Source of the DNA: Actinacidiphila oryziradicis | Lineage (GTDB): Bacteria; Actinomycetota; Actinomycetes; Streptomycetales; Streptomycetaceae | NCBI RefSeq assembly: GCF_005047355.1 | Contig: NZ_SUMC01000004.1 | Location: 62,001 to 126,000, forward strand | Direction of reading: 5' to 3' | DNA: 64,000 nucleotides | In this document: one piece after another, positions 1 to 64,000 of the stretch | How the letters are laid out: the number at the start of each line of letters is the position of its first letter | How positions within the stretch are numbered: the stretch's first letter is position 1 | Notes under the pieces: generated by a model | The model's input: the letters and a program-made list of their open reading frames with translations, nothing else | Database searches by the model: none | What the model was told of the DNA's origin: nothing | Translations under genes and position numbers: made by a program

Positions 1-1407
1 GCCGGCGCCACCTCCTCCGCATCGTCCAAGCTCGTCCACGGCGGTCTGCGCTACCTGCAGACCGGCGCGGTCAAGCTCGTCGCGGAGAACCACCAGGAGC
101 GGCGGGCGCTGGCCAAGGACGTGGCCCCGCACCTCGTCAACCCGCTCACCTTCTACCTGCCGGTCTACAAGGGAGGCCCGGTCGGCGCCGCGAAGCTCGG
201 CGCGGGCGTCTTCGCCTACACCGCCCTTTCCGCCTTCGGCGACGGCGTCGGCAAGGTCATCTCCCCGGCCAGGGCGCTGGCCGGCAACCCAGGGCTGCGT
301 ACGGAGAACCTCAAGGCCGTCGCGGTCTACTACGACCACCAGATGAACGACTCCCGGGTCGCTGTCATGACGGTCCGCGCAGCGGTCGAGGCCGGCGCCG
401 TGGTCCTCAACCACGCCGAGGTCAAGGGCCTGCGCTTCACCCACGGCCGGGTCACCGGCGCCGACCTCTCGGACCGCGTCGACGGCACCGAGTTCGGCAT
501 CGACGCCCGGGTCGTCCTCAACGCCACCGGTCCCTGGGTCGACCACCTGCGCAAGCTGGAGGACGCCGCCTCCGACCCGAGCATCCGCCTGTCCAAGGGC
601 GCCCACGTCGTGCTCAAGCGCAAGGCCCCCTGGAAGGCCGCCATGGCCACCCCCATCGACAAGTACCGCATCACCTTCGCGCTGCCGTGGGAGGACCAGC
701 TCCTGCTCGGCACCACCGACGAGGAGTACACCGGCGACCCGGCCGACGTGCGGGCCACCGAAGCCGATATCCAGCAGATCCTCGACGAGGCCGCGCACTC
801 CGTACGCGCCGAGCACCTCAGCCGGGACCTGATCACCTACGCCTTCGCCGGCCTCCGGGTGCTCCCTGGCGGCCCCGGCGGCGTCGAGAAGGCCAAGCGC
901 GAGACCGTGGTCAGCGAGGGCCGCGGCGGCATGCTCTCCGTCGCGGGCGGGAAGTGGACCACCTACCGCCACATCGGCCGCACCGTGATGGCCAAGATCG
1001 CCAAGCTGCCCGGCGGCCCGCTGAACGACGACATGGTCGCTCTCTCCCAGCTGCCCAAGCGCCCCCCGCTGCCCGGTGTCGCCAACCCCAACGCCGTCGC
1101 CCACCGACTGCTCGTCGACCACGATCTGGGCAGCCGTCTCGACCCGCTCACCGCGCGGCACCTCGCCACCCACTACGGCTCGCTCTCCTTCGACATCGCC
1201 CGGCTGGCCAACGAGGACCCGGCCCTCGCGCTGCGCATCCACCCCGACGGCCCCGAGATCTGGGCCCAGGTCGTCTATGCCCGCGACTACGAGTGGGCTG
1301 AGACCGCCGACGACGTCCTGCGCCGCCGTACCACCCTGACGGTGCGCGGCCTCGACACGGACGAGGTACGCGCCGGGGTGGAGAAGATACTGGCCAAGCG
1401 CGCCTGA
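1..1407 (+). CDS. glpD: Glycerol-3-phosphate dehydrogenase, C-terminal part
   Basis: This is an FAD-dependent oxidation of sn-glycerol-3-phosphate to dihydroxyacetone phosphate at the inner face of the membrane. The reading frame is open from base 1, so the true start lies outside the window and the first ATG/GTG inside it is not the start. The first visible residues read AGATSSASSKLVHGGLRYLQ, the Ser-Ser-Lys-x-x-His-Gly-Gly-Leu-Arg-Tyr motif near the GlpD N-terminus, so only the dinucleotide-binding beginning is missing. Further on are the family segments around GPWVDHLRK and GGKWTTYRHIGR. In Streptomyces this gene normally ends the glycerol operon. It ends in TGA, followed by a hairpin repeat, and faces a convergent regulator gene. 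Confidence 0.93.
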   Translation, partial: AGATSSASSKLVHGGLRYLQTGAVKLVAENHQERRALAKDVAPHLVNPLTFYLPVYKGGPVGAAKLGAGVFAYTALSAFGDGVGKVISPARALAGNPGLRTENLKAVAVYYDHQMNDSRVAVMTVRAAVEAGAVVLNHAEVKGLRFTHGRVTGADLSDRVDGTEFGIDARVVLNATGPWVDHLRKLEDAASDPSIRLSKGAHVVLKRKAPWKAAMATPIDKYRITFALPWEDQLLLGTTDEEYTGDPADVRATEADIQQILDEAAHSVRAEHLSRDLITYAFAGLRVLPGGPGGVEKAKRETVVSEGRGGMLSVAGGKWTTYRHIGRTVMAKIAKLPGGPLNDDMVALSQLPKRPPLPGVANPNAVAHRLLVDHDLGSRLDPLTARHLATHYGSLSFDIARLANEDPALALRIHPDGPEIWAQVVYARDYEWAETADDVLRRRTTLTVRGLDTDEVRAGVEKILAKRA

Positions 1408-1411
1408 GGGC

Positions 1412-1512
1412 TGTCCTCAAACGCCGGGCACAATCCAGTGCCCCCAGCCTTCGGCCGGGAGGTGCCCCCAGTCCGGCGTTTGTGGGGCACCTCCCGGACG
1501 GAGTCCGGGGGA
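1412..1512. repeat. Intergenic hairpin repeat between convergent genes
   Basis: The first part carries a 'tcctcaaacgccgg' segment that recurs in variant form near 30562, 30668 and 50416. Next comes an element from 1441 (cccccagccttcggccggga, then ggtgccccca) followed by its near inverted copy ggggcacctccc, so the RNA can fold into a long GC-rich stem. The same element occurs at about 30520 and, inverted, at about 31050. It sits between glpD and the convergent response regulator and could terminate transcription from both sides. Confidence 0.6.
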
Positions 1513-1572
1513 GGATCGTTACGCCGCACGCCGAGAGCCAGGCGGCCGACGGAGCCACGGCCGACCCATGTG

Positions 1573-2244
1573 TTACCCCGCCCCCGGCCGCACCAGGCCG
1601 CTCTCGTACGCGTACACCGCCGCCTGGACCCGGTCCCGAAGCGCCAGCTTCGTCAGCATGTGCCCCACGTGCGTCTTCACTGTCGTCTCACTGACGAAAA
1701 GCTCCGCCGCGATCTCCGCGTTCGACAAGCCCCGCGCCACCAGCTTCAACACCTCGACCTCCCGCTCGGTCAAGGTGTGCAGCACCTGCGGGACCTGATC
1801 CTCCTGGGACGGCAGCCGCCCCGCGTACTTGTCGAGCAGCCGGCGCGTGATGCTGGGCGCCAGCATCGCCTCACCGGCGGCCACCACGCGGATGGCCTGC
1901 ACCAGTTCATGCGCCGGCGCGTCCTTCAGCAGAAAGCCGCTCGCCCCCGCCCGCAGCGCCTCCACCACATACTCGTCAAGGTCGAATGTGGTCAGCACCA
2001 GCACTTTCGCCGGCCCGTCCCGCCCGGGACCGGTGATCTGCCGGGTCGACTCGACGCCGTCCATCCGCGGCATCCGGACGTCCATCAGCACCACATCGGG
2101 CTGTAGCGCCCGAACCTGGTCCAGCGCTTGCTGCCCGTCCCCCGCCTCACCTACCACGACAAGATCCGGCTCGGCCTCCAGAATCATCCGGAAACCGGTA
2201 CGCAGCAGCGGCTGGTCGTCCACCAGCAGCACGCGAATAGCCAC
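1573..2244 (-). CDS. NarL/FixJ-type response regulator, orphan
   Basis: This is a two-domain transcription factor of 223 residues. The receiver domain (about 1-120) has the acidic pair in LLVDDQ, a phospho-acceptor aspartate near residue 55 in LMDVRMPRMDG, and the switch Thr and Lys (LVLTTFD, FLLKDAP). A linker leads to a LuxR-type helix-turn-helix beginning LTEREVEVLKLVARGLSNAE. I place the start at the GTG at 2244, which has a GGGGAGGGGATCCT ribosome site in front. An in-frame start at 2292 would add a charged tail and overlap the next gene. No sensor kinase is adjacent on either side, so its partner is encoded elsewhere. Its target is unknown. Confidence 0.9.
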   Translation of the reverse strand: MAIRVLLVDDQPLLRTGFRMILEAEPDLVVVGEAGDGQQALDQVRALQPDVVLMDVRMPRMDGVESTRQITGPGRDGPAKVLVLTTFDLDEYVVEALRAGASGFLLKDAPAHELVQAIRVVAAGEAMLAPSITRRLLDKYAGRLPSQEDQVPQVLHTLTEREVEVLKLVARGLSNAEIAAELFVSETTVKTHVGHMLTKLALRDRVQAAVYAYESGLVRPGAG

Positions 2245-2278
2245 AGGATCCCCTCCCCCTTCACCCGAGCGCTCTCGC

Positions 2279-3145
2279 TCAAGATCCCTCATTCTTCCCC
2301 AATCCGGCCAGCGGATAAGGCGGGGGAGTGCCCCCGAACGACGGACAGACCGCCTGGAAATCGCACCAGTCGCACAACCGGCTCGGCCGTGGCCGCCAGT
2401 CCCCGCTGTCCGTCGCCTCCCTGATGGCCTCCCACAGGGCCTGGAGCTTGCGCTCCACCCCGCGCAGATCCCCCTCCGAGGGGTCGTACGTCAGCACATC
2501 GCCGCTGCCCAGGTAGACCAGCTGGAGCCGCCGGGGAACCACCCCGCGCAGCCGCCAGAGCACCAGCGCGTAGAACTTCATCTGGAAGAGCGCCTCGTCC
2601 GCGTACTCCGGCCGCGGCGCCTTCCCGGTCTTGTAGTCGACCACCCGCAGGTCTCCCGTCGTGGGAGCCACGTCCAGCCGGTCGACGTACCCCCGAAGCG
2701 TCAGCCCCGACTCCAGCGCCGTCTCCACGTAGAGCTCACGCTCGGCCGGCTCCAGTCGCGTCGGGTCCTCCAGCGTGAACCACCGGTCCACCAGCCGCCG
2801 CGCGCTCTCCAGCCACTCCGCCAGCTGGGCGCCCGCCTCCGCCTCCCCGTGCGCACCCGGGAAGAGCCCCGCCAGCTCCGGCCGGGCCGCGAGCAGCTTC
2901 TCCCACTCGCCCGGCACCATCGCCCGTGCCCGGTCCGCCGTACGCTCCACAGCAGGGGCGTCGAAAAGCCGTTCCAGAACGGCGTGCACCACGGTGCCCC
3001 GGGTCGCCGCCTCGCTCGGCTTCTCCGGCAGCTTGTCGATCACCCGGAGGCGGTACAGCAGCGGACAGCGCATGAAGTCGGCCGCCCGCGACGGCGAGAG
3101 CGAGGACGGCGGCCTCGGAGGGATGCGGTCAGTGCTGGTAACCAT
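2279..3145 (-). CDS. RecB-family PD-(D/E)XK nuclease with Fe-S cluster cysteines
   Basis: A 288-residue stand-alone nuclease domain related to the C-terminus of RecB/AddB and to Cas4. The PD-(D/E)XK core is visible in the segment LRVVDYKTGKAPR, preceded by GTVVHAVLERLF, which fits the GxxxHxxLE-type motif of this family. One cysteine sits near the start (MRCPLLYRLR) and three near the end (LCDWCDFQAVCP). This spacing is known in AddB and Cas4 proteins to bind a 4Fe-4S cluster that staples the fold. It probably acts on DNA ends in repair, but no helicase partner lies beside it. It is transcribed toward the response regulator with a gap of about 34 bases. Confidence 0.88.
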   Translation of the reverse strand: MVTSTDRIPPRPPSSLSPSRAADFMRCPLLYRLRVIDKLPEKPSEAATRGTVVHAVLERLFDAPAVERTADRARAMVPGEWEKLLAARPELAGLFPGAHGEAEAGAQLAEWLESARRLVDRWFTLEDPTRLEPAERELYVETALESGLTLRGYVDRLDVAPTTGDLRVVDYKTGKAPRPEYADEALFQMKFYALVLWRLRGVVPRRLQLVYLGSGDVLTYDPSEGDLRGVERKLQALWEAIREATDSGDWRPRPSRLCDWCDFQAVCPSFGGTPPPYPLAGLGKNEGS

Positions 3146-3241
3146 GACAGGACCCTATGGGGTACCACTGACAGCCGGTGCCCGCTGTCCACACCCGGGC
3201 AATACCATCAACCCAGACGACAGGCGAACGATGGGGAATCA

Positions 3242-4474
3242 GTGAGCGACAGCGGGCGGCCGCCGACGGACGACGCGCAGACCCCGGGGCCCGGCGACGG
3301 TCCCGGCAAGGGCGCCAAGGAGAGCGGCGGCGGATTCCTCATGGGCCGCATCTTCGGCGTACCCGTCTACGTCGCGCCCAGTTGGTTCCTGGTCGCCGCC
3401 CTGATCACCTGGGTCTTCGGCGGTCAGCTCGACCGCGTACTGCCCGAGCTGGGCAACCTCCGCTACCTTGTCTCGCTCTTCTTCGCCATCGCTTTCTACG
3501 CCTCCGTACTCGTCCACGAGCTCGCCCACACCGTGGCCGCCCTCCGCTTCGACCTCCCGGTGCGCCGCATCCAGCTGCAGTTCTTCGGCGGCGTCTCCGA
3601 GATCGAAAAGGAGTCCGACACGCCCGGCCGTGAATTCGTTCTGGCGTTCGTCGGGCCACTGCTGTCGCTCATCCTCGCCGGGATCTTCTACCTCGGCATG
3701 CAGGGCGTGGAACCGGGCACCGTCCCGGGTGTGCTGCTCGGTGGCCTCATGATCAGCAATCTGATCGTCGCCGTCTTCAACCTCCTCCCCGGTCTGCCCC
3801 TCGACGGTGGCCGGATGCTCCGCGCCGTCGTCTGGAAGATCAGCGGCAAACCCATGACCGGCACCGCAGCCGCGGCCTGGACCGGCAGGGCGCTGGCCAT
3901 CGCGGTCCTCGTCGGCCTTCCGCTGCTGTCCTACGCCGGCGGCCTCAACGACGGCTCCAACCAGACGTCCGGCTTCAACTCCCTCACCGACGCGTTGCTG
4001 GCCGCCATCCTGGCCGCCATCATCTGGACCGGCGCGGGCAACGCCCTGCGCATGGCCCGGCTCCGTGAACACCTTCCCGGCCTCCAGGCCCGCACCCTCA
4101 CCCGCAGGGCCCTCCCCGTCTCCTCCGACACGCCCCTGTCCGAGGCACTCCGGCGCGCCAACGAGGCCGGCGCCCGCGCCCTCGTCGTCGTCGACGGCCA
4201 CGGTGCCCCCACCGCCGTCGTCCGCGAGGCCGCCATCGTCGGCGTCCCCGAGCACCGCCGCCCATGGGTCGCCGTCAGCGGCCTCGCCCAGGACCTCAAG
4301 CCCGGCATGAAGGTTTCCGTCGAACTCGCCGGCGAAGACCTCCTCGACACCCTCCGCGCAACCCCCGCCACCGAATACCTCGTGGTCGAACCCACCGGCG
4401 AGATCTATGGAGTCCTCTCCACCGCCGACGTCGAACGCGCCTTCCTCGCGGCCATGGCGCGGCCGTCTTCCTAA
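3242..4474 (+). CDS. Site-2 protease family membrane metalloprotease with CBS domains
   Basis: A 410-residue polytopic membrane protease of the S2P/SpoIVFB type. The zinc site HELAH lies in a membrane helix near residues 92-96, and the third-ligand motif LLPGLPLDGGRM lies near residue 188. The C-terminal third (about 290-405) looks like a paired CBS regulatory domain, as in SpoIVFB-like actinobacterial proteins. The GTG at 3242 is taken as the start because GGGGA stands just upstream; the first 30 residues are hydrophilic and poorly conserved. The substrate is unknown. Family members cleave membrane-bound anti-sigma factors or other single-span proteins. It is divergent from the RecB-type nuclease gene with under 100 bases between them. 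Confidence 0.88.
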   Translation: MSDSGRPPTDDAQTPGPGDGPGKGAKESGGGFLMGRIFGVPVYVAPSWFLVAALITWVFGGQLDRVLPELGNLRYLVSLFFAIAFYASVLVHELAHTVAALRFDLPVRRIQLQFFGGVSEIEKESDTPGREFVLAFVGPLLSLILAGIFYLGMQGVEPGTVPGVLLGGLMISNLIVAVFNLLPGLPLDGGRMLRAVVWKISGKPMTGTAAAAWTGRALAIAVLVGLPLLSYAGGLNDGSNQTSGFNSLTDALLAAILAAIIWTGAGNALRMARLREHLPGLQARTLTRRALPVSSDTPLSEALRRANEAGARALVVVDGHGAPTAVVREAAIVGVPEHRRPWVAVSGLAQDLKPGMKVSVELAGEDLLDTLRATPATEYLVVEPTGEIYGVLSTADVERAFLAAMARPSS

Positions 4475-4743
4475 GGGCTCGGTTCGCCTCCGGTCCGCTC
4501 AGCCACTGTCGACGCTCGACCGTGCACGGTCGTTCGTACCTCACGACCTGTGCGCGCTCTCCCTTTCGACAGTGGCCGCTCCCCTTCGGCTCACTCGCCT
4601 TTCTTCTGGGGCTCGGTTCGCCTCCGGGGCGCTTGGGTCTCCGTCGAGGGTCGACCGTGCTCGGTCGTTTGTACCTCACGACCTGCGCGTGTTCTCCCTT
4701 TCGACGGCGGCGCGCCCCTTCGGCTCACTCGCCTGGGCGAGCC
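4475..4743. repeat. Two tandem copies of a ~133-bp non-coding element
   Basis: The gap of almost 300 bases before trmI is filled by two imperfect direct copies. Copy 1 runs from 4475 and copy 2 from 4608, each beginning gggctcggttcgcctccgg. Both contain a short palindrome (gaccgtgcacggtc in copy 1, one base different in copy 2), then gtacctcacgacctg, then ctccctttcgac, and end in ccccttcggctcactcgcc. Offsets grow from 133 to 144 bases through small insertions. No open frame is shared. It may act as an RNA hairpin element or terminator array. Confidence 0.75.
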
Positions 4744-4771
4744 GGGCATCCCAAGCCGGTAGGCTGGTCAC

Positions 4772-5680
4772 ATGTCCGAACCGACCGGTGCCGCCCGTCG
4801 CCGCGGCCCCTTCCAGGTCGGGGACCAGGTCCAGCTCACCGACCCCAAGGGACGCCACTACACCTTCACGCTCGAAGCCGGGAAGCAGTTCCACACCCAC
4901 AAGGGTGCCTTCCCCCACGACGAGCTGATCGGTGCCCCCGAGGGCAGTGTTGTCCGTACCACGGGAAACGTCGCCTATCTCGCGCTGAGACCCCTGCTCC
5001 CCGACTATGTCCTGTCCATGCCCCGCGGCGCCGCGGTGGTCTATCCCAAGGACGCGGGGCAGATCCTGGCCATGGCCGACATCTTCCCCGGCGCCCGTGT
5101 CGTCGAGGCAGGCGTCGGCTCCGGCTCACTCAGCAGCTTCCTGCTGCGCGCCATCGGTGATCAGGGCATGCTGCACAGCTACGAGCGCCGGGCGGACTTC
5201 GCCGAGATCGCCACCCAGAACGTGGAACGCTACTTCGGCGGCCCCCACCCCGCATGGCAGCTCACCGTCGGCGACCTCCAGGACAACCTCTCCGACACCG
5301 AGGTCGACCGCGTCATCCTGGACATGCTCGCTCCCTGGGAGTGCCTGGACGCCGTCTCCAAGGCCCTGGTCCCCGGCGGCATCGTCTGCGCCTACGTGGC
5401 CACCACCACCCAGCTCGCCCGCACCGTCGAGGCCATCCGTGAGCACGGCACCTTCAACGAGCCGGCCGCCTGGGAGACCATGGTCCGCACCTGGCACGTC
5501 GAAGGCCTCGCAGTCCGCCCCGATCACCGCATGATCGGCCACACCGGCTTCCTCCTCACCGCCCGGCGGCTCGCCGACGGCGTCGAGCCGCCGCTGCGCC
5601 GCCGCCGGCCCGCCAAGGGCGCCTATGGCGAGGACTACACCGGTCCCGGCAGCGAAAGCGGCGGCAGTAACGCCACGTAA
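4772..5680 (+). CDS. trmI: tRNA (adenine-58-N1)-methyltransferase
   Basis: This enzyme transfers a methyl group from S-adenosylmethionine to N1 of A58 in the T-loop of tRNA. It acts as a tetramer in the cytoplasm. The 302-residue protein starts with the small beta-rich N-terminal domain (to about 80), then the Rossmann methyltransferase domain with the SAM motif VVEAGVGSGSLSSFLL near residue 112 and the catalytic-region segment VILDMLAPWE. The length matches actinobacterial TrmI such as M. tuberculosis Rv2118c. TrmI is commonly found just upstream of the proteasome genes in actinobacteria, as here. The C-terminal 40 residues are charged and probably disordered. Confidence 0.95.
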   Translation: MSEPTGAARRRGPFQVGDQVQLTDPKGRHYTFTLEAGKQFHTHKGAFPHDELIGAPEGSVVRTTGNVAYLALRPLLPDYVLSMPRGAAVVYPKDAGQILAMADIFPGARVVEAGVGSGSLSSFLLRAIGDQGMLHSYERRADFAEIATQNVERYFGGPHPAWQLTVGDLQDNLSDTEVDRVILDMLAPWECLDAVSKALVPGGIVCAYVATTTQLARTVEAIREHGTFNEPAAWETMVRTWHVEGLAVRPDHRMIGHTGFLLTARRLADGVEPPLRRRRPAKGAYGEDYTGPGSESGGSNAT

Positions 5681-5707
5681 TCACCCGAAAGCCGCGACAC
5701 GCCACGA

Positions 5708-5749
5708 CACAGGCCGCAGACACCCACCCCAGGGCGTCGGCGGCCTGTG
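5708..5749 (+). terminator. Stem-loop downstream of trmI
   Basis: Perfect 10-base arms, cacaggccgc (5708-5717) and gcggcctgtg (5740-5749), enclose a 22-base loop about 27 bases after the trmI stop. There is no U-run, as is usual for Streptomyces terminators. Confidence 0.5.
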
Positions 5750-5816
5750 ACATATGGCACGATGCCAAAGCTTCGCAGCGCCAAAAAATTCGCATCCCCC
5801 AACAGGAGACAGCCGC

Positions 5817-6380
5817 GTGCAGCCCTCCGCAGGCACGGTTCTTCCGCACACCCGGGCCCGCTCCGTGCACTGGATCACGACAGCCGCCGCCGTCGCGGCC
5901 GTGGTAGGGGCCGGAACACTCGTGCCCACCGCCGATGCGACGCCCAGCAGCACCGCACACACCGCCTCTGTGAAGGCGCCGGACCCCAAGGCCGCCCACT
6001 ATCCCCTGGACTGCGCGGGAGCCCCCGTGGACGTCGTGGACCACGTCTCCGGGGACCTGGACGAGGACGGCCGCCCCGAGACCGTTTCGGTCGTGCGCTG
6101 CCACTCCGAGACCGGCACCCCGCCCAGCGGCGTCTACGTGCTCTCCGCCGGGGCCACCACGGGCAGTGCCCCCCGGATCATCGAGACCCTCGTGAATCCC
6201 AAGGAGAAGCGGAGCATCAAGGACCTGAAGCTCGACGGCCGTATCGTGCGGGCCACAATCCTCGGCTACTCCAGCGACAATGTCCCCCGCTGCTGCCCGG
6301 ACCAGCAGCGCTCCTACGGCTGGGAGTGGCGCGCCGGTACCTTCTATGTGATCCCCGGCCCACTCGCGAACAGTGTGTGA
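5817..6380 (+). CDS. Small exported protein of unknown function
   Basis: A 187-residue protein with an N-terminal signal sequence: basic start, then the hydrophobic run WITTAAAVAAVVGAGTL, then small residues (TADAT) where a signal peptidase could cut. The GTG at 5817 is preceded by AGGAGACAGCCGC, which decides the start. The mature part has four cysteines: one early (LDCAGAP), one mid (VRCHSE) and a CC pair (VPRCCPDQQRSYGWEW), so disulfides are likely outside the cell. I do not recognise the family beyond a resemblance to Streptomyces secreted proteins at this position. It converges on the ferredoxin gene with only four bases between the stop codons. Confidence 0.8.
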   Translation: MQPSAGTVLPHTRARSVHWITTAAAVAAVVGAGTLVPTADATPSSTAHTASVKAPDPKAAHYPLDCAGAPVDVVDHVSGDLDEDGRPETVSVVRCHSETGTPPSGVYVLSAGATTGSAPRIIETLVNPKEKRSIKDLKLDGRIVRATILGYSSDNVPRCCPDQQRSYGWEWRAGTFYVIPGPLANSV

Positions 6381-6384
6381 CAGA

Positions 6385-6675
6385 TCACTCCGCAGTGGGC
6401 CCGAAAACCTCTACCCTGTCCGAAACGCGCCGAACGTGGATGCACTCACCGGGGCACTCCTTGGCCGAGTCCACCACGTCGACCAGCAGCGGCAGCGGCA
6501 CTGGAGCCGTGGCGCCCCGCGCCTGCCGAAGCTGGTCGTCACCACCCTTGACATAGGCAAGCCCGTCAATATCCAGCTCGAACACCTCGGGCGCATACTG
6601 CACACAGATCCCGTCACCGGTGCACAGGTCCTGGTCGATCCAGACTTCCAGATCCTCGCCGGCCGTCTCGTTCAC
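6385..6675 (-). CDS. Single-cluster ferredoxin
   Basis: A 96-residue acidic electron carrier. Cluster ligands are visible as CTGDGIC (C-x5-C) followed far downstream by ECPGECI (the CP motif). This three-cysteine pattern is typical of the 3Fe-4S or modified 4Fe-4S ferredoxins that serve cytochrome P450s in Streptomyces. The start is the GTG at 6675, with AGGCGAGG a few bases upstream. Upstream in-frame codons would add about 47 basic residues of low quality. No P450 or ferredoxin reductase is nearby, so its partner is unknown. Its promoter region is shared divergently with the proteasome ATPase gene. Confidence 0.9.
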   Translation of the reverse strand: MNETAGEDLEVWIDQDLCTGDGICVQYAPEVFELDIDGLAYVKGGDDQLRQARGATAPVPLPLLVDVVDSAKECPGECIHVRRVSDRVEVFGPTAE

Positions 6676-6856
6676 GGGCACCTCGCCTGTCGTTCGTAGT
6701 CCGGGATGAAACCGGGATGGAACCGCCCCTGACGGGCGTTGACCGAATCGACGATACAACCGGCCGCTTTCCGATGCTGCTGGCTGGGTATCCCCTTGGC
6801 GGGAGGACGTACGCAAGGGTGAAGATCGGACACACCCCGACCGTCTTTCGTGATCT

Positions 6857-6886
6857 AGGGGTTTACACCCCTACCGGCACAGGTAG
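6857..6886 (+). promoter_or_regulatory. Two small overlapping stem-loops in the leader of arc/mpa
   Basis: Arms aggggt/acccct (6857-6862, 6867-6872) and ctacc/ggtag (6871-6875, 6882-6886) share two bases, so the two hairpins compete. They lie 40-70 bases upstream of the proteasome ATPase start, between it and the divergent ferredoxin gene. A role as an operator or leader hairpin is only inferred. Confidence 0.3.
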
Positions 6887-6927
6887 GGTCTGGAAACGTC
6901 CAGCTCCCCTTGGAGGAGGTGAGGACC

Positions 6928-8694
6928 GTGGCGGCCCACGACGACGACATCAACCGTGGCGGCCGACCCGCTCGTGGTTCGGAAGACCCCATGAGCCAGG
7001 TCGCCTTTCTTGAGCAGGAAATCGCCGTCCTGCGACGTAAGCTCGCCGACTCTCCGCGACACACGAGGATTCTCGAAGAGCGGATCGTCGAGCTGCAGAC
7101 CAGCCTGGCAGGCGTGTCCGCTCAAAATGAGCGGCTGGCGAACACTCTCCGCGAGGCCCGCGACCAGATCGTGGCCCTCAAGGAGGAGGTCGACAGGCTC
7201 GCACAGCCTCCTGCAGGCTTCGGTGTGTATCTACAGGCGAACGAGGACGGAACAGCCGACATCTTCACCGGCGGCCGCAAGCTGCGGGTGAATGTCAGCC
7301 CATCCGTCGAACTGGAAGAGCTCCGGCGAGGCCAGGAGGTCATGCTCAACGAGGCGCTCAATGTGGTGGAAGCCATGGCTTATGAGCGCATCGGGGACAT
7401 CGTCACCCTCAAGGAAGTCCTTGAGGACGGCGAGCGTGCCCTGGTCGTCGGGCACACCGACGAGGAGAGGGTGGTGCGGCTCGCCGAGCCGCTCCTGGAC
7501 GGCCTCCTTCGCACTGGTGACGCCCTGCTGCTCGAACCCCGTTCCGGGTACGTCTACGAGCGGGTACCCAAGAGCGAGGTCGAAGAGCTCGTCCTCGAAG
7601 AGGTCCCCGACATCGACTACCGCCAGATTGGCGGTCTCACCAACCAGATCGAGCAGATCCGCGATGCGGTCGAACTGCCCTATCTGCACGCCGAGCTGTT
7701 CAAGGAGTACGAGCTGCGCCCGCCCAAGGGCGTACTCCTCTACGGCCCGCCGGGCTGCGGAAAGACCCTCATCGCCAAGGCAGTGGCCAACTCCCTTGCC
7801 AAGAAGGTCGCCGAAGTCACCGGACGACCGCAGGGCAAAAGCTACTTCCTGAACATCAAGGGTCCCGAGCTGCTCAACAAGTACGTCGGCGAGACCGAGC
7901 GGCAGATCCGCCTGGTCTTCCAGCGTGCGAGGGAGAAGGCCAGCGAGGGCACCCCCGTCATCGTCTTCTTCGACGAGATGGAATCCCTCTTCCGGACCCG
8001 TGGTTCCGGTGTCAGCTCGGACGTGGAGAACACCATCGTCCCGCAGCTGCTCGCCGAGATCGATGGTGTGGAGGGGCTGGAGAACGTCATCGTCATCGGC
8101 GCATCCAACCGCGAGGACATGATCGACCCCGCGATCCTGCGGCCCGGCCGCCTGGACGTGAAGATCAAGATCGAGCGGCCGGACGCGGAGGCGGCGAAGG
8201 ACATCTTCTCGAAGTACCTCGTGCCGACACTCCCGCTCAACAGCGAGGACCTGTCGGAACACGGCGGATCCAAGGCGGGCACCGTGGACGCCATGATCCA
8301 GGCCGTGGTCGAGCGGATGTACACCGAGACCGAGGAGAACCGCTTCCTGGAGGTCACCTATGCCAATGGTGACAAGGAAGTCCTTTATTTCAAGGACTTC
8401 AACTCCGGCGCCATGATCCAGAACATCGTGGACCGGGCGAAGAAGATGGCGATCAAGGATTTCCTCGACCAGAACCAGAAGGGTCTGCGCGTCTCCCACC
8501 TGCTCGCCGCATGTGTGGACGAGTTCAAGGAGAACGAGGACCTGCCCAACACCACCAACCCGGACGACTGGGCCCGGATCTCCGGCAAGAAGGGCGAGCG
8601 GATCGTCTTCATCCGCACCCTTGTCACCGGAAAGCAGGGCGCGGACACCGGCCGCTCCATCGACACCGTCGCCAACACAGGGCAGTACCTGTAA
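6928..8694 (+). CDS. arc: Proteasome-activating AAA+ ATPase ARC/Mpa
   Basis: This hexameric unfoldase recognises pupylated proteins and threads them into the 20S proteasome. The 588-residue protein has an N-terminal coiled coil (about 24-92) that binds Pup, a double OB-fold region (about 95-235), and an AAA domain with Walker A GPPGCGKT at 273-280, Walker B VIVFFDE near 344-350 and the arginine-finger region LRPGRLD. It ends in GQYL; in mycobacterial Mpa this tail docks into the 20S ring. The GTG start at 6928 follows GGAGGTGAGGACC. It heads the proteasome locus and is followed by a strong terminator hairpin, so dop and later genes probably have their own promoter. Confidence 0.98.
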
Positions 8695-8701
8695 GGGCAG
8701 C

Positions 8702-8744
8702 CGTCCGGCTGCGGGCGCCCCGAGCGGGCACCCGCAGCCGGACG
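8702..8744 (+). terminator. Terminator hairpin after arc
   Basis: Fourteen-base perfect arms (cgtccggctgcggg at 8702-8715, its complement at 8731-8744) around a 15-base loop begin 7 bases after the arc stop codon, followed by a short T-rich stretch. Confidence 0.75.
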
Positions 8745-8929
8745 CTGCTTTCGCTGGAAGCAATGAGGGAAATGATCTCCCCACCGCCGCAATCCCGCTC
8801 TAGGCTCTTGGGTACCGCGCCATGCAGTGCGGCGCCGCGTCAGGGGACAGCAGCCGCACTCGGGCCATATATGCAGCGGTACTTGAGCGTCCGGCCCAGC
8901 ACGGGCCGGAGCCGGGCAAGGAGGGCCGC

Positions 8930-10441
8930 ATGACCGTACGGCGAGTAATGGGAATCGAGACGGAGTACGGGATCTCCGTCCCCGGTCACCCGAACGCCAA
9001 TGCCATGCTCACCTCGTCCCAGATCGTCAACGCCTATGCGTCGGCGATGCACCGGGCGCGCCGCGCCCGCTGGGATTTCGAGGAGGAGAACCCGCTGCGG
9101 GACGCCCGCGGCTTCGACCTTGCCCGTGAGACCGCTGACTCCACCCAGCTCACGGACGAGGACATCGGCCTGGCCAACGTGATCCTGACCAACGGAGCCA
9201 GGCTCTACGTCGACCACGCGCACCCCGAGTACTCCTCGCCCGAGATCACCAACCCCCGCGACGCCGTCCTGTGGGACAAGGCCGGCGAGCGGATCATGGC
9301 TGAGGCCGCCGAGCGCGCCGCCCAGATTCCCGGTGCGCTGCCCATCCATCTCTACAAGAACAACACGGACAACAAGGGCGCCTCCTACGGCACGCACGAA
9401 AATTATCTGATGAAGCGGGAGACCCCCTTCTCGGACATCGTGCGGCACCTCACGCCTTTCTTCGTCTCCCGGCAGGTGGTGACCGGCGCGGGGCGGGTCG
9501 GCATCGGCCAGGACGGCCGTGAGCACGGTTTCCAGATCAGCCAGCGCGCGGACTACTTCGAGGTCGAGGTAGGGCTGGAGACGACCCTCAAGCGGCCGAT
9601 CATCAATACGAGGGACGAGCCGCACGCCGACGCCGAGAAATACCGGCGCCTGCACGTGATCATCGGTGACGCGAACCTCTCCGAGATCTCCACGTATCTC
9701 AAACTCGGCACCACCTCGCTCGTACTCTCGATGATCGAGGACAGCTTCATCAAGGTCGACCTCGCGGTCGACCAGCCGGTCCGCACCCTGCACCAGGTCA
9801 GCCACGATCCGACCCTCCAGCAGCTCGTCACACTCCGTAACGGGCGGACACTCACCGCTGTCCAGCTCCAGATGGAGTACTTCGACCTGGCCCGCAAGTA
9901 TGTCGAGGAGCGGTACGGCACCGATGCCGACGAGCAGACCAAGGACGTGCTCGGACGTTGGGAGGATGTCCTCAACCGGCTGGAGACGAATCCCATGAGC
10001 CTGTCCGGCGAGCTGGACTGGGTCGCCAAGAAAGAGGTCATGGAGGGCTACCGCCGCCGCGACGGCCTCGGCTGGGACGCGGCCCGGCTGCAACTGGTCG
10101 ACCTCCAGTACGCCGACGTGCGGCCCGACAAGGGCCTCTACAACCGCCTGGCGGAACGTGGGCGCATCCAGCGCCTCCTGGACGAGCAGGATGTCCAGCG
10201 GGCCCGGACCAAGCCGCCGGAGGACACCAGGGCGTACTTCCGCGGCCGCTGCCTCGAGCAGTACGCCGATGATGTCGCCGCGGCCTCCTGGGATTCGGTG
10301 ATCTTCGACCTGCCCGGTCGCGACTCACTGCAGCGGGTGCCTACTCTGGAACCGCTCCGGGGGACCCGTAATCACGTCAAGGAGCTCCTGGACCGCTGCC
10401 GTACTGCGGAAGACCTGGTCCGGATCCTGTCCGGGGGCTGA
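8930..10441 (+). CDS. dop: Pup deamidase/depupylase Dop
   Basis: This ATP-dependent enzyme of the carboxylate-amine ligase fold deamidates a C-terminal Gln of Pup and removes Pup from substrates. The 503-residue protein starts with the conserved GIETEYGI. It carries the Dop-specific loop ([16 protein letters not shown], about residues 65-80) and the key aspartate at 95 in [10 protein letters not shown], as in mycobacterial Dop. The nucleotide and magnesium region includes [16 protein letters not shown] and [19 protein letters not shown] 8930 follows AAGGAGGGCCGC. Because the Pup of this locus already ends in Glu, the deamidase step would be redundant here and depupylation is the expected main role. 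Confidence 0.97.
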
Positions 10442-10472
10442 AATGGTCCGGATACGGGAATCAACCCAGTGA

Positions 10473-10498
10473 CCCCCGGACGTTGAAGAAACCGGGGG
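10473..10498 (+). terminator. Hairpin between dop and pup
   Basis: Seven-base arms cccccgg/ccggggg with a 12-base loop, 30 bases after the dop stop and 90 before pup. It could be a weak terminator or part of the pup leader. Confidence 0.35.
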
Positions 10499-10587
10499 CC
10501 GATGTCGGACCCTCCGAGTAGGGTCTGATCTTGTAAGGGCTGTACCACAGCCAGTAGCTGAACCGAGCGGCGAGCGGGGTGAGGGAC

Positions 10588-10806
10588 ATGGCAACCAAGG
10601 ACACCGACGGCGGACAGCAGAAGGCCACACGTTCTACCGAGGAGGTCGAGGAGACCGCGCAGGACGCACAGGCGTCCTCGGACCTCAAGGAGCGCCAGGA
10701 GAAGCTCTCGGACGATGTGGACGACGTCCTGGACGAAATCGATGACGTGCTCGAATCCAACGCGGAGGATTTCGTACGTTCGTTCGTGCAAAAGGGCGGA
10801 GAATAG
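10588..10806 (+). CDS. pup: Prokaryotic ubiquitin-like protein Pup (ends in GGE)
   Basis: A 72-residue, highly acidic, largely disordered tag that PafA joins through its C-terminal glutamate side chain to lysines of target proteins. The C-terminal half, rich in DDVLDEIDDVLESNAEDFV, is the ARC/Mpa- and ligase-binding helix region. The last codons are ggc gga gaa tag, so the protein ends Gly-Gly-Glu, not the Gly-Gly-Gln of mycobacteria. ATG 10588 follows a GGGGTGAGGGAC ribosome site; a GTG nine bases earlier is possible but lies inside that site. It stands alone between dop and the decayed endonuclease reading frame upstream of prcB. Confidence 0.97.
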   Translation: MATKDTDGGQQKATRSTEEVEETAQDAQASSDLKERQEKLSDDVDDVLDEIDDVLESNAEDFVRSFVQKGGE

Positions 10807-10829
10807 CAGGGCATGTCCGGATTGCATCG

Positions 10830-11294
10830 AGGGGGAAGCACTCCGGATGCGAACGGACATCGCCGCAGGATGCCTTGGCATGTGACAAGCCCAGGCGGGA
10901 CGGCCCCCAGGCTTACTGCCGGGAGTGCTCTCCGGAGTACTCCCGGCAGCGCCAGGGGGACGGAAGGCCGCACGGTCCGTGTGAATGTCGTCGTGCCCCC
11001 AGGCCGGCCACCTGTACTCCCGCCGCAAGTACGGCTTGCCGCGGGAGGAATTGACCGCACTGATCCGCTCGCGGGACTCTGCTCGCTCCGATCTGTCCAG
11101 CGGCTGGGGCAGAGCATGTGGATCACGACCATGAGACGGGTAGGGTCCGTGGCGTACTGTGCTTCAGCTGCGACGCGGCACTGGGGCAGTCCAAGGATCG
11201 GCCGGACGCCATAAGGCGCGCAGCCGACTATGTGGAAGGAAACGTGTGGAAGCCAACACTCGTAGCACTGGGCGTCTACCAGCTGCCTTCCTGA
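10830..11294 (+). pseudogene. Decayed endonuclease VII-like (HNH) gene between pup and prcB
   Basis: No single frame is open, but fragments of one recognisable protein appear in order in three frames. A zinc-ribbon piece, CDKPRRDGPQAYCRECSPEY, starts at 10881 (frame of 10881). GRTVRVNVVVPPG follows in the next frame at about 10970. HLYSRRKYGLPREELTAL lies in the third frame from 11009. The HNH tail [19 protein letters not shown] (continuing [20 protein letters not shown]) runs from 11118 to the stop at 11292-11294. Intact Streptomyces relatives carry a longer middle part, so small deletions as well as frameshifts have occurred. The prcB start lies inside its last codons. Alternatively, sequencing errors could explain part of the breakage. 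Confidence 0.72.
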
Positions 11295-12091
11295 CGCCTG
11301 GCTCGTCCTCGTTCATCGACTTCCTGGGCGATCACTCGCCCCAGCTGCTCCCGGGCAGTCGGAGCCTGCCGCCCCTCCAGGGCGCGGTCGAGCTCCCGCA
11401 CGGAACGACGATCGTGGCCGCCACCTTCCCCGGCGGGGTGGTGCTGGCCGGTGACCGGCGGGCCACGATGGGGAATGTGATCGCCCAGCGGGACATCGAG
11501 AAGGTCTTTCCGGCCGACGAGTACTCGGCCGTCGGCATCGCCGGCACCGCCGGCCTCGCGGTGGAGATGGTCAAGCTGTTCCAGCTGGAGCTGGAGCACT
11601 ACGAGAAGATCGAGGGGGCCGTGCTCTCCCTGGAGGGCAAGGCGAACCGTCTGTCCACCATGATCCGGAACAATCTCGGCATGGCCCTGCAGGGCCTCGC
11701 CGTGGTCCCGCTCTTCGCGGGGTACGACACGGACCGCGAGAAGGGCCGGATTTTCTCCTACGACGTCACCGGTGGCCGCGCCGAGGAGCACGGCTACGCG
11801 GCGACCGGCTCCGGCTCGGTGTTCGCCCGGGGTGCGCTGAAAAAGCTGTACCGCAAGGATCTGACGGAGCAGCAGACCACGACGCTCGTCGTCCAGGCAC
11901 TGTACGACGCGGCCGACGACGACTCGGCGACCGGCGGCCCGGATGTGGCCCGTCGTATCTATCCGATCGTCACCGTCATCACCGACGAGGGCTTCCGGAA
12001 GCTTTCGGAGGCCGAATCCTCCGAGATCGCCCGTGCCATCATCGAGCGGCGTCTCGAAGAGCCTGACGGCCCGCGGGCCTCCATCCTCTGA
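11246..12091 (+). CDS. prcB: 20S proteasome beta subunit
   Basis: The catalytic subunit of the 20S core. It is made with a 53-residue propeptide that is removed autocatalytically to expose Thr54 in the segment [16 protein letters not shown]. The conserved Asp/Lys partner region follows in [13 protein letters not shown], and the SGSG-like motif in [15 protein letters not shown]. The 281-residue length is usual for Streptomyces. GTG 11246 follows GGAAGGAAAC; it overlaps the last 49 bases of the decayed endonuclease gene in another frame, so the old reading frame and prcB were once nested. The in-frame upstream extension to 11159 is endonuclease sequence read in the wrong frame. Confidence 0.97.
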
Positions 12092-12152
12092 CGGGCTCCT
12101 GAGATGCATTCGCCACTGACTGCGCCCTTGACGGAAAGGCACGGATAGACCG

Positions 12153-12908
12153 GTGTCAACGCCATTTTATGTCTCACCCCAGCAGGCCATGGCGGACCGC
12201 GCCGAGTACGCCCGCAAGGGCATCGCGCGCGGCCGCAGCGTCGTCGTACTGCAGTACACCGACGGCATTGTCTTTGTCGCCGAGAACCCGTCCCGTGCCC
12301 TGCACAAGGTCAGCGAGATCTATGACCGCATCGCCTTCGCTGCGGTGGGCAAATACAACGAGTTCGAGAATCTGCGGATCGGCGGCGTTCGCTATGCCGA
12401 TCTGCGCGGCTACACCTACGACCGCGACGATGTGACCGCCCGTGGGCTGGCCAATGTCTACGCCCAGACGCTGGGCACGATCTTTTCCAGCGTCGGCGAG
12501 AAGCCCTACGAAGTGGAACTGATCGTCGCGGAGGTCGGTTCGGCCCCCGAAGAGGACCAGATCTACCGGCTGCCGCACGACGGCTCGATCGTGGACGAGC
12601 ACGGCGCGGTCGCTGTCGGCGGCAATTCCGACCAGATCGGCAGCTATCTCGACCAGCGGCACCGCGACGACTTCTCCCTCGCGGAGGCGCTGAAGCTGGC
12701 CGTGGAGTCGCTCAGCCGGGACACCAACGGTGGCGACCGGCAGCTCACCGCCGAGCAGCTGGAGGTCGCCGTGCTGGACCGCACCCGGCCGCAGCAGCGG
12801 AAGTTCAAGCGGATCCTCGGGCGGCAGCTCACCCGCCTGCTGGAGGCGGACGGGTCCTCGCTCGCCAAGACCGACGAGCCGTCGGACACGGAGGAGGAGG
12901 GCGAGTAG
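12153..12908 (+). CDS. prcA: 20S proteasome alpha subunit
   Basis: Forms the outer heptameric rings that gate the core and accept ARC/Mpa. The 251-residue protein begins [23 protein letters not shown], the gating N-terminus and H0 helix of bacterial alpha subunits. It shows the Ntn fold segments [19 protein letters not shown] and [11 protein letters not shown]. It lacks a catalytic N-terminal threonine, as expected. The C-terminus is acidic and disordered (SDTEEEGE). The GTG at 12153 has only a weak, distant ribosome site, and the gap from prcB is 61 bases, so the two are surely cotranscribed. A 40-base palindrome just downstream ends the operon. Confidence 0.97.
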
Positions 12909-12925
12909 CCGCAAGCGGCGTCCTT

Positions 12926-12965
12926 ACGAGCGCGGACGGACCCGGCCGGGTCCGTCCGCGCTCGT
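12926..12965. terminator. Perfect 40-base palindrome, bidirectional terminator
   Basis: The whole 40-base stretch equals its own reverse complement (20-base arms acgagcgcggacggacccgg and its complement, no unpaired loop base needed). It lies between prcA and the convergent LacI-type gene, so it can stop transcription from both sides. Confidence 0.85.
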
Positions 12966-13024
12966 GTTCTGCCCATCTGCGCGCTGCGAGCGTGGGGGAC
13001 CGGCGGTCCGCCGGGGGAGAAGGC

Positions 13025-14071
13025 TCAGCCGCGCCGCGGCGCCGCTGTGGAGCCGCGTACGACGAGCTGCACGGGCAGGTCGGTGTCCTGGACGGGGCGG
13101 CCGTCCAGGACGGAGAGGAGGGCGGCCATCCCGCGGGCTCCGACCTCGTCGGCGGGGAGCCGGACGGTGGTGAGCTCGGGTTCGACGGCAGTGGCGAGGG
13201 CAATGTCGTCGAACCCGGCGACGGAGAGGTCATCGGGCACCCGCAGGCCCAGCCTCCGGGCGGCTTTGCAGGCGCCCGCCGCGAGGATGTCTCCGTCGCA
13301 GACGATGGCGGTCGGCCGGTGGTCCGGGTCGGCCAGGAGGCGTGTAGCGGCGCGGCGGCCGTCGTCGACACCGAGAGCGGCGCTCTCGGTGCGCAGGGTG
13401 GTGCCGGGAAGCCCGGCGAGGGTGTCCGCCAGCGATTCGGCGCGGGCGCGGAAGGTCCAGGAGGCGATGTCGGCCGCGATGTGCGCGATGTCGCGGTGCC
13501 CGAGGCCGACCAGGTGCCGGGCGACCTGGCGGATGCCGTCGGCGATGTCGAGGTTGATGGTGGCTGTTACGGATCCGCCGGCCTCGGCGGGGCCGCTGTC
13601 GAGCATGACGAGCGGCAGCCCCTGTGCGTCCTCCTCGCGCCCGTCCCCACTTCCGCGCAGGGCCGCGAGGGCATCGGCGGCCATGGAGGAGGCGATGACG
13701 CCGTCGATGGCGGCGCGGGCGGAGCCGAAGGGGTCGCGGGCGGGGCCGACGCCCTCGGGGGACGGGTAGAGGACGACGCCGAAGCCGTGCTCGGCGGCGG
13801 TCCGGGCTGCGCCGGCGTAGACCCGGGCGAAGTACTCGTTGGTGAGCGCGGGGACGACCAGCAGCGCGGTGCGGGTGCGGCCGAGGCGCAGATTCCGGGC
13901 GGAGAGGTTGGGCCGGTAACCGATCTCCCGCGCGGCTTCGCGGACGGTTCCGGCGGTGCGCTCCGAGACCCGGCCGCGCCATTTGTCGCCGAGGACGAGT
14001 GACACTGTGGCCTGGGAGACGCCTGCGGCGCGCGCGACGTCATGTGACGTCGGCCGGGCTGTGTCGGTCAC
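13025..14071 (-). CDS. LacI-family transcriptional regulator
   Basis: A sugar-type repressor of about 348 residues. The N-terminal helix-turn-helix reads SHDVARAAGVSQATVSLVLG, and the hinge region (NLSARNLRLGRTRTALLVV) leads into the periplasmic-binding-protein-like effector domain, which includes DGVIASSM and the dimer-side segment AIVCDGDILAAGACKAARRLGLRVPDDLSVAGFDD. Two in-frame GTG starts exist, 14095 and 14071; the second is preferred because AAGGGGACC precedes it. It is divergent from an MFS transporter with a palindrome between them, so it probably represses that transporter and itself. The effector is unknown. The pair interrupts the proteasome and ligase genes. Confidence 0.9.
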   Translation of the reverse strand: MTDTARPTSHDVARAAGVSQATVSLVLGDKWRGRVSERTAGTVREAAREIGYRPNLSARNLRLGRTRTALLVVPALTNEYFARVYAGAARTAAEHGFGVVLYPSPEGVGPARDPFGSARAAIDGVIASSMAADALAALRGSGDGREEDAQGLPLVMLDSGPAEAGGSVTATINLDIADGIRQVARHLVGLGHRDIAHIAADIASWTFRARAESLADTLAGLPGTTLRTESAALGVDDGRRAATRLLADPDHRPTAIVCDGDILAAGACKAARRLGLRVPDDLSVAGFDDIALATAVEPELTTVRLPADEVGARGMAALLSVLDGRPVQDTDLPVQLVVRGSTAAPRRG

Positions 14072-14090
14072 CCTGGTCCCCTTCTCGTGT

Positions 14091-14110
14091 CCCACGGGTG
14101 GACCCGTGGG
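14091..14110. promoter_or_regulatory. Palindromic operator between LacI regulator and MFS gene
   Basis: Nine-base perfect arms CCCACGGGT and ACCCGTGGG with a two-base centre lie about 20 bases upstream of the regulator start and about 70 upstream of the transporter. Size and symmetry suit a LacI-family dimer site. A second inverted motif (tacgta... tacgta, about 14123-14150) is nearby. Confidence 0.55.
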
Positions 14111-14182
14111 CTTGGCACATGGTACGTATGAGGCGGAACGTTATACGTAAAACTACAGCGGGTCCGGGGGAGAGGGACACAT

Positions 14183-15406
14183 ATGGCGACGGGGTACCTG
14201 GATCTGCTGCGCGCACGCCACGCGATACGCCTGCTCACCGGCACCCTGATCGGCCGGCTGCCCACCGCGACCGCCTCGCTCTGCATCGTGGTGCTGACCC
14301 GGTCCGAGGGTGGCGCCTACACCCTGGCGGGCATCCTCTCCGCGGTTTACGGACTCGGCACCGCCGTCGGGCAGCCGCTGCTCGGCAGGGCCGTCGACCG
14401 GTACGGCCAGGGCGTCATGCTCCCCGCCGCGCTGCTGTCGGCGGCGGGGATGTCGCTGTTCGCCGGCAGCGGCCCCGAGCCGCTGCCGGTCGCCTACGCC
14501 GGGGTGCTGGTCGCCGGGGTGTTCATGCCGCCCCTGGAGGGCGGCCTGCGGGCGCTGTGGCCGAGCGTGCTGAAGGGTGACGACCAGGTGCACGCGGTGT
14601 ACGCGCTGGATGCCGCCGCACAGGAGGTGATGTTCGCGGCCGGGCCCCTCCTGGTCACCCTGCTCGCCGCGGTGTTCTCCGCGACCGCCGCGCTGTTGTG
14701 GATCGCGGCACTGGGCGTGGCCGGCGCGCTCACTGTCGTCACCGCACCGCCGTCGCGCGCCTGGCGCGCGGAGCCGCGTACGCCGGACTGGCTCGGCCCG
14801 CTGCGGGCGCCGGGGTTGCGGGCACTGCTCGGCTCGCTGTTCTTCGTCGGTATCGCGCTCAATTCGACAGCGGTCGCGGCCGTCGCCTACGCCGATGGGC
14901 ACGGCGGCGGAATGGTGTCCAGTTTTCTGCTGTCGGGGCTCAGCTTCGGTGCCCTGGTCGGGGGGATCGCTTACGGCGCCCGGACCTGGTCCGGAGTGCC
15001 GGAGCGAAGGCTGCGGGGGCTGGCGGCGGGCCTCGCGCTCTGTTTCTTGCCGCTTGCGCTCGTCCCCGGCGTTGCCGCGATGACGGCTCTGGCGGTCCTG
15101 TCCGGCCTGTTCCTCGCGCCCATGCTGGCCTGCTCGTTTGTCGTCGTCGACCGCCACGCGCCGGTCGGTACGGTCACCGAGGCGTTCTCCTGGATCGTCA
15201 CCACCATGGGTGTCGGTGCAGCTGTCGGCGCGGCAGTCGCCGGCGCGGCCGCGCAGTACGGTGGCGCCTGCGCCGCCTTCTCGGTGGCGGGCGCCGGAGG
15301 CCTGGCCGCGCTTGGGGTCCTGCTGGCGACCGGCCGGTTCCTGGTGCTCCGGCCACCGGCCGGACTGGCCCCCTCCGGTCCGACGGCGCGAAGCGTCGCG
15401 ACCTGA
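14183..15406 (+). CDS. MFS transporter
   Basis: A 407-residue polytopic membrane protein with about twelve hydrophobic helices. The loop-2 signature is visible as GQPLLGRAVDRYGQG near residue 70. The two halves are separated by a basic cytoplasmic loop (PPSRAWRAEPRTPDWLGP). The general architecture is that of small drug/sugar efflux MFS proteins. ATG 14183 follows GGGGGAGAGGGACACAT. The neighbouring divergent LacI-type repressor and shared palindrome suggest that transport is induced by a small molecule, perhaps the substrate. The substrate cannot be told from the sequence. Family members near pafA in Streptomyces are annotated only as MFS permeases. Confidence 0.9.
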   Translation: MATGYLDLLRARHAIRLLTGTLIGRLPTATASLCIVVLTRSEGGAYTLAGILSAVYGLGTAVGQPLLGRAVDRYGQGVMLPAALLSAAGMSLFAGSGPEPLPVAYAGVLVAGVFMPPLEGGLRALWPSVLKGDDQVHAVYALDAAAQEVMFAAGPLLVTLLAAVFSATAALLWIAALGVAGALTVVTAPPSRAWRAEPRTPDWLGPLRAPGLRALLGSLFFVGIALNSTAVAAVAYADGHGGGMVSSFLLSGLSFGALVGGIAYGARTWSGVPERRLRGLAAGLALCFLPLALVPGVAAMTALAVLSGLFLAPMLACSFVVVDRHAPVGTVTEAFSWIVTTMGVGAAVGAAVAGAAAQYGGACAAFSVAGAGGLAALGVLLATGRFLVLRPPAGLAPSGPTARSVAT

Positions 15407-15538
15407 CCACCGCGCTGATTTGTCCGCATGTATGAGGAACTCCTATCCGGGAGTGCCGGGCCGTCCCTCTCATGACCGTGATCGAATTGCCGACGCCATA
15501 ACGGTTTCAGAGCGGGCCGGAAAGCGTAAGGTCTCACC

Positions 15539-16900
15539 ATGGACCGCCGCATTTTCGGGTTGGAGAACGAGTACGGCGTCACATGCACGTTCCGAGGACA
15601 GCGGCGTCTGTCCCCGGACGAGGTGGCGCGGTACCTCTTCCGCCGTGTTGTGTCATGGGGTCGTAGCAGCAATGTGTTTCTTCGCAACGGCGCCCGCCTC
15701 TACCTCGACGTCGGCTCGCACCCGGAGTACGCCACTCCTGAGTGTGACAACGTGACCGAACTGGTCACACACGACAAGGCGGGCGAACGGATCCTCGAAG
15801 GCCTGCTCGTCGACGCTGAACGGCGCCTGCACGAGGAGGGCATCGCGGGCGACGTCTACCTCTTCAAGAACAACACCGACTCCGCCGGTAATTCGTACGG
15901 CTGCCACGAGAACTACCTTGTCGCCCGGCACGGTGAGTTCTCCCGCCTCGCGGATATCCTCATCCCGTTCCTGGTCACCCGACAGCTGCTCTGCGGCGCC
16001 GGCAAGGTGCTGCAGACCCCGCGCGGCGCCGTCTACTGCGTCAGCCAGCGCGCCGAGCACATCTGGGAAGGCGTCAGCTCCGCGACCACCCGCTCCCGCC
16101 CGATCATCAACACCCGTGATGAGCCGCACGCCGACGCCGAGCGTTACCGGCGCCTGCACGTCATCGTCGGCGACTCGAACATGTCCGAGACGACCATGCT
16201 GCTCAAGGTCGGTGCCACCGATCTCGTGCTGCGCATGATCGAGGCCGGCACGGTGATGCGCGACCTCACTCTGGAGAACCCGATCCGGGCCATCCGCGAG
16301 GTCAGCCACGACATCACGGGCCACCGCAAGGTGCGGCTCGCCTCCGGCCGTGAGGCGTCCGCTCTGGAGATCCAGGAGGAGTATTACTCCAAGGCGGTGG
16401 ATTTCTGCGAGCGCCGCGGCATCCGCAACGGCGTCATCGAGCAGGTTCTGGAGCTGTGGGGCCGGGTCCTGGAATCGATCGGCAGCGGCGACCTCGCCGC
16501 GATCGGCACCGAGATCGACTGGGTCATGAAGTACCAGCTGATCGAGCGATACCGGGCCCGCGACAACATCACCATGTCGCACCCGCGGATCGCCCAGATA
16601 GACCTCGCCTACCACGACATCCACCGCCGCCGTGGGCTCTACTACCTGCTGGAGAAGCGTGGCCAGGCCAAACGGATCTGCAATGACCTGAAGATCTTCG
16701 AGGCCAAGTCGGTGCCCCCGCAGACCACCCGGGCCCGGCTGCGCGGCGACTTCATCCGCCGTGCCCAGGAACAACGCCGCGACTTCACCGTCGACTGGGT
16801 GCATCTCAAGCTCAACGACCAGGCGCAGCGCACCGTGCTCTGCAAGGACCCCTTCCGGTCCGTGGACGACCGGGTGGAGAAACTCATCGCCGGAATGTAG
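15539..16900 (+). CDS. pafA: Pup-protein ligase PafA
   Basis: PafA phosphorylates the C-terminal glutamate of Pup with ATP and then forms an isopeptide bond to a target lysine. The 453-residue glutamine-synthetase-like protein starts [16 protein letters not shown], has the catalytic aspartate 57 in [13 protein letters not shown], and carries the [16 protein letters not shown] and [16 protein letters not shown] segments shared with Dop. It lacks the Dop-specific loop, which separates it from the dop gene 5 kb upstream. A C-terminal Pup-binding domain spans about 370-453. It lies outside the arc-dop-pup-prcBA run because the LacI/MFS pair sits between. A strong terminator follows. Confidence 0.98.
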
Positions 16901-16945
16901 AGATATCCGCACGACACCGGTAGCACACCGCCCGAAGGCGACGCG

Positions 16946-16974
16946 GGGCCCCGTACGTTACTCGTACGGGGCCC
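16946..16974 (+). terminator. Terminator hairpin after pafA
   Basis: Twelve-base perfect arms gggccccgtacg (16946-16957) and cgtacggggccc (16963-16974) with a 5-base loop, 45 bases after the pafA stop. Confidence 0.75.
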
Positions 16975-17040
16975 TTCGCACGCCGTAGAGTGGCGCGGAG
17001 TGCAGACCGCAAAGATCGATTAATGAGCTGAGGCATTCAC

Positions 17041-17979
17041 GTGCGCCGACTAGCCGCCCTCTTCGTTGTTCCCACGCTGCTACTGGCCGCGGCCTGTGGC
17101 GGCAGCAACAACAAGGGCTCATCTTCTTCTTCCGCCTCCGGGTTGCCCGCGATCACCGCCGGTGCGAAGTTCGGCACGAAGCCGACCGTCGCGAAGGGGA
17201 AGGGGGATCCGCCCAAGACGCTTGTGACGGCGACCCCCGTCGAGGGTGACGGCGCGGTCGTGAAGAAGAGTGACTACATCACGGTGAACTACTCGGGGCA
17301 GATCTACGCCTCCGGGAAGGTCTTCGACAACAGCTACGACCGGGGCGCGCCGTTCAGCACCCAGATCGGCACCAGCCAGGTCATCAAGGGCTGGGACCAG
17401 GCGCTGGTGGGCAAGAAGGTCGGCAGCCGGGTCGAGATGACGATCCCGCCGAACCTGGCCTACGGCAGCCAGGCGCAGAGCAGCATCCCGGCCAATTCCA
17501 CGCTGGTGTTCGTCGTGGACGTCGTGGCGGCGACCCAGGTGCCGACCACGGCCAAGGGCACCGTGCAGCAGCAGAACGACGCTAGCCTGCCCAAGATCGG
17601 CACCAACACCGACGGCAAGGCTCCGTCCCTCACCGTCCCCACGGCCAAGACCCCGCCGACGAAGCTCGTCTCGAACTACGTCATCGAGGGCAACGGCAAG
17701 ACGGTCAAGTCCACCAACACCGTGGTCGTCCACTACGTGGGCGCGCTGTGGAAGACCGGCAAGCCGTTCGACAGCAGCTACACCAAGGGCCAGCCCGTCA
17801 CCTTCACGCTGAACCAGCTCTCGGTCAAGGGCCTGTCGCAGGGTCTTGTGGGCAAGAAGGCAGGCAGCCGGGTGCTGCTGGTCATCCCGCCGAGCCTGGG
17901 CTTCGGCACCACCGCGCAGACCGGTATCCCGGCGAACTCCACGCTGGCCTTCTCCGTGGACATCCTCGCGGTCCTGTAG
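17041..17979 (+). CDS. Lipoprotein with two FKBP-type prolyl isomerase domains
   Basis: An extracytoplasmic peptidyl-prolyl cis-trans isomerase, 312 residues. The lipobox LLAAAC-GG at residues 15-20 marks a lipid-anchored cysteine, followed by a Ser/Asn-rich tether. Two FKBP folds follow: one at about 60-160 (VNYSGQIYASGKVFDNS, VIKGWDQALVGKKVGSRVEMTIPPNLAYG) and one at about 205-312 (VHYVGALWKTGKPFDSS, VKGLSQGLVGKKAGSRVLLVIPPSLGFG). The second lacks the W of the GWDQ motif, having GLSQ, so its activity may be reduced. GTG 17041 is the start. It is followed 54 bases later by a single-domain cytoplasmic FKBP, probably a duplicate. It likely helps exported proteins fold. Confidence 0.94.
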   Translation: MRRLAALFVVPTLLLAAACGGSNNKGSSSSSASGLPAITAGAKFGTKPTVAKGKGDPPKTLVTATPVEGDGAVVKKSDYITVNYSGQIYASGKVFDNSYDRGAPFSTQIGTSQVIKGWDQALVGKKVGSRVEMTIPPNLAYGSQAQSSIPANSTLVFVVDVVAATQVPTTAKGTVQQQNDASLPKIGTNTDGKAPSLTVPTAKTPPTKLVSNYVIEGNGKTVKSTNTVVVHYVGALWKTGKPFDSSYTKGQPVTFTLNQLSVKGLSQGLVGKKAGSRVLLVIPPSLGFGTTAQTGIPANSTLAFSVDILAVL

Positions 17980-18032
17980 GGAAGCCCTGCAAGAATGATC
18001 AAGTTGTACGCAACACAATGAGGAGAAAGTAC

Positions 18033-18404
18033 GTGAGCATCGAGAAGCCCGAGATCGACTTCCCCGAGGGTGAGGCCCCGGCGGACCTGGAGATCAAGGA
18101 CATCTGGCAGGGCGACGGCGCCGAGGCCAAGGCGGGACAGAATGTCACCGTCCACTACGTGGGCGTGGCGTTCAGCACCGGCGAGGAGTTCGACGCGAGC
18201 TGGAACCGCAACTCCCCCTTCACCTTCCCGCTCGGCGGCGGCAGGGTCATCAAGGGCTGGGACCAGGGCGTACAGGGCATGAAGGTCGGCGGTCGCCGCC
18301 AGCTGACCATCCCGGCGCACCTCGCCTACGGCAACCAGAGCCCGACCCCGGCCATCAAGCCCGGCGAGACGCTGATCTTCGTCGTGGACCTGATCGCGGT
18401 CTGA
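18033..18404 (+). CDS. Cytoplasmic FKBP-type peptidyl-prolyl isomerase
   Basis: A compact one-domain FKBP of 123 residues that catalyses cis-trans isomerisation of prolyl bonds. It shows the classic active-site pieces VTVHYVGVAFSTGEEFDASW, VIKGWDQGVQGMKVGGRR and IPAHLAYG, and the final strand LIFVVDLIAV. It has no signal sequence. The start is GTG 18033, preceded by AGGAGAAAGTAC; an ATG a few codons upstream lies within that ribosome site. It follows the lipoprotein FKBP gene in the same direction. A long hairpin terminates it before pafB. Confidence 0.95.
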   Translation: MSIEKPEIDFPEGEAPADLEIKDIWQGDGAEAKAGQNVTVHYVGVAFSTGEEFDASWNRNSPFTFPLGGGRVIKGWDQGVQGMKVGGRRQLTIPAHLAYGNQSPTPAIKPGETLIFVVDLIAV

Positions 18405-18421
18405 CGCAGACCAGAGGCTGG

Positions 18422-18457
18422 ATCGCCGGGCGGGCTCGCAGGAGCCCGCCCGGCGAT
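18422..18457 (+). terminator. Terminator hairpin after the FKBP gene
   Basis: Fifteen-base perfect arms (atcgccgggcgggct at 18422-18436, complement at 18443-18457) with a 6-base loop, then tttg, 18 bases after the stop codon. Confidence 0.8.
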
Positions 18458-18501
18458 TTGCGGTACGGTCTCGGTCGAGAGCTGAAGAAAGGGGGTGTGC
18501 G

Positions 18502-19443
18502 GTGGCCATTGCCAAGGCGGAGCGGCTGATGAACCTGGCACTGTGCCTGATGAACACCCGGCGCCCGGTCAGCAAGCGCGAGCTGCGCACGTCCATCGAG
18601 GCGTACCACGAGCCCGGCTCCGACGAGGCCTTCAACCGGATGTTCGAGCGGGACAAGGACGACCTCCGCGAGCTCGGTCTGGTCATCGATACGGTCGAGA
18701 GCCTGGACGGCGAGATCGGCTACCAGGCCCGCCGGGACCGCAACCGGCTTCCCGAGATCGCCCTGGACGCCGAGGAGGCCGCCGCGCTCGCCCTGACCGC
18801 CAAGGTCTGGCAGCAGGCCCGGTTCGCGGAGGCGGCCAGTGGCGCGTTGCAGAAGCTGCGGGCGGCCGGGGTGCCCTTCGAAGAGGTACACAGCGCCCTG
18901 GAGCCGCGGATCCCGGTCCCCGAGCCCGCCTTCGAGCCGCTGATGGTCGCGACCCGCGAACGCCGGGCGGTGGCCTTCGAGTACCGCAAGGCCAACGCCG
19001 CCCGCCCCGAACCCCGCCAGGTAGAGCCGTGGGCCCTGGAGTGCTGGCGCGGCCACTGGTATGTCGCCGGGTGGGACCGCGACCGCGCGGCTGTGCGTGT
19101 CTTCCGGCTCTCCCGGATCACCGGCCGGGTTCGAACCAGGGCAGGCGGCCTCACCGTCAAGGTGCCCGACCATGTGGATGTGCGGGCCACCGTGGAGACC
19201 TGGGCGGGCGAGGGCGCCACCGCGACCGCCCGGATCCGGCTGCGCCGCGGCTCGGGGTATCCGCTGCGGGCCAAGGCTCTGCGGACGGTCCCGGTGGACG
19301 AGGAGTGGGAGGAGCTGGAGATCCCGTACGGGCACGGGCTTGACGCATGGCTCGTCGAGTACGGCCCCGATGCGATCGTCCTGGAGCCCGCGGAGCTGCG
19401 GGCCGAAGTGGTAGACCGGCTGCGCGCCGTCGCCAAGGGCTGA
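18502..19443 (+). CDS. pafB: WYL-domain transcription regulator PafB
   Basis: A 313-residue regulator with an N-terminal winged helix (about 1-70: ERLMNLALCLMNTRRPVSKRELR) and a WYL sensor domain in the middle (WALECWRGHWYVAGWDRDRAAVRVFRLSRI), followed by the WCX-type C-terminal extension. In mycobacteria PafB and PafC act together as a recA-independent activator of DNA-damage genes and are encoded with the pupylation genes. Here they follow pafA after two FKBP genes. The GTG start at 18502 follows AAAGGGGGTGTGCG. PafC starts 25 bases after the stop, so the two are cotranscribed. Confidence 0.93.
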   Translation: MAIAKAERLMNLALCLMNTRRPVSKRELRTSIEAYHEPGSDEAFNRMFERDKDDLRELGLVIDTVESLDGEIGYQARRDRNRLPEIALDAEEAAALALTAKVWQQARFAEAASGALQKLRAAGVPFEEVHSALEPRIPVPEPAFEPLMVATRERRAVAFEYRKANAARPEPRQVEPWALECWRGHWYVAGWDRDRAAVRVFRLSRITGRVRTRAGGLTVKVPDHVDVRATVETWAGEGATATARIRLRRGSGYPLRAKALRTVPVDEEWEELEIPYGHGLDAWLVEYGPDAIVLEPAELRAEVVDRLRAVAKG

Positions 19444-19468
19444 CCGAGCGGAAGGGAGCGCAACTCAC

Positions 19469-20431
19469 ATGGCCAACGCGATCGACCAGACCCGCCGGAT
19501 GCTGTCCCTGGTGACGTATCTGCGTGAGCGCCCCGGCGCCCACGTCAGCGATGTCGCCCGGGCCTTCGGGGTGACCGAGGCCGAGCTGATCGGGGACCTG
19601 AACGTACTGCCGCTGTGCGGCACCAGCTTCCGCGGCGGGGATCTGCTGGACATCGACACCGACGGCGAGCGGATCTGGTGGCACAACGAAGGCGCGACCG
19701 CGGTCGCAGCGCAGCCGCTGCGGCTGGCCGCGGACGAGGCCGCCGCACTGCTGGTGGCCGCCCGCGCCGTGGCCAATCTGCCGGGGCTGCGCGACAGCGA
19801 CCGGCAGGCGCTGCTGCGGGCCACCGCCAAGATCGAGTCCGCGGCCGGGGAGGCCGCCGAAGCGGGCGCCAGCCTGTCGGTGAGCTTTGAGTCCGAGGGC
19901 AGCGTGTTCGCGGATGTCGACCGGGCGATCGCCGAGCGGCGCCGGCTGTGGATCCGCTACTACTCGCCGGGGCGTGACGCCCTCACCGAGCGCGAGGTCG
20001 ACCCGATCCGGCTGTTCGCCGTCGGCCACACCTACTTCGAGGGCTGGTGCCGGCTCTCGGAGGACCGCCGCACCTTCCGGCTCGACCGGGTGGCCGAGAT
20101 CAAGATCCTCGACGAGCCGTCCGACCCGCCGCGTACCGAGCCGCGCGATCTGTCCCTGGGCCTGGTCCAGCCCGCCGGCGACGACCCCGAGGTCGTCGTC
20201 GAGGTAGGGCCGGGTGGCCGCTGGGTCGCCGAGTACTATCCGCACGACAGCGCGCACGAGCTCCCCGACGGCGGTCTGCGGATCACCATCCGCACCCCCG
20301 ACCCGGGCTCCCTGCGCCGGCTCGCCCTGCGACTGGGCCGCGACGGCCGGATCGTCTCCCCGCAGGCCCTCGCGGACAGTGCCAGGGCCGCCGCCGAGCG
20401 AGCCCTGGAGGCATACGGTGACACGGCCTAG
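19469..20431 (+). CDS. pafC: WYL-domain transcription regulator PafC
   Basis: The partner of PafB, 320 residues, with the same layout. A winged helix (DQTRRMLSLVTYLRERPGAHVSDVARAFGVTEAELIGDLNVL) is followed by the WYL domain (IRYYSPGRDALTEREVDPIRLFAVGHTYFEGWCRLSEDRRTFRLDRV) and a WCX-like tail. The two proteins are about equal in length and probably form a heterodimer or act as a fused unit, as some actinobacteria have a PafBC fusion. The ATG at 19469 has GGAAGGGAGCG upstream. The DNA-damage role is family knowledge; nothing in this window shows its target promoter. Confidence 0.93.
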   Translation: MANAIDQTRRMLSLVTYLRERPGAHVSDVARAFGVTEAELIGDLNVLPLCGTSFRGGDLLDIDTDGERIWWHNEGATAVAAQPLRLAADEAAALLVAARAVANLPGLRDSDRQALLRATAKIESAAGEAAEAGASLSVSFESEGSVFADVDRAIAERRRLWIRYYSPGRDALTEREVDPIRLFAVGHTYFEGWCRLSEDRRTFRLDRVAEIKILDEPSDPPRTEPRDLSLGLVQPAGDDPEVVVEVGPGGRWVAEYYPHDSAHELPDGGLRITIRTPDPGSLRRLALRLGRDGRIVSPQALADSARAAAERALEAYGDTA

Positions 20432-20510
20432 GGCCTGTCCGGCAGAGCTTGCCGGGTGCGTCCGCAAGGTTTGCCCGACGGGCTTGATCTCGCGATGGGG
20501 AGGATGACAG

Positions 20511-20750
20511 ATGGCGCCGACGGTGCTGTTCAAGGCCGCCTGTCCCGACTGCCACGGCCGCTTCGAGCTGGCGGCGGGTGCGCTGCGGCTGGCAATAGGC
20601 GGCACCAGCAAGACCACGTTCTACTCCTTCACCTGCCCCGACTGCGGCGCTCTGGTCCGCAAGCCGGCGGGGGAGCGGATAGTCGAGCTGCTCACCGGCG
20701 GCGGGGTCAGCACCATGCGGCTCCATTTCTCCAGCTCGTCCGGTGAATGA
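20511..20750 (+). CDS. Small zinc-ribbon protein
   Basis: A 79-residue cytoplasmic protein with two CxxC knuckles, ACPDCHGRF near residue 11 and TCPDCGALV near residue 42, forming a likely four-cysteine zinc ribbon. The middle is basic and the C-terminus Ser-rich. ATG 20511 follows GGGGAGGATGACAG. The stop overlaps an ATG of the next gene (ATGA). This little gene and the next one keep their place between pafC and tatA in Streptomyces from memory. No function is known to me. Confidence 0.8.
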   Translation: MAPTVLFKAACPDCHGRFELAAGALRLAIGGTSKTTFYSFTCPDCGALVRKPAGERIVELLTGGGVSTMRLHFSSSSGE

Positions 20751-20761
20751 GGGCAGGAAAA

Positions 20762-20974
20762 ATGTTGTGGCCTTATATCAGTCTCGGCCTGGCGACGGCG
20801 GGCATTCTTGCGCTCGGCGTGCTGAGCCTGCGGGTCTACGCCGAGGTGTCCGCCCTGGCCCGTCAGCTGGGGAAGAGCTCCGATGACCTGGCCAGAGCCG
20901 CCGAGCGGCTGCAACGGGCGGCGGAGCCCCTCGCACGGCGTTCCGGTGATTTCCCCCTCGATGATATCCCGTAG
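20762..20974 (+). CDS. Single-span membrane protein
   Basis: A 70-residue protein beginning MLWPYISLGLATAGILALGVLSL, a single membrane helix, followed by an amphipathic helical tail (SALARQLGKSSDDLARAAERLQRAAEPLARR) reminiscent of DUF948-type proteins. I prefer ATG 20762 because AGGA stands upstream; ATG 20747 would overlap the preceding stop by ATGA and add five residues (MRAGK). It is translationally linked to the zinc-ribbon gene. The function is unknown. Confidence 0.72.
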   Translation: MLWPYISLGLATAGILALGVLSLRVYAEVSALARQLGKSSDDLARAAERLQRAAEPLARRSGDFPLDDIP

Positions 20975-21209
20975 GGCCTGGCGAGGCCTGGCGCTACGCC
21001 GCGGACCCTCGTTCTTCTCATCGTCGGGAGGTACGCTGCTGACGCGGCCCCGACAGAGCGCGGCGGGGGTCGCAAAGCAGTGGACGTCGGGGGATTGCCA
21101 GGTGTTCACCCCCGCGCGTTACGATCGCTCTCAGCATGACGGTTGGATCGTTGTCCGATTCGACCGGTACACATGGACCCACGCCGCCTCGGTGAGAAGG
21201 TAAACGCTT

Positions 21210-21500
21210 ATGTTCGGAAGGCTCGGCGCTCCCGAGATCATTCTCATTCTCGTCGTGGTCGTCCTGCTGTTCGGAGCCAAGAAGCTCCCGGACATGGCGC
21301 GATCCCTCGGCAAGTCCGCCCGCATCCTCAAGAGCGAGGCGAAGGCGATGAAGGAGGACGGCGCGGCTCCGCCCAACCCGCCCGCCGACACCGCACCGCA
21401 GCCGCCCAAGACCATCCAGGCCGCCCCCGGCGATGTCGCCAGCGCGCGCGTTGTCGACGACCAGCCGCAGCAGCAGACGACGCACACCACTCAGAGCTGA
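21210..21500 (+). CDS. tatA: Twin-arginine translocase subunit TatA
   Basis: A 96-residue pore-forming component of the Tat system, which exports folded proteins. The N-terminus [30 protein letters not shown] shows the short membrane helix, the hinge FGAKKLP and the amphipathic helix that follow one another in all TatA proteins. A Pro/Gln-rich flexible tail ends the protein. ATG 21210 follows GAGAAGG. It is 65 bases upstream of tatC. TatB is not beside it, as usual in Streptomyces. The preceding 235-base gap shows no gene. Confidence 0.95.
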
Positions 21501-21565
21501 CCAAAACCACGAAGATGGACCAAGCCGACGGCGACGGCGGCTGCCGCACGAGATGAGGACGTGGG

Positions 21566-22501
21566 TTGCTCAAGTCCGCCCGCAAGCAGGAGAAGGACGC
21601 CGAGGGGCGGATGCCCCTGGGAGATCACCTGCGAGAGCTGCGGAACCGATTGCTCAAGTCCGTCCTCGCGATCGGCGTCGTCACTGTCGTCGCCGCGCTG
21701 TACTACAACAACCTGATCGCATTTCTCGTGGATCCGGTCCTCAAGTCCGTCGGCTGCAAGGCGTCGCTCAACGACATCGCCCAGCAGGCCAAATCGGTGA
21801 AGCAGGACACCCGGTGCGCGCACATCACCATGAACGGTCTGCTCACCCCGTTCACCCTCGCGCTCAAGGTCTCGCTGATGGCCGGTGTCGTGCTCTCCAC
21901 GCCGGTGTGGCTCTACCAGCTGTGGGCCTTCCTCGCCCCGGGGCTGCACAAGCATGAGAAGAAGTACGCCCTCGCGTTCGTCGGGGCCGGTTTCCCGCTG
22001 TTCCTGATGGGTGCCTTCTTCGCCTACAAGGTGCTGCCGACCACCGCCACGGTGCTCATCGGCTTCACGCCGAAGAACGTCGACAACCTCCTTCCGCTCG
22101 ATGACTACCTCGACCTGGTCACGCGCATGGTCGTGGTCTTCGGTCTCTCCTTCGAGCTGCCGCTGCTGCTGGTGATGCTCAACTTCGCCGGGATCCTCAG
22201 CGGCAAGCGGATGACCGGCTGGTGGCGCGCCATGGTCATGGGCATCACGGTCTTCGCCGCCGTCGCGACGCCGAGCACCGACCCGCTGAGCATGCTCGCC
22301 CTCGCCGGGCCGATCTGGGTGCTCTACTTCATCGCCTGCGCGGTCTCGCTGCTCAATGACGCCCGCCGCCGCAAGGCGAACCCGGACGCCGCCCTCGACG
22401 ACGACGAGGCCTCCCACCTCGACCTGACCCCCGAGTCGGTCTCCCCCTCGCTGCCCGAGCAGACCACCGGCCATGACGGCGGCTTTGACGACGCCACCTG
22501 A
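21566..22501 (+). CDS. tatC: Twin-arginine translocase subunit TatC
   Basis: The Tat signal-peptide receptor, 311 residues with six predicted membrane helices. The first cytoplasmic segment MPLGDHLRELRNRLLKS and the loop FLAPGLHKHEKKYALAF carry the conserved residues that bind the RR motif; the glutamate in LSFELPLLLVML is also conserved. The C-terminal 50 residues are acidic and disordered. The start is taken as TTG 21566 (GAGGACGTGGG upstream), giving MLKSARKQEKDAEGRMP; an ATG 15 codons later would also leave the core intact. It is cotranscribed with tatA. Confidence 0.95.
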   Translation: MLKSARKQEKDAEGRMPLGDHLRELRNRLLKSVLAIGVVTVVAALYYNNLIAFLVDPVLKSVGCKASLNDIAQQAKSVKQDTRCAHITMNGLLTPFTLALKVSLMAGVVLSTPVWLYQLWAFLAPGLHKHEKKYALAFVGAGFPLFLMGAFFAYKVLPTTATVLIGFTPKNVDNLLPLDDYLDLVTRMVVVFGLSFELPLLLVMLNFAGILSGKRMTGWWRAMVMGITVFAAVATPSTDPLSMLALAGPIWVLYFIACAVSLLNDARRRKANPDAALDDDEASHLDLTPESVSPSLPEQTTGHDGGFDDAT

Positions 22502-22590
22502 TCCGCGGTCCGGGGATCGACTCCCGTGAGGTTCGGTGAGGGAAAAGATCACGCCGTGTGTCAGTCGTGGCCGGTACTCTCGGTTTCAAG

Positions 22591-25416
22591 ATGAGAGACG
22601 AGATGTCCCCCGCCGAGCGTTACGCCGCAGCCAAGTTCCGCGCGGCCGAGCAGGCCACCGCCCTTGCGCCCTTCCGCGCTATGTACGACTTCGACCTGGA
22701 CCAGTTCCAGATCGATGCCTGCCAGGCCCTGGAGGCCGGAAAGGGAGTGCTGGTCGCTGCCCCCACGGGGTCGGGCAAGACCATCGTGGGCGAGTTCGCC
22801 GTCCACCTGGCCCTCACCGAGGGCCGGAAGTGCTTCTACACCACGCCGATCAAGGCGCTGTCGAACCAGAAGTTCGCCGACCTGGTGAAGCGCTACGGCG
22901 CGGACAAGGTCGGCCTGCTCACCGGCGACAACAGCGTGAACGGCGATGCCCCGGTGGTCGTGATGACCACCGAGGTGCTGCGCAACATGCTGTACGCGGG
23001 CTCGCAGGCCCTCGACGGCCTCGGCTATGTCGTGATGGACGAGGTGCACTACCTCTCCGACCGGTTCCGGGGTGCGGTGTGGGAAGAGGTGATCATCCAC
23101 CTCCCGCAGTCTGTGACCCTCGTCTCACTCTCGGCCACCGTCTCCAATGCCGAGGAGTTCGGCGACTGGCTGGACACCGTGCGCGGCGACACCGAGGTGA
23201 TCGTCTCCGAGCACCGGCCTGTGCCGCTCTGGCAGCACGTTCTGGCCGGGCGGGGCATGTACGACCTCTTCGAGGAGAAGGAGGGGGTGATCGCGCCCTC
23301 CCGGCGGGAGGTCAACCCCGATCTCGTACGCCTGGCCCGGGCCGAGAGCCAGAATTCCTTCCGCGGCAATGGCCGCGGGCGTGGCCGGGAGGCCGACCGG
23401 GAGCGGGAGCGCCGCCATCGCGGCCGGGTGTGGACGCCCAGCCGGGCGGAGGTGATCGAGCGGCTCGACGCCGAGGGACTGCTGCCGGCCATCACCTTCA
23501 TCTTCAGCCGGGCGGCCTGCGAAGCCGCCGTACAGCAGTGCCTGTACTCAGGGCTGCGGCTCAACAACGAGGAGGCCCGGGCGCAGGTCCGGAGCATCGT
23601 CGAGGAGCGCACCGCCTCCATCCCCGACGAGGACCTGCATGTGCTGGGGTACTTCGAGTGGCTGGAAGGCCTGGAGCGGGGTATCGCCGCGCACCATGCC
23701 GGCATGCTGCCGACTTTCAAGGAGGTCGTCGAGGAGCTTTTCGTCAGGGGCCTGGTCAAGGCGGTCTTCGCGACCGAGACACTGGCGCTGGGTATCAACA
23801 TGCCGGCCCGCTCGGTGGTTCTGGAGAAGCTCGTCAAGTGGAACGGTGAGACGCACGCCGACATCACCCCCGGTGAATTCACCCAGCTGACCGGGCGCGC
23901 GGGACGGCGTGGCATCGATGTCGAGGGCCACGCGGTGGTGCTGTGGCAGCGCGGCTTCGACCCGGCCGGGCTGGCCGGCCTCGCGGGCACCCGGACGTAT
24001 CCGCTCCGGTCGTCCTTCAAGCCCTCGTACAACATGGCGGTGAATCTGGTCGGCCAGTTCGGCCGGCACCGCTCGCGGGAGCTGTTGGAGACCTCATTCG
24101 CCCAGTTCCAGGCGGACCGGTCGGTGGTCGGAATCTCGCGGCAGGTGCAGCGCAACGAGGAGGGTCTGGACGGCTACAAGGAGTCCATGACCTGCCACCT
24201 CGGTGACTTCGACGAGTACATGTCGCTGCGCAGGCAGCTGAAGGAACGCGAGACCGAGCTTTCGCGGCAAGGCGCCACCCTGCGCCGGGCGGCCGCCGCC
24301 GACGCCCTGGAGAAGCTCAAGCCGGGCGACATCATCCATGTCCCGGCCGGCAAGTTCGCCGGGCTGGCCCTGGTGCTGGACCCGGGGGTCCCGGCGGGGC
24401 GCAGCCCCGGCCACTTCCGCGGCGACCCGCACCTTCAGGACGGTCCCCGCCCACTGGTGCTCACCGCCGAACGCCAGGTCAAGCGGCTCGCCTCGATCGA
24501 CTTCCCGACCCCGGTCGAGGCCCTGGACCGGATGCGCATCCCCAAGACCTTCAACCCGCGCAGCCCGCAGTCCCGCCGCGACCTCGCCTCGGCGATGCGC
24601 TCCAAGGCCGGGTCCGCCGGAATCGCCGGGCCCCAACGGCACCGCAAGGAGCGTGCCGCCGCGGCTGACGACGTCCAGCTCGCCCGGCTCCGTACCGAGA
24701 TCCGCGCGCACCCCTGCCACGGCTGCTCCGACCGCGAGGACCACGCCCGCTGGGCAGAGCGATACCACCGGCTGCGCCGGGACACCAAGCAGCTCGAACG
24801 TCGCATCGAGGGCCGTACGAACACGATCGCCCGCACCTTCGACCGGGTGTCCGCGGTCCTCACCGAGCTGGGCTACCTCGAGGGTGACAAAGTCACCGGT
24901 GACGGCCGTCGCCTCGCCCGTCTCTACGGCGAGCTCGACCTCCTGGCCAGCGAATGCCTCCGCGACGGCGTCTGGGACGAGCTCAACCCCGCCGAGCTCG
25001 CCGCGTGCGCCTCGGCCCTGGTCTACGAGGCCCGCCAGGCCGACGACGCGGTCGCGCCCAAGCTCCCCACCGGCAACGCCAAGCAGGCGCTGGGCGAGAT
25101 GGTCCGCATCTGGGGCCGCCTCGACGCCCTTGAGGAGGACCATGGCATCAACCAGACCGAAGGCGTCGGCCAGCGCGAGCCCGATCTCGGTTTCGCCTGG
25201 TCCGCCTACCGCTGGGCATCGGGCCACGGGCTGGACGCGGTGCTGCGCGATGCCGATATGCCGGCGGGCGACTTCGTGCGCTGGACCAAGCAGCTGATCG
25301 ATGTGCTCGGCCAGATCGCCGGAGCGGCGCCGGACGCCAGCCCGGTCCGCCGCAACGCCCGCAAGGCGGTTGACGGACTGCTCCGCGGGGTGGTGGCGTA
25401 CTCGTCCGTGGGGTGA
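22591..25416 (+). CDS. helY: Ski2-like DEAH-box helicase HelY
   Basis: A large ATP-dependent RNA/DNA helicase of about 941 residues. The motor has Walker A APTGSGKT, motif Ia TTPIKALSNQK, motif II DEVH, motif III SATVSN, motif IV/V ETLALGINMPAR and motif VI QLTGRAGRRGID. A Ski2-type C-terminal domain follows, with the insertion AHPCHGCSDRED. Its neighbours tatAC and pafBC are the same as in mycobacteria (Rv2092c region). Several in-frame starts compete: GTG 22558, ATG 22591 and ATG 22603. 22591 is a compromise because none has a strong ribosome site. The exact substrate is unknown; RNA remodelling is likely from the family. Confidence 0.94.
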   Translation: MRDEMSPAERYAAAKFRAAEQATALAPFRAMYDFDLDQFQIDACQALEAGKGVLVAAPTGSGKTIVGEFAVHLALTEGRKCFYTTPIKALSNQKFADLVKRYGADKVGLLTGDNSVNGDAPVVVMTTEVLRNMLYAGSQALDGLGYVVMDEVHYLSDRFRGAVWEEVIIHLPQSVTLVSLSATVSNAEEFGDWLDTVRGDTEVIVSEHRPVPLWQHVLAGRGMYDLFEEKEGVIAPSRREVNPDLVRLARAESQNSFRGNGRGRGREADRERERRHRGRVWTPSRAEVIERLDAEGLLPAITFIFSRAACEAAVQQCLYSGLRLNNEEARAQVRSIVEERTASIPDEDLHVLGYFEWLEGLERGIAAHHAGMLPTFKEVVEELFVRGLVKAVFATETLALGINMPARSVVLEKLVKWNGETHADITPGEFTQLTGRAGRRGIDVEGHAVVLWQRGFDPAGLAGLAGTRTYPLRSSFKPSYNMAVNLVGQFGRHRSRELLETSFAQFQADRSVVGISRQVQRNEEGLDGYKESMTCHLGDFDEYMSLRRQLKERETELSRQGATLRRAAAADALEKLKPGDIIHVPAGKFAGLALVLDPGVPAGRSPGHFRGDPHLQDGPRPLVLTAERQVKRLASIDFPTPVEALDRMRIPKTFNPRSPQSRRDLASAMRSKAGSAGIAGPQRHRKERAAAADDVQLARLRTEIRAHPCHGCSDREDHARWAERYHRLRRDTKQLERRIEGRTNTIARTFDRVSAVLTELGYLEGDKVTGDGRRLARLYGELDLLASECLRDGVWDELNPAELAACASALVYEARQADDAVAPKLPTGNAKQALGEMVRIWGRLDALEEDHGINQTEGVGQREPDLGFAWSAYRWASGHGLDAVLRDADMPAGDFVRWTKQLIDVLGQIAGAAPDASPVRRNARKAVDGLLRGVVAYSSVG

Positions 25417-25449
25417 GCGGGGCAGGGCCCTCCGTCGCCGCATTTCCCG

Positions 25450-25755
25450 GCCCGTCCGGCCCTTGAGGACGGCGCCGCCGCCCCGTAGTCGAGCAGGGCC
25501 TGGGCGACGGTCTCCGGGGTGCCGGCAAGGGCGTTGGAGTTGCCGACCGCCGCCGGTCTCGGCGGCGGTCGGTGTCCACGGGCACTGGGAGCCGGATCGA
25601 ACGGAGTGGTTGACACTTCGCGGACCGCCCAGTGGGTTGCGCGCTGCTGCTCGTGGTCGTTGCCGGCGGTGATGAAATGGACTGCGAGGCGGCCGTCGCT
25701 GATCCGTTTCAGGGTCGCGGAGGTCTTCGCGGCGATGTATGCGGCGGCGGGTGGT
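25450..25755 (-). pseudogene. Remnant of an SsuD-type flavin monooxygenase (LLM family)
   Basis: On the minus strand, one frame without a start codon reads AAYIAAKTSATLKRISDGRL, then AVHFITAGNDHEQQ. This matches the central motif of alkanesulfonate-monooxygenase-like enzymes. After a short unrelated stretch the same frame gives LAGTPETVAQALLDYG, the C-terminal helix motif of that family. The 200 or so residues normally between, and the whole N-terminus, are missing. A TGA stands directly upstream of the first motif. It is therefore a relic with an internal deletion, lying between helY and the polyketide synthase pair. Confidence 0.6.
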
Positions 25756-25796
25756 CAGCTGATTGCGTGGAACAGCCAGATCCATGCACGGCCAGG

Positions 25797-27062
25797 TTAT
25801 GCCGGTGGGAAGTGGCGCACGACGAGCGCCGAGTTGAAGCCCCCGTAGCCGCGGGCGACCACGAGCGCGCTGCGCAGCCGGGCCGGCCGCGGCCGGTCGG
25901 TGACCAGGTCGACCGGGCAGTCGCCGGCGGGCTCGGCCACGCCGGTGGTGGGCGGGATGACCTGGTCGCGCAGCGCCAGCAGGGCGGTGGCGGTGTCGAG
26001 GGCGGCGCCGCCCGCGTAGAGGCGGCCGACCATGGATTTCGGCGCGGTGACGGGGACGCCGTACGGGCCGAATACCGCGGCGAGCGCCTGCGCCTCGGCG
26101 CGGTCGCCGGACCGGGTGCCGACGGCGTCGGCGAAGACCACGTCGATCTCGGACGGGTCCAGACGGGCGTCTGCCAGGGCGAGTTCGATGGCCCGCCGCA
26201 GGGTGGGAGGCCGGCCATTGCCCTGTGCCGGGTCGAAGGTGGCCGCATAGCCGGCGATGGCGCCGTGCACCTGGGCGCCGCGCTCGTGCGCGGCCCGCGC
26301 TGTCTCCATGACGAGCATCGCACCGCCCTCGCCGGGCACATGGCCGGCGGCGGTGGCGGCGAACGGGGTGTAGGCGGCGCGCGGGTCGGAGCCGAGATTG
26401 AGCTGTCCGTTCGGCAGTTGGGCGACGAGTGCGGCGGGGTCGAGCGGGGCCTCCGTCCCGCCGGTGACGGCCGCGCGGGCGCCGGCGCGCAGGGTGCGAC
26501 GGGCCTGGGCGATGGCATCGAGGCCGCCGGCCTGCTCGGCGGCGTGGACGCTGCCGGGCCCCTTCATATCGTGCAGGATGGCGATCTGGCCGGTGGTGGC
26601 CGCGTAGAACCAGGCGACCGCCTGATACGCGCCGATCTTGCGCGGGCCCTCGCTCCACAGCCGCTGAATCGCCCGGTGGCCGAACTCGGCGCCGCCGATG
26701 GAGCTCGCGGTGGCCACCGCGAAGCCGTACTCGGGCACCTCGGCGGGGTCCAGCCCGGCGTCCTGGAGGGCCATGGCGGTGGCGGCGACGGCGAGATGAG
26801 TCATCCGGTCGGTCTGCGTCACACGGTACTGGCGGAGGAACTCGGTTGGGACAAAGCCTTCGACCTCGCCCACGACGCGCAGTGGGAAGCCGTCGGTGTC
26901 GAAGCGGCTGATGCGGCGGATGCCGAGACGTCCGGCCAGCGTCGCCTCCCAGTACGCCTCGGTGCCGGTGCCGTTGGGGGCGACGACACCGATGCCGGTG
27001 ACCACGGGCTCGTCGGTGGCCTGTTCGGCGTGGATGGGCGGTCGCGTCCACGGTGCGGTCAT
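25797..27062 (-). CDS. Type II polyketide synthase chain-length factor (KS beta)
   Basis: A 421-residue ketosynthase-fold protein that pairs with KS alpha. The active-site cysteine is replaced by Gln in the segment AAEQAGGLDAIAQARR, the hallmark of chain-length factors, whose job is to decarboxylate and to set the chain length. The other thiolase-fold segments (PVVTGIGVVAPNG, VPGEGGAMLVME, PKSMVGRLYAGGAALD, GYGGFNSALVV) are intact. ATG 27062 overlaps the KS alpha stop by ATGA, so the two are translated together. No acyl carrier protein, ketoreductase or cyclase gene follows; downstream lies only a monooxygenase relic. The product cannot be predicted. Confidence 0.92.
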   Translation of the reverse strand: MTAPWTRPPIHAEQATDEPVVTGIGVVAPNGTGTEAYWEATLAGRLGIRRISRFDTDGFPLRVVGEVEGFVPTEFLRQYRVTQTDRMTHLAVAATAMALQDAGLDPAEVPEYGFAVATASSIGGAEFGHRAIQRLWSEGPRKIGAYQAVAWFYAATTGQIAILHDMKGPGSVHAAEQAGGLDAIAQARRTLRAGARAAVTGGTEAPLDPAALVAQLPNGQLNLGSDPRAAYTPFAATAAGHVPGEGGAMLVMETARAAHERGAQVHGAIAGYAATFDPAQGNGRPPTLRRAIELALADARLDPSEIDVVFADAVGTRSGDRAEAQALAAVFGPYGVPVTAPKSMVGRLYAGGAALDTATALLALRDQVIPPTTGVAEPAGDCPVDLVTDRPRPARLRSALVVARGYGGFNSALVVRHFPPA

Positions 27063-28354
27063 GCCGCCACCGCCCCGGACCGGGTGAGCACCATCGCGCA
27101 CTGGAAGCCGCCGAAGCCGCTGGCGGTGGTCAGCGCGACGTCGGTGCGCTGCTCGCGGGCGGTCAGCGGAACGTAGTCGAGGTCGCAGTCCGGGTCGGGG
27201 GTGCGCAGATTGGCGGTGGGCGGCAGCACGCCGTGCTCGATGGCGAGGGCGCAGGCGGCTATCTCCATCGCGCCGATGGCGCCCAGCGGGTGGCCGACCA
27301 CAGACTTGATCGAGCTGATAGGGGCGCGACGGGCGTGTTCGCCCAGTGCGGCCTTGAACGCGGCCGTCTCATGCCGGTCGTTCTGCGGGGTGCTCGATCC
27401 GTGGGCGTTGATGTAGTCCACGTCCCCAGGGGCGACGCGGGCCCGTTCCAGGGCGCAGCGGATGGCCTCGGCCAGATCCAGGCCGTCGTCCTTGAGCGCG
27501 GCCATGTGGTGTGCGTTGCTGCGGCCCGCGTAGCCGGCTATCTCGCAGTAGATGTGGGCGCCGCGGCGCAGGGCGTGCCCGAGCTCCTCGACGATCAGTA
27601 CGGCGGCGCCCTCGGCGAGGACGAATCCGTCGCGGTTCCGGTCGAAGGGGCGGGAGGCGTGGGCGGGGTCGTCGTTGTTCGGCGAGGTCGCCCTGATGAC
27701 GTCGAAGGCGGCCACGGCGGTCGGGGTGATCGGCGCTTCGGACGATCCGGCGATCACGATGTCGGCGGAGCCCTCCTCGATGAGCGCGGCGGCATGTCCG
27801 AGGGCGTCCAGACCGGTGGTGCAGCCGTTGGACACCAGTCCGACCGGGCCTTCCGCGCCGGCCAGCCTGGCGGTCTCTGCGGCGAGGGTGCTGGGCACGA
27901 GCGACTCGTAGGCGTACGGCATCACGTAGGTGTGGTCGACCACCCACAGCTTGCCGCGATCGCTGAGCACGACGTACTCGCTCTCCATCCGGGTGGCCGG
28001 GCCGACGGCCGTGCCCATGCTCACCCCGAGCCGGGCGGGGTCACAGGCTTCGGTTTCGAGGCCGCTGTCCTCCAGCGCCTCACGGGCGGCCACCGTGCCG
28101 AGCTGTACGCAGCGGTCCATCCGGCGGATGTCGCGGGGAGTGAGGCCATACTCGGCGGGGTTGAAATCGCATTCACCGGCGATGCGCGACCGCAGGCCGG
28201 TGGGGTCGAAGAGGGTGATGCCGCGGATGGCGCTGACGCCCGAGGTGATGCGCTCCCAGAACGCCTTGCGGCCGTTGCCGCCGGGTGCGATGACGCCCAG
28301 GCCGGTAACGGCCGCCCGGCGGCGTCCTGTTGGCGTTGTGCCGGCTATTGCCAT
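27059..28354 (-). CDS. Type II polyketide ketosynthase (KS alpha)
   Basis: A 431-residue beta-ketoacyl synthase of the aromatic polyketide type. It has the nucleophilic cysteine in VSNGCTTGLDALG, the histidine of NAHGSSTPQNDRHETAAF and the second histidine/lysine in IKSVVGHPLGAIGAME. The QNDRHETAAF sequence is typical of minimal type II PKS enzymes rather than FabF. The start is ATG 28354 with GGAGGCCACAACC in front; longer in-frame starts up to 28429 lack a ribosome site. It forms a coupled pair with the chain-length factor. An acyl carrier protein is required in trans, and none is coded in this window. Confidence 0.93.
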   Translation of the reverse strand: MAIAGTTPTGRRRAAVTGLGVIAPGGNGRKAFWERITSGVSAIRGITLFDPTGLRSRIAGECDFNPAEYGLTPRDIRRMDRCVQLGTVAAREALEDSGLETEACDPARLGVSMGTAVGPATRMESEYVVLSDRGKLWVVDHTYVMPYAYESLVPSTLAAETARLAGAEGPVGLVSNGCTTGLDALGHAAALIEEGSADIVIAGSSEAPITPTAVAAFDVIRATSPNNDDPAHASRPFDRNRDGFVLAEGAAVLIVEELGHALRRGAHIYCEIAGYAGRSNAHHMAALKDDGLDLAEAIRCALERARVAPGDVDYINAHGSSTPQNDRHETAAFKAALGEHARRAPISSIKSVVGHPLGAIGAMEIAACALAIEHGVLPPTANLRTPDPDCDLDYVPLTAREQRTDVALTTASGFGGFQCAMVLTRSGAVAA

Positions 28355-28749
28355 GGTTGTGGCCTCCCCGTTGTGGACCCGTAGTGAATTGCCCGGAATC
28401 AAATGATGTGCGGGATATACGGGCCGCATGAACGGTGGCAGGGCCCCGTTGAAACGGTCAAGAGTGGACGGAGGCGGACAACTGCCTGGGTGGGGCGGAG
28501 TAGGGCGCAGGGGTGTACGTGCCGGGCGGGAACAGCGGGGTCGTCCTGATCCGTACTGCGAGTGAGGGGGCGTGCGGAGGCCGGCCGCGTGCGCCGGTGG
28601 CCGCCCACCGGCGCATCGCCCGAGGCTCCGGCGACAGAGCCGAACGCCTGTCCATGTTGCGCCGGCCTGGTGGGGCCGGCCACTCGATTCATTTACCGCC
28701 GTGCAACTGATCGTTCGAACGGATCACGCCGATTTGGCTGGCCGCCCCA
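28355..28749. other. Gene-free gap upstream of the KS pair
   Basis: No convincing gene: the short frames on both strands are Arg/Pro-rich shadows. It must hold the promoter of the KS alpha/CLF pair. The one notable motif is the palindrome GTTCGAAC with flanking TGATC/GGATCA at 28708-28726, which lies far upstream of the KS start and close to the 3' end of the allophanate hydrolase gene. Confidence 0.5.
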
Positions 28750-30405
28750 TCAGCGGCCGCCTGCGAGGTAGCGGCGCCAGCCGCCGTGGGCGGTGATGTC
28801 GTCGGCGCCCGTGATCGCTTCGGCTTCGCAGAGGAAGCCCGCCACCTCGCTGCCGTCCGCGAGCGCGACCCTGCCGATCGCCATCGGGCTGGGCAGCGCG
28901 GCGACGAGGGCGCCCAGGCCCTCCACCGGCAGCTCCCAGACCTCGGCCTCGATGGCGGCGCCGTCCTGGGAGGTGCGTACGAGACCGGGCTTGGGCGGCG
29001 TGGTCTCCAGCGCGTACAGCCGGTACGCCGGAGCGGTGGCCGTCGTCGCGGCCAGCCGGCCGCCCAGGGCGCGGAGTTGCCCGTTGAGCGGCTGGCCCGA
29101 CAGGTGCGCGCCGACCACGGCGAGCCGGACGGCCGGTGTCAGCAGCCGGGCGATCGCCGCCGCCCGCTCGTCGGTGAAGGCCCGGCCGACCAGCATCACC
29201 CCGAACGGCAGACCGTTCACCTCGCCGGCCGGGACCGCGATGCCGCACATGTCCAGCAGATTGGTGGAGTTGGTGAAGCGCCCCAGCCGGGCGTTCGCGG
29301 CCAGCGGCTCGGCGGCCACCTCGGCGATGGTCGGGTGACCGGGCGCGGTGGGCAGCAGCAGGGCGTCGGCGTCGCCGAGCTCGGCCATGGCCCGCGCATG
29401 GAGAGCGGCCAGTCGGTCCTGGTCGGCGAACAGGCGGTGCGCCGGGAGGTCGCGTGCGGCGGTGATGATGCGGGCGACGGTCGGGTCGAGATCGGACGCG
29501 TCGGCGTGCTTGTCGATAAAGCTACCTACGGCGGTGTAGCGCTCCGCGACGAACGCGCCCTCGTACAACAGCACGGCCGCCTCCGAGAAGGGGGTGAGAT
29601 CGATGGGCAGCAACTCCACACCCGCGTGCGCGAGCCGCGCCACCGCCGCCTCGTACGCCTCCGCCCAGCCCGGGTCCAGCTCACCGAGCTGCTCGGCCGG
29701 CGGTACGGCCACCCGCCACGGCCCGGGCCGCCGTGCCCCGGACGCGGCGATCTCGCGGGCCGGGGGCGCGGCCAGGTGCGCCAGGGCACGCTCGGCCTCC
29801 GGGATCGTACGGGCGAATACAGTGACGCAGTCCAGGCTCGCGCACGCCGGCACCACGCCCTCGGTCGGTACCACACCCCGGGTCGGCTTGATGCCGACGA
29901 TCCCGTTGAACGCCGCCGGCACCCGGCCCGAGCCCGCCGTGTCCGTGCCCAGCGCGAAATCCGCGATGCCCAGCGCCACGGCGACCGCCGAACCCGAGCT
30001 GGAGCCCCCGCTGACCCGCTCCGGGTCGCGCGCGTTCCGTACGGCGCCGTACGGGCTCCGCGTACCGACCAGACCGGTGGCGAACTGGTCCAGATTCGTG
30101 CTTCCCAGCACCACCGCCCCGGCTGCGCGCAGCCGAGCCACGGCGGGCGCGTCCGCTTCGGGCTCGTACGCGTAGGTGGGGCACCCGGCGGTTGTCGGCT
30201 GGCCGGCGATGTCGATGTTGCCCTTCACGGCAAAGACCGTGCCGGCCAGCGGCAGCGGCTCGCCTGCGGCGACGCGGGCGTCAACGGCCTTCGCCTCGGC
30301 TTCCGTTTCGGCCTGCGGGCGCAGCCCGACCCACACCTCCGGCCGGTCGACCTCCGCGATCCGCGCGTACGCTGCACGCACGCGGCCCAGGGCTGTTCCG
30401 GTCAT
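28750..30405 (-). CDS. atzF: Allophanate hydrolase
   Basis: This enzyme hydrolyses allophanate to ammonia and CO2, the last step of urea or guanidine assimilation by the carboxylase route. The 551-residue protein has the amidase-signature domain (to about 440) with the catalytic lysine in VFAVKGNID and the serines in VSGGSSSGSAVAVALG and GTDTAGSGRVPAAFNG. It is followed by the AtzF C-terminal domain (about 455-551) ending HGGWRRYLAGGR. ATG 30405 has AAGGAGACACG upstream. Its partner, the carboxylase, is upstream on the same strand, but 740 bases of repeat-rich DNA lie between, so the operon has probably been stretched by insertion. Confidence 0.95.
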   Translation of the reverse strand: MTGTALGRVRAAYARIAEVDRPEVWVGLRPQAETEAEAKAVDARVAAGEPLPLAGTVFAVKGNIDIAGQPTTAGCPTYAYEPEADAPAVARLRAAGAVVLGSTNLDQFATGLVGTRSPYGAVRNARDPERVSGGSSSGSAVAVALGIADFALGTDTAGSGRVPAAFNGIVGIKPTRGVVPTEGVVPACASLDCVTVFARTIPEAERALAHLAAPPAREIAASGARRPGPWRVAVPPAEQLGELDPGWAEAYEAAVARLAHAGVELLPIDLTPFSEAAVLLYEGAFVAERYTAVGSFIDKHADASDLDPTVARIITAARDLPAHRLFADQDRLAALHARAMAELGDADALLLPTAPGHPTIAEVAAEPLAANARLGRFTNSTNLLDMCGIAVPAGEVNGLPFGVMLVGRAFTDERAAAIARLLTPAVRLAVVGAHLSGQPLNGQLRALGGRLAATTATAPAYRLYALETTPPKPGLVRTSQDGAAIEAEVWELPVEGLGALVAALPSPMAIGRVALADGSEVAGFLCEAEAITGADDITAHGGWRRYLAGGR

Positions 30406-30515
30406 CGTGTCTCCTTACGTTTCGTTCCGGCTGCGGTACCGGGTGCCTAGTCTGTGCGGCTGGGCCGGCGCTGTTTCGTCCCGTCTGCCGGGGTTGCCGA
30501 GCCTCCCCCAGCTAC

Positions 30516-31081
30516 CTCCCCCAGCCTTCGGCCGGGAGGTGCCCCCAGGAGGTGCCCCCACAAGCGCCGGACGGGCTGGGTTTGTCCGGCCGGACCGGCG
30601 CGGCAGGTTGTCCCGGCTGCGGGCCTCCCGGTTCCGCCCCGTCTGCCGGGGTTGCCGATCCGTCCTCAAGCGCCGGACGGGCTGGGTTGTCGTGCTGGCC
30701 GGCACGCCGGGTTGTGGTCGGGGTCGGGGCCGCTGTGGGGTGATCTCCTCGGGGCTCGCGCGTGCGGGTCCACAGCACACTTGCCCGGGGTGCATGTGCT
30801 CGTCCTCTGCGGGGACACCCCGGCGCGTCCCCTCCCGGCCGGACAGGCGCGTGACGCCCCGCTCGTGGCGGAGACCGTAAAACCCACGCACCGCACGCCG
30901 GGGTGACCGAAGGACACCACGCACCGCAAGGCGCCGTGGCGGCCGGAGGGGGCGGTGCAGGGGTGTCCCCGCAGATTTTGTCGCCGTATGCCGGTGGCGA
31001 TGGCGCATGGTGCGGGGGGTGCTGGCGACACTGTCGTGGGGGCACCTCCTGGGGGCACCTCCCGGCCGAAGGTTGGGGGAG
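30516..31081. repeat. Repeat-rich 566-bp block flanked by 45-base inverted repeats
   Basis: Left arm 30516-30560 and right arm 31037-31081 are inverted copies with one mismatch. Each contains the cccccagccttcggccggga / ggtgccccca element also seen at 1441. Inside and just before the block, gtctgccggggttgccga occurs at 30483 and 30641, and aagcgccggacgggctgggt at 30562 and 30668. No gene is open. The whole 739-base gap between the carboxylase and allophanate hydrolase genes contains nothing else I can recognise. It resembles a short non-autonomous (MITE-like) insertion or accreted Streptomyces intergenic repeats. Confidence 0.65.
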
Positions 31082-31144
31082 AGTCACCCCGGAGGCGCCA
31101 CCGACCCACCCCCCGAACAAAGCGCACCCCACCCCCGGCGCAGG

Positions 31145-34100
31145 TCACGCTGGGGCCAGCGTCAGCAGAACCGTTCCGGCGTCGACTTGGTCCCCGGGGC
31201 CGACGAGGATGTCGGCGACGACGCCATCCCCGGGGGCCTCGACGGCCGACTCCATCTTCATCGCCTCCAGGGCGACCAGCTTCTGCCCGGCGCGCACCCG
31301 CTCGCCGGGCCGCACCGCGATCTGCCAGACGCTCGCCGCGAACTCCGCCTCGACCGTCCGGCCGCCCGCAGGGACGGCGATGTCGCCCGATGGAGCGGCG
31401 GGCACCGCGACCCGCTCGGCGCGGGCGAATTCACCGGATGCCTCCCATGCGTCCCGTTCCGCCGCGAAAGCGGCACCCTGTCGAGCCCGGAACTCAGCGA
31501 TCGAGTCCGCGTTCGAGGCCAGAAACCGCTTGTGGTCCGCGAGAGCGAACTCGCCCTCCTCGATCCGTAGCTCCAGCCGCCCGGCAGCCATGTCGGCCCG
31601 CATGTCAAGGAGCTCGTCAGCTTCGACCGGATACCACTTGATGCGGTCGAAGAAGCGCAGCAGCCAGGGGCGCTGCGGCTGCTGCCAGCCGGACCAGACC
31701 TGCACCGTACGCCCCACGAACTGGTAGCCGCCGGGCCCTTCCATGCCGTAGACGCAGAGATAGGCCCCGCCGATGCCGACGGAGTTCTCGGCGGTCCAGG
31801 TCCGCGCGGGGTTGTACTTGGTCGTCACCAGCCGATGCCGCGGGTCGAGCGGGGTGGCGACCGGGGCGCCCAAGTACACATCGCCGAGCCCCAGTACCAG
31901 ATACTCGGCGTCGAAGACGGTCCGGTACACATCATCGACCGAATCCAGCCCGTTGATGCGGCGGATGAACTCGATGTTCCAGGGACACCAGGGCGCGTCG
32001 TCCCGAACCCCCGCCATATAGCGGGTGATGGCTTCACGTGTCGCCGGATCATCCCACGACAACGGCAGGTGGACCGTACGGCTGGGCACCACCAGCTCGT
32101 CGGCGGCCGGTAGTTGCTTCTCCGCCTCCTGTACGAAATCGAGCAGCTTGGCGGTGGGAAGGACCTGCGGGTCGACGTGGACCTGGAGCGACCGGATACC
32201 GGGCGTGAGATCCACGACGCCGGGGAGCCGTTCGGCGGCAAGCCGCTCCGCGAGCGCGTGGACACGCATGCGCAGGGCGAGGTCGAGCTGCATGGGGCCG
32301 TACTCGATGAGGAGGTTGTCGTCGCCGCTGCGCCGGTAGGTCACGGCCGGGCGTGTGTCGGACTCCGGGACACGCCCGAGCACGCCGCCGTCGCGCACTA
32401 CAGGGCGCGATGTCCCGTCCTCCATGACGGGGACGAAGGAGACGGTGTCGCCGGGCCGCAGCTGGCCGAGCTTCCAGCGCTCGGCGGTGACGATCGTCGC
32501 GGGGCAGACGAAGCCGCCGAGCGACGGGCCGTCGGGGCCGAGCAGCACGGGCATGTCACCGGTGTAGTCGACGGCGCCGACGGAGTACGGGGTGTCGTGG
32601 ATGTTGGAAGGGTGCAGTCCGGCCTCCCCGCCGTCACTCCGTGCCCACCGGGGTTTGGGGCCGACGAGGCGGACGCCGGTGCGTGCGGAGTTGAAGTGGA
32701 CCTTCCAGGCGGCGGCGTAGAAGTCGCGTATGTCGTCCTCGGTGAAGAACTCGGGCGCGGCGTGCGGCCCTTCGACGGCACCGATTGCCCACTCGGTGCC
32801 GAAGTCCGGCCGCTGCGACCGCGGCACGGGGAAGCCCGTTGCTGTACGGCCACCGCCGTGCAGTACATCGCCCGCTCGCAGCGCCCGCCCACCGTGGCCG
32901 CCGAAGCGGCCCAGTGTGAAGGTGGCAGCGCTACCGAGGAAACCGGGCGTGTCGAGGCCGCCCGCGAAGAGGACGTAGGTCCGCAGCCCGGACCCGTCCG
33001 GTGCCGGGACGTCCAGCACCGAGCCCGCCGGGACGGTGAACGGCTCCCACTGGGGGACCGGCTGCCCGTCGACGGTGACGGCGGCCGGAGCGCCGGTCAC
33101 GCACACGGTCGTGGCATGGGTGAAGCGCAGTTGCGGCCCCTGGATGGTGCACTCCAGGCCGGGCGCGCCCTCGTCGTTGCCGAGCGAGGTGTTGCCCAGC
33201 CGGAAGGAAAGGTCGTCCATCGGTCCGCAGGGCGGCACGCCGACATGCCACAGGCCCGTCCGGCCCGGCCAGTCCTGGACGGTGGTGAGGGTGCCGGGGC
33301 GGACCACTTCGATCCGGGCGGTGGGGTCGGTGATGGCGTCCAGCGAAGCAGTGGTGTGCGTGGCCGCGCGCAGCCCGGGCGTGTCGAGGGCGGCGCGCAG
33401 CAGTCCGAGGTTGGTCTCTATGCCGTCGATACGGGTGGCGTCCAGGGCCCGTGCGAGCCGGTCGAGGGCGTCGGCGCGGTCCGTGCCGTGGGCGATGACC
33501 TTGGCGAGCATCGGGTCGTACGAGGTGGTGACCTCGGTGCCGGCCGCCACCCAGGCGTCCACGCGTACGCCTTCGGGGAAGCGGACCTCGGTAAGCAGGC
33601 CCGCGCTCGGCCGGTGACCGCGGCTGGGGTCCTCGGCGTAGATCCGGGCCTCGACGGCGTGACCGCTCGGCGGGCCGGGGTCCATGTCGAAAACCTCGCC
33701 CTGGGCGAGCCGCAGCATCCACTCCACCAGGTCTGTGCCGTAGGTCTCCTCGGTGACCGGGTGCTCCACCTGGAGGCGCGTGTTGACCTCCAGGAAGTAC
33801 GCCTCGCCGCGCGCGGTGTCGTACACGTACTCCACGGTGCCGGCCGACCGGTAGTCCACGGAGGCGCACAACGCGCTCGCGGCGGTGGCGAGCTGTTCGC
33901 GCACAGCGTTGGGCAGCCCGGGCGCCGGTGCCTCCTCCAGCACCTTCTGGTTGCGCCGCTGCAAGGTGCAGTCCCGGTCCCCGAGCGTGACCACACGCCC
34001 GAGACCGTCGCCGAAGACCTGCACCTCCACATGCCGGGCGCGCTCGACCAGCCGCTCCAGGAACACCCCGGCGGAGGAGAAGCTGGCGGCGGCGACCCGC

Positions 34101-34654
34101 TGCACCCGCTCCCAGGCGTCGGCGAGTTGAGCCGCGTCATGGCACGCCTGCATGCCGATGCCGCCGCCTCCGCCGGTGGCCTTGAGCATCACCGGGTAAC
34201 CGAGTGTTCCGGCTGCCTCGATTGCGGTTTCCACATCGGCAAGGAGCCCGGTGCCGGGCAGCAGCGGCACACCGGCCGCTTCCGCGGCGGCCCGGGCGGT
34301 GTGCTTCGCGCCGAACAGCTCCAGCTGGCGCGGGGTCGGCCCGACGAAGACCAGGCCGGCTGCTTCGCAGCGCCGGGCGAACCCCGCGTCCTCGGAGAGG
34401 AATCCGTAGCCGGGGTGGATGGCGCCGGCCCCGGTCGCGCGGGCGGCCTCCAGTATCGCTTCGGCGTTGAGGTAGCTGGCCTTCGCGGGCGCCGGGCCGA
34501 GCCGTACGGCCTCGTCGGCAAGCCGCACGTGAGGTGCTGGGCGGTCGGGGTCGGAGTACACCGCCACCGTACGCAGTCCCATGCGACGGGCCGTGCGGAT
34601 GACGCGGGCGGCGATCTCGCCCCGGTTGGCGACCAGCAGGGTGTCGAAGGTCAT
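31145..34654 (-). CDS. Biotin-dependent urea/guanidine carboxylase
   Basis: A 1169-residue single-chain carboxylase. It starts with a biotin carboxylase domain (1-450: LLVANRGEIAARVIRTARR, ATP loop KATGGGGGIGM, EVNTRLQVEHPVTE). The carboxyltransferase (about 465-1030) is built from allophanate-hydrolase-subunit-2-like and -1-like halves. A C-terminal biotinyl domain carries biotin-acceptor Lys near 1133 in ALEAMKMESAV. It is ATP-dependent. Enzymes of this architecture carboxylate urea, but those coded with two DUF1989 genes have been shown in other bacteria to carboxylate guanidine. The ATG overlaps the preceding stop by ATGA. The product passes through DUF1989 proteins to allophanate hydrolase. 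Confidence 0.93.
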   Translation of the reverse strand: MTFDTLLVANRGEIAARVIRTARRMGLRTVAVYSDPDRPAPHVRLADEAVRLGPAPAKASYLNAEAILEAARATGAGAIHPGYGFLSEDAGFARRCEAAGLVFVGPTPRQLELFGAKHTARAAAEAAGVPLLPGTGLLADVETAIEAAGTLGYPVMLKATGGGGGIGMQACHDAAQLADAWERVQRVAAASFSSAGVFLERLVERARHVEVQVFGDGLGRVVTLGDRDCTLQRRNQKVLEEAPAPGLPNAVREQLATAASALCASVDYRSAGTVEYVYDTARGEAYFLEVNTRLQVEHPVTEETYGTDLVEWMLRLAQGEVFDMDPGPPSGHAVEARIYAEDPSRGHRPSAGLLTEVRFPEGVRVDAWVAAGTEVTTSYDPMLAKVIAHGTDRADALDRLARALDATRIDGIETNLGLLRAALDTPGLRAATHTTASLDAITDPTARIEVVRPGTLTTVQDWPGRTGLWHVGVPPCGPMDDLSFRLGNTSLGNDEGAPGLECTIQGPQLRFTHATTVCVTGAPAAVTVDGQPVPQWEPFTVPAGSVLDVPAPDGSGLRTYVLFAGGLDTPGFLGSAATFTLGRFGGHGGRALRAGDVLHGGGRTATGFPVPRSQRPDFGTEWAIGAVEGPHAAPEFFTEDDIRDFYAAAWKVHFNSARTGVRLVGPKPRWARSDGGEAGLHPSNIHDTPYSVGAVDYTGDMPVLLGPDGPSLGGFVCPATIVTAERWKLGQLRPGDTVSFVPVMEDGTSRPVVRDGGVLGRVPESDTRPAVTYRRSGDDNLLIEYGPMQLDLALRMRVHALAERLAAERLPGVVDLTPGIRSLQVHVDPQVLPTAKLLDFVQEAEKQLPAADELVVPSRTVHLPLSWDDPATREAITRYMAGVRDDAPWCPWNIEFIRRINGLDSVDDVYRTVFDAEYLVLGLGDVYLGAPVATPLDPRHRLVTTKYNPARTWTAENSVGIGGAYLCVYGMEGPGGYQFVGRTVQVWSGWQQPQRPWLLRFFDRIKWYPVEADELLDMRADMAAGRLELRIEEGEFALADHKRFLASNADSIAEFRARQGAAFAAERDAWEASGEFARAERVAVPAAPSGDIAVPAGGRTVEAEFAASVWQIAVRPGERVRAGQKLVALEAMKMESAVEAPGDGVVADILVGPGDQVDAGTVLLTLAPA

Positions 34655-35268
34655 GAGGCGGCGCCTTCGGCGATCGTCATCAGCACCGGGGTCGGGTCGA
34701 AGCCGTTGCAGGGGTTGTTGATCTGCGGGCAGTTGGAGACCAGGACCAGAACATCCGTCTCGGCGCGGAGTACAACCCGCAGCCCGGGGGCGGAGATGCC
34801 GTCGACGATGCCGAGGGTGCCGTCCGCCTCGACCGGCACATTCATGTACCAGTTGATGTTGCTGACGAGGTCGCGCTTGCCGAGGCCGTACTTGGCGCCC
34901 TCGGCCAGGAAGTTCTCCACGCAGGCGTGCTGCGACCAGGTGTGGTGGCCGTAGCGCAGAGTGTTGCTCTCCTTGGAGCAGGCACCGCCGACGGTGTCGT
35001 GGCGGCCGCAGGTGTCCTCGACGACGGTCATGAGCGGGGTGTGCTCGTTCGAGAGCAGCACGCTGCCGGTTGTCAGGAAGATGTTGCCCTGGGCGTGGAT
35101 GGTGTCGGGGGCGCTGTAGCGGACAGCGGTGTCATGGGCGTCGTAGAGGAGGCAGTCGACGGCCTGGTTGCCGCCGAGGTCGGTGATGGTGAGGTGCTGG
35201 CCCCTGCGAACGACGGCGGACCAGGGGGCGCGGGCGGCGACGATGGTCTCGCTCAGGGTCTCGGTCAC
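34651..35268 (-). CDS. DUF1989 protein, likely carboxyguanidine deiminase subunit
   Basis: A 205-residue DUF1989 protein of the group formerly called urea carboxylase-associated protein 1. It has conserved cysteine/histidine-rich segments: QAVDCLLYDAHDTAVRYSAPDT, EDTCGRHDTVGGACSKESN and NCPQINNPCNGFDPTPV. Related proteins (CgdA/CgdB) form a heteromeric deiminase that removes one nitrogen from carboxyguanidine to give allophanate. The start is GTG 35268, four-base overlap (GTGA) with the upstream partner gene. Any longer frame reaching toward 35961 is antisense noise. Confidence 0.9.
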   Translation of the reverse strand: MTETLSETIVAARAPWSAVVRRGQHLTITDLGGNQAVDCLLYDAHDTAVRYSAPDTIHAQGNIFLTTGSVLLSNEHTPLMTVVEDTCGRHDTVGGACSKESNTLRYGHHTWSQHACVENFLAEGAKYGLGKRDLVSNINWYMNVPVEADGTLGIVDGISAPGLRVVLRAETDVLVLVSNCPQINNPCNGFDPTPVLMTIAEGAAS

Positions 35269-36101
35269 TGGATCCCCCTGGCGGCGAGGTGGTCGGCGGT
35301 GTTCAGGAAGGCGCGGCGGCCCTCGGGCGTGGCGTCCCACAGCGGATCGCCGGGGGCGGTCGGCCGGGCGCGCCAGGCCAGCACTTCCAGCGGCGACGAG
35401 ACGTACTCCGGGCGCGGGTCCACCGGGTGCGGCACATTGGCGATGAGTACCGTCAGCGGCTGCTCGGCGCGCAGTGTCACCGACGCCCCCGGTCCTGCCG
35501 AGCCTGTGAACTCCAGCTTTCCGTCCGCGACGACCCGGACCGCCTGGAAGAAGGAGAGCGACGGCGGCAGGTCGCGCGGCTCCAGGCCGTTCTTCAGCGC
35601 CGCCAGTTTCAGCAGCTCGCGCCCGGCGGGCGAGGCGCCCTGGGGGGAGCCGTCGCCGTACAGGGCTGTGTTGCGGGCGGCGGTCGATGTGCCGCAGAGG
35701 GCGTCGTGCTTCCCGCTGCTGTCCGCGACGACTGAGGCGAGCACCCGGCCCTGGTCGGAGAGGAGCAGATGGCCCTCTGCTATGTAGGCGTTCCAGAGCA
35801 CCTTGACCGTGTCGGCCGCGTTCAGCCGCTCCCAGGGCCGGTCTGCCACGTACAGCAGTAGGTGTGCGCAGGCGTCTCCCGCGAGGTCGGTCAGCCGGAG
35901 TTCCGTTCCGCGCGCGAGCACCTTGTGCGTGTAGCTGCCACCGGCCACGGTCTCCGCCCATACCAGCGCGTCCGGCGCGACGCCTTCAGGCGGCGCCGGC
36001 CAGGCACTGGCGGGCAGTACGGGCATGGCGTCGGCCCGTGTGCCCTCCTGGGCACGGGCATGGTCGCGGGCTCCATACGTCGTAACAGTCCCTGTCGCCA
36101 C
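35265..36101 (-). CDS. DUF1989 protein, second subunit of the likely deiminase
   Basis: A 278-residue relative of the next gene (former urea carboxylase-associated protein 2), first gene of the operon. Shared motifs include LTDLAGDACAHLLLYVADRPWERLNAADTVKV and SSGKHDALCGTST. The N-terminal 45 residues are extra. GTG 36101 follows AGGTGGAGCGCC. Its stop overlaps the start of the smaller DUF1989 gene, and that overlaps the carboxylase, so three proteins are made in step. The 22-base inverted repeat at 36129-36150 lies 28 bases upstream and is probably the operator of the divergent TetR protein. Confidence 0.9.
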   Translation of the reverse strand: MATGTVTTYGARDHARAQEGTRADAMPVLPASAWPAPPEGVAPDALVWAETVAGGSYTHKVLARGTELRLTDLAGDACAHLLLYVADRPWERLNAADTVKVLWNAYIAEGHLLLSDQGRVLASVVADSSGKHDALCGTSTAARNTALYGDGSPQGASPAGRELLKLAALKNGLEPRDLPPSLSFFQAVRVVADGKLEFTGSAGPGASVTLRAEQPLTVLIANVPHPVDPRPEYVSSPLEVLAWRARPTAPGDPLWDATPEGRRAFLNTADHLAARGIQ

Positions 36102-36128
36102 GGCGCTCCACCTCCGGCTCGACGGCTA

Positions 36129-36150
36129 ATTTCTATCGTTCGACAGAAAT
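36129..36150. promoter_or_regulatory. TetR-type operator, carboxylase operon
   Basis: ATTTCTATC-N4-GACAGAAAT, one mismatch between arms; extended by TA on either side it spans 26 bases. It lies between the divergent TetR gene and the DUF1989-carboxylase operon. A matching site stands before the permease gene at 44304-44325 (17 of 22 bases identical). Confidence 0.75.
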
Positions 36151-36249
36151 TACGGCCAGGTGACTTCGGCTCCGTTGCCCGCCTGTTTCGGACGGGTTAC
36201 CGAGCGCTCACCGCGCGGGGCGTCCGGGTGTGTGTGCGACGATCGAGCT

Positions 36250-36927
36250 GTGACCACCACGGGACGGCGCGTCGGACGGCCGCGTGCGACAGCGCGCGCT
36301 GAGAGCGGCCTCACGGCCCGCGAGGAACTCCTCGCGGCCGCCGGCCAACTCTTCACCACGCGCGGTTATACCGCCACGACCACGCGCGCCATCGCCGAAC
36401 GGGCCGGTATGCGGCAGGCGTCGATGTACCACTACTTCGGTGGCAAGGAAGACGTACTGGCCGCGCTGCTGGAGGGCACCGTCCGCCCCTCTCTGGACCT
36501 CGCCCTCGCGCTCGCCGCGCGGGACGACCTCCCGGCCGAGGCCCGGCTGTGGGCGCTGTGCCGCGCCGATGTCGCCCTGCTGTGCGGCGGCCCGCACAAC
36601 CTGGGCGCGCTCTACCTCCTCCCGGAGGTGCGGGCCGAACGCTTCGCGGACTTCCGCGCCGTGCGCGACGAGCTCAAGGCCGCGTACGCGGGACTGCTCG
36701 CCGCCACCGCCGCCGGCGCGGAACTCCCCGAAGACGAGCTCGCGCTCCGCGCCGACCTCGTCTTCGGCCTCATCGAGGGCGTTATCCTCATCCGTCGCGA
36801 AGCTCCGGACCGTGACCCGGCCGACTTCGCCTCCGCCACGGCGGACGCGGCACTGCGGGTCGCGGGCTGTGCGGAGCACGTCCTGCCCAAGCTCCGCCGC
36901 GAAGGCGAGGCGCTGCACGCCGGATGA
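36250..36927 (+). CDS. TetR-family regulator of the carboxylase operon
   Basis: A 225-residue repressor. The DNA-binding domain reads AREELLAAAGQLFTTRGYTATTTRAIAERAGMRQASMYHYFGGKEDVLAALL (helix-turn-helix at about 55-78); the rest is the ligand domain, ending around residue 220. GTG 36250 is the start, with a weak ribosome site; the in-frame upstream codons from 36160 would swallow the operator region. It is divergent from the carboxylase operon and probably represses it through the 36129-36150 palindrome and the permease through 44304-44325. The ligand may be the substrate or an intermediate such as guanidine or allophanate; this is inference. Confidence 0.88.
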   Translation: MTTTGRRVGRPRATARAESGLTAREELLAAAGQLFTTRGYTATTTRAIAERAGMRQASMYHYFGGKEDVLAALLEGTVRPSLDLALALAARDDLPAEARLWALCRADVALLCGGPHNLGALYLLPEVRAERFADFRAVRDELKAAYAGLLAATAAGAELPEDELALRADLVFGLIEGVILIRREAPDRDPADFASATADAALRVAGCAEHVLPKLRREGEALHAG

Positions 36928-37279
36928 CGCCGGCCTGGATGTGCGGAGCGCCTGCCGTGAGGCGCGAACGTTGCGAGGATACCCCCGGGTACCGGGCGGG
37001 GCTGATCTCCTCGCACGGCCGCCAGGTGCTCGCCGCCGGGCAGTGCCGTGGCGCAGGCACAGCCGCTTGCCCCGCGGGCGGCCGGCACCGCCAAACAGGC
37101 AGTCGTGCGCGACCTCTGGACCCCACCGCCCGCCCGTGTTGTCATGTCCACCGGAGCCCTGGGTTGCAACGTAGTAAACACCGCTTCGTGACGTGTGCTC
37201 CACACCGGGCGTCTGCAGCAGTGCCGCAGGCCGCGTCGGGTACCGGTCAGACCGCCGTTCAGGGACGAAGGAGCGTGTC
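36928..37279. other. Gene-free gap between TetR gene and glycosidase gene
   Basis: About 350 bases without a credible gene on either strand. It contains the 3' border of the nitrogen locus and the promoter of the secreted glycosidase. No repeat or hairpin longer than 8 bases was noticed. It may include the left edge of the accessory insertion. Confidence 0.45.
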
Positions 37280-39808
37280 GTGGTGAGGTCGGGCAGATGG
37301 TGGGGCGCGGTCGGGGCCGCAGCGTTGCTGGGCGGTCTTCTCAGCGGGCTGGGCGCGCCGCCCTCCGCGGCCGGGGTTCCGTCCGCGGCCGCCGCGTCGG
37401 CTTCGGCGGGCACGTCGTTCCTCGATCACGACGCGCTGTTGAGCGGCGTCCAGGACCCGGCGTGGTTCAAGGCGAACATCCCCTTCTTGGACGTGCCCGA
37501 CCAGCAGATCCGGGACGTGTACTACTACCGGTGGCAGACGTACAAGGAGCATCTGGTCTACACCGGGCCGGAGTACGGCTGGCTGTCGAGCGAGTTCCTC
37601 CAACCGGTCGGCTACGGCGCCCCGTACGGCGGGATCTCGGCCGCGGCCGGGCACCAGATCACCGAGGGGCGGTGGCTGCGCGACCAGTCGTATACCAAGG
37701 ACGACGTCGACTACTGGCTCGGCGGTCCGGGGCAGTTCCCCAAGCCGCAGACCGACGCCGTGAACGCGGACACCTCGGACTGGGCGCACGAGTACAGCTT
37801 CTGGGCGGCCAGTGCGGTGTGGCAGCAGATGCTGGCCACTGGCGACCGGGGCTTCGCGCAGTCGCAGGAGGCGTCGCTGGTCAAGCAGTACAATGGCTGG
37901 GCCAACCACTTCAACCAGTCGCTGGGCCTGTACTGGCAGGCGCCGGTGTGGGACGCGACGGAGTACTCCGCCTCGTCGTATGAGTCCTCCGACCCCTATC
38001 ACGGGGGCTACGGCTATCGGCCGACGATCAACGCCTACCAGTACGGCGACGCGCGGGCGGTCGCCGCGATCGCCGCCCTTTGGGGCGACACCGGCACGGC
38101 CGACGACTTCCAGGCCCGCGCCACCGCCCTGCAGAACGCGGTGCAGGCGCACTTGTGGGACGCGGGGCGGCAGTTCTACTACGGTGTGGCCCGGGACAAC
38201 AACCAGTCGCTGGGCAAGACCGGCAGCCGCGAGCTGATGGGCTACCTGCCCTGGATGTTCGACATGGCACCGGCCGCGAACGCCGGAGCGTTCGCCCAGC
38301 TCAAGGACTCCAACGGCTTCGCCGCCCCCTACGGGCCGACGACGGTGGAACGGCGCAGCCCCTGGTTCATGTACCAGGCCGGCAGTTGCTGCCACTGGGA
38401 CGGCCCCTCCTGGCCGTTCGCCGCCTCCCAGACCCTGACGGCGGCGGCGAACCTGCTGGAGGACTACCCGGCGCAGTCGGTCTTCTCCAGCAGCGACTAC
38501 GTCAACCTGCTGCACACCTACGCCGCCACCCAGTACCGGGGCGGCGTCCCCTACGTCGCCGAGGCCCACAACCCGGACAGCAACACCTGGCTGTACGACG
38601 CGAACGACCACAGCGAGGACTACAACCACTCCACCTACAACGACAACGTCATCTCCGGCCTGATCGGCCTGCGCGGCCAGAGCAACGACACCCTGGTCCT
38701 CAAGCCGCTCGCCCCGGCCACCTGGGACTACTTCGCACTGGAGAACACCCCGTACCACGGACACAACGTGACCGTGCTGTGGGACCGCACCGGCAGCCGC
38801 TACGGCCAGGGGGCCGGCCTGCACGTCTACGTCGACGGCAGCCAGGTCGCCTCCCAGGCGGGTCTCGGCGCGCTTACGGTCAACGTCGGCGCGCCGATCA
38901 CCCAGCCGAGCACGGGCACGATGGTGGACATCGCCGCCAACGGCCAGCGCTTCGCCTCGGGTCCGCAGCCCTTCGCCTCCTACACTTCCAGCTACGACAA
39001 CGTCTGGAACGGCGTCGACGGCATCATCTACCGCGAGGGCATCCCCGAGAACAGCCGCTGGACCTCATACGCCACCGGCAACGCCAGCGACTACTACGGC
39101 GTCGACTTCGGGCGCGACCAGAAGACGGGCGACGTGCGGCTGTACTTCTACGACGACGGCGGCGGGGTGCGGACCCCAGCCAGCTACGACCTGCAGTACT
39201 GGACCGGCACCGGGTGGGCCACCGTGCCCGGCCAGACCCGCAACCCCGTCGCGCCCACCGCGAACGCCCAGAACGAGATTACCTTCCCGGCCCTGACGAC
39301 CAGCCGGCTGCGCGTCGTGGCGCCCAACGCCGGCGGCGGCACCGGCTGGGGCCTGTCGGAATTCCAGGTCTGGGCCGCGCCCGTCTTCCAGATCGCCAAC
39401 GTCAACAGCGGCAAGCTCCTCGCGGTCGACCACGCCTCCCTGGCGGACAGCGCCAACGTGCAGCAGTACGCCGACACCGGCACACCGGACCACCTGTGGA
39501 AGCTCGTCAAGGCGGGCAGCGGCTGGTACAAGATCGTCAACGTCAACAGCGGCCTGCTGCTCGCCGTGCAGGGCGCCTCGACCGCGCTGAGCGCCCAGGT
39601 CCAGCAGTACCACGACAGCGGCACCAGCGATCACCTGTGGCGGCTGATCGACGCCGGCGGCGGCCAGTACAAGATCGTCAACCAGAACAGCGGCCTGCTG
39701 CTCGGCGTCGCCGGCATGTCCACCAGCGACAGCGCCAACGTCGTCCAGTACTCCGACAACGGCACCGCAGACCACCTGTGGACCCTGCGATCCGCCGCGA
39801 CCCCCTAG
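37280..39808 (+). CDS. Secreted (alpha/alpha)6 glycoside hydrolase with ricin-type lectin tail
   Basis: An 842-residue exported enzyme. A signal peptide (about 1-45, GRWWGAVGAAALLGGLLSG... AAASA) is followed by an MGH1/GH63-like alpha/alpha toroid (about 60-500) with WFMYQAGSCCHWDGPSWPFA and NHSTYNDNVISGLIGL. A discoidin-like beta-sandwich (about 590-710, YYGVDFGRDQKTGDVRLYFYDDGG) and three ricin-B repeats (from about 715; each ends DHLWKLV, DHLWRLI or DHLWTLR) complete the protein. It probably binds and cleaves a plant or microbial polysaccharide; the sugar is unknown. GTG 37280 follows AAGGAGCGTGTC. It lies inside the accessory block that separates the TetR gene from the permease. Confidence 0.88.
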   Translation: MVRSGRWWGAVGAAALLGGLLSGLGAPPSAAGVPSAAAASASAGTSFLDHDALLSGVQDPAWFKANIPFLDVPDQQIRDVYYYRWQTYKEHLVYTGPEYGWLSSEFLQPVGYGAPYGGISAAAGHQITEGRWLRDQSYTKDDVDYWLGGPGQFPKPQTDAVNADTSDWAHEYSFWAASAVWQQMLATGDRGFAQSQEASLVKQYNGWANHFNQSLGLYWQAPVWDATEYSASSYESSDPYHGGYGYRPTINAYQYGDARAVAAIAALWGDTGTADDFQARATALQNAVQAHLWDAGRQFYYGVARDNNQSLGKTGSRELMGYLPWMFDMAPAANAGAFAQLKDSNGFAAPYGPTTVERRSPWFMYQAGSCCHWDGPSWPFAASQTLTAAANLLEDYPAQSVFSSSDYVNLLHTYAATQYRGGVPYVAEAHNPDSNTWLYDANDHSEDYNHSTYNDNVISGLIGLRGQSNDTLVLKPLAPATWDYFALENTPYHGHNVTVLWDRTGSRYGQGAGLHVYVDGSQVASQAGLGALTVNVGAPITQPSTGTMVDIAANGQRFASGPQPFASYTSSYDNVWNGVDGIIYREGIPENSRWTSYATGNASDYYGVDFGRDQKTGDVRLYFYDDGGGVRTPASYDLQYWTGTGWATVPGQTRNPVAPTANAQNEITFPALTTSRLRVVAPNAGGGTGWGLSEFQVWAAPVFQIANVNSGKLLAVDHASLADSANVQQYADTGTPDHLWKLVKAGSGWYKIVNVNSGLLLAVQGASTALSAQVQQYHDSGTSDHLWRLIDAGGGQYKIVNQNSGLLLGVAGMSTSDSANVVQYSDNGTADHLWTLRSAATP

Positions 39809-40406
39809 ACCGACAACCGTCCGAATGCCGACCGCCACCGCAGCGCCATGCCGTCACAAAGCCACACGCAACCTGCGGTGCCACCTGGGTGGGCTGTGGC
39901 CCGCCAGGACTGAGGCTCACTGGGCGGCGAGTCAAGAATCAGGTCGATACCGTGACGGGCCATGAAGCCGTTCGTCTACCAGCGAGCCGACGGCCAGCGG
40001 CCAGAAGGCGAAACGCTCCTTCATATGTGTAGGTTCGCATTTCGCGTGTCCCTTTCTCATTGACGGTGGCCTTTGTCCGGCCCAAGGGACAGGGCGGTGA
40101 GACGAACGCTGTCCTGTCGCACTGAGCCTGTCGGATTCTCACCGCTTCTCGTTCGTGCTGTCGGATTCTCATTGTGTCGCGCGCTGAGCGACGACGTTTG
40201 CCCCGTACGTGGGGTTTGATCTGATTTTCCTGGTCCGGTTCTCGCGGTACCTGTCACGGTCGTTTTCGGCAGGTGGGCGCCCCGTCAGGGGCGCGGGGTC
40301 CCTGTGATCTGCGGCTCCGCCGCGTGGGCGCGAGTGACCAGAAGCGATGCCGTAGGCCGGCAGCCGGGTCGGAAGACCACGGCTGCCCGTCCGTTCGGAC
40401 GGTGTG
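39809..40406. other. Gene-free accessory gap with short direct repeats
   Basis: About 600 bases, slightly lower in GC than its surroundings. Two copies of CTGTCGGATTCTCA stand 30 bases apart at 40128-40141 and 40158-40171. A common Streptomyces intergenic motif (ctgcggctccgccgcgtggg, about 40308) is near the right end. A minus-strand frame of 33 codons starting ATG at about 40041 after GAGAAAGGGACACGCGAA is possible but unconvincing. No other gene is seen. Confidence 0.5.
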
Positions 40407-40985
40407 TCAGACCATGGCGAGCCGGTCCACCAGCAGCTCCACCCTCCGCTCGGCGTCCGCCGGCGGCAGCCGTCCCGCCCGGGTCAGGGTGGCCAGCCCG
40501 TGCAGGGCCGCCCAGAACACCTCGGTGAACAGTGCCGGGTGGACGCCGTCCCCGGCGACCTCGCCGAGGCTTTCCAGCAGGGCGGCGAAGGCGTCCTTCA
40601 GCGGCTCCGGGGTGTCCTCGTGCGCGAACGCCAGGCCGCCGTCGAGCTGGAACATGGCGTCGTAGACCGCCGGGTTGCGCTCGGCGAAGTCGAGGTAAGT
40701 GCGGGCGAGGGCGGTGACCCGGGTGCGAGGGCCGTCCGCGGCGGAGGTCGCGGCCCGCAGCGCCGCGGCCATCTCGGCGGCACCCTCGAGGGCGACGGCG
40801 CCGATGATCTCGCGCTTGCCGCGGAAATGGCTGTAGAGGACGGGCTGGCTGTATTCGATGCGCTCGGCGAGCTGGCGGGTGGTGACCGCGTCCCAGCCCT
40901 GCTGCTCGGCGAGTTCGCGGGCCGTCGCCACGATGAGGCGCTCGCGGCCCGCCCGTTCGCGCTCCTTGCGTTCGTGTACCGACAT
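40407..40985 (-). CDS. TetR-family regulator
   Basis: A 192-residue repressor with the helix-turn-helix DAVTTRQLAERIEYSQPVLYSHFRGKREIIGAV near residues 32-62 and a TetR C-terminal domain (AALHGLATLTRAGRLP). It is divergent from a DUF1772 membrane protein gene, and the 91 bases between them contain two copies of TAGCAmCrCTAG, likely its own operators. The effector is unknown. It sits in the accessory block and may be a recent arrival together with the DUF1772 gene. Confidence 0.9.
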   Translation of the reverse strand: MSVHERKERERAGRERLIVATARELAEQQGWDAVTTRQLAERIEYSQPVLYSHFRGKREIIGAVALEGAAEMAAALRAATSAADGPRTRVTALARTYLDFAERNPAVYDAMFQLDGGLAFAHEDTPEPLKDAFAALLESLGEVAGDGVHPALFTEVFWAALHGLATLTRAGRLPPADAERRVELLVDRLAMV

Positions 40986-40994
40986 GGTTCGATC

Positions 40995-41058
40995 CTAGCA
41001 CCGCTAGACAATCGATCGCCAGTAGCGCTAGCGTTGCCTCATCGTATAGCAACACTAG
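40995..41058. promoter_or_regulatory. Two matching operator sites between TetR and DUF1772 genes
   Basis: TAGCACCGCTAG at 40996-41007 and TAGCAACACTAG at 41047-41058 agree at 10 of 12 bases and stand 51 bases apart, with a third palindrome TAGCGCTA at 41023-41030 between. One lies just upstream of each divergent gene, as expected for autoregulation plus target control. Confidence 0.6.
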
Positions 41059-41076
41059 ATCCCAGGAGGGGTCATC

Positions 41077-41523
41077 ATGCTCAACGCACTCGGGGTCTTC
41101 ACCACCGTGGTCGTCGGCGTGATGGTGGGGGTGGAGTTCTCCGTCGCCTTCGTCATCAACCGAATCCTCAACGCCCTCCCCGGCGACAACGGCCTGATCG
41201 GCCGCGCCCACGGGGGCCGGATGCTCGGCGCCGTGATGCCGTTCTGGTACATCGGCTCGCTCGTCCTGAGCGCGGTCTGGGCCATCGCCGGATGGCATCA
41301 CCACGGCGCCGGCCTCGTCGTCATCGCCGCCGCGCTGCTGATCCTCAGCGTGATCATGTCGCTCCTGCTGCTCGTCCCGATCAACAACCGGGGCAAGACG
41401 TGGACCACCGAGAACCGGCCCGAGGACTGGAAGGAGCAGATGAACCGCTGGGACCGCTTCCACTACGTCCGCGTTGCCGTCATCATCGCCGCCTTCGCCC
41501 TGCTGGCCGCCGCCCTCGCCTGA
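41077..41523 (+). CDS. DUF1772-type four-helix membrane protein
   Basis: A 148-residue inner-membrane protein with hydrophobic segments at about 5-30, 55-75, 80-105 and 130-148. It has the family motif of anthrone-oxygenase-like/DUF1772 proteins in NRILNALPGDNGLIGRAHGGRM and a conserved cytoplasmic Trp/Asn/Arg region (TENRPEDWKEQMNRWDRFHYVR). ATG 41077 follows AGGAGGGGTCATC. It is induced, by inference, when the divergent TetR protein leaves its operators. Members are found in detoxification and secondary-metabolite loci, but no defined activity can be given. Immediately after its stop codon a truncated transporter gene begins. Confidence 0.85.
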   Translation: MLNALGVFTTVVVGVMVGVEFSVAFVINRILNALPGDNGLIGRAHGGRMLGAVMPFWYIGSLVLSAVWAIAGWHHHGAGLVVIAAALLILSVIMSLLLLVPINNRGKTWTTENRPEDWKEQMNRWDRFHYVRVAVIIAAFALLAAALA

Positions 41524-42486
41524 GCCCGCGGGCCGAGACCGCCGTCGGCACCTGGGGAGCGATGGGCGCGGCTGCGGCAGCGTTCGGCCCTACCTTGGGG
41601 GCGCTGCTCACCGAGTACACCGACTGGCGGTGGATCTTCCTGGTCAACGTCCCGGTCGCGGCGCTGGTCATCGTCCTCGGCGCGCCCCGGCTGCGCGAGT
41701 CGCGCGACCCGCACGCCACCGCCCAGCTGGGGCTGGTCCGACCCCCGGGTACTCGGCGGATTCGTCCTCGCGGCGCTGCTGCTGCCCGTGTTCGTATGGC
41801 GCTCCTCGACCACCGGCCGCCCGGTGATGGACCTGTCCTTGTTCAAGAACCGCCAGTTTCGGCTGACCAACGCCGCCACCGTGCTGTTCGCGACCGCCTT
41901 CTACGGCATGCTGCTCGGAAACGTCATCTTCCTGCAGACCGAGTGGCACTACTCCGTACTCCGCGCCGCCCTCGCGAGCGCGACCGGCCCGTTTGTGGTC
42001 ACCGTCGTCGCCCGCCCCGCCAGCCGACTGGCCGCCGCCGTCGGCCACCGCCGCGTGCTGATGGCCGGAGCGGTGTTCTGGGCCGTCGGCTCTGGGGCGT
42101 TCGCGATGCTGGTCGGCAGTTCCCCGCAGTGGGCCACGCACTGGCTGCCGTGCACCCTCGTACTCGGCCTGGGCATAGGGCTGACACTCCCGGTCCAGTC
42201 CGGCGCGGCCGTGGCCTCGCTGCCACCGGCTCGCTACGCACTCGGCTCCGCAGTGAACTCCAGCTTCCGGCAGCTGGGCGCTGTCCTCGGGATCAGCGTC
42301 TTCGTCGCGCTGCTGCGAACCCCGACCCCGGCGACGGCGCTGGGCGACTTCCGCCGCATCTGGTGGGTCTTCGCGGCGGTGGGCCTGGCCAGCGGAGCCG
42401 TGCAGCTCATCCCACGGCTCCGGAGCACCCCCGCCGGGGAGGAACCGTCAACGAGCACCGGTATGCCGCTTGAACTGCGGCGATGA
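41524..42486 (+). pseudogene. Beheaded and frameshifted DHA2-type MFS drug exporter
   Basis: Directly after the DUF1772 stop, a frame without a start gives AETAVGTWGAMGAAAAAFGP and EYTDWRWIFLVNVPVA. This is motif C and the helix-5 region of 14-helix EmrB/QacA exporters. Near 41745 the homology changes frame and continues LGGFVLAALLLPVFVWR to the normal C-terminus, ending at 42486. The first four or so helices are absent. A separate start at 41788 could express the C-terminal half, but this would not transport. The abrupt start suggests a recombination junction at 41523. Confidence 0.75.
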
Positions 42487-42760
42487 ACATATGAGCCCCA
42501 CAGGGGGCGCATCCGTGCGGATGCCGAGAAGCTTCTCGTGGCGAGCGGGACAGACGTGCGTGTCCCGAATAAGTGCACGCTTCACAGTCTCCGGGACTTT
42601 TACGCCACGACGTTGATCACGAAGCGGGAGAACGTGAAGTTGGTTCAGGTCCGCCTCGGGCATTCGAAGCCGTCGATCACTCTCGACAAATACGTCGGCT
42701 TCTGGCCGACCGAGGAGGACACGACCGCGGCGGCTATCGAATCGGTTCTGGGAGAGCCGG
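42487..42760 (+). pseudogene. C-terminal remnant of a tyrosine integrase
   Basis: In the frame of 42538 the residues CTLHSLRDFYATTLITKR and VKLVQVRLGHSKPSITLD, then KYVGFWPTEEDTT, match the HxxR, LGH and tyrosine motifs of phage-type integrases. The normal N-terminal DNA-binding and first catalytic arginine regions are missing. The remnant ends within, and antisense to, the last codons of the permease gene. It marks the right border of the accessory block. It cannot be active alone. Confidence 0.75.
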
Positions 42761-44284
42761 AGCGGGTTCTTCGGCCGAGTGCACGCGTTGTGCACTCCGC
42801 CACCGGTACAGGGCCCCGGCGCCTACGGTGACCAGGAGGAACAGCACAGTGAACCACTGGAAGTACCAGTGGCCGCCGGCCGGGTCGTAGACGGCCGCAC
42901 GGGGCCAGGACAGGTTGACGGTCATGACCAGGCCGTAGACCAGTGCCAGAGCGTTGACCGGGACGCCCCAGCGGCCGAGCGAGAACAGCGGACGGCCGCT
43001 CTCGTCCGTACCGTCGGCGGTGCCGTCGGCGTACGTGCCGCGCAGGCGGCGCAGCAGCTGCGGGCCGGTCACCATCGCGTACGCGATGTAGAGCATCGCG
43101 ATGCAGGTGGTGCCGATGGCCAGGAAGGCGTCCGGGGACAGCAGGTTCAGCAGGCCGAGTGCCGCAGCGCCCACGCCGACCACCAGCACCGGGCCGGCCG
43201 GCATGCCGGTGCGCGGTGAGACCTTGGCGAGCCGGGCGGAGAAGGGCAGTACTCCGTCGCGCGCCATGGAGAAGAGCATTCGAGAACCGGCGGTCTGGAT
43301 GGCCAGTGTGGCCACCGCGATGGCCACCGTTACGTCCGCGAGCAGAGCCTTGCCGACGCCGTTGCCGAGGCTGCTGGTGAGCACATAGCTCAGCCCCTCG
43401 CTCGCCAGCCGTCCGTTGGCCAGGCTGGGCGCGGCCAGCAGACCGGCCAGCAGGAGGAGACCGCCGAGCACGCCCGCCGCGGCGAGCGCGGTGAGGATGG
43501 TGCGCGGCGCGGTGCGCCGGGGAGCGCGGGTCTCCTCGCTCATCTCGCCCGCGCTGTCGAAGCCGATCAGGACGTACGCGGCGGTGAACGAGCCGACCAG
43601 CAGCGCGCCGATCGCGCCGCCCTGACCGCCGGTGTGCAGGGTGACCCCCGGGCCGCGTTCGGCGTGGGTGAACAGCAGCACGATGATCAGACCCGCGCCG
43701 ATGATCTCGGCGGTGACGCCGATCCGGTTGATGGCGGACATGATGCGGATGTCCAGCAGATTCACGACAGTGGTGAGCACCAGCAGGATCAGGCCGAGCA
43801 GCGCCGCGTTGGCCGCGCCGGTGGAGGTGACGGGCGACGGGTCGCCGCCGGTCAACTGGAAACCGGACCAGATCGCGGGCAGCACGACCTGGAGCGCGAG
43901 CGCTGCCGCCGCGACGACGACGACCTGACCGATCACCATGATCCATCCGGCGAACCAGCCGAACGCGGGTGTACTGAGCCGGGTCGACCACTGGTAGATC
44001 GCGCCGGAGATCGGGTATCGGGCGGCGAGCTCGGCGAAGCACGCCGCGACCAGCAACTGCCCGAGCAGTACCGCAGGCCAGGTCCAGAAGAACGCCGCCC
44101 CGCCGAAGGAGTAGCCGAAGGCGAAGAACTGGAAGACGGTGGTCAGCACGGAGATGAAGGAGAAGCCCGCCGCGAAGGAGGCGTACCGCCCCATGCTCCG
44201 GTGCAGTTCCTGTCGGTAGCCGAACCCGGCGAGTTCGGCGGCTTCGGTGGCCTCGGCGTTGTGCGGCGGTGCGGTGGCGGCCAT
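42734..44284 (-). CDS. APC-family amino-acid/amine permease of the carboxylase system
   Basis: A 516-residue transporter with about twelve membrane helices. It begins ELAGFGYRQELHRSMGRYASFAAGFSFISVLTTVFQFFAFGY, the family signature of GABA/choline-type permeases that accompany urea-carboxylase loci in other Streptomyces. The conserved FDSAGEMSEETRAPRRTAPRTI loop is present. ATG 44284 has AGGGGTCCTCC upstream. The promoter carries the same 9-4-9 inverted repeat as the carboxylase operon, so one TetR protein probably controls both. The substrate (urea, guanidine or an amine) is not proven. Its last 20 or so codons overlap the antisense integrase remnant. Confidence 0.9.
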   Translation of the reverse strand: MAATAPPHNAEATEAAELAGFGYRQELHRSMGRYASFAAGFSFISVLTTVFQFFAFGYSFGGAAFFWTWPAVLLGQLLVAACFAELAARYPISGAIYQWSTRLSTPAFGWFAGWIMVIGQVVVVAAAALALQVVLPAIWSGFQLTGGDPSPVTSTGAANAALLGLILLVLTTVVNLLDIRIMSAINRIGVTAEIIGAGLIIVLLFTHAERGPGVTLHTGGQGGAIGALLVGSFTAAYVLIGFDSAGEMSEETRAPRRTAPRTILTALAAAGVLGGLLLLAGLLAAPSLANGRLASEGLSYVLTSSLGNGVGKALLADVTVAIAVATLAIQTAGSRMLFSMARDGVLPFSARLAKVSPRTGMPAGPVLVVGVGAAALGLLNLLSPDAFLAIGTTCIAMLYIAYAMVTGPQLLRRLRGTYADGTADGTDESGRPLFSLGRWGVPVNALALVYGLVMTVNLSWPRAAVYDPAGGHWYFQWFTVLFLLVTVGAGALYRWRSAQRVHSAEEPAPALPEPIR

Positions 44285-44303
44285 GGAGGACCCCTGTCGC
44301 TGG

Positions 44304-44325
44304 ATTCCTGTCGGATGACAGAAAT
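44304..44325. promoter_or_regulatory. TetR-type operator, permease
   Basis: ATTCCTGTC-N4-GACAGAAAT, one mismatch between arms, lying 20 bases upstream of the permease ATG. It matches the carboxylase operator at 36129-36150 in arm sequence and spacing. Confidence 0.75.
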
Positions 44326-44484
44326 TAGGGGCGGCCCGTTTCGCCCGCATGACGCATCCGTATCGGCCGCGATCCGAATTCCTCACCGCTGGATTCCCGC
44401 GCTGTGCCGGGCCGCTCCGCGACGCACCCGGCCCCGGCCGAGGTGATGTCCTCAGCCGGGGCGGCGGCTACTTGTGTCGGCGGG

Positions 44485-45342
44485 TCAGGAGGAGGCGGCC
44501 GGAGCGGCCGCTTCCTGCTCCTGCTCCACGCTGCGGTTCCACTCGCCCTTGGAGGCCTGCCAGCCGTCCTCGTCGTGACCGGCGCGCCAGTAGCCGGAAA
44601 TGGAGAGCCGCTCTCGCGGTACCCCGCGCTCTATCCGCAGCAAGCGGCGCAGCTCCTTCACGAAACCGGCCTCGCCGTGCACAAAGGCGTCCACGGTGCC
44701 GTCCGGGAATTCCAGCCCCGAGACTGTCCGCACCAGCGCCTCGCCGATCCGGCCGTCCCGCCGGTGGAGCCAGACGATCTCGGCGTCGGCGGCGTGCTCG
44801 ATCTTCTGCTCCTCGGCCTCGTCACCGACCTCGATGAAGGCATACGCCCGAGAGCCGGCCGGCAGCCGCTCCAGTGAGGCGGCGATCGCGGGCAGCGCGC
44901 TCTCGTCGCCGGCCAGCAGGTACCAGTCCGCGTCCTCGGCCGGCGCATACGCCCCGCCGGGGCCGCCGAACAGGACTTCATCGCCCGGTTGCACCCCGGC
45001 GGCCCACGGGCCGGCCAGGCCCTCGTCGCCGTGGTACACAAAATCCACCCACAGCTCGCGCGTCGTCTCGTCCCAGCGCCGCACCGTGTACGTACGGGTC
45101 CGGGGCCACTGGTCGCGCGGGATTTCGGCCCGTATCCGCTGGAGGTCGAACGGCTCCGGGTAGGCCACGCCCTCCAGCGGGAACTGCAGCTTGATGTAGT
45201 GGTCGGTGTACCGGCCCGCGGAGAAATTCGCCAGCCCCTCACCGCCCAGCACGACCCGGATCATATGCGGTGTCAGCCGCTCGACGCGCTGCACGCGTGC
45301 GCGGTGGAGCTGCGGCGGCTTCCGCGCCGGACGGTCTGCCAT
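44485..45342 (-). CDS. Siderophore-interacting protein (FAD-dependent ferric-siderophore reductase)
   Basis: A 285-residue cytoplasmic flavoreductase that frees iron from imported siderophores. The FAD-binding barrel (PHMIRVVLGGEGLANFSAGRYTDHYIKLQFP; RTRTYTVRRWD; WVDFVYHGDEGLAGPWA) is followed by the NAD(P)H domain with GYWRAGHDEDGWQASKGEWNRSVEQE, the W/R-rich end typical of SIPs. ATG 45342 follows GGAGGACCGTC. A perfect iron box at 45363-45380 makes repression by DmdR1/IdeR under iron excess likely. No siderophore transporter or synthesis genes lie beside it. Confidence 0.95.
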   Translation of the reverse strand: MADRPARKPPQLHRARVQRVERLTPHMIRVVLGGEGLANFSAGRYTDHYIKLQFPLEGVAYPEPFDLQRIRAEIPRDQWPRTRTYTVRRWDETTRELWVDFVYHGDEGLAGPWAAGVQPGDEVLFGGPGGAYAPAEDADWYLLAGDESALPAIAASLERLPAGSRAYAFIEVGDEAEEQKIEHAADAEIVWLHRRDGRIGEALVRTVSGLEFPDGTVDAFVHGEAGFVKELRRLLRIERGVPRERLSISGYWRAGHDEDGWQASKGEWNRSVEQEQEAAAPAASS

Positions 45343-45362
45343 GACGGTCCTCCAGAATTGTG

Positions 45363-45380
45363 AGTTAGGTAAGCCTAACT
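45363..45380. promoter_or_regulatory. Iron box (DmdR1/IdeR operator)
   Basis: AGTTAGG-N4-CCTAACT, a perfect inverted repeat matching the TTAGGTTAGSCTAACCTAA-type box of actinobacterial iron regulators. It stands 20 bases upstream of the siderophore-interacting protein start and overlaps the final codons of the upstream exonuclease gene. Confidence 0.9.
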
Positions 45381-46292
45381 CAAGGTGGTGAGCAGCCGTT
45401 GCAAAGATCCGCCCAAGCCCCACCGCTCCGCCAGTGCCTCCAGTACCTCGGGATCGTGCGGCTCGCGCGGCAGTTCAGGGTCGTACGACGGCAGCGGTAC
45501 GTCGCCGGCCACCCGGACCACCTTCGGGGCGACGGCGACGTAAGCGCGCGCCTCGTCCAGCCGCTTGCGTTGCGAGGGGGTGAGCTTCGACGCCGGGTCA
45601 CCGGCCGCGGCCATGATCCCGGCCAGGTCACCGTACGCGTCCAGCAGCTTCGCGGCCGTCTTCTCGCCGATGCCGGGCACCCCCGGCAGCCCGTCGCTGG
45701 GGTCGCCGCGCAGCAGTGCCAGATCCGCGTACCCCGAACCATCCACCCCGTACTTGCCCCGCAGCCAGGCGCCGTCCACGATGTCCAGGCTGCCCACACC
45801 CTTGAGCGGGTAGAGCACCCGCACCTCGCGTGCGTCGTCGACCAGTTGGAACAGGTCCCGGTCGCCCGTGACGATGTCCACCGGCCCGGCCGCCAGGCCG
45901 GCCAGGGTGCCGATCACATCGTCGGCCTCGTAGCCGGGCACGCCCACCCGGGCGATGCCGACCGCGTCGAGTACCGCCTCGATCACCGGCACCTGCGGCG
46001 AGAGGGTGTCCGGAACCTCCTCGATGTCCGATCCCTCAGAGATCTCCTCCGCCACCCGGTGCGCCTTGTAGGAGGGGATCAGGTCCACCCGCCACTGCGG
46101 GCGCCAGTCAGCGTCCATACACGCGACAAGATCGTCGGGGGAGTGGTCGGCCACCAGCCGGGAGATGAAGTCGAGCAGCCCGCGCACCGCGTTCACCGGA
46201 GTGCCGTCGGGCGCCCGCACCGAATCCGGCACGCCGAAGTACGCGCGGAAATAGAGGCTGGCCGTATCGAGAAGCATCAGACGTCGAGTCAC
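45375..46292 (-). CDS. 5'-3' exonuclease (FEN/XNI type)
   Basis: A 305-residue stand-alone flap-type exonuclease like the N-terminal domain of DNA polymerase I. It has the metal-binding acidic motifs LLDTASLYFRA, ACMDADWRPQWR, GYEADDVIGTLA, VDIVTGDRDLFQLV and LRGDPSDGLPGVPGIGEKTAAKLL, the last including the helix-hairpin-helix. It has no polymerase domain. The start is GTG 46292; an in-frame GTG at 46310 adds six residues. It probably removes flaps or RNA primers. The next gene's iron box overlaps its stop, so the two are not a simple operon. Confidence 0.94.
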   Translation of the reverse strand: MTRRLMLLDTASLYFRAYFGVPDSVRAPDGTPVNAVRGLLDFISRLVADHSPDDLVACMDADWRPQWRVDLIPSYKAHRVAEEISEGSDIEEVPDTLSPQVPVIEAVLDAVGIARVGVPGYEADDVIGTLAGLAAGPVDIVTGDRDLFQLVDDAREVRVLYPLKGVGSLDIVDGAWLRGKYGVDGSGYADLALLRGDPSDGLPGVPGIGEKTAAKLLDAYGDLAGIMAAAGDPASKLTPSQRKRLDEARAYVAVAPKVVRVAGDVPLPSYDPELPREPHDPEVLEALAERWGLGGSLQRLLTTLS

Positions 46293-46516
46293 AGCCCGAT
46301 CATGCCGCACCCCCGCTGCTCAAGGGGCCCATGTGGCTTCGGTCACGGTTCCGTTTGCACCGGACGATCGCGGGCAGCAGCCGCCCTCGGAGCGCGCCCG
46401 ACGGCAACCCGATGTCGCGGGAAGGCACCACAGGCATCCCCGGGCCGATCCCGGAGCGCTCCACGACCCGCCAGCGGGGGCGGCGGGTCGTCCTCAGTAC
46501 GACCCGAGAGGTTTAT

Positions 46517-47608
46517 GTGTCCAGGCTGCAAGCCGAGCATCTGTACAAGGTGTTCGGGCGACGACCCGAAGACGGAGTGCGCAGAATCAAGGAAGGCGCC
46601 GACCGTGACGAACTGCGCGAGGACGGTACGACGGCGGCGGTGATCGACGCCACCTTCGACGTGCGCGAGGGCGAGATCTTCGTCGTCATGGGACTGTCCG
46701 GGTCAGGGAAGTCCACCCTGCTGCGCACACTCAACGGACTACTGGCACCAACCGCCGGCCGGGTGCTCCTCGACGGCCAGGACCTGACGTCGCTGGACGC
46801 ACGCGAGCTGCGCCGGGTGCGCTCGCACGGCATCAGCATGGTCTTCCAGCACTTCGCGCTCTTCCCGCACCGCAGCGTGCTCGAGAACGCCGCCTACGGC
46901 CTTGAGGTGCAGGGCGTTTCCCGTGCCGAGCGCGAGCGCCGGGCCGCCGAGGCACTGGAGACCACCGGGCTCGGCGGCTGGCAGAAGTCGTGGCCCGACG
47001 AGCTCTCGGGCGGCATGCAGCAGCGTGTCGGCCTCGCCCGCGCGCTGGCCACCGACGCCGATGTGCTGCTCATGGACGAGTCCTTCAGCGCGCTCGACCC
47101 GCTGATCCGCCGTGACATGCAGGATCAGCTTCTCGAACTGCAGCAGGAGCTGCACAAGACCATCGTGTTCATCACACATGACCTGAACGAGGCCATGCGC
47201 CTCGGCGACCGCATCGCCGTCATGCACGACGGCCGGATCGTCCAGATCGGCACGGCCGAGGACATCCTCACGCAGCCGGCCAATGACTACGTGGCCCGCT
47301 TCGTCCAGGACGTCGACCGCGCACGGGTGCTCACCGCGAGGTCGATCATGGAGAAGCCGCACCGCCTCGACGCCGGGAACGGCGAGGGCGAGACCGTGTC
47401 CCCCGAGCTCCCCATCGCCGACCTGTGTACCGTCAGCGCCCATTCGCCCCACCCCGTCGCGGTGAAGGACGAGGCGGGGAAGCTGCTCGGAGTCGTATCG
47501 CAGTCCCGGCTGCTCGCCGCGCTCGGCGAGGACGCGCCCGGTGACGACGGGGGCAGCGGCGCCGTCGACCGGGGCGGCAACCCGAGCGAGGAGGCCCTCA
47601 GTGCCTAG
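46517..47608 (+). CDS. Glycine-betaine/proline ABC importer ATPase
   Basis: A 363-residue ATP-binding subunit of the OpuA/ProV type. It has Walker A GLSGSGKST, signature LSGGMQQRVGLARAL, Walker B DVLLMDESFSALDP and the switch histidine in FITHD. The C-terminal third (from about 270) contains CBS-like sequence, in family members an ionic-strength sensor. A ProV-specific N-terminal helix (RRIKEGADRDELREDGTT) is present. GTG 46517 follows GAGAGGTTTAT; longer starts run into upstream noise. It ends eight bases inside the next gene. Confidence 0.95.
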   Translation: MSRLQAEHLYKVFGRRPEDGVRRIKEGADRDELREDGTTAAVIDATFDVREGEIFVVMGLSGSGKSTLLRTLNGLLAPTAGRVLLDGQDLTSLDARELRRVRSHGISMVFQHFALFPHRSVLENAAYGLEVQGVSRAERERRAAEALETTGLGGWQKSWPDELSGGMQQRVGLARALATDADVLLMDESFSALDPLIRRDMQDQLLELQQELHKTIVFITHDLNEAMRLGDRIAVMHDGRIVQIGTAEDILTQPANDYVARFVQDVDRARVLTARSIMEKPHRLDAGNGEGETVSPELPIADLCTVSAHSPHPVAVKDEAGKLLGVVSQSRLLAALGEDAPGDDGGSGAVDRGGNPSEEALSA

Positions 47609-49403
47609 GCTCGGCATCGGCACGTGGGTGGAGCACGGCGTCAACTGGCTCCAGTCGCACCTCGGATGGCTCTTCGACTTCATCAACACCGTACTCACCG
47701 GGATGTACGACGCGGTCAACGCGTGTCTGGGCGCCCCCGGCCCGCTGCTGATGGCCGGCATCCTCACGGTGCTCGCCTGGTGGCTGCGCGGGCTGCTCGC
47801 CGCCGTACTCGCCTTCGCCGGATTCCTGGTGATCGACTCCGTCGGGCTGTGGGACCAGGCGATGGCCACGCTGTCGCTGGTGGTCGTCGCGAGTGTCATC
47901 ACGATCCTGGTGGCCGTTCCGCTGGGGGTCTGGGCTGCCCGAAGCGGCACCGTCAGCGCCACCCTGCGGCCGGTCCTGGACTTCATGCAGACGATGCCCG
48001 CCTTCGTCTACCTGATCCCCGGTGTGGTCTTCTTCAGCATCGGCATCACCCCCGGCCTCATCGCGACCATCATCTTCTCGATGCCGCCCGGTGTACGGAT
48101 GACGGAACTCGGCATCCGCCAGGTCGACCCCGAACTCGTGGAGGCCGCCGAGGCCTTCGGCACCAGCCCGCGTGACACCCTCTTCCGGGTGCAGTTCCCG
48201 CTGGCGCTGCCCACCGTCATGGCCGGCGTCAACCAGGTCATCATGCTGGCGCTGTCCATGGTGGTCATCGCCGGCATGGCGGGAGCCGCCGGGCTCGGCC
48301 AGTCCGTCTACTCCGCGGTCACCCAGGTCGACATCGGTCTCGGCTTCGAGAGCGGCCTCGCCGTCGTGATCCTCGCCATGTACCTGGACCGGATGACCGG
48401 CGCCCTCAACCAGCGGGTCTCCCCGCTCGGCCGCCGCGCCCTCGCCAAGGCCGCCGCCTCGCCGCGTGGGCCGGGGTTCCTGAACTACCGGCCCGGCACC
48501 GCCGTCACGGTCGTCGGCGTCATCGTCCTCGCGCTCGTCGCGAGCGGCCTGAACCTCACCTCCGGCGGTTCCCGGAGCAAGGTCTCCGGGGCCGACGACG
48601 TCGGACACGGCAAGCAGGTCAGCATCGGCTACTTCCCCTGGGACGAGGGCATCGCCGCTACGTACCTGTGGCAGAACGTCCTGGAGGACCGCGGCTACAA
48701 GCCCAAGCTGCAGCAGCTCGACCCGGGGCCGCTCTACACGGCCCTGGCCAACGGGCAGATGGACGTCCAGTTCGACGGCTGGCTGCCGACGACGCACAAG
48801 ACCTACTGGGACAAGTACGGCAAGGACCTCACCGACGTCGGGGCCTGGTACGGGCCGACATCACTCGAGCTCACGGTGCCGTCGTATGTGAAGGACGTCA
48901 ACTCCCTCGCGGACCTCAAGGGCAAGGCCTCGACCTTCAACGGCCGGATCATCGGCATCGAACCGAGCGCCGGAATGATGGGCACCCTCAACAACAAGGT
49001 TCTCGGGGCCTACGGCCTGAACGGCGAGTACAAGGTCGTCGCCTCCAGCACCGCGTCGATGCTCGCGGAACTGGACCGGTCCATCAAGAAGAAGGAGCCC
49101 GTCGTCGTCACCCTGTGGTCCCCGCACTGGGCCTACGGCAAGTACGACCTGAAGAAACTCAAGGACCCCAAGGGGGCCTGGGGCAAGGGAGACCAGATCC
49201 ACACGGTCGCCAAGAAGAACTTCGCCACGGACTTCCCGAAGTTCAACGGCTGGCTGAAGAACTTCCACCTCACGGAGAAGCAGCTCGCCTCCCTCGAACT
49301 GGAAATCCAGAAGGGTGGCAAGGGCAGCGAGAAGGAGTCCGCCCGCCGCTGGCTGGACGCCAACCCGGGCGTCGAGGCCAAGATGGCGCCCGTGGCCTCC
49401 TGA
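47601..49403 (+). CDS. Fused permease and substrate-binding protein of a glycine-betaine importer
   Basis: A 600-residue fusion of ProW-like membrane domain and OpuAC-like binding domain. Membrane helices fill about 30-300, with the EAA loop VEAAEAFGTSPRDTLFRVQFPLALP coupling to the ATPase. After a further membrane helix near 315 the extracellular binding domain (about 350-600) begins VSIGYFPWDEGIAATYLWQNVL and shows the choline/betaine-type segments FDGWLPTTHKTYWDKYG and WSPHWAYGKYDLKKLKD, with aromatic residues for a quaternary-amine box. Start GTG 47601 overlaps the ATPase stop; GAGGAGGCCCTCA precedes. It imports osmoprotectants. Confidence 0.94.
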   Translation: MPRLGIGTWVEHGVNWLQSHLGWLFDFINTVLTGMYDAVNACLGAPGPLLMAGILTVLAWWLRGLLAAVLAFAGFLVIDSVGLWDQAMATLSLVVVASVITILVAVPLGVWAARSGTVSATLRPVLDFMQTMPAFVYLIPGVVFFSIGITPGLIATIIFSMPPGVRMTELGIRQVDPELVEAAEAFGTSPRDTLFRVQFPLALPTVMAGVNQVIMLALSMVVIAGMAGAAGLGQSVYSAVTQVDIGLGFESGLAVVILAMYLDRMTGALNQRVSPLGRRALAKAAASPRGPGFLNYRPGTAVTVVGVIVLALVASGLNLTSGGSRSKVSGADDVGHGKQVSIGYFPWDEGIAATYLWQNVLEDRGYKPKLQQLDPGPLYTALANGQMDVQFDGWLPTTHKTYWDKYGKDLTDVGAWYGPTSLELTVPSYVKDVNSLADLKGKASTFNGRIIGIEPSAGMMGTLNNKVLGAYGLNGEYKVVASSTASMLAELDRSIKKKEPVVVTLWSPHWAYGKYDLKKLKDPKGAWGKGDQIHTVAKKNFATDFPKFNGWLKNFHLTEKQLASLELEIQKGGKGSEKESARRWLDANPGVEAKMAPVAS

Positions 49404-49518
49404 GCCCCGAGCGGACCCTTCCCCGTCTCCGTGTCCGAGGCGGTGCCGAGATCGGCGGCTTCAGCGACAGGGTCTTCACCATGGCCGACCCGCGGAGCAC
49501 CGGCCGTACGGTGGTGGG

Positions 49519-50250
49519 GTGACGAACCCCTCCGCCGTGTCGCGCGTGGTCTGCCTCGTGCCTTCGCTCACCGAGGCCGTGGCGGCCACCGCGCCCGGTC
49601 TGCTCGTCGGCGCCACCGACTGGTGCAGCCACCCGCCCGGCCTGGACGTGAAGCGGATCGGCGGCACCAAGAACCCCGACACCAAGGGCATCATCGCCCT
49701 CGCGCCGGACCTGGTGATCGCCAACGAGGAGGAGAACCGTGAGCCCGACCTCGCCGCCCTGCGGCAGGCCGGGCTCACGGTCATGGTTACCGAGGTTCGA
49801 TCTCTGGAGCAGGCCTTCGCCGAACTGCACCGCGTCCTGGTGCACGGCTGCGGGCTGCCCCGTCCCGGCTGGCTGGACGCGGCCGAGGCCGCCTGGCGGG
49901 ACGTACGGTCTCCAAGGCGCCGCCTGCGGGCAGTCGTGCCCATCTGGCGGCGGCCCTGGATGGTGCTGGGCCGCGACACCTTCGCGGGCGACCTGCTTGC
50001 CCGTCTCGGCATCGACAATGTGTACGCCCAGCACGCCGAGCGGTATCCGCGGGTCCCGCTCAAGGAGCTCAACGCCTCCCAGGCCGAGCTCGTCGTCCTG
50101 CCCGACGAGCCTTACCGCTTCACGGCCGAGGACGGCCCCGAGGCCTTTCCGGGCCTGCCTTCCGCGCTGGTCGGCGGCCGCCACCTGACGTGGTACGGCC
50201 CGTCGCTGGCGGAGGCGCCCGGCGCACTGGGCGCTGCGCTCGGCTGCTAG
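49519..50250 (+). CDS. Helical-backbone metal-receptor protein (BtuF-like), no signal peptide
   Basis: A 243-residue protein resembling the periplasmic binding proteins of cobalamin/ferric-siderophore importers (RVVCLVPSLTEAVAAT, GATDWCSHPPGLDVKRIGGTKNPD, APDLVIANEEENREPDLAAL, RLGIDNVYAQHAERYPRVPLKEL). It lacks any export signal or lipobox, so it should stay in the cytoplasm; such soluble family members are known in actinobacteria, but their ligand is not established. GTG 49519 has only a G-rich ribosome site. It lies 116 bases after the betaine importer and may be separately transcribed. Confidence 0.88.
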   Translation: MTNPSAVSRVVCLVPSLTEAVAATAPGLLVGATDWCSHPPGLDVKRIGGTKNPDTKGIIALAPDLVIANEEENREPDLAALRQAGLTVMVTEVRSLEQAFAELHRVLVHGCGLPRPGWLDAAEAAWRDVRSPRRRLRAVVPIWRRPWMVLGRDTFAGDLLARLGIDNVYAQHAERYPRVPLKELNASQAELVVLPDEPYRFTAEDGPEAFPGLPSALVGGRHLTWYGPSLAEAPGALGAALGC

Positions 50251-50482
50251 GGCGGGCCCGGCGGGGATGGGGCGGGGGGTGGGGGTCGCCTGCGGCGCTG
50301 TCCCCTCCCCGCCCCTTCCCGACTCCGTCCGATTTGCGGCTGGCGCCGCGTGGGGGGCTCCGCCCCGGACCCGCCTCCTACGCCCTGGCGGGCGTGGGAG
50401 GGACCCCCGGTCCCCAAACGCCGGACGGCTGGATTTTGCCCCCCCGTTGTGGGCACCCCGGTCAGGGCAGAGCCCCGCGCCG
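50251..50482. other. Repeat-containing gap between convergent genes
   Basis: Very GC-rich. It holds variants of common Streptomyces intergenic motifs: tgcggctggcgccgcgtggg near 50335 (cf. 40308) and caaacgccggacggctgg near 50416 (cf. 1417, 30562, 30668). No gene is seen. A transcription-stop role for both converging genes is plausible. Confidence 0.45.
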
Positions 50483-51478
50483 TCAGACGCCAGTGCCGCT
50501 CGTCGTGCCCGAAACCTTGATGCCCTTGGTGATCTCGTCCATGACGGACAGCTTCGGCGCCTTGGCGTTGATGTCGAAGCCGTAGCGGACCACGACGAGG
50601 TTGCTGGAGCTCGCGGGGGACGGGAAGACCACCGACTGGACGTAGCCGTCGTCGCCCAGCTTGGTCACGACCTGCCAGCGGACGAGGTAACCCTGCTGGC
50701 CGGCGACGGTGACCTTCTGCGACTTCAGCACCTTGTGGGAGGTGATGCCGCCGTACGTCGCCTTGCTGTAGGACTCCGCGGCGTTCTGCGAGATGTCCTG
50801 CTTGGCGGCACCCTCGGCCGTGGTCGCTGTGATCTTGACCGCTGCGGCGGGCACCGAGAACGCGCCGCCGCGAGAGCACTTCTGGGTCGCGTCGCCGGGG
50901 CAGGCGTAGGTGCCGATCTCCACATTGGCCAGGCCGTCCGTGGTCGTCTGGCCCGTCCAGCCGGCCGGGACGGGCAGGCTGATCCCGTCGAGGGCGTCCA
51001 CGGCGAAGCCGGGGTCCGTGGTCGACGGGGCGCTCGGCTGCGCGCTGGGGCCTCCGAAGCCGCCGCCCGATCCGCCGAGGCCGCCGTTGCCCCCCTCCTG
51101 GCCGGGGCCGAGGCCACCCGGGGCGGTGGCCGAGGCGGACGGACCGGGGTCGGCGGTGGTGCCGCTGCTGTTGCCGCTGTTGAGGGCGATCACGCCGCCG
51201 ACCACGCCGCCCACGACCACGAGGGCGGCGATGATGCCGATGGCGACCTTCCCACGCTGCCGTCCGGGCCCGCTGGACCCGCCGGCCACCACGTCGCCGG
51301 AATAGCCGGGATAGCCGGGGTAGTCGGGGTACCCGGCGCCGCCGGGGCCGGGTATCCCGGCCTGGGCGGTGCGGGTGTACTCGGTCCACTCGTTCCCGTC
51401 CCACCAGCGTTCCAGGGCCGGGCCGTTGCCTTCGTGCCCGGGCTCTGGATACCAGCCGGGCGGGGTCGCTGTCGTCAC
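50483..51478 (-). CDS. DUF2510 membrane-anchored protein of unknown function
   Basis: A protein of about 331 residues with an N-terminal DUF2510 motif (PPGWYPEPGH... ERWWDGNEWTEYTR), a Gly/Tyr/Pro-rich linker (YPDYPGYPGYSG), one membrane helix (VAIGIIAALVVVGGVVGGVIAL, about 80-101), a Gly/Pro/Ser-rich spacer and an exported domain (about 155-331) with one disulfide candidate pair (YACPGDATQKCSR). The exposed domain begins ISLPVPAGWTG and resembles small Streptomyces surface domains. Two GTG starts, 51487 and 51478; the latter has AAGGTG in front. The function is unknown. Confidence 0.82.
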   Translation of the reverse strand: MTTATPPGWYPEPGHEGNGPALERWWDGNEWTEYTRTAQAGIPGPGGAGYPDYPGYPGYSGDVVAGGSSGPGRQRGKVAIGIIAALVVVGGVVGGVIALNSGNSSGTTADPGPSASATAPGGLGPGQEGGNGGLGGSGGGFGGPSAQPSAPSTTDPGFAVDALDGISLPVPAGWTGQTTTDGLANVEIGTYACPGDATQKCSRGGAFSVPAAAVKITATTAEGAAKQDISQNAAESYSKATYGGITSHKVLKSQKVTVAGQQGYLVRWQVVTKLGDDGYVQSVVFPSPASSSNLVVVRYGFDINAKAPKLSVMDEITKGIKVSGTTSGTGV

Positions 51479-51527
51479 GCGCGTCACCTTAGGGCCAGAG
51501 GATGAGAATCCTGTGAATCGTTGGCTA

Positions 51528-52313
51528 TTAGAGCGGGGTCACGTAGGCACCCGCAATCCCTCCATCCACCAGGAATTGCGATCCGGTGATGAAGGAGGAG
51601 TCGTCGCTGGCAAGAAAGGCCACGGCCGCCGCGATCTCGTCCGCCTCGGCGAACCGCCCCAGCGGGATGTGCACCAGACGGCGGGCGGCCCGCTCGGGGT
51701 CCTTCGCGAAGAGTTCCTGGAGCAGCGGGGTGTTCACCGGCCCCGGGCACAGGGCGTTGACGCGGATACCCTCCCGCGCGAACTGCACACCCAGTTCACG
51801 TGACATCGCCAGGACCCCGCCCTTGGACGCGGTGTACGAGATCTGCGAGGTCGCGGCGCCCATGACGGCGACAAAACTCGCCGTGTTGATGATCGAGCCC
51901 CGGCCCTGGCGGCGCATATACGGAAGCGCCGCCTTGCAGCACAGGTAGACGGACGTCAGGTTCACGTCCTGGACCCGCTTCCAGGCCTCCAGGCCGGTGG
52001 TGAGGATCGAGTCGTCGTCCGGCGGGGAGATGCCGGCGTTGTTGAAGGCGATGTCGACTGAGCCGTAGGTGTCGTACGCGGCTTTGAAGAGCCCCTCCAC
52101 CTGCTCCGGGTCGGTCACATCGACCTTGACGAAGAGCCCGCCGACCTCATCGGCCGCGGCCTTGCCGGAGCTCTCGTCGATGTCGCCGCACACCACTCGC
52201 GCGCCCTCGGAGGCGAACCGGCGCGCGGTGGCGAGGCCGATCCCGCTGCCCGCCCCGGTGATCACCGCGGTGCGGCCCACCAGACGGCGGCACACTGCTG
52301 CTGTTTCGGTCAT
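51528..52313 (-). CDS. SDR-family dehydrogenase
   Basis: A 261-residue classical short-chain dehydrogenase. It has the NAD(P) motif TGAGSGIG near residue 20, NNAG near 92, the catalytic Ser in INTASF and YTASK (Tyr-x-x-x-Lys), and the C-terminal segment ITGSQFLVDGGI. An Asp after beta-2 (VVCGDIDES) favours NAD(H). It is the last gene of a three-gene operon with the aldehyde dehydrogenase (3 bases away) and the GlnA-like ligase. A likely job is to oxidise a gamma-glutamylated alcohol to the aldehyde; this is inferred from the neighbours. Confidence 0.92.
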   Translation of the reverse strand: MTETAAVCRRLVGRTAVITGAGSGIGLATARRFASEGARVVCGDIDESSGKAAADEVGGLFVKVDVTDPEQVEGLFKAAYDTYGSVDIAFNNAGISPPDDDSILTTGLEAWKRVQDVNLTSVYLCCKAALPYMRRQGRGSIINTASFVAVMGAATSQISYTASKGGVLAMSRELGVQFAREGIRVNALCPGPVNTPLLQELFAKDPERAARRLVHIPLGRFAEADEIAAAVAFLASDDSSFITGSQFLVDGGIAGAYVTPL

Positions 52314-52316
52314 GGA

Positions 52317-53696
52317 TCAGTCCTCCGTGCTGATGAATACGTTCTTGGTCTCGGTGAAGGCCGCGAGTGCGTCGGGGCCCAGTTCGCGGCCGAGCCCGGA
52401 CTGCTTGAAGCCGCCGAACGGCGTCCAGTACCGGACCGAGCTGTGCGAGTTCACCGACAGGTTCCCGGCCGCGGTGCCCCGGGCCAGCCGCAGGGCGCGG
52501 CCGATGTCACGGGTCCAGACCGAGCCTGCCAGGCCGTAGGGGGTGGCGTTGGCCAGCCGCAGGGCGTCGGCCTCGTCGGTGAAGGGAAGGACGACGGCGA
52601 CCGGGCCGAAGATCTCCTCGGTGGCGCTGCGGTCCGCCTCCCCGGTGGGGGCCAGGACGGTCGGCGGGTACCAGAAGCCCTTCCCGGCGGGAGCGGTGCC
52701 CCGGATGGCCACCGGGGCGGTTTCCGGGACGTAGGACCGTACCCGGCCCAGCTGTACGGCGGAGATCAGCGGGCCCATGGCGGTGTGCGGGTCGGCGGGG
52801 TCGCCGACGGTGACGGACCGCACGGCCGGTTCCAGGAGCTCCAGGAAGCGGTCGTAGACCTCGCGCTGCACCAGAAGGCGACTACGGGCGCAGCAGTCCT
52901 GGCCGGCGTTGTCCAGGAAGGACATGGGGGCGGTGGCCGCGGCTTTTTCGAGGTCGGCGTCGGCGAAGACGATGTTCGGGGACTTACCGCCGAGTTCCAG
53001 GGTGATCCGCTTGAGGCTGTCCGCGCACTTGGCCATGATCCGCTTGCCGACGGCCGTGGACCCGGTGAAGACGATCTTCGCGACGCCGGGGTGCTCCACG
53101 AGCGCCGCGCCCGCCACCGGCCCGGTGCCGGGCAGCACCTGGAAGAGGTCTTCGGGCAGCCCCGCCTCCAGGGCGAGCCGGGCCAGCCGGAGCGCGGTGA
53201 GCGGGGTGGTCTCGGCGGGCTTGAGAATCACCGCGTTGCCCGCCGCGAGGGCGGGCGCGATGCCCCAGGCGGCGATCGGCATGGGGAAGTTCCAGGGCGC
53301 GATGACGCCGACCACGCCGAGAGGTTCGAGGAAAGTGATGTCGATACCGCCGGGGACCGGGATCTGGCGGCCGCTGAGCCGCTCCACTCCTCCGGCCGCG
53401 TAGTCGAGCAGATCGCGGACATTGCCCGCCTCCCAGCGGGCGTTGCCGATGGTGTGGCCGGCTTCCTGGACCTCCAGCCGGGCCAGTTCCTCGATGTTGC
53501 CGTCGACGACGGCCGCGAAGCGGCGCAGCAGCCGGGCCCGGTCGGCGGGGGCCAGGGCCGCCCACCCCGTCTGGGCCCGCGCGGCCCGCACCACGGCCGC
53601 GTCGACATCGTGCGGCCGCGCCGCGGGCACAGTGGCGACCACCTCTTCGGTGGCCGGATTCAGCACTTCCAGGCTCAGCACTTCCACGTCGGGCAC
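52317..53696 (-). CDS. Aldehyde dehydrogenase
   Basis: A 459-residue NAD(P)-dependent aldehyde dehydrogenase. The cofactor segment VIAPWNFPMPIAAWGIAPALAAGNAVILKPAE, the general-base Glu in LELGGKSPN and the nucleophilic Cys in DNAGQDCCARSR are present, as is PFGGFKQSGLGRE at the end. GTG 53696 is 10 bases after the GlnA-like stop. The likely substrate is the aldehyde derived from a gamma-glutamylated amine, giving an acid that the divergent gamma-glutamyl hydrolase then cleaves. Confidence 0.94.
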   Translation of the reverse strand: MPDVEVLSLEVLNPATEEVVATVPAARPHDVDAAVVRAARAQTGWAALAPADRARLLRRFAAVVDGNIEELARLEVQEAGHTIGNARWEAGNVRDLLDYAAGGVERLSGRQIPVPGGIDITFLEPLGVVGVIAPWNFPMPIAAWGIAPALAAGNAVILKPAETTPLTALRLARLALEAGLPEDLFQVLPGTGPVAGAALVEHPGVAKIVFTGSTAVGKRIMAKCADSLKRITLELGGKSPNIVFADADLEKAAATAPMSFLDNAGQDCCARSRLLVQREVYDRFLELLEPAVRSVTVGDPADPHTAMGPLISAVQLGRVRSYVPETAPVAIRGTAPAGKGFWYPPTVLAPTGEADRSATEEIFGPVAVVLPFTDEADALRLANATPYGLAGSVWTRDIGRALRLARGTAAGNLSVNSHSSVRYWTPFGGFKQSGLGRELGPDALAAFTETKNVFISTED

Positions 53697-53706
53697 GGAC
53701 AGTTCC

Positions 53707-55077
53707 TCACATGCGTTCGAAGGAGCGGTACCGCTCCCAGTCGGTCACGGCGGTGTCGTAAGCGTCCTGCTCCACGCGGGCCGTGTTCAGATAGTGCGCG
53801 ACGACCTCGTCGCCGAAAGCGGCCCGTGCGACGGTGCTCGCCTCCCACAGTGCGGCCGCCTCCCGGAGCGTTGCGGGGACATGCTCGACGCCTTCGGCGG
53901 TGTAGGCGTTGCCGGTGACCGGCTCGGCAAGGGTGAGCTTGTGCTCGATCCCGTACAGCCCGGCCGCGACCATCCCGGCGACGGCGAGGTACGGGTTCAC
54001 ATCGCCGCCCGGGACCCGGTTCTCGAAGCGGAGCGCTGCGGGGGAGTGGCCGACGACGCGCAGCGCGCAGGTGCGGTTGTCATGGCCCCAGGCGACGGCG
54101 GTGGGGGCGAAGGAGCCCGGCCGGAACCGTTTGTAGGAGTTGATGTTCGGCGCGTAGAGCAGTGCGAAGTCGCGGAGCGCGGCGAGTTGTCCGGCCAGGA
54201 AGTGCCGCATCGTGTCGGACATTCCGCCGGGGCCGTCGCCCGCGAAGACCGGGGTGCCGTTCTCGTCCCGCAGGGACAGGTGGATGTGGCAGGAGTTGCC
54301 CTCCCTGGCGTCGTACTTCGCCATGAAGGTGAGCGCCGTGCCCTCCTGGGAGGCGATCGCCTTGGCACCGGTCTTGTAGACGCTGTGCTGGTCGCAGGTG
54401 GTCAGCGCCTCGTCGTAGCGGAAAGCGATCTCGTGCTGCCCGAGATTGCACTCGCCCTTCGCGGACTCCACGCGCATGCCGGCCGCGCCCATCTCGTTGC
54501 GGATCCGGCGCAACAGGGGCTCGATCCGGCCGGTGCCGAGGAGCGAGTAGTCCACGTTGTACTGGTTGGCCGGGGTGAGATCGCGGTAGCCGCCGGTCCA
54601 GGCCTGCTCATATGTGTCGCGGAAGACGATGAACTCCAGCTCGGTGCCGACGTGCGCCGACCAGCCGAGTTCGGCCAGACGGTCCAGCTGGCGGCGGAGG
54701 ATCTGGCGCGGCGAGGCCACCACCGGTCCGCCGTCCGGCCAGGCGAGGTCGGCGGTGACCAGAGCGGTGGCCGCGTCCCAGGGAGTACGGCGCAGGGTGA
54801 CGAGATCGGGATGCATGGCGAAGTCGCCGTAGCCGCGCTCCCAGGACGACATGGCGTAGCCGTCGACGGTGTTCATGTCGGCGTCAACGGCCAGCAGGTA
54901 GTTGCACCCTTCCGTGCCGTGTTCCAGAACGTCGTCGAGGAAGTGGCGGGCGGCGAATCTCTTGCCCTGGAGACGGCCCTGCATATCGGTGAAGGCGACG
55001 ACAACGGTGTCGATCTCCCCGGTCTCGACCAGGTCGCGCAGCGCGTCGACGGTCAGTGGTGGCGTGCGGTCTGCCAC
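53707..55077 (-). CDS. glnA4: Glutamine-synthetase-like gamma-glutamyl amine ligase
   Basis: A 456-residue GS-fold enzyme. It has the glutamate/metal segment GTELEFIVFRDTY, the HIHLSLRD motif (NSCHIHLSLRDENG), the ATP-side RVVGHSPAALRFENRVPGGDVNPYL, and no adenylylation Tyr loop. In E. coli PuuA and Streptomyces GlnA3/GlnA4, such enzymes join glutamate to polyamines or ethanolamine. Position relative to the proteasome genes and the neighbours suggests the GlnA4 (ethanolamine) type, from memory. GTG 55077 follows AGGAGGCACTTCC. It heads the operon with aldehyde dehydrogenase and SDR. It is not a primary glutamine synthetase. Confidence 0.82.
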   Translation of the reverse strand: MADRTPPLTVDALRDLVETGEIDTVVVAFTDMQGRLQGKRFAARHFLDDVLEHGTEGCNYLLAVDADMNTVDGYAMSSWERGYGDFAMHPDLVTLRRTPWDAATALVTADLAWPDGGPVVASPRQILRRQLDRLAELGWSAHVGTELEFIVFRDTYEQAWTGGYRDLTPANQYNVDYSLLGTGRIEPLLRRIRNEMGAAGMRVESAKGECNLGQHEIAFRYDEALTTCDQHSVYKTGAKAIASQEGTALTFMAKYDAREGNSCHIHLSLRDENGTPVFAGDGPGGMSDTMRHFLAGQLAALRDFALLYAPNINSYKRFRPGSFAPTAVAWGHDNRTCALRVVGHSPAALRFENRVPGGDVNPYLAVAGMVAAGLYGIEHKLTLAEPVTGNAYTAEGVEHVPATLREAAALWEASTVARAAFGDEVVAHYLNTARVEQDAYDTAVTDWERYRSFERM

Positions 55078-55173
55078 GGAAGTGCCTCCTGTCAGCCCGA
55101 GAATGATCCAAAGTTATGGGTTCGGAGGATGGTTTGGGTACGGTTACGTCGCAGAAGAGCCCAGGAGGTTTCT

Positions 55174-55863
55174 GTGCCGCGCGTGTCGCGACCACTGATC
55201 GGAATCAGTACATACCTGGAGCAGGACGTGCGCTGGGGCGCCTGGCGGCTGCCCGCGGCACTGCTGCCCGACGGCTATCCGCGTCTCGTACAGCGCGCGG
55301 GCGGCCTGGCCGCGATGCTCCCGCCGGACGTTCCGGCCGCCGCCGCGCAGGTCGTGGCGCGGCTGGACGGGCTGGTCATCGCGGGCGGCCCGGACGTCGA
55401 GCCCGTACGGTACGAAGCCGTGCCCGATCCACGGACCGGGCCGCCCGCACCGGAGCGGGATGCCTGGGAGCTCGCGCTCATCGACGCCGCGCTGGCGGCC
55501 GGCATTGCGCTGCTGGGCATCTGCCGAGGCCATCAGCTGCTCAACGTCGCGCTCGGCGGGACACTCGTCCAGCACCTTGACGGGCACGCCGGGACCCCCG
55601 GCGTCTTCGGTGAGCACACCGTCAAGCCCGTGTCCGGCACCCGCTACGCGGCCATCGAGCCCGAGGCCGTATCCGTCCCGGCTTTCCACCACCAGGCGGT
55701 GGACCGCCTCGGGCGCGGGCTGGTGGTGAGCGCCCACGCCGAGGACGGCACTCCCGAGGCCGTCGAGCTGCCCGGCGAGCGCTTCGTCCTGGGCGTGCAG
55801 TGGCACCCGGAGATGGGCGAGGACGAACGGGTGATGCGCGCGCTGGTCACAGCTGCAGCTTGA
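55174..55863 (+). CDS. Class I glutamine amidotransferase-like gamma-glutamyl hydrolase
   Basis: A 229-residue peptidase C26 protein that releases glutamate from gamma-glutamylated acids, like PuuD. Catalytic Cys in GICRGHQLLNVALGG, His and Glu in GVQWHPE. GTG 55174 follows AGGAGGTTTCT. It is divergent from the ligase operon with a 96-base promoter region between, so the two ends of the same pathway are controlled together. Its last 17 bases overlap the convergent acetyltransferase. Confidence 0.93.
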   Translation: MPRVSRPLIGISTYLEQDVRWGAWRLPAALLPDGYPRLVQRAGGLAAMLPPDVPAAAAQVVARLDGLVIAGGPDVEPVRYEAVPDPRTGPPAPERDAWELALIDAALAAGIALLGICRGHQLLNVALGGTLVQHLDGHAGTPGVFGEHTVKPVSGTRYAAIEPEAVSVPAFHHQAVDRLGRGLVVSAHAEDGTPEAVELPGERFVLGVQWHPEMGEDERVMRALVTAAA

Positions 55864-56299
55864 AGCCGATGTGCGAACCGGAGAAGCCGAGCCGCTCGTA
55901 GAAGCGGTGCGCCTCGGTGCGGGCCGTGTCCGAGGTCAGCTGGACCAGGGTGCAGCCCAGGCGGCGCGACTCCTCGATGGCCCACTCCATCAGCCGCGTA
56001 CCGAGACCGGTGCCGCGTGCGTCGCGGTGTACCCGGACCGCCTCGATGATCGAGCGGGTCGCGCCCCGGCGGGAAAGTCCCGGGACGACGGTCAGCTGCA
56101 GTACGCCGACGAGCCGGCCGTCCCGCTCGGCCACGGTGAGATGTTGGCCCGGGTCGGCGGCGACGCGCTCGTATGCGGCGTAGTACGGCGCCAGGTCGTC
56201 GGGCGTCTCGCGGCCCCTGCCGAGCCCGTCGTCGGCGAACATGGCGACGATCCCGGGTATGCCGGCCGCGGTGGCCCGCCGGAACTGAAGATCACTCAT
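55847..56299 (-). CDS. GNAT acetyltransferase
   Basis: A 150-residue N-acetyltransferase. The acetyl-CoA loop reads VHRDARGTGLGTRLMEWAIEE (R-x-x-G-x-G-x-x-L), followed by EAHRFYERLGF near the end. The substrate is unknown. ATG 56299 overlaps the stop of the phosphotransferase (ATGA), and its tail overlaps the gamma-glutamyl hydrolase gene by 17 bases. It is the last of a three-gene coupled set. Confidence 0.9.
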   Translation of the reverse strand: MSDLQFRRATAAGIPGIVAMFADDGLGRGRETPDDLAPYYAAYERVAADPGQHLTVAERDGRLVGVLQLTVVPGLSRRGATRSIIEAVRVHRDARGTGLGTRLMEWAIEESRRLGCTLVQLTSDTARTEAHRFYERLGFSGSHIGFKLQL

Positions 56300-57255
56300 G
56301 GCCGCAGCCTATGCTCCAGCCACGCCAAGGCCGCGTCCCCCTGAGCCTGCTGGAAGGCGCGCAGGGTCGGCAGGCCTGGCGGCGGGGGCTGGCGGGCGCC
56401 GTCCAGGAACATGCCGGTGAGTGCCGCCAGCGCGCACGTCACATGGGCGGGGTCGGCGCCCTTGGACACCGGGTGGGCGGTGAACACCTCCTCCGGGTCC
56501 GGGCCGCCCCGCATCGCCACACTGGGCAGCATCCCGAGCAGGTCGAACCACGGTGCGGCCACGCACGCCCAGGGCCAGTCAACGACCACGACCCGGCCGT
56601 CCGGCGTGAGGAGGAGGTTGTCGGCCCTCAGGTCGCAGTGGGCCAGCGTGGTCCCGGCGAGCGCCTCCGGCCAGCCGGACTCCAGGTCCGCGAGGCGGTC
56701 GAGGCGGAGCACGGCCCACGGGTCGAGGCCGGTGAGGTCGTCCGCGCCGCCGTTCCGGGCCGCGACGAGCCTCCGCCAGCCGCGGAAGGACTCCTTGAGC
56801 CGCGCCGCCACGGGCGGGGCGGCCACGGGTGTGGGCGTCAGGCTCTCCGCCAGCTCCGCGAGCGCGTGCAGGACCCGGTCCAACTCGGCCGGGACCCAGG
56901 GCTCTTGCGGCATCCGGCCCTCGACGTCCTCGAAGAGCAGCACGACCCAGCCGTCCTCGTCGAAGGAGGCCAGGAGGCGGGGCGCGGGTGCGGTGGGCGG
57001 GAGTGCCGAGGAGATCCACACCTCGTCGCGGTAGATCCCGGGCGACTCGGGATTCTGTGCCGGGCTCACGGCCTTCACGAACGCCCGCCGCCCGTCGGCC
57101 AGCCTCAGCCGCGCCGCCACGCCCGGGGAGAACCCGCCGCTCTGGTTCGCCGCCTCCACCACCGGCGCCCCCAGGCGCGCCTCGGCCTTCGCCCGTACGT
57201 CGGCGGGCACGGCGGCCCAGAGCATTCGCACGCCCGCGGCGGGCGTGCCGCTCAT
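56296..57255 (-). CDS. Aminoglycoside-phosphotransferase-family kinase
   Basis: A 319-residue APH/choline-kinase-fold protein. The N-lobe has the glycine-rich NQSGGFSPGVAARLRLADGRRAFVKAV with the ATP-binding lysine. The catalytic loop is LAHCDLRADNLLL (His-Cys-Asp, then Asn) and the metal Asp is in VVVVDWPWA. ATG 57255 overlaps the stop of the upstream GNAT gene (ATGA). It could phosphorylate an antibiotic, an amino sugar or a small metabolite; no evidence decides. Confidence 0.9.
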   Translation of the reverse strand: MSGTPAAGVRMLWAAVPADVRAKAEARLGAPVVEAANQSGGFSPGVAARLRLADGRRAFVKAVSPAQNPESPGIYRDEVWISSALPPTAPAPRLLASFDEDGWVVLLFEDVEGRMPQEPWVPAELDRVLHALAELAESLTPTPVAAPPVAARLKESFRGWRRLVAARNGGADDLTGLDPWAVLRLDRLADLESGWPEALAGTTLAHCDLRADNLLLTPDGRVVVVDWPWACVAAPWFDLLGMLPSVAMRGGPDPEEVFTAHPVSKGADPAHVTCALAALTGMFLDGARQPPPPGLPTLRAFQQAQGDAALAWLEHRLRP

Positions 57256-57899
57256 CGTCCCACCCCGAAGAGGGCCAGGCACGGCTCCAGCCCGTGCACC
57301 TCCACCGGGACGGTGCGGTGCGCCTCCCAGCCCGCGCGGTCCAGGCGCAGCCGCTGCACCGTACGGGCCTGTCCGCGTACGGAGTGCACCATGAGGCCGT
57401 CCGGCCGGTAGCCGAGCTTCCGCGAGACGCCGAGCGAACGCGGGTTGTCCGTCATCGCGCCCGAGGTGGCGCATCGTGCGCCCAGTCCCTCGAACGCCAG
57501 ATGCAGCACAGCGGCCCGCATCTCCGTGCCGATGCCCAGTCCCTGGTGGGCCATGCCGAGCCACGAACCGCTGTCGGTCTCGCGGGTCACCGCGAAGTCG
57601 GTCGCGCTGAGGTCCTGCCGCCCGACGACCTTGCCCTCGGACGACACAGCGAGGCTCAGCGCCCATTTCTCCGGCCGCCACTCGCCGATCGTACGGAGTA
57701 CGTGCTGGAAGACCCCACGGCCGCGCTCGGCGGAGCCGACATCGGTCCACGGGAAGCTGAACGGCGTCCACGACGGATCGTGAATGCCGTCCGCGGCGAC
57801 TGCCGCCAGCTCATCGAGCAGCCCGACGTCCGGCAGCCGCAGCTCCAGCCGAGGTGTCGTGATGCGCAGCCCGTACAGGGGCCAGTGACGCGTCTCCAT
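57252..57899 (-). CDS. GNAT acetyltransferase, RimJ/RimL type
   Basis: A 215-residue acetyltransferase beginning LRITTPRLELRLP, typical of the RimJ/L group, with the CoA-binding region WLGMAHQGLGIGTEMRAAVLHLAF and the end NPRSLGVSRKLGYRPDG. ATG 57899 has a weak ribosome site; in-frame starts up to 58019 run into an Arg-rich tail. It is the first gene of the coupled GNAT-APH-GNAT set. The target is unknown. Confidence 0.9.
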   Translation of the reverse strand: METRHWPLYGLRITTPRLELRLPDVGLLDELAAVAADGIHDPSWTPFSFPWTDVGSAERGRGVFQHVLRTIGEWRPEKWALSLAVSSEGKVVGRQDLSATDFAVTRETDSGSWLGMAHQGLGIGTEMRAAVLHLAFEGLGARCATSGAMTDNPRSLGVSRKLGYRPDGLMVHSVRGQARTVQRLRLDRAGWEAHRTVPVEVHGLEPCLALFGVGR

Positions 57900-58043
57900 G
57901 AAGAGAGCCTGCCGGAGGCCGCGACCTGCGGTCGAACGAATTAAGAGGCCGCGCGAACAGGCGGGGCGGCGTCGCGTGCCGATGGGCGGCGCCTGGCCCC
58001 GCTCCTTCCTCCAATTCACCTTATTCGCACGGCCTCTGAGCAG

Positions 58044-59246
58044 TCAAAGGAACGTCTTGCCCTCGCCCCGGTACGTCGGCACCGAGGCGGTCACCCGGTC
58101 ACCCTCGACCAGTTGCAGCGCCTCGAACCGCTCGCACAGCTCACCCGCCTTCGCGTGCCGGAACCACACCTTGTCGCCGATCAGCAGGTCGTCGGCAGGC
58201 GCGCCGATCAGCGGCGTCTGCACCTCGCCGGGGCCCTCTTGCGGGTCGTAGCGCAGCCCCTCCGGCAGATACGGCACCGGCAGCCGGTCAGGACCCGCCG
58301 CGCCCGACGCCGGGTAGCCGCCGCCCAGCACGGTGACGATGCCGACGCCGGGCCGGCGCACCACCGGCTGGGCGAAGAGCGCGGCCGGGCGCCCCCGGAA
58401 TGACGTGTAGTTGTCGAACAGCCGCGGTACGAAGAGCCCCGACCCGGCGGCGATCTCCGTGACCGCGTCCTCCGCCGCCGTGTGTTGCACACTGCCGGTG
58501 CCGCCGCCGTTGACGAATTCCAGGTCGGGCGCTACCGCTCGCACCGCCTTCACCACCTCGGCCCGCCGCGCCGCCAGCTCCTTGCGCGCCGCGGCCTGCA
58601 TCAGCCGGATCGCCCGGGAGCGGAAGGGCCGCCCAGCGACGGAGTCGCCGACCCCGGCCACATGGCCCTCGTACGCCATGATCCCCACCAGCCGGAACCC
58701 GGGCCGCCGCGCCACCGACCTGGCCAGCCCGGCCAGCTGGGCCGGGTCGCGCAGCGGAGAGCGCAACGCCCCGATCCGCACCCGGCCACCCAGCATCCGC
58801 AAAGAGGTGTCCAGTTCGAGGCAGACCCGGACGATCTCCGAGCCGCCCCCGCGGGCCGCGTCGATCAGGTCAAGCTGCGCCACGTCGTCGACCATCACCG
58901 TCACCGCGGCCGCGAGCTTGGGGTCGGCGGCCAGTTCCGCGAACGCCGCCCGGTCCGCCGACGGATAGGCCAGCAGTACGTCCTCGAAGCCGGCCCGCGC
59001 CAGCCACAGCGACTCCGCCAGGGTGAACGACATGATCCCGGCGAAGCCGTCCCCCGCCAGCACCCGCTCCAACAGGGCCCGGCAGCGCACGGACTTGGAG
59101 GCCACCCGTATCGGTTTGCCGCCCGCCCGCCGCACCAGGTCGGCGGCGTTGGCGTCGAACGCCTCCAGGTCCACGATGGCCACGGGAGCGTCGAGATGGG
59201 CGGTGGCGCGGTCGTACCGGACTCTGTCAGCTGCTCGTTCAGGCAT
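58044..59246 (-). CDS. Fold-type III PLP enzyme (alanine racemase / D-threonine aldolase like)
   Basis: A 400-residue amino-acid-processing enzyme. The PLP lysine is in PIRVASKSVRCRALL near residue 51. The barrel domain runs to about 260 (GIMAYEGHVAG, FVNGGGTGS). The C-terminal beta domain ends with DKVWFRHAKAGELCERFEAL (His/Cys metal or substrate ligands as in D-threonine aldolases). Annotated relatives are called amino acid deaminase or alanine racemase. It may act on D-amino acids or amino alcohols. ATG 59246 is 330 bases from the divergent gene. Confidence 0.88.
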   Translation of the reverse strand: MPERAADRVRYDRATAHLDAPVAIVDLEAFDANAADLVRRAGGKPIRVASKSVRCRALLERVLAGDGFAGIMSFTLAESLWLARAGFEDVLLAYPSADRAAFAELAADPKLAAAVTVMVDDVAQLDLIDAARGGGSEIVRVCLELDTSLRMLGGRVRIGALRSPLRDPAQLAGLARSVARRPGFRLVGIMAYEGHVAGVGDSVAGRPFRSRAIRLMQAAARKELAARRAEVVKAVRAVAPDLEFVNGGGTGSVQHTAAEDAVTEIAAGSGLFVPRLFDNYTSFRGRPAALFAQPVVRRPGVGIVTVLGGGYPASGAAGPDRLPVPYLPEGLRYDPQEGPGEVQTPLIGAPADDLLIGDKVWFRHAKAGELCERFEALQLVEGDRVTASVPTYRGEGKTFL

Positions 59247-59325
59247 GCGCGCAGCTTGTCACCGTGCTTTCGAAAGAGACAACCCCCAAATGCGCGGCGG
59301 GAGGTGCCGAAGGCCCGAGCAGTTC

Positions 59326-59476
59326 CTCCCCCAAGCTCTCGGCTTCGCTCGAGCAGGGGGGACCCCCATCGAGAGCCTGCGGCCGCCTTGCGATCGTACG
59401 CAGCGGACGCCGCTCCCCGACGGCAGACATCCCCGGTAGCGGGTAGGGCCTGTCCAGGCCCTACCCGCTACCGGGG
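59326..59476. repeat. Two hairpin repeats in a divergent gap
   Basis: First, an element at about 59326-59372 (cctcccccaagctctcggct, then ending agcaggggggaccccca), a widespread Streptomyces intergenic hairpin from memory. Second, a perfect 21-base inverted repeat with arms 59431-59451 and 59456-59476 and a 4-base loop gtcc. The 329-base gap between the PLP enzyme and the proline-rich protein contains no gene. The hairpins lie between divergent genes, so they are not simple terminators. Confidence 0.7.
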
Positions 59477-59575
59477 GACAAGAGCAAGTGATCAGCGCTA
59501 CACGGGCGGTTGGTGCGCCGAAACCCGTAGAGTGGCGCGCAAGCTGCGCCAATACATCTGACGAGGGGGCGCCGG

Positions 59576-60661
59576 GTGAGCACCGGAGTCGACAGCGGGG
59601 GAGTCGGGCCGCGCCCGGCGCCACCGCACCCGGGCTTCGTAACACAGCGACGGCATCCCATACCGCCGCCCGCGTCCGCCTACCCGCCCCCGGAGGCGCA
59701 CCCGGGGCAGGCGCCGCCGGGCCGTCACGGCCCGCCGGGACCGCCGTACCCGCCGCGGTCAGAGGCACCTTGGTCAGAGGCCTCCGGGACCGGCGCGGGC
59801 GATCCGGAGCCCTGGGGGCCGCCCGCGTGGGCGGCCGAACCGCCCGACCGCGACCCGGCCCCGGGTCATCACGCGGCGTCGCCGCGGCCCCGGAGCGCGG
59901 CCGCCGCCCTGTGCCTGGTGCTCGGCCTCGGGCTGCTGGGCGGCGCCGCGGCAGGCGAGTGGATCAACCACGAACCCGGCACTCCCCAGCTGACGGCCGC
60001 CGAGCAGTCGGCCCGCACGTTCGGCCTCAGCCGTGGCCTGTGGCACAGCACCCCGGTCAACACGTTCTTCCCGGCCACGCTGCACAGCGCCGCCGCGGGC
60101 CCCGGCGGCGCTGCCCGCACCTGGACCCGGGTGGGGGTCGCCCCGGCCGGAAACTGCGCCGACGCGTTCGATCCGCTGCTGGCCAAAGTGCTCGCCCCGG
60201 CCGGCTGTGTGCGGCTGCTGCGCGCCACCTACACCGACGCGACCTCCAGCAGTGTCACCACGGTCGGGCTGCTCGTCACCAGCACTGATGCGGCCGGTAT
60301 GCGCAAGCTGAGTGCCCGTTGGAGCTCCCAGCACCTGGACTCCCGGGCCGATCTGATCCCCCGTTCGGTGGCCTTCGCCGGGACCCCCGCCGCCGGGTTC
60401 GGCGACAAGCAGCGTGCCAGCTGGACCGTTGGCATAGCGACCGATCTTCCCGTCATCGTCTACGCGGTGAGCGGCTTCGCCGACGGCCGTGCTGTCCCGG
60501 TCCCGCAGCCCGTGTCCGCCGCCACCGCGAAGGGCGCCACCACCGCTCCCGGGCAGTCCGGCCTGGGCAATGACGCGCTCGCCCTCGCGAACTCGCTCGA
60601 CACCCGCGCCCGCGCCGCCGCCGAATCCCTCACCGTCACCCCTTCGGGGGCGCCGCGATGA
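59576..60661 (+). CDS. Proline-rich single-span membrane protein coupled to a mycosin
   Basis: A 361-residue protein. The N-terminal 105 residues are Pro/Gly/His-rich and disordered (PRPAPPHPGFV... YPPPEAHPGQAPPG). A single membrane helix (AAALCLVLGLGLLGGAAAG, about 108-127) is followed by an exported domain (about 130-360) with two cysteines (GNCADAF, PAGCVRLL). GTG 59576 is the start. Its stop overlaps the protease ATG (ATGA), so they are made together. It may guide or regulate the protease; no known family is recognised. Confidence 0.82.
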   Translation: MSTGVDSGGVGPRPAPPHPGFVTQRRHPIPPPASAYPPPEAHPGQAPPGRHGPPGPPYPPRSEAPWSEASGTGAGDPEPWGPPAWAAEPPDRDPAPGHHAASPRPRSAAAALCLVLGLGLLGGAAAGEWINHEPGTPQLTAAEQSARTFGLSRGLWHSTPVNTFFPATLHSAAAGPGGAARTWTRVGVAPAGNCADAFDPLLAKVLAPAGCVRLLRATYTDATSSSVTTVGLLVTSTDAAGMRKLSARWSSQHLDSRADLIPRSVAFAGTPAAGFGDKQRASWTVGIATDLPVIVYAVSGFADGRAVPVPQPVSAATAKGATTAPGQSGLGNDALALANSLDTRARAAAESLTVTPSGAPR

Positions 60662-61875
60662 GTCCCTCGCGCCGGCCGGCCGCCTTCGCCGCCGCTGCTG
60701 CCGCGGCCCTCGCCCTCGCGCTGCTGTCGGCCGCCCCCGCGCAGGCCGACGCCGTGCGGGACGCCGACTGGGCCCTGGACGCTCTCCACGCCCAGCATGC
60801 CTGGCGCACCACGCAGGGCAAGGGCATCACCGTCGCGGTGCTCGACACCGGGGTGGACGGCACGCACCCCGACCTCACCGGGCAGGTGCTGCCCGGCAAG
60901 GACATGGTCGGGTTCGGGGCGAAGCGTGGCGACAGCTCGTGGGCTCGGCACGGGACCGGGATGGCCGGGATCATCGCCGGGCACGGCCACGGCCCGGGCA
61001 ACTCCGATGGGGTGCTGGGCATCGCGCCGGAGGCGAAGATCCTGCCGGTAAGGGTGATCCTGGAGGACAAGGACCCGCAGCGGAAGAAGGCCCGCACCAC
61101 GCGTGGCGGCGCGCTGGCGGAAGGCATCCGCTGGGCCGCGGACCACGGGGCGGACGTCATCAATCTCTCGCTCGGCGACGACAGCAGGACCGCTCACCCC
61201 GAGAAGCTGGAGGACGAGGCGGTCCAGTACGCGCTGAGCAAGGGCGTGGTCGTGGTCGCCTCGGCCGGCAACGGCGGCGAGAACGGCGACCGGGCCTCGT
61301 ACCCCGCCGCCTACCCCGGTGTGATCGCGGTCGCTGCGGCGGACCGTTACGGCAATCACGCGTCCTTCTCCACCCGCCGCTGGTACGCGGCCGTGTCCGC
61401 GCCCGGCGTGGATGTGGTCATAGCCGACCCCGACCGGAGCTATTACGAGGGCTGGGGCACCAGCACAGCCTCCGCATATGTGTCGGGTACGGCCGCGCTG
61501 ATCCGCTCGGCCTACCCGAAACTGAGCCCGGCGCAGATCAAGCGGCTGCTGGAGGACACCACCCGCGACACGCCAGCCGCGGGCCGCGACGACTCCCTGG
61601 GCACCGGCTTCGTGGACCCGGCGGCCGCTCTCAAGGCGGCCGCGAGTCTCAAACCGGAGAGCCCGGTGCCCTCGCCGTCGCCTTACTCGGGTACGTACTT
61701 CGGCTCGGGCCCGGCCATCCTGCGCGCCACGGGAGGTCAGCGCGGCGGCGGGATGGGCGATGGCCTGGCGCTGGCCTGCGCCGCGGCTGGAGCCGGGTTG
61801 GTGGCGGTGGCGTGCGCGCTGTGGCCGCGGCCCAGACGGCGGCTCAGGAAGTCGCTTCCTCCGCAGCCTTCGTGA
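60658..61875 (+). CDS. S8 serine protease, mycosin-like, membrane-anchored
   Basis: A 405-residue subtilase: signal peptide (1-30, AAALALALLSAAPAQA), catalytic Asp in VAVLDTGVDGTHPD, His in SSWARHGTGMAGIIAGHG and Ser in GTSTASAYVSG, then a proline-rich stretch and a C-terminal helix (ALACAAAGAGLVAVACALW) with a basic end. This layout is that of mycosins (MycP) of type VII secretion, but no ESX component or WXG100 gene is nearby. The serine motif has TAS where most subtilases have MAAP. The 3' end overlaps the convergent beta-lactamase-like gene by 32 bases. Confidence 0.9.
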   Translation: MSPSRRPAAFAAAAAAALALALLSAAPAQADAVRDADWALDALHAQHAWRTTQGKGITVAVLDTGVDGTHPDLTGQVLPGKDMVGFGAKRGDSSWARHGTGMAGIIAGHGHGPGNSDGVLGIAPEAKILPVRVILEDKDPQRKKARTTRGGALAEGIRWAADHGADVINLSLGDDSRTAHPEKLEDEAVQYALSKGVVVVASAGNGGENGDRASYPAAYPGVIAVAAADRYGNHASFSTRRWYAAVSAPGVDVVIADPDRSYYEGWGTSTASAYVSGTAALIRSAYPKLSPAQIKRLLEDTTRDTPAAGRDDSLGTGFVDPAAALKAAASLKPESPVPSPSPYSGTYFGSGPAILRATGGQRGGGMGDGLALACAAAGAGLVAVACALWPRPRRRLRKSLPPQPS

Positions 61876-62881
61876 AGCCCTTCACCGCGGCCTGCGCGGC
61901 CTCCTCGACCAGTGCGATGCCCTTGGCCTGTGTCGTACTCCCCTTGGAGACCACGGCCACGAGGTAGGTGTGCCCGTCGGCCGTCACCCGGCCGATGCTG
62001 TTTATGTCCCACAGCAGGGTCGTGGTCCGCTGCAGCCAGCCGTTCTTGACGGCGTAGTCGCCGGTGGCCGCGCTGGGGACGCCCCAGTCCTGGTCGGTCT
62101 CGACCTGGCCCATCAGCGTCTGGATGTACGCCTGCGAGGCGTTGCTCAGCACCGAACTGTCACCGAACACCGCCTTCAGCAGCTTGAGTTGGTCCGCGGC
62201 CGTGGTCTGGGTGAGGCCCCACAGAACGCCGCTGCCGCCTGCGGTCTCGGTCAGTCCGAGGCGCTTGTTCGCCGCCTCCAGGCCGTCCGCGTAGCCGATC
62301 GACTTCCACAGGGCCGTGGCGGCCGTGTTGTCGCTGTTCTGGATCATCACCTTGGCGTACGCGTTCTCCTGCGTCGTCAGATGCCGGTTGTCGTCCTGCG
62401 CCTGCAGCAGCAGGGAGGCGAGGATGTCGACCTTGACGATGCTCGCGGTGTCGTACGAGCCGTCACCGTGCACCGCGCTCTTACCGGACTTGGTGTCCAG
62501 GATCGCCACGGAGTAGCGGGCGTCAGCGCCGCCGGTCACATTGTCGAGCGCGTCGCTCAGCGCTTTGTCCCAGTCCACAGCGGGCTCCGTACTCACCTTC
62601 GCGGCCACGGCGTGCGAGACGCCGCTGGAGGAGGCGGCACTGGTGGTGGAAGAGGCGGAGGGGCCGGCAGTCGTGGTGTCCGCCACGGACTGCGACTCGT
62701 TCGAGCCGTGCGACCGCGTCTTCGTATAGGCGGCGGTTCCGACTCCGCCACCCACCAGCACCGTTGTGGCGAGCGCCACATATATGACGGTTCTGCGCTT
62801 GCGACGGGCGCGGGCGCGAGAGCGGGGCCGTGCGGCCTGCCGTGGCCGTGAGCTGGGTCTTTCAGGTGTCTCGGACTCCAT
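61844..62881 (-). CDS. Membrane-anchored class A beta-lactamase-fold serine hydrolase
   Basis: A 345-residue protein: basic N-terminus (PRSRARARRKRR), membrane helix (TVIYVALATTVLVGGGVGTAAY, about 32-53), Ser/Thr-rich linker, and an exported hydrolase domain (about 105-345) with the SxxK motif in TASIVKVD, SDN in IQNSDNTAA and a third motif KNG in AVKNGWLQ instead of KTG/KSG. It may be a peptidoglycan or other hydrolase rather than a true beta-lactamase. ATG 62881. It is convergent with the mycosin gene and overlaps it. Confidence 0.88.
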   Translation of the reverse strand: MESETPERPSSRPRQAARPRSRARARRKRRTVIYVALATTVLVGGGVGTAAYTKTRSHGSNESQSVADTTTAGPSASSTTSAASSSGVSHAVAAKVSTEPAVDWDKALSDALDNVTGGADARYSVAILDTKSGKSAVHGDGSYDTASIVKVDILASLLLQAQDDNRHLTTQENAYAKVMIQNSDNTAATALWKSIGYADGLEAANKRLGLTETAGGSGVLWGLTQTTAADQLKLLKAVFGDSSVLSNASQAYIQTLMGQVETDQDWGVPSAATGDYAVKNGWLQRTTTLLWDINSIGRVTADGHTYLVAVVSKGSTTQAKGIALVEEAAQAAVKGFTKAAEEATS

Positions 62882-62978
62882 GCCCGTGGACGCTAGATAT
62901 CGAACCTACGTGCCCGGTGAGAGCCGTCTTAAGGGCCCGTAAGAAAATTCACCCGCGGTGCCCGGATACCCTCGCCCC

Positions 62979-63734
62979 GTGGCGCTCAAGAACATTCCGG
63001 ACCCCGGTTTCTCCGACGACGACGGTTCGGCCGACCCACGGCTCACCGCCGCTCTCGCCGCCTACGCGGCCGACCCCGCGGCCGAGCCGGACGTACTGAC
63101 AGCTCTGCGGGACGTGCGTCTGCTGGTGCCCGTGGTCGCGATCCTCGGTGAGACGGAGGAGGTGGCGGAGGCAGCCGGAAGGGCGGGCGGAAGCCTGCGG
63201 CGCGAGAAGAGCAGCGACATGGCCGTGCCGACCATCCAGGCAGCGGACGGCCGCCGGGCCCTCCCCGCGTTCACCTCCACCGGCACGTTGGCCCGCTGGC
63301 GCTCCGACGCCCGCCCGGTGGCCGTGCCCCTCCGGCAGGCGCTCCAGGCGCTCGCCCACGAGAAGGCCGACACTCTTCTCATCGACATGTCAGGACCCGT
63401 GCCCTTCGCCCTGGCCGGGGCCGCCCTGCGGGCGCTCGCCGAGGGCCGCGACCGTGTCGACCCGCTGGCCGACCCCGCCGTCCTGCGGGCGGTGCGTGAC
63501 GCGGTCGCCGCCGAGCCGGGGGTGCTGCGTGCCCATCTGTCCCGCGCCGCCGGCTCCGACGGCACCCTCGGCCTGGTCATCGCCCCGGGCATCCCCGTCC
63601 GCGAGGCTGCCCAGCGCGTCGCTACGGCGCTCGCCGCCGACGACACCCTGCGCGCGGGCCTCGTCCGGGGCCTGGACCTCGCCCTTCTGCCGCCGGAGGC
63701 CGTGCTGCCGGGGGAGCCCCTCTTCAGCCGCTGA
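62979..63734 (+). CDS. SseB-family protein
   Basis: A 251-residue protein with the SseB N-terminal domain (DVLTALRDVRLLVPVVAI ... DGRRALPAFTSTGTLARWRSDARPVAVP ... ALAHEKADTLLIDMSGPVPFAL). Such proteins are common next to the translation genes (infC-rpmI-rplT) in Streptomyces. The function is unknown; it is not a secretion effector here. GTG 62979 is the start. It faces the DUF1844 gene convergently with 15 bases between stops. Confidence 0.9.
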   Translation: MALKNIPDPGFSDDDGSADPRLTAALAAYAADPAAEPDVLTALRDVRLLVPVVAILGETEEVAEAAGRAGGSLRREKSSDMAVPTIQAADGRRALPAFTSTGTLARWRSDARPVAVPLRQALQALAHEKADTLLIDMSGPVPFALAGAALRALAEGRDRVDPLADPAVLRAVRDAVAAEPGVLRAHLSRAAGSDGTLGLVIAPGIPVREAAQRVATALAADDTLRAGLVRGLDLALLPPEAVLPGEPLFSR

Positions 63735-63749
63735 AGCTGGAAAGCAGGC

Positions 63750-64000
63750 TCAGCCGATGACCGGCCCGGTGAATTTCTCGCCCGGCCCCTGGCCCGGCTC
63801 GTCCGCCACCACGGAGGCCTCCCGGAAGGCGAGCTGGAGGGACTTCAGGCCGTCACGCAGCGGAGCCGCGTGATAGGAGCCGATCTCGGGCGCGCCGGCG
63901 GTGACCAGGCCGGCGAGGGACGTGATGAGCTTGCGGGCCTCGTCGAGGTCCTTGTGGGCGGTGCCCTCCTCGGCGAGACCCAGATTGACCGCGGCGGCGC
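63750..64000 (-). CDS. DUF1844 protein, N-terminal part outside the window
   Basis: The frame from the window edge to the TGA at 63750-63752 reads AAAVNLGLAEEGTAHKDLDE and GAPEIGSYHAAPLRDGLKSL, ending FTGPVIG. This is the helical C-terminal region of the small (about 115-residue) DUF1844 proteins that lie beside infC in actinobacteria. The start codon is beyond base 64000. The function is unknown. Confidence 0.85.
   Translation of the reverse strand, partial: AAAVNLGLAEEGTAHKDLDEARKLITSLAGLVTAGAPEIGSYHAAPLRDGLKSLQLAFREASVVADEPGQGPGEKFTGPVIG

What the first reader, a model, noticed from the sequence alone, without database searches (positions are those of the whole stretch)
28750..36927. The 'urea carboxylase' operon is more likely a guanidine-assimilation operon under TetR control
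Two coupled DUF1989 genes precede the biotin carboxylase, with allophanate hydrolase following. In other bacteria such DUF1989 pairs (CgdA/CgdB) are carboxyguanidine deiminases and the carboxylase uses guanidine. Those loci are often controlled by a guanidine riboswitch. I see no such motif here; instead a TetR gene and palindrome stand at the promoter, suggesting a protein sensor of guanidine or a derivative.
Basis: partly seen in the sequence, partly recalled or inferred. Interest (0 to 1): 0.62.

Follow-up and report, generated by a model that had tools for sequence, protein, structure and literature searches.

The report
Guanidine-use operon under AmtR and GlnR
A soil actinomycete's genes labelled for breaking down urea carry the signature residues of enzymes that break down guanidine instead, and they are switched by two nitrogen-control proteins (AmtR and probably GlnR) rather than by the RNA guanidine switch that usually controls such genes.

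Summary
In detail: a DUF1989 pair (CgdA/CgdB type), a biotin-dependent "urea carboxylase", an allophanate hydrolase, a divergent TetR gene and a palindrome are all present, and Rfam finds no riboswitch in the window. The substrate call is supported: the carboxylase has Asp at both published guanidine-carboxylase positions (D696 = K. lactis 1330; D925 = 1584). Among 102 loci, every carboxylase beside Cgd genes plus an AmtR gene or box has Asp1330 where that residue is covered; Asn occurs only in two loci without Cgd. The TetR protein is an AmtR orthologue (M. smegmatis AmtR 5E57, E=4e-40) and the palindrome is an AmtR operator. A second AmtR operator in the window lies 20 nt upstream of an APC permease, the probable importer. 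A GlnR-type array sits at fixed spacing from the AmtR box in all 24 aligned Streptomycetaceae promoters. The same gene set is already known as the AmtR regulon of S. avermitilis and M. smegmatis, but was read as urea metabolism, and AmtR ligand tests used urea and amino acids. New here is the reinterpretation as a guanidine pathway under GlnR/AmtR control. Whether AmtR senses guanidine is open and easily tested.

The parts
28750..30405 (-). allophanate hydrolase (amidase + AH_C domains), last pathway step
   Evidence: TIGR02713 699 bits (cut-off 511), PF01425 + PF21986
30406..31144 (.). about 740-nt repeat-rich spacer between carboxylase and hydrolase (46-nt inverted repeat 30516-30561 / 31036-31081)
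31145..34654 (-). biotin-dependent guanidine carboxylase (annotated urea carboxylase), BC + CT + BCCP domains; D696 (= K. lactis 1330) and D925 (= 1584)
   Evidence: TIGR02712 1819 bits; alignment to 3VA7/5I8I; residue mapping
34651..35268 (-). CgdB-type DUF1989 subunit (UAAP2); H89, C96, C115, C179, C186 invariant in 100 homologues
   Evidence: TIGR03424 337 bits
35265..36101 (-). CgdA-type DUF1989 subunit (UAAP1)
   Evidence: TIGR03425 307 bits
36130..36149 (.). AmtR operator TTTCTATCGTTCGACAGAAA
   Evidence: conserved at this place in related genomes
36163..36200 (-). GlnR-type four-box array GTAAC-n6-GAAAC-n6-GCAAC-n6-GAAGT upstream of cgdA
   Evidence: consensus from PMC10704036
36250..36927 (+). 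TetR-family repressor, AmtR orthologue, divergent
   Evidence: 5E57 E=3.8e-40, 5DY1 E=3.8e-30; tree
42734..44284 (-).
   Evidence: TIGR03428 'permease, urea carboxylase system' 634 bits, below its cut-off of 740; PF13520
44305..44324 (.). second AmtR operator, 20 nt upstream of the permease start codon
   Evidence: conserved before the permease in relatives
44338..44364 (-). GlnR-like array GATAC-n6-GTCAT-n6-GAAAC upstream of the permease's AmtR box
   Evidence: weaker match than at cgdA

Best explanation
This is a nitrogen-scavenging regulon for guanidine. The APC permease imports guanidinium, the biotin enzyme carboxylates it with ATP and bicarbonate to carboxyguanidine, CgdA/CgdB deiminate that to allophanate, and allophanate hydrolase releases the remaining ammonia and CO2. 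Transcription is under double protein control: GlnR binds the four-box array and activates under nitrogen limitation, while AmtR binds the palindrome, which probably overlaps the start of transcription, and represses, possibly also regulating its own divergent gene. Shown here: gene content, signature residues, AmtR homology, operator and array conservation, absence of a riboswitch. Inferred: the chemistry, import, actual binding of GlnR and AmtR, and the signal that releases AmtR.
For: Asp at the 1330 and 1584 positions, the published criterion separating guanidine from urea carboxylases (PMC11410670; PMC12186494). In 102 loci, Asp1330 is present in all 92 with Cgd genes plus an AmtR gene or box in which the residue is covered; Asn occurs only in two loci, both without Cgd. 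AmtR: E=3.8e-40 to M. smegmatis AmtR, best non-AmtR hit 9e-12. Operators: two in the window against 0.01 expected; a perfect CTGTC-N4-GACAG box in the cgdA promoter of every related Streptomycetaceae locus read. GlnR-type GTAAC-n6-G[AC]AA[CT] at the same -54 offset from the AmtR box in 24 of 24 aligned promoters while the n6 spacers vary; background 0.035 per 265 nt at up to 1 mismatch. The AmtR-boxed permease is conserved and heads the operon in several mycobacteria. In M. smegmatis the orthologous gene set needs GlnR for nitrogen control and is derepressed without AmtR (PMC4222082).
Against: No enzyme, transport or binding assay exists for this locus. The Asp/Asn rule rests on few biochemically tested enzymes, and five related loci with Cgd-like genes carry Ile or Met at 1330, so the position is not binary. 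The window permease scores below the TIGR03428 cut-off. The allophanate hydrolase is 740 nt away, so its co-transcription is uncertain. No sigma-70-like promoter was found by a simple scan.
Confidence: 0.82

Rival explanations
1. It is what databases call it: a urea carboxylase / allophanate hydrolase operon for urea, with the DUF1989 proteins as accessory factors.
For: TIGR02712 'urea carboxylase' and 'urea amidolyase associated protein' names; published reading of the AmtR regulon as urea metabolism.
Against: Asp at the 1330 position; Asn is found only in the two relatives that lack the DUF1989 pair. The review states that guanidine is preferred over urea by most enzymes annotated as urea carboxylase, Asp marking the guanidine type.
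Confidence: 0.07
2. On the signal: the AmtR-type TetR protein is itself a pathway-specific sensor, released from the operator by guanidine, carboxyguanidine or allophanate. Compatible with the best explanation.
For: AmtR regulons in M. smegmatis and, by box count, in this genome are very small and centred on this pathway. M. smegmatis AmtR does not carry the nitrogen signal, since nitrogen control survived its deletion and was lost without glnR. Only urea and amino acids were tested as ligands, because the pathway was thought to be for urea.
Against: C. glutamicum AmtR is reported to respond to adenylylated GlnK with no small-molecule effector found. Two further AmtR-type boxes in this genome lie before an NCS1 permease and an amidohydrolase near allantoicase, which fits general nitrogen scavenging. 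No ligand data exist.
Confidence: 0.33
3. On the signal: AmtR is released by a nitrogen-state protein such as adenylylated GlnK, as in Corynebacterium glutamicum. Compatible with the best explanation.
For: Sequence homology to C. glutamicum AmtR (E=3.8e-30) and the known GlnK mechanism there.
Against: Mycobacterial PII was reported not to act as regulator of the transcriptional nitrogen response. In M. smegmatis nitrogen control runs through GlnR.
Confidence: 0.2
4. The true substrate is another guanidino or amidine compound, such as methylguanidine, rather than guanidine.
For: Substrate is inferred from two active-site residues and gene content; Ile and Met variants exist at position 1330.
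Against: No extra enzyme genes adjoin the operon; the residues and the gene set equal those of the guanidine pathway described.
Confidence: 0.07

Closest known systems
AmtR regulon of Streptomyces avermitilis (sav_6697-6701 and sav_6709; Chen et al. 2013, seen here through PMC4222082 and PMC8864220)
   Same: Carboxylase, amidase and two unknown frames with divergent amtR (Table 3 and Figure 7 legend of PMC4222082); published AmtR consensus TAtCTGTCa-n2-cGACAGATAT resembles the boxes here; an amino acid permease gene at some distance in the same proposed regulon
   Different: Published as urea carboxylase and amidase genes of speculative function; no held paper contains both AmtR and guanidine
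AmtR/GlnR-controlled msmeg_2184-2189 operon of Mycobacterium smegmatis
   Same: Permease, two unknown frames, carboxylase, hydrolase; GlnR-dependent nitrogen control with AmtR as secondary repressor; relatives such as M. wolinskyi carry Asp1330 and an AmtR box before the permease
   Different: In the mycobacterial relatives read here the carboxylase has only the CT domains, and amtR may lie elsewhere in the genome
Riboswitch-controlled guanidine carboxylase operons (Pseudomonas, Klebsiella, Raoultella)
   Same: Guanidine carboxylase, carboxyguanidine deiminase, allophanate hydrolase
   Different: Those use guanidine-I/II riboswitches and ABC importers; here a protein repressor and probable activator, an APC permease, no riboswitch
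K. lactis urea amidolyase (3VA7, 5I8I)
   Same: Carboxylase domains and their order
   Different: Asn1330 there, Asp696 here; fungal enzyme works without DUF1989 partners (general knowledge)

Membership tests
Guanidine carboxylase | TIGR02712 family membership | tested here: met
   1819 bits over 1304 cut-off
Guanidine carboxylase | Asp at K. lactis 1330 (TIGR02712 position 701) | tested here: met
   D696
Guanidine carboxylase | Asp at K. lactis 1584 (TIGR02712 position 956) | tested here: met
   D925
Guanidine carboxylase | Catalytic preference for guanidine | not testable with these tools
   needs an enzyme assay
Urea carboxylase | Asn at K. lactis 1330 | tested here: not met
   Asp in the window protein
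Carboxyguanidine deiminase CgdA/CgdB | Adjacent pair of DUF1989 proteins of the UAAP1 and UAAP2 types | tested here: met
   TIGR03425 and TIGR03424 over cut-off
Carboxyguanidine deiminase CgdA/CgdB | Conserved Cys/His set in one subunit | tested here: met
   H89, C96, C115, C179, C186 of CgdB invariant in 100 sequences; aligned with the DUF1989 domain of TMAO demethylase. That such residues bind metal is general knowledge of that enzyme, not tested
Carboxyguanidine deiminase CgdA/CgdB | Placement within the CgdA and CgdB clades of a PF09347 tree | not tested
   profile scores only; no tree of the whole family was built
AmtR | Sequence match to characterised AmtR above all other TetR proteins of known structure | tested here: met
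   5E57 3.8e-40, 5DY1 3.8e-30, best non-AmtR 9e-12
AmtR | Monophyly of the window protein with characterised AmtRs in a tree | tested here: inconclusive
   other TetRs and L050 sit on very long branches near the Streptomycetaceae AmtRs
AmtR | AmtR operator in the target promoter | tested here: met
   TTTCTATCGTTCGACAGAAA
AmtR | Release by adenylylated GlnK (C. glutamicum) | not testable with these tools
   reported for C. glutamicum; needs a protein interaction assay
GlnR-regulated promoter | gTnAc-n6-GaAAc-n6-GtnAC-n6-GAAAc boxes | tested here: met
   first two boxes perfect, third one mismatch, fourth two mismatches; fixed spacing conserved in 24 promoters
GlnR-regulated promoter | GlnR binds and activates | not testable with these tools
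   needs EMSA or ChIP; shown for the M. smegmatis genes only as loss of nitrogen control without glnR
Guanidine riboswitch-controlled operon | Guanidine riboswitch aptamer upstream | tested here: not met
   no Rfam match in the window

The most novel reading that the evidence does not exclude
AmtR of streptomycetes and mycobacteria is a protein sensor of guanidine (or of carboxyguanidine or allophanate). Its ligand was missed because tests were limited to urea and amino acids, and it takes the place of the riboswitch in the actinobacterial guanidine pathway, while riboswitches in the same genomes serve guanidine efflux genes.
Probability: 0.3. Interest if true: 0.75.

Novelty: new variant of a known kind. 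Interest (0 to 1): 0.52.

Why it matters
It joins two separate literatures. The AmtR regulon of streptomycetes and mycobacteria, described as urea metabolism with an unknown signal, becomes a guanidine-assimilation regulon. That tells experimenters which ligand to test on AmtR and which substrate to test on the enzymes. It also suggests that the same bacteria handle guanidine with two kinds of sensor: riboswitches before efflux genes and nitrogen-control proteins before assimilation genes.

Tried and rejected
Guanidine riboswitch at the operon: none. A Guanidine-I riboswitch in the window's own genome lies elsewhere, before a histidine-ammonia-lyase-like gene; Guanidine-III was not found in it. 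A new TetR family: rejected by the AmtR match. An AmtR tree with other TetRs as outgroup gave long branches and did not settle monophyly. Naming S. avermitilis and M. smegmatis directly: the single genome-contig scan did not return M. smegmatis itself, only relatives up to 87% identical in AmtR. Two primary papers on guanidine carboxylation and growth on guanidine are not in the held library, and the S. avermitilis AmtR paper was read only through other papers. No structure prediction was run, since the sequence evidence sufficed for family assignment.

Full report
The observation. On the minus strand, in order of transcription, they are a UAAP1-type DUF1989 gene (35265-36101), a UAAP2-type DUF1989 gene (34651-35268), a full-length biotin carboxylase with BC, CT and biotin domains (31145-34654) and an allophanate hydrolase (28750-30405). 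All four pass the curated NCBIfam cut-offs. The first three overlap; the hydrolase is separated by about 740 nt that hold a 46-nt inverted repeat. A TetR gene (36250-36927) is divergent, and a palindrome lies between it and the first DUF1989 gene. No Rfam family matches in the window, and none at E up to 5 in 27000-38000.

Urea or guanidine. The published criterion is Asp at K. lactis 1330 for guanidine carboxylase against Asn for urea carboxylase, with Asp at 1584 in addition (PMC11410670; the Asp/Asn rule also in PMC12186494). Alignment to the K. lactis structures places D696 at 1330 and D925 at 1584. I then read 102 carboxylase loci, the window's own included, from Actinomycetota. All 92 that have Cgd genes together with an AmtR gene or AmtR box, and in which the residue is covered, carry Asp at 1330. 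The two loci with Asn are full-length carboxylases without Cgd genes. Four loci of one distant family carry Ile and one carries Met, all with Cgd-like genes and without AmtR; one CT-only protein without Cgd carries Ala. These counts are not independent events: many genomes are close relatives, some may be the same species twice, and part of the set was found through AmtR. They agree with the guanidine assignment but do not replace an assay.

The regulator. The TetR protein matches M. smegmatis AmtR (5E57) at E=3.8e-40 and C. glutamicum AmtR (5DY1) at 3.8e-30, while the best non-AmtR structure is near 9e-12 (that 5E57 is the M. smegmatis protein is from general knowledge, the entry's own title being 'Transcription regulator AmtR'). 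The palindrome TTTCTATCGTTCGACAGAAA fits the published AmtR consensus TAtCTGTCa-n2-cGACAGATAT and the C. glutamicum CTAT-N6-ATAG (PMC8864220). A CTGTC-N4-GACAG box lies in the same place in every related Streptomycetaceae locus read. In this genome five 20-mers match an AmtR pattern with at most one mismatch: the cgdA promoter, a site 20 nt before an APC permease at 42734-44284 of the window, a site upstream of an NCS1-type permease, a site before an amidohydrolase near allantoicase, and one that falls inside a biotin carboxylase gene and is probably chance.

The permease. Its best NCBIfam match is TIGR03428 'permease, urea carboxylase system', below cut-off here (634 of 740 bits) and above it in M. 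wolinskyi (899 bits). In the mycobacterial and nocardial relatives whose amtR lies elsewhere, this permease is the first gene of the operon, directly after an AmtR box.

A second regulator. Upstream of the AmtR box the cgdA promoter carries GTAAC-ccgtcc-GAAAC-aggcgg-GCAAC-ggagcc-GAAGT (36200 down to 36163), which fits the GlnR four-box consensus gTnAc-n6-GaAAc-n6-GtnAC-n6-GAAAc (PMC10704036). In 24 aligned Streptomycetaceae promoters the GTAAC and G[AC]AA[CT] boxes stand at exactly the same offset from the AmtR box while the spacers vary; matches with at most one mismatch are expected 0.035 times per promoter-sized stretch. The permease promoters have a phased array at a different but also fixed offset, as do those of Mycolicibacterium. 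This suits activation by GlnR and repression by AmtR, the arrangement shown experimentally in M. smegmatis, where nitrogen control needs glnR and AmtR is a secondary repressor with a very small regulon (PMC4222082). Binding of GlnR in this organism is inferred.

Riboswitches elsewhere. Among 39 genomes with a carboxylase gene, 21 have a Guanidine-III riboswitch over its cut-off and three a Guanidine-I. None is at an AmtR-type operon by coordinates; only G321, which has Met1330 and no AmtR, has one beside its carboxylase. Seven Guanidine-III sites that I opened precede genes whose best NCBIfam match is SugE, an SMR family to which guanidine exporters belong. So in these bacteria assimilation and efflux appear to be wired to different sensors.

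What is known and what is new. PMC4222082 (2013) lists this gene set as the AmtR-associated operon, in S. avermitilis with divergent amtR, and calls the functions highly speculative. The same paper tested urea and amino acids as AmtR ligands without effect. No held paper contains both AmtR and guanidine. The library lacks most subscription journals, so a statement elsewhere cannot be excluded. The new part is the reinterpretation of the AmtR regulon as guanidine assimilation, the inclusion of the permease as guanidine importer, and the conserved GlnR/AmtR promoter layout in Streptomycetaceae.

Limits. No activity, binding or growth data were available. S. avermitilis and M. smegmatis carboxylases themselves were not read. 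The Ile/Met variants show that position 1330 is not a two-state switch. The tree of AmtR proteins had long outgroup branches and does not by itself prove monophyly.

Noticed in passing
L183:3001-3115 (+), own genome contig C301, and L194:6001-6124 (-) in a congener: A Guanidine-I riboswitch (72-74 bits, gathering 63) stands before a histidine-ammonia-lyase-like enzyme (PF00221), an unusual partner for a guanidine switch.
   Followed up: partly
L065, L066, L067, L085 (carboxylase CT proteins): A family of CT-only 'urea carboxylases' with a Cgd-like pair, allophanate hydrolase and, in at least two, a permease-like gene upstream has Ile at the 1330 position, neither the urea nor the guanidine residue; substrate unknown.
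   Followed up: partly
L086:12806-12914 (-) and its carboxylase: The only riboswitch-linked carboxylase seen here has Met at 1330, with a Guanidine-I aptamer upstream.
   Followed up: no
L058-L064, L091-L166 (those with a carboxylase), L186-L193: Mycobacteriales versions of the carboxylase have only the carboxyltransferase domains; in the loci annotated in detail no adjacent biotin carboxylase or biotin carrier was found, so the biotin subunit must come from elsewhere if it is a carboxylase.
   Followed up: partly
own genome C41:3211-3230 and C157:123879-123898 (L184, L185): Two further AmtR-type boxes lie upstream of an NCS1 cytosine/purine/allantoin permease and of a TRZ/ATZ-like amidohydrolase near an allantoicase gene, suggesting a wider nitrogen-scavenging AmtR regulon.
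   Followed up: partly
window 30516-31081: The spacer between carboxylase and hydrolase holds a 46-nt inverted repeat (98% complementary, 474 nt between the arms) and several direct repeats.
   Followed up: no
window 25797-28429 (-): Two adjacent beta-ketoacyl synthase genes of FabF type, with the layout of a type II polyketide KS pair, lie directly downstream of the hydrolase.
   Followed up: no
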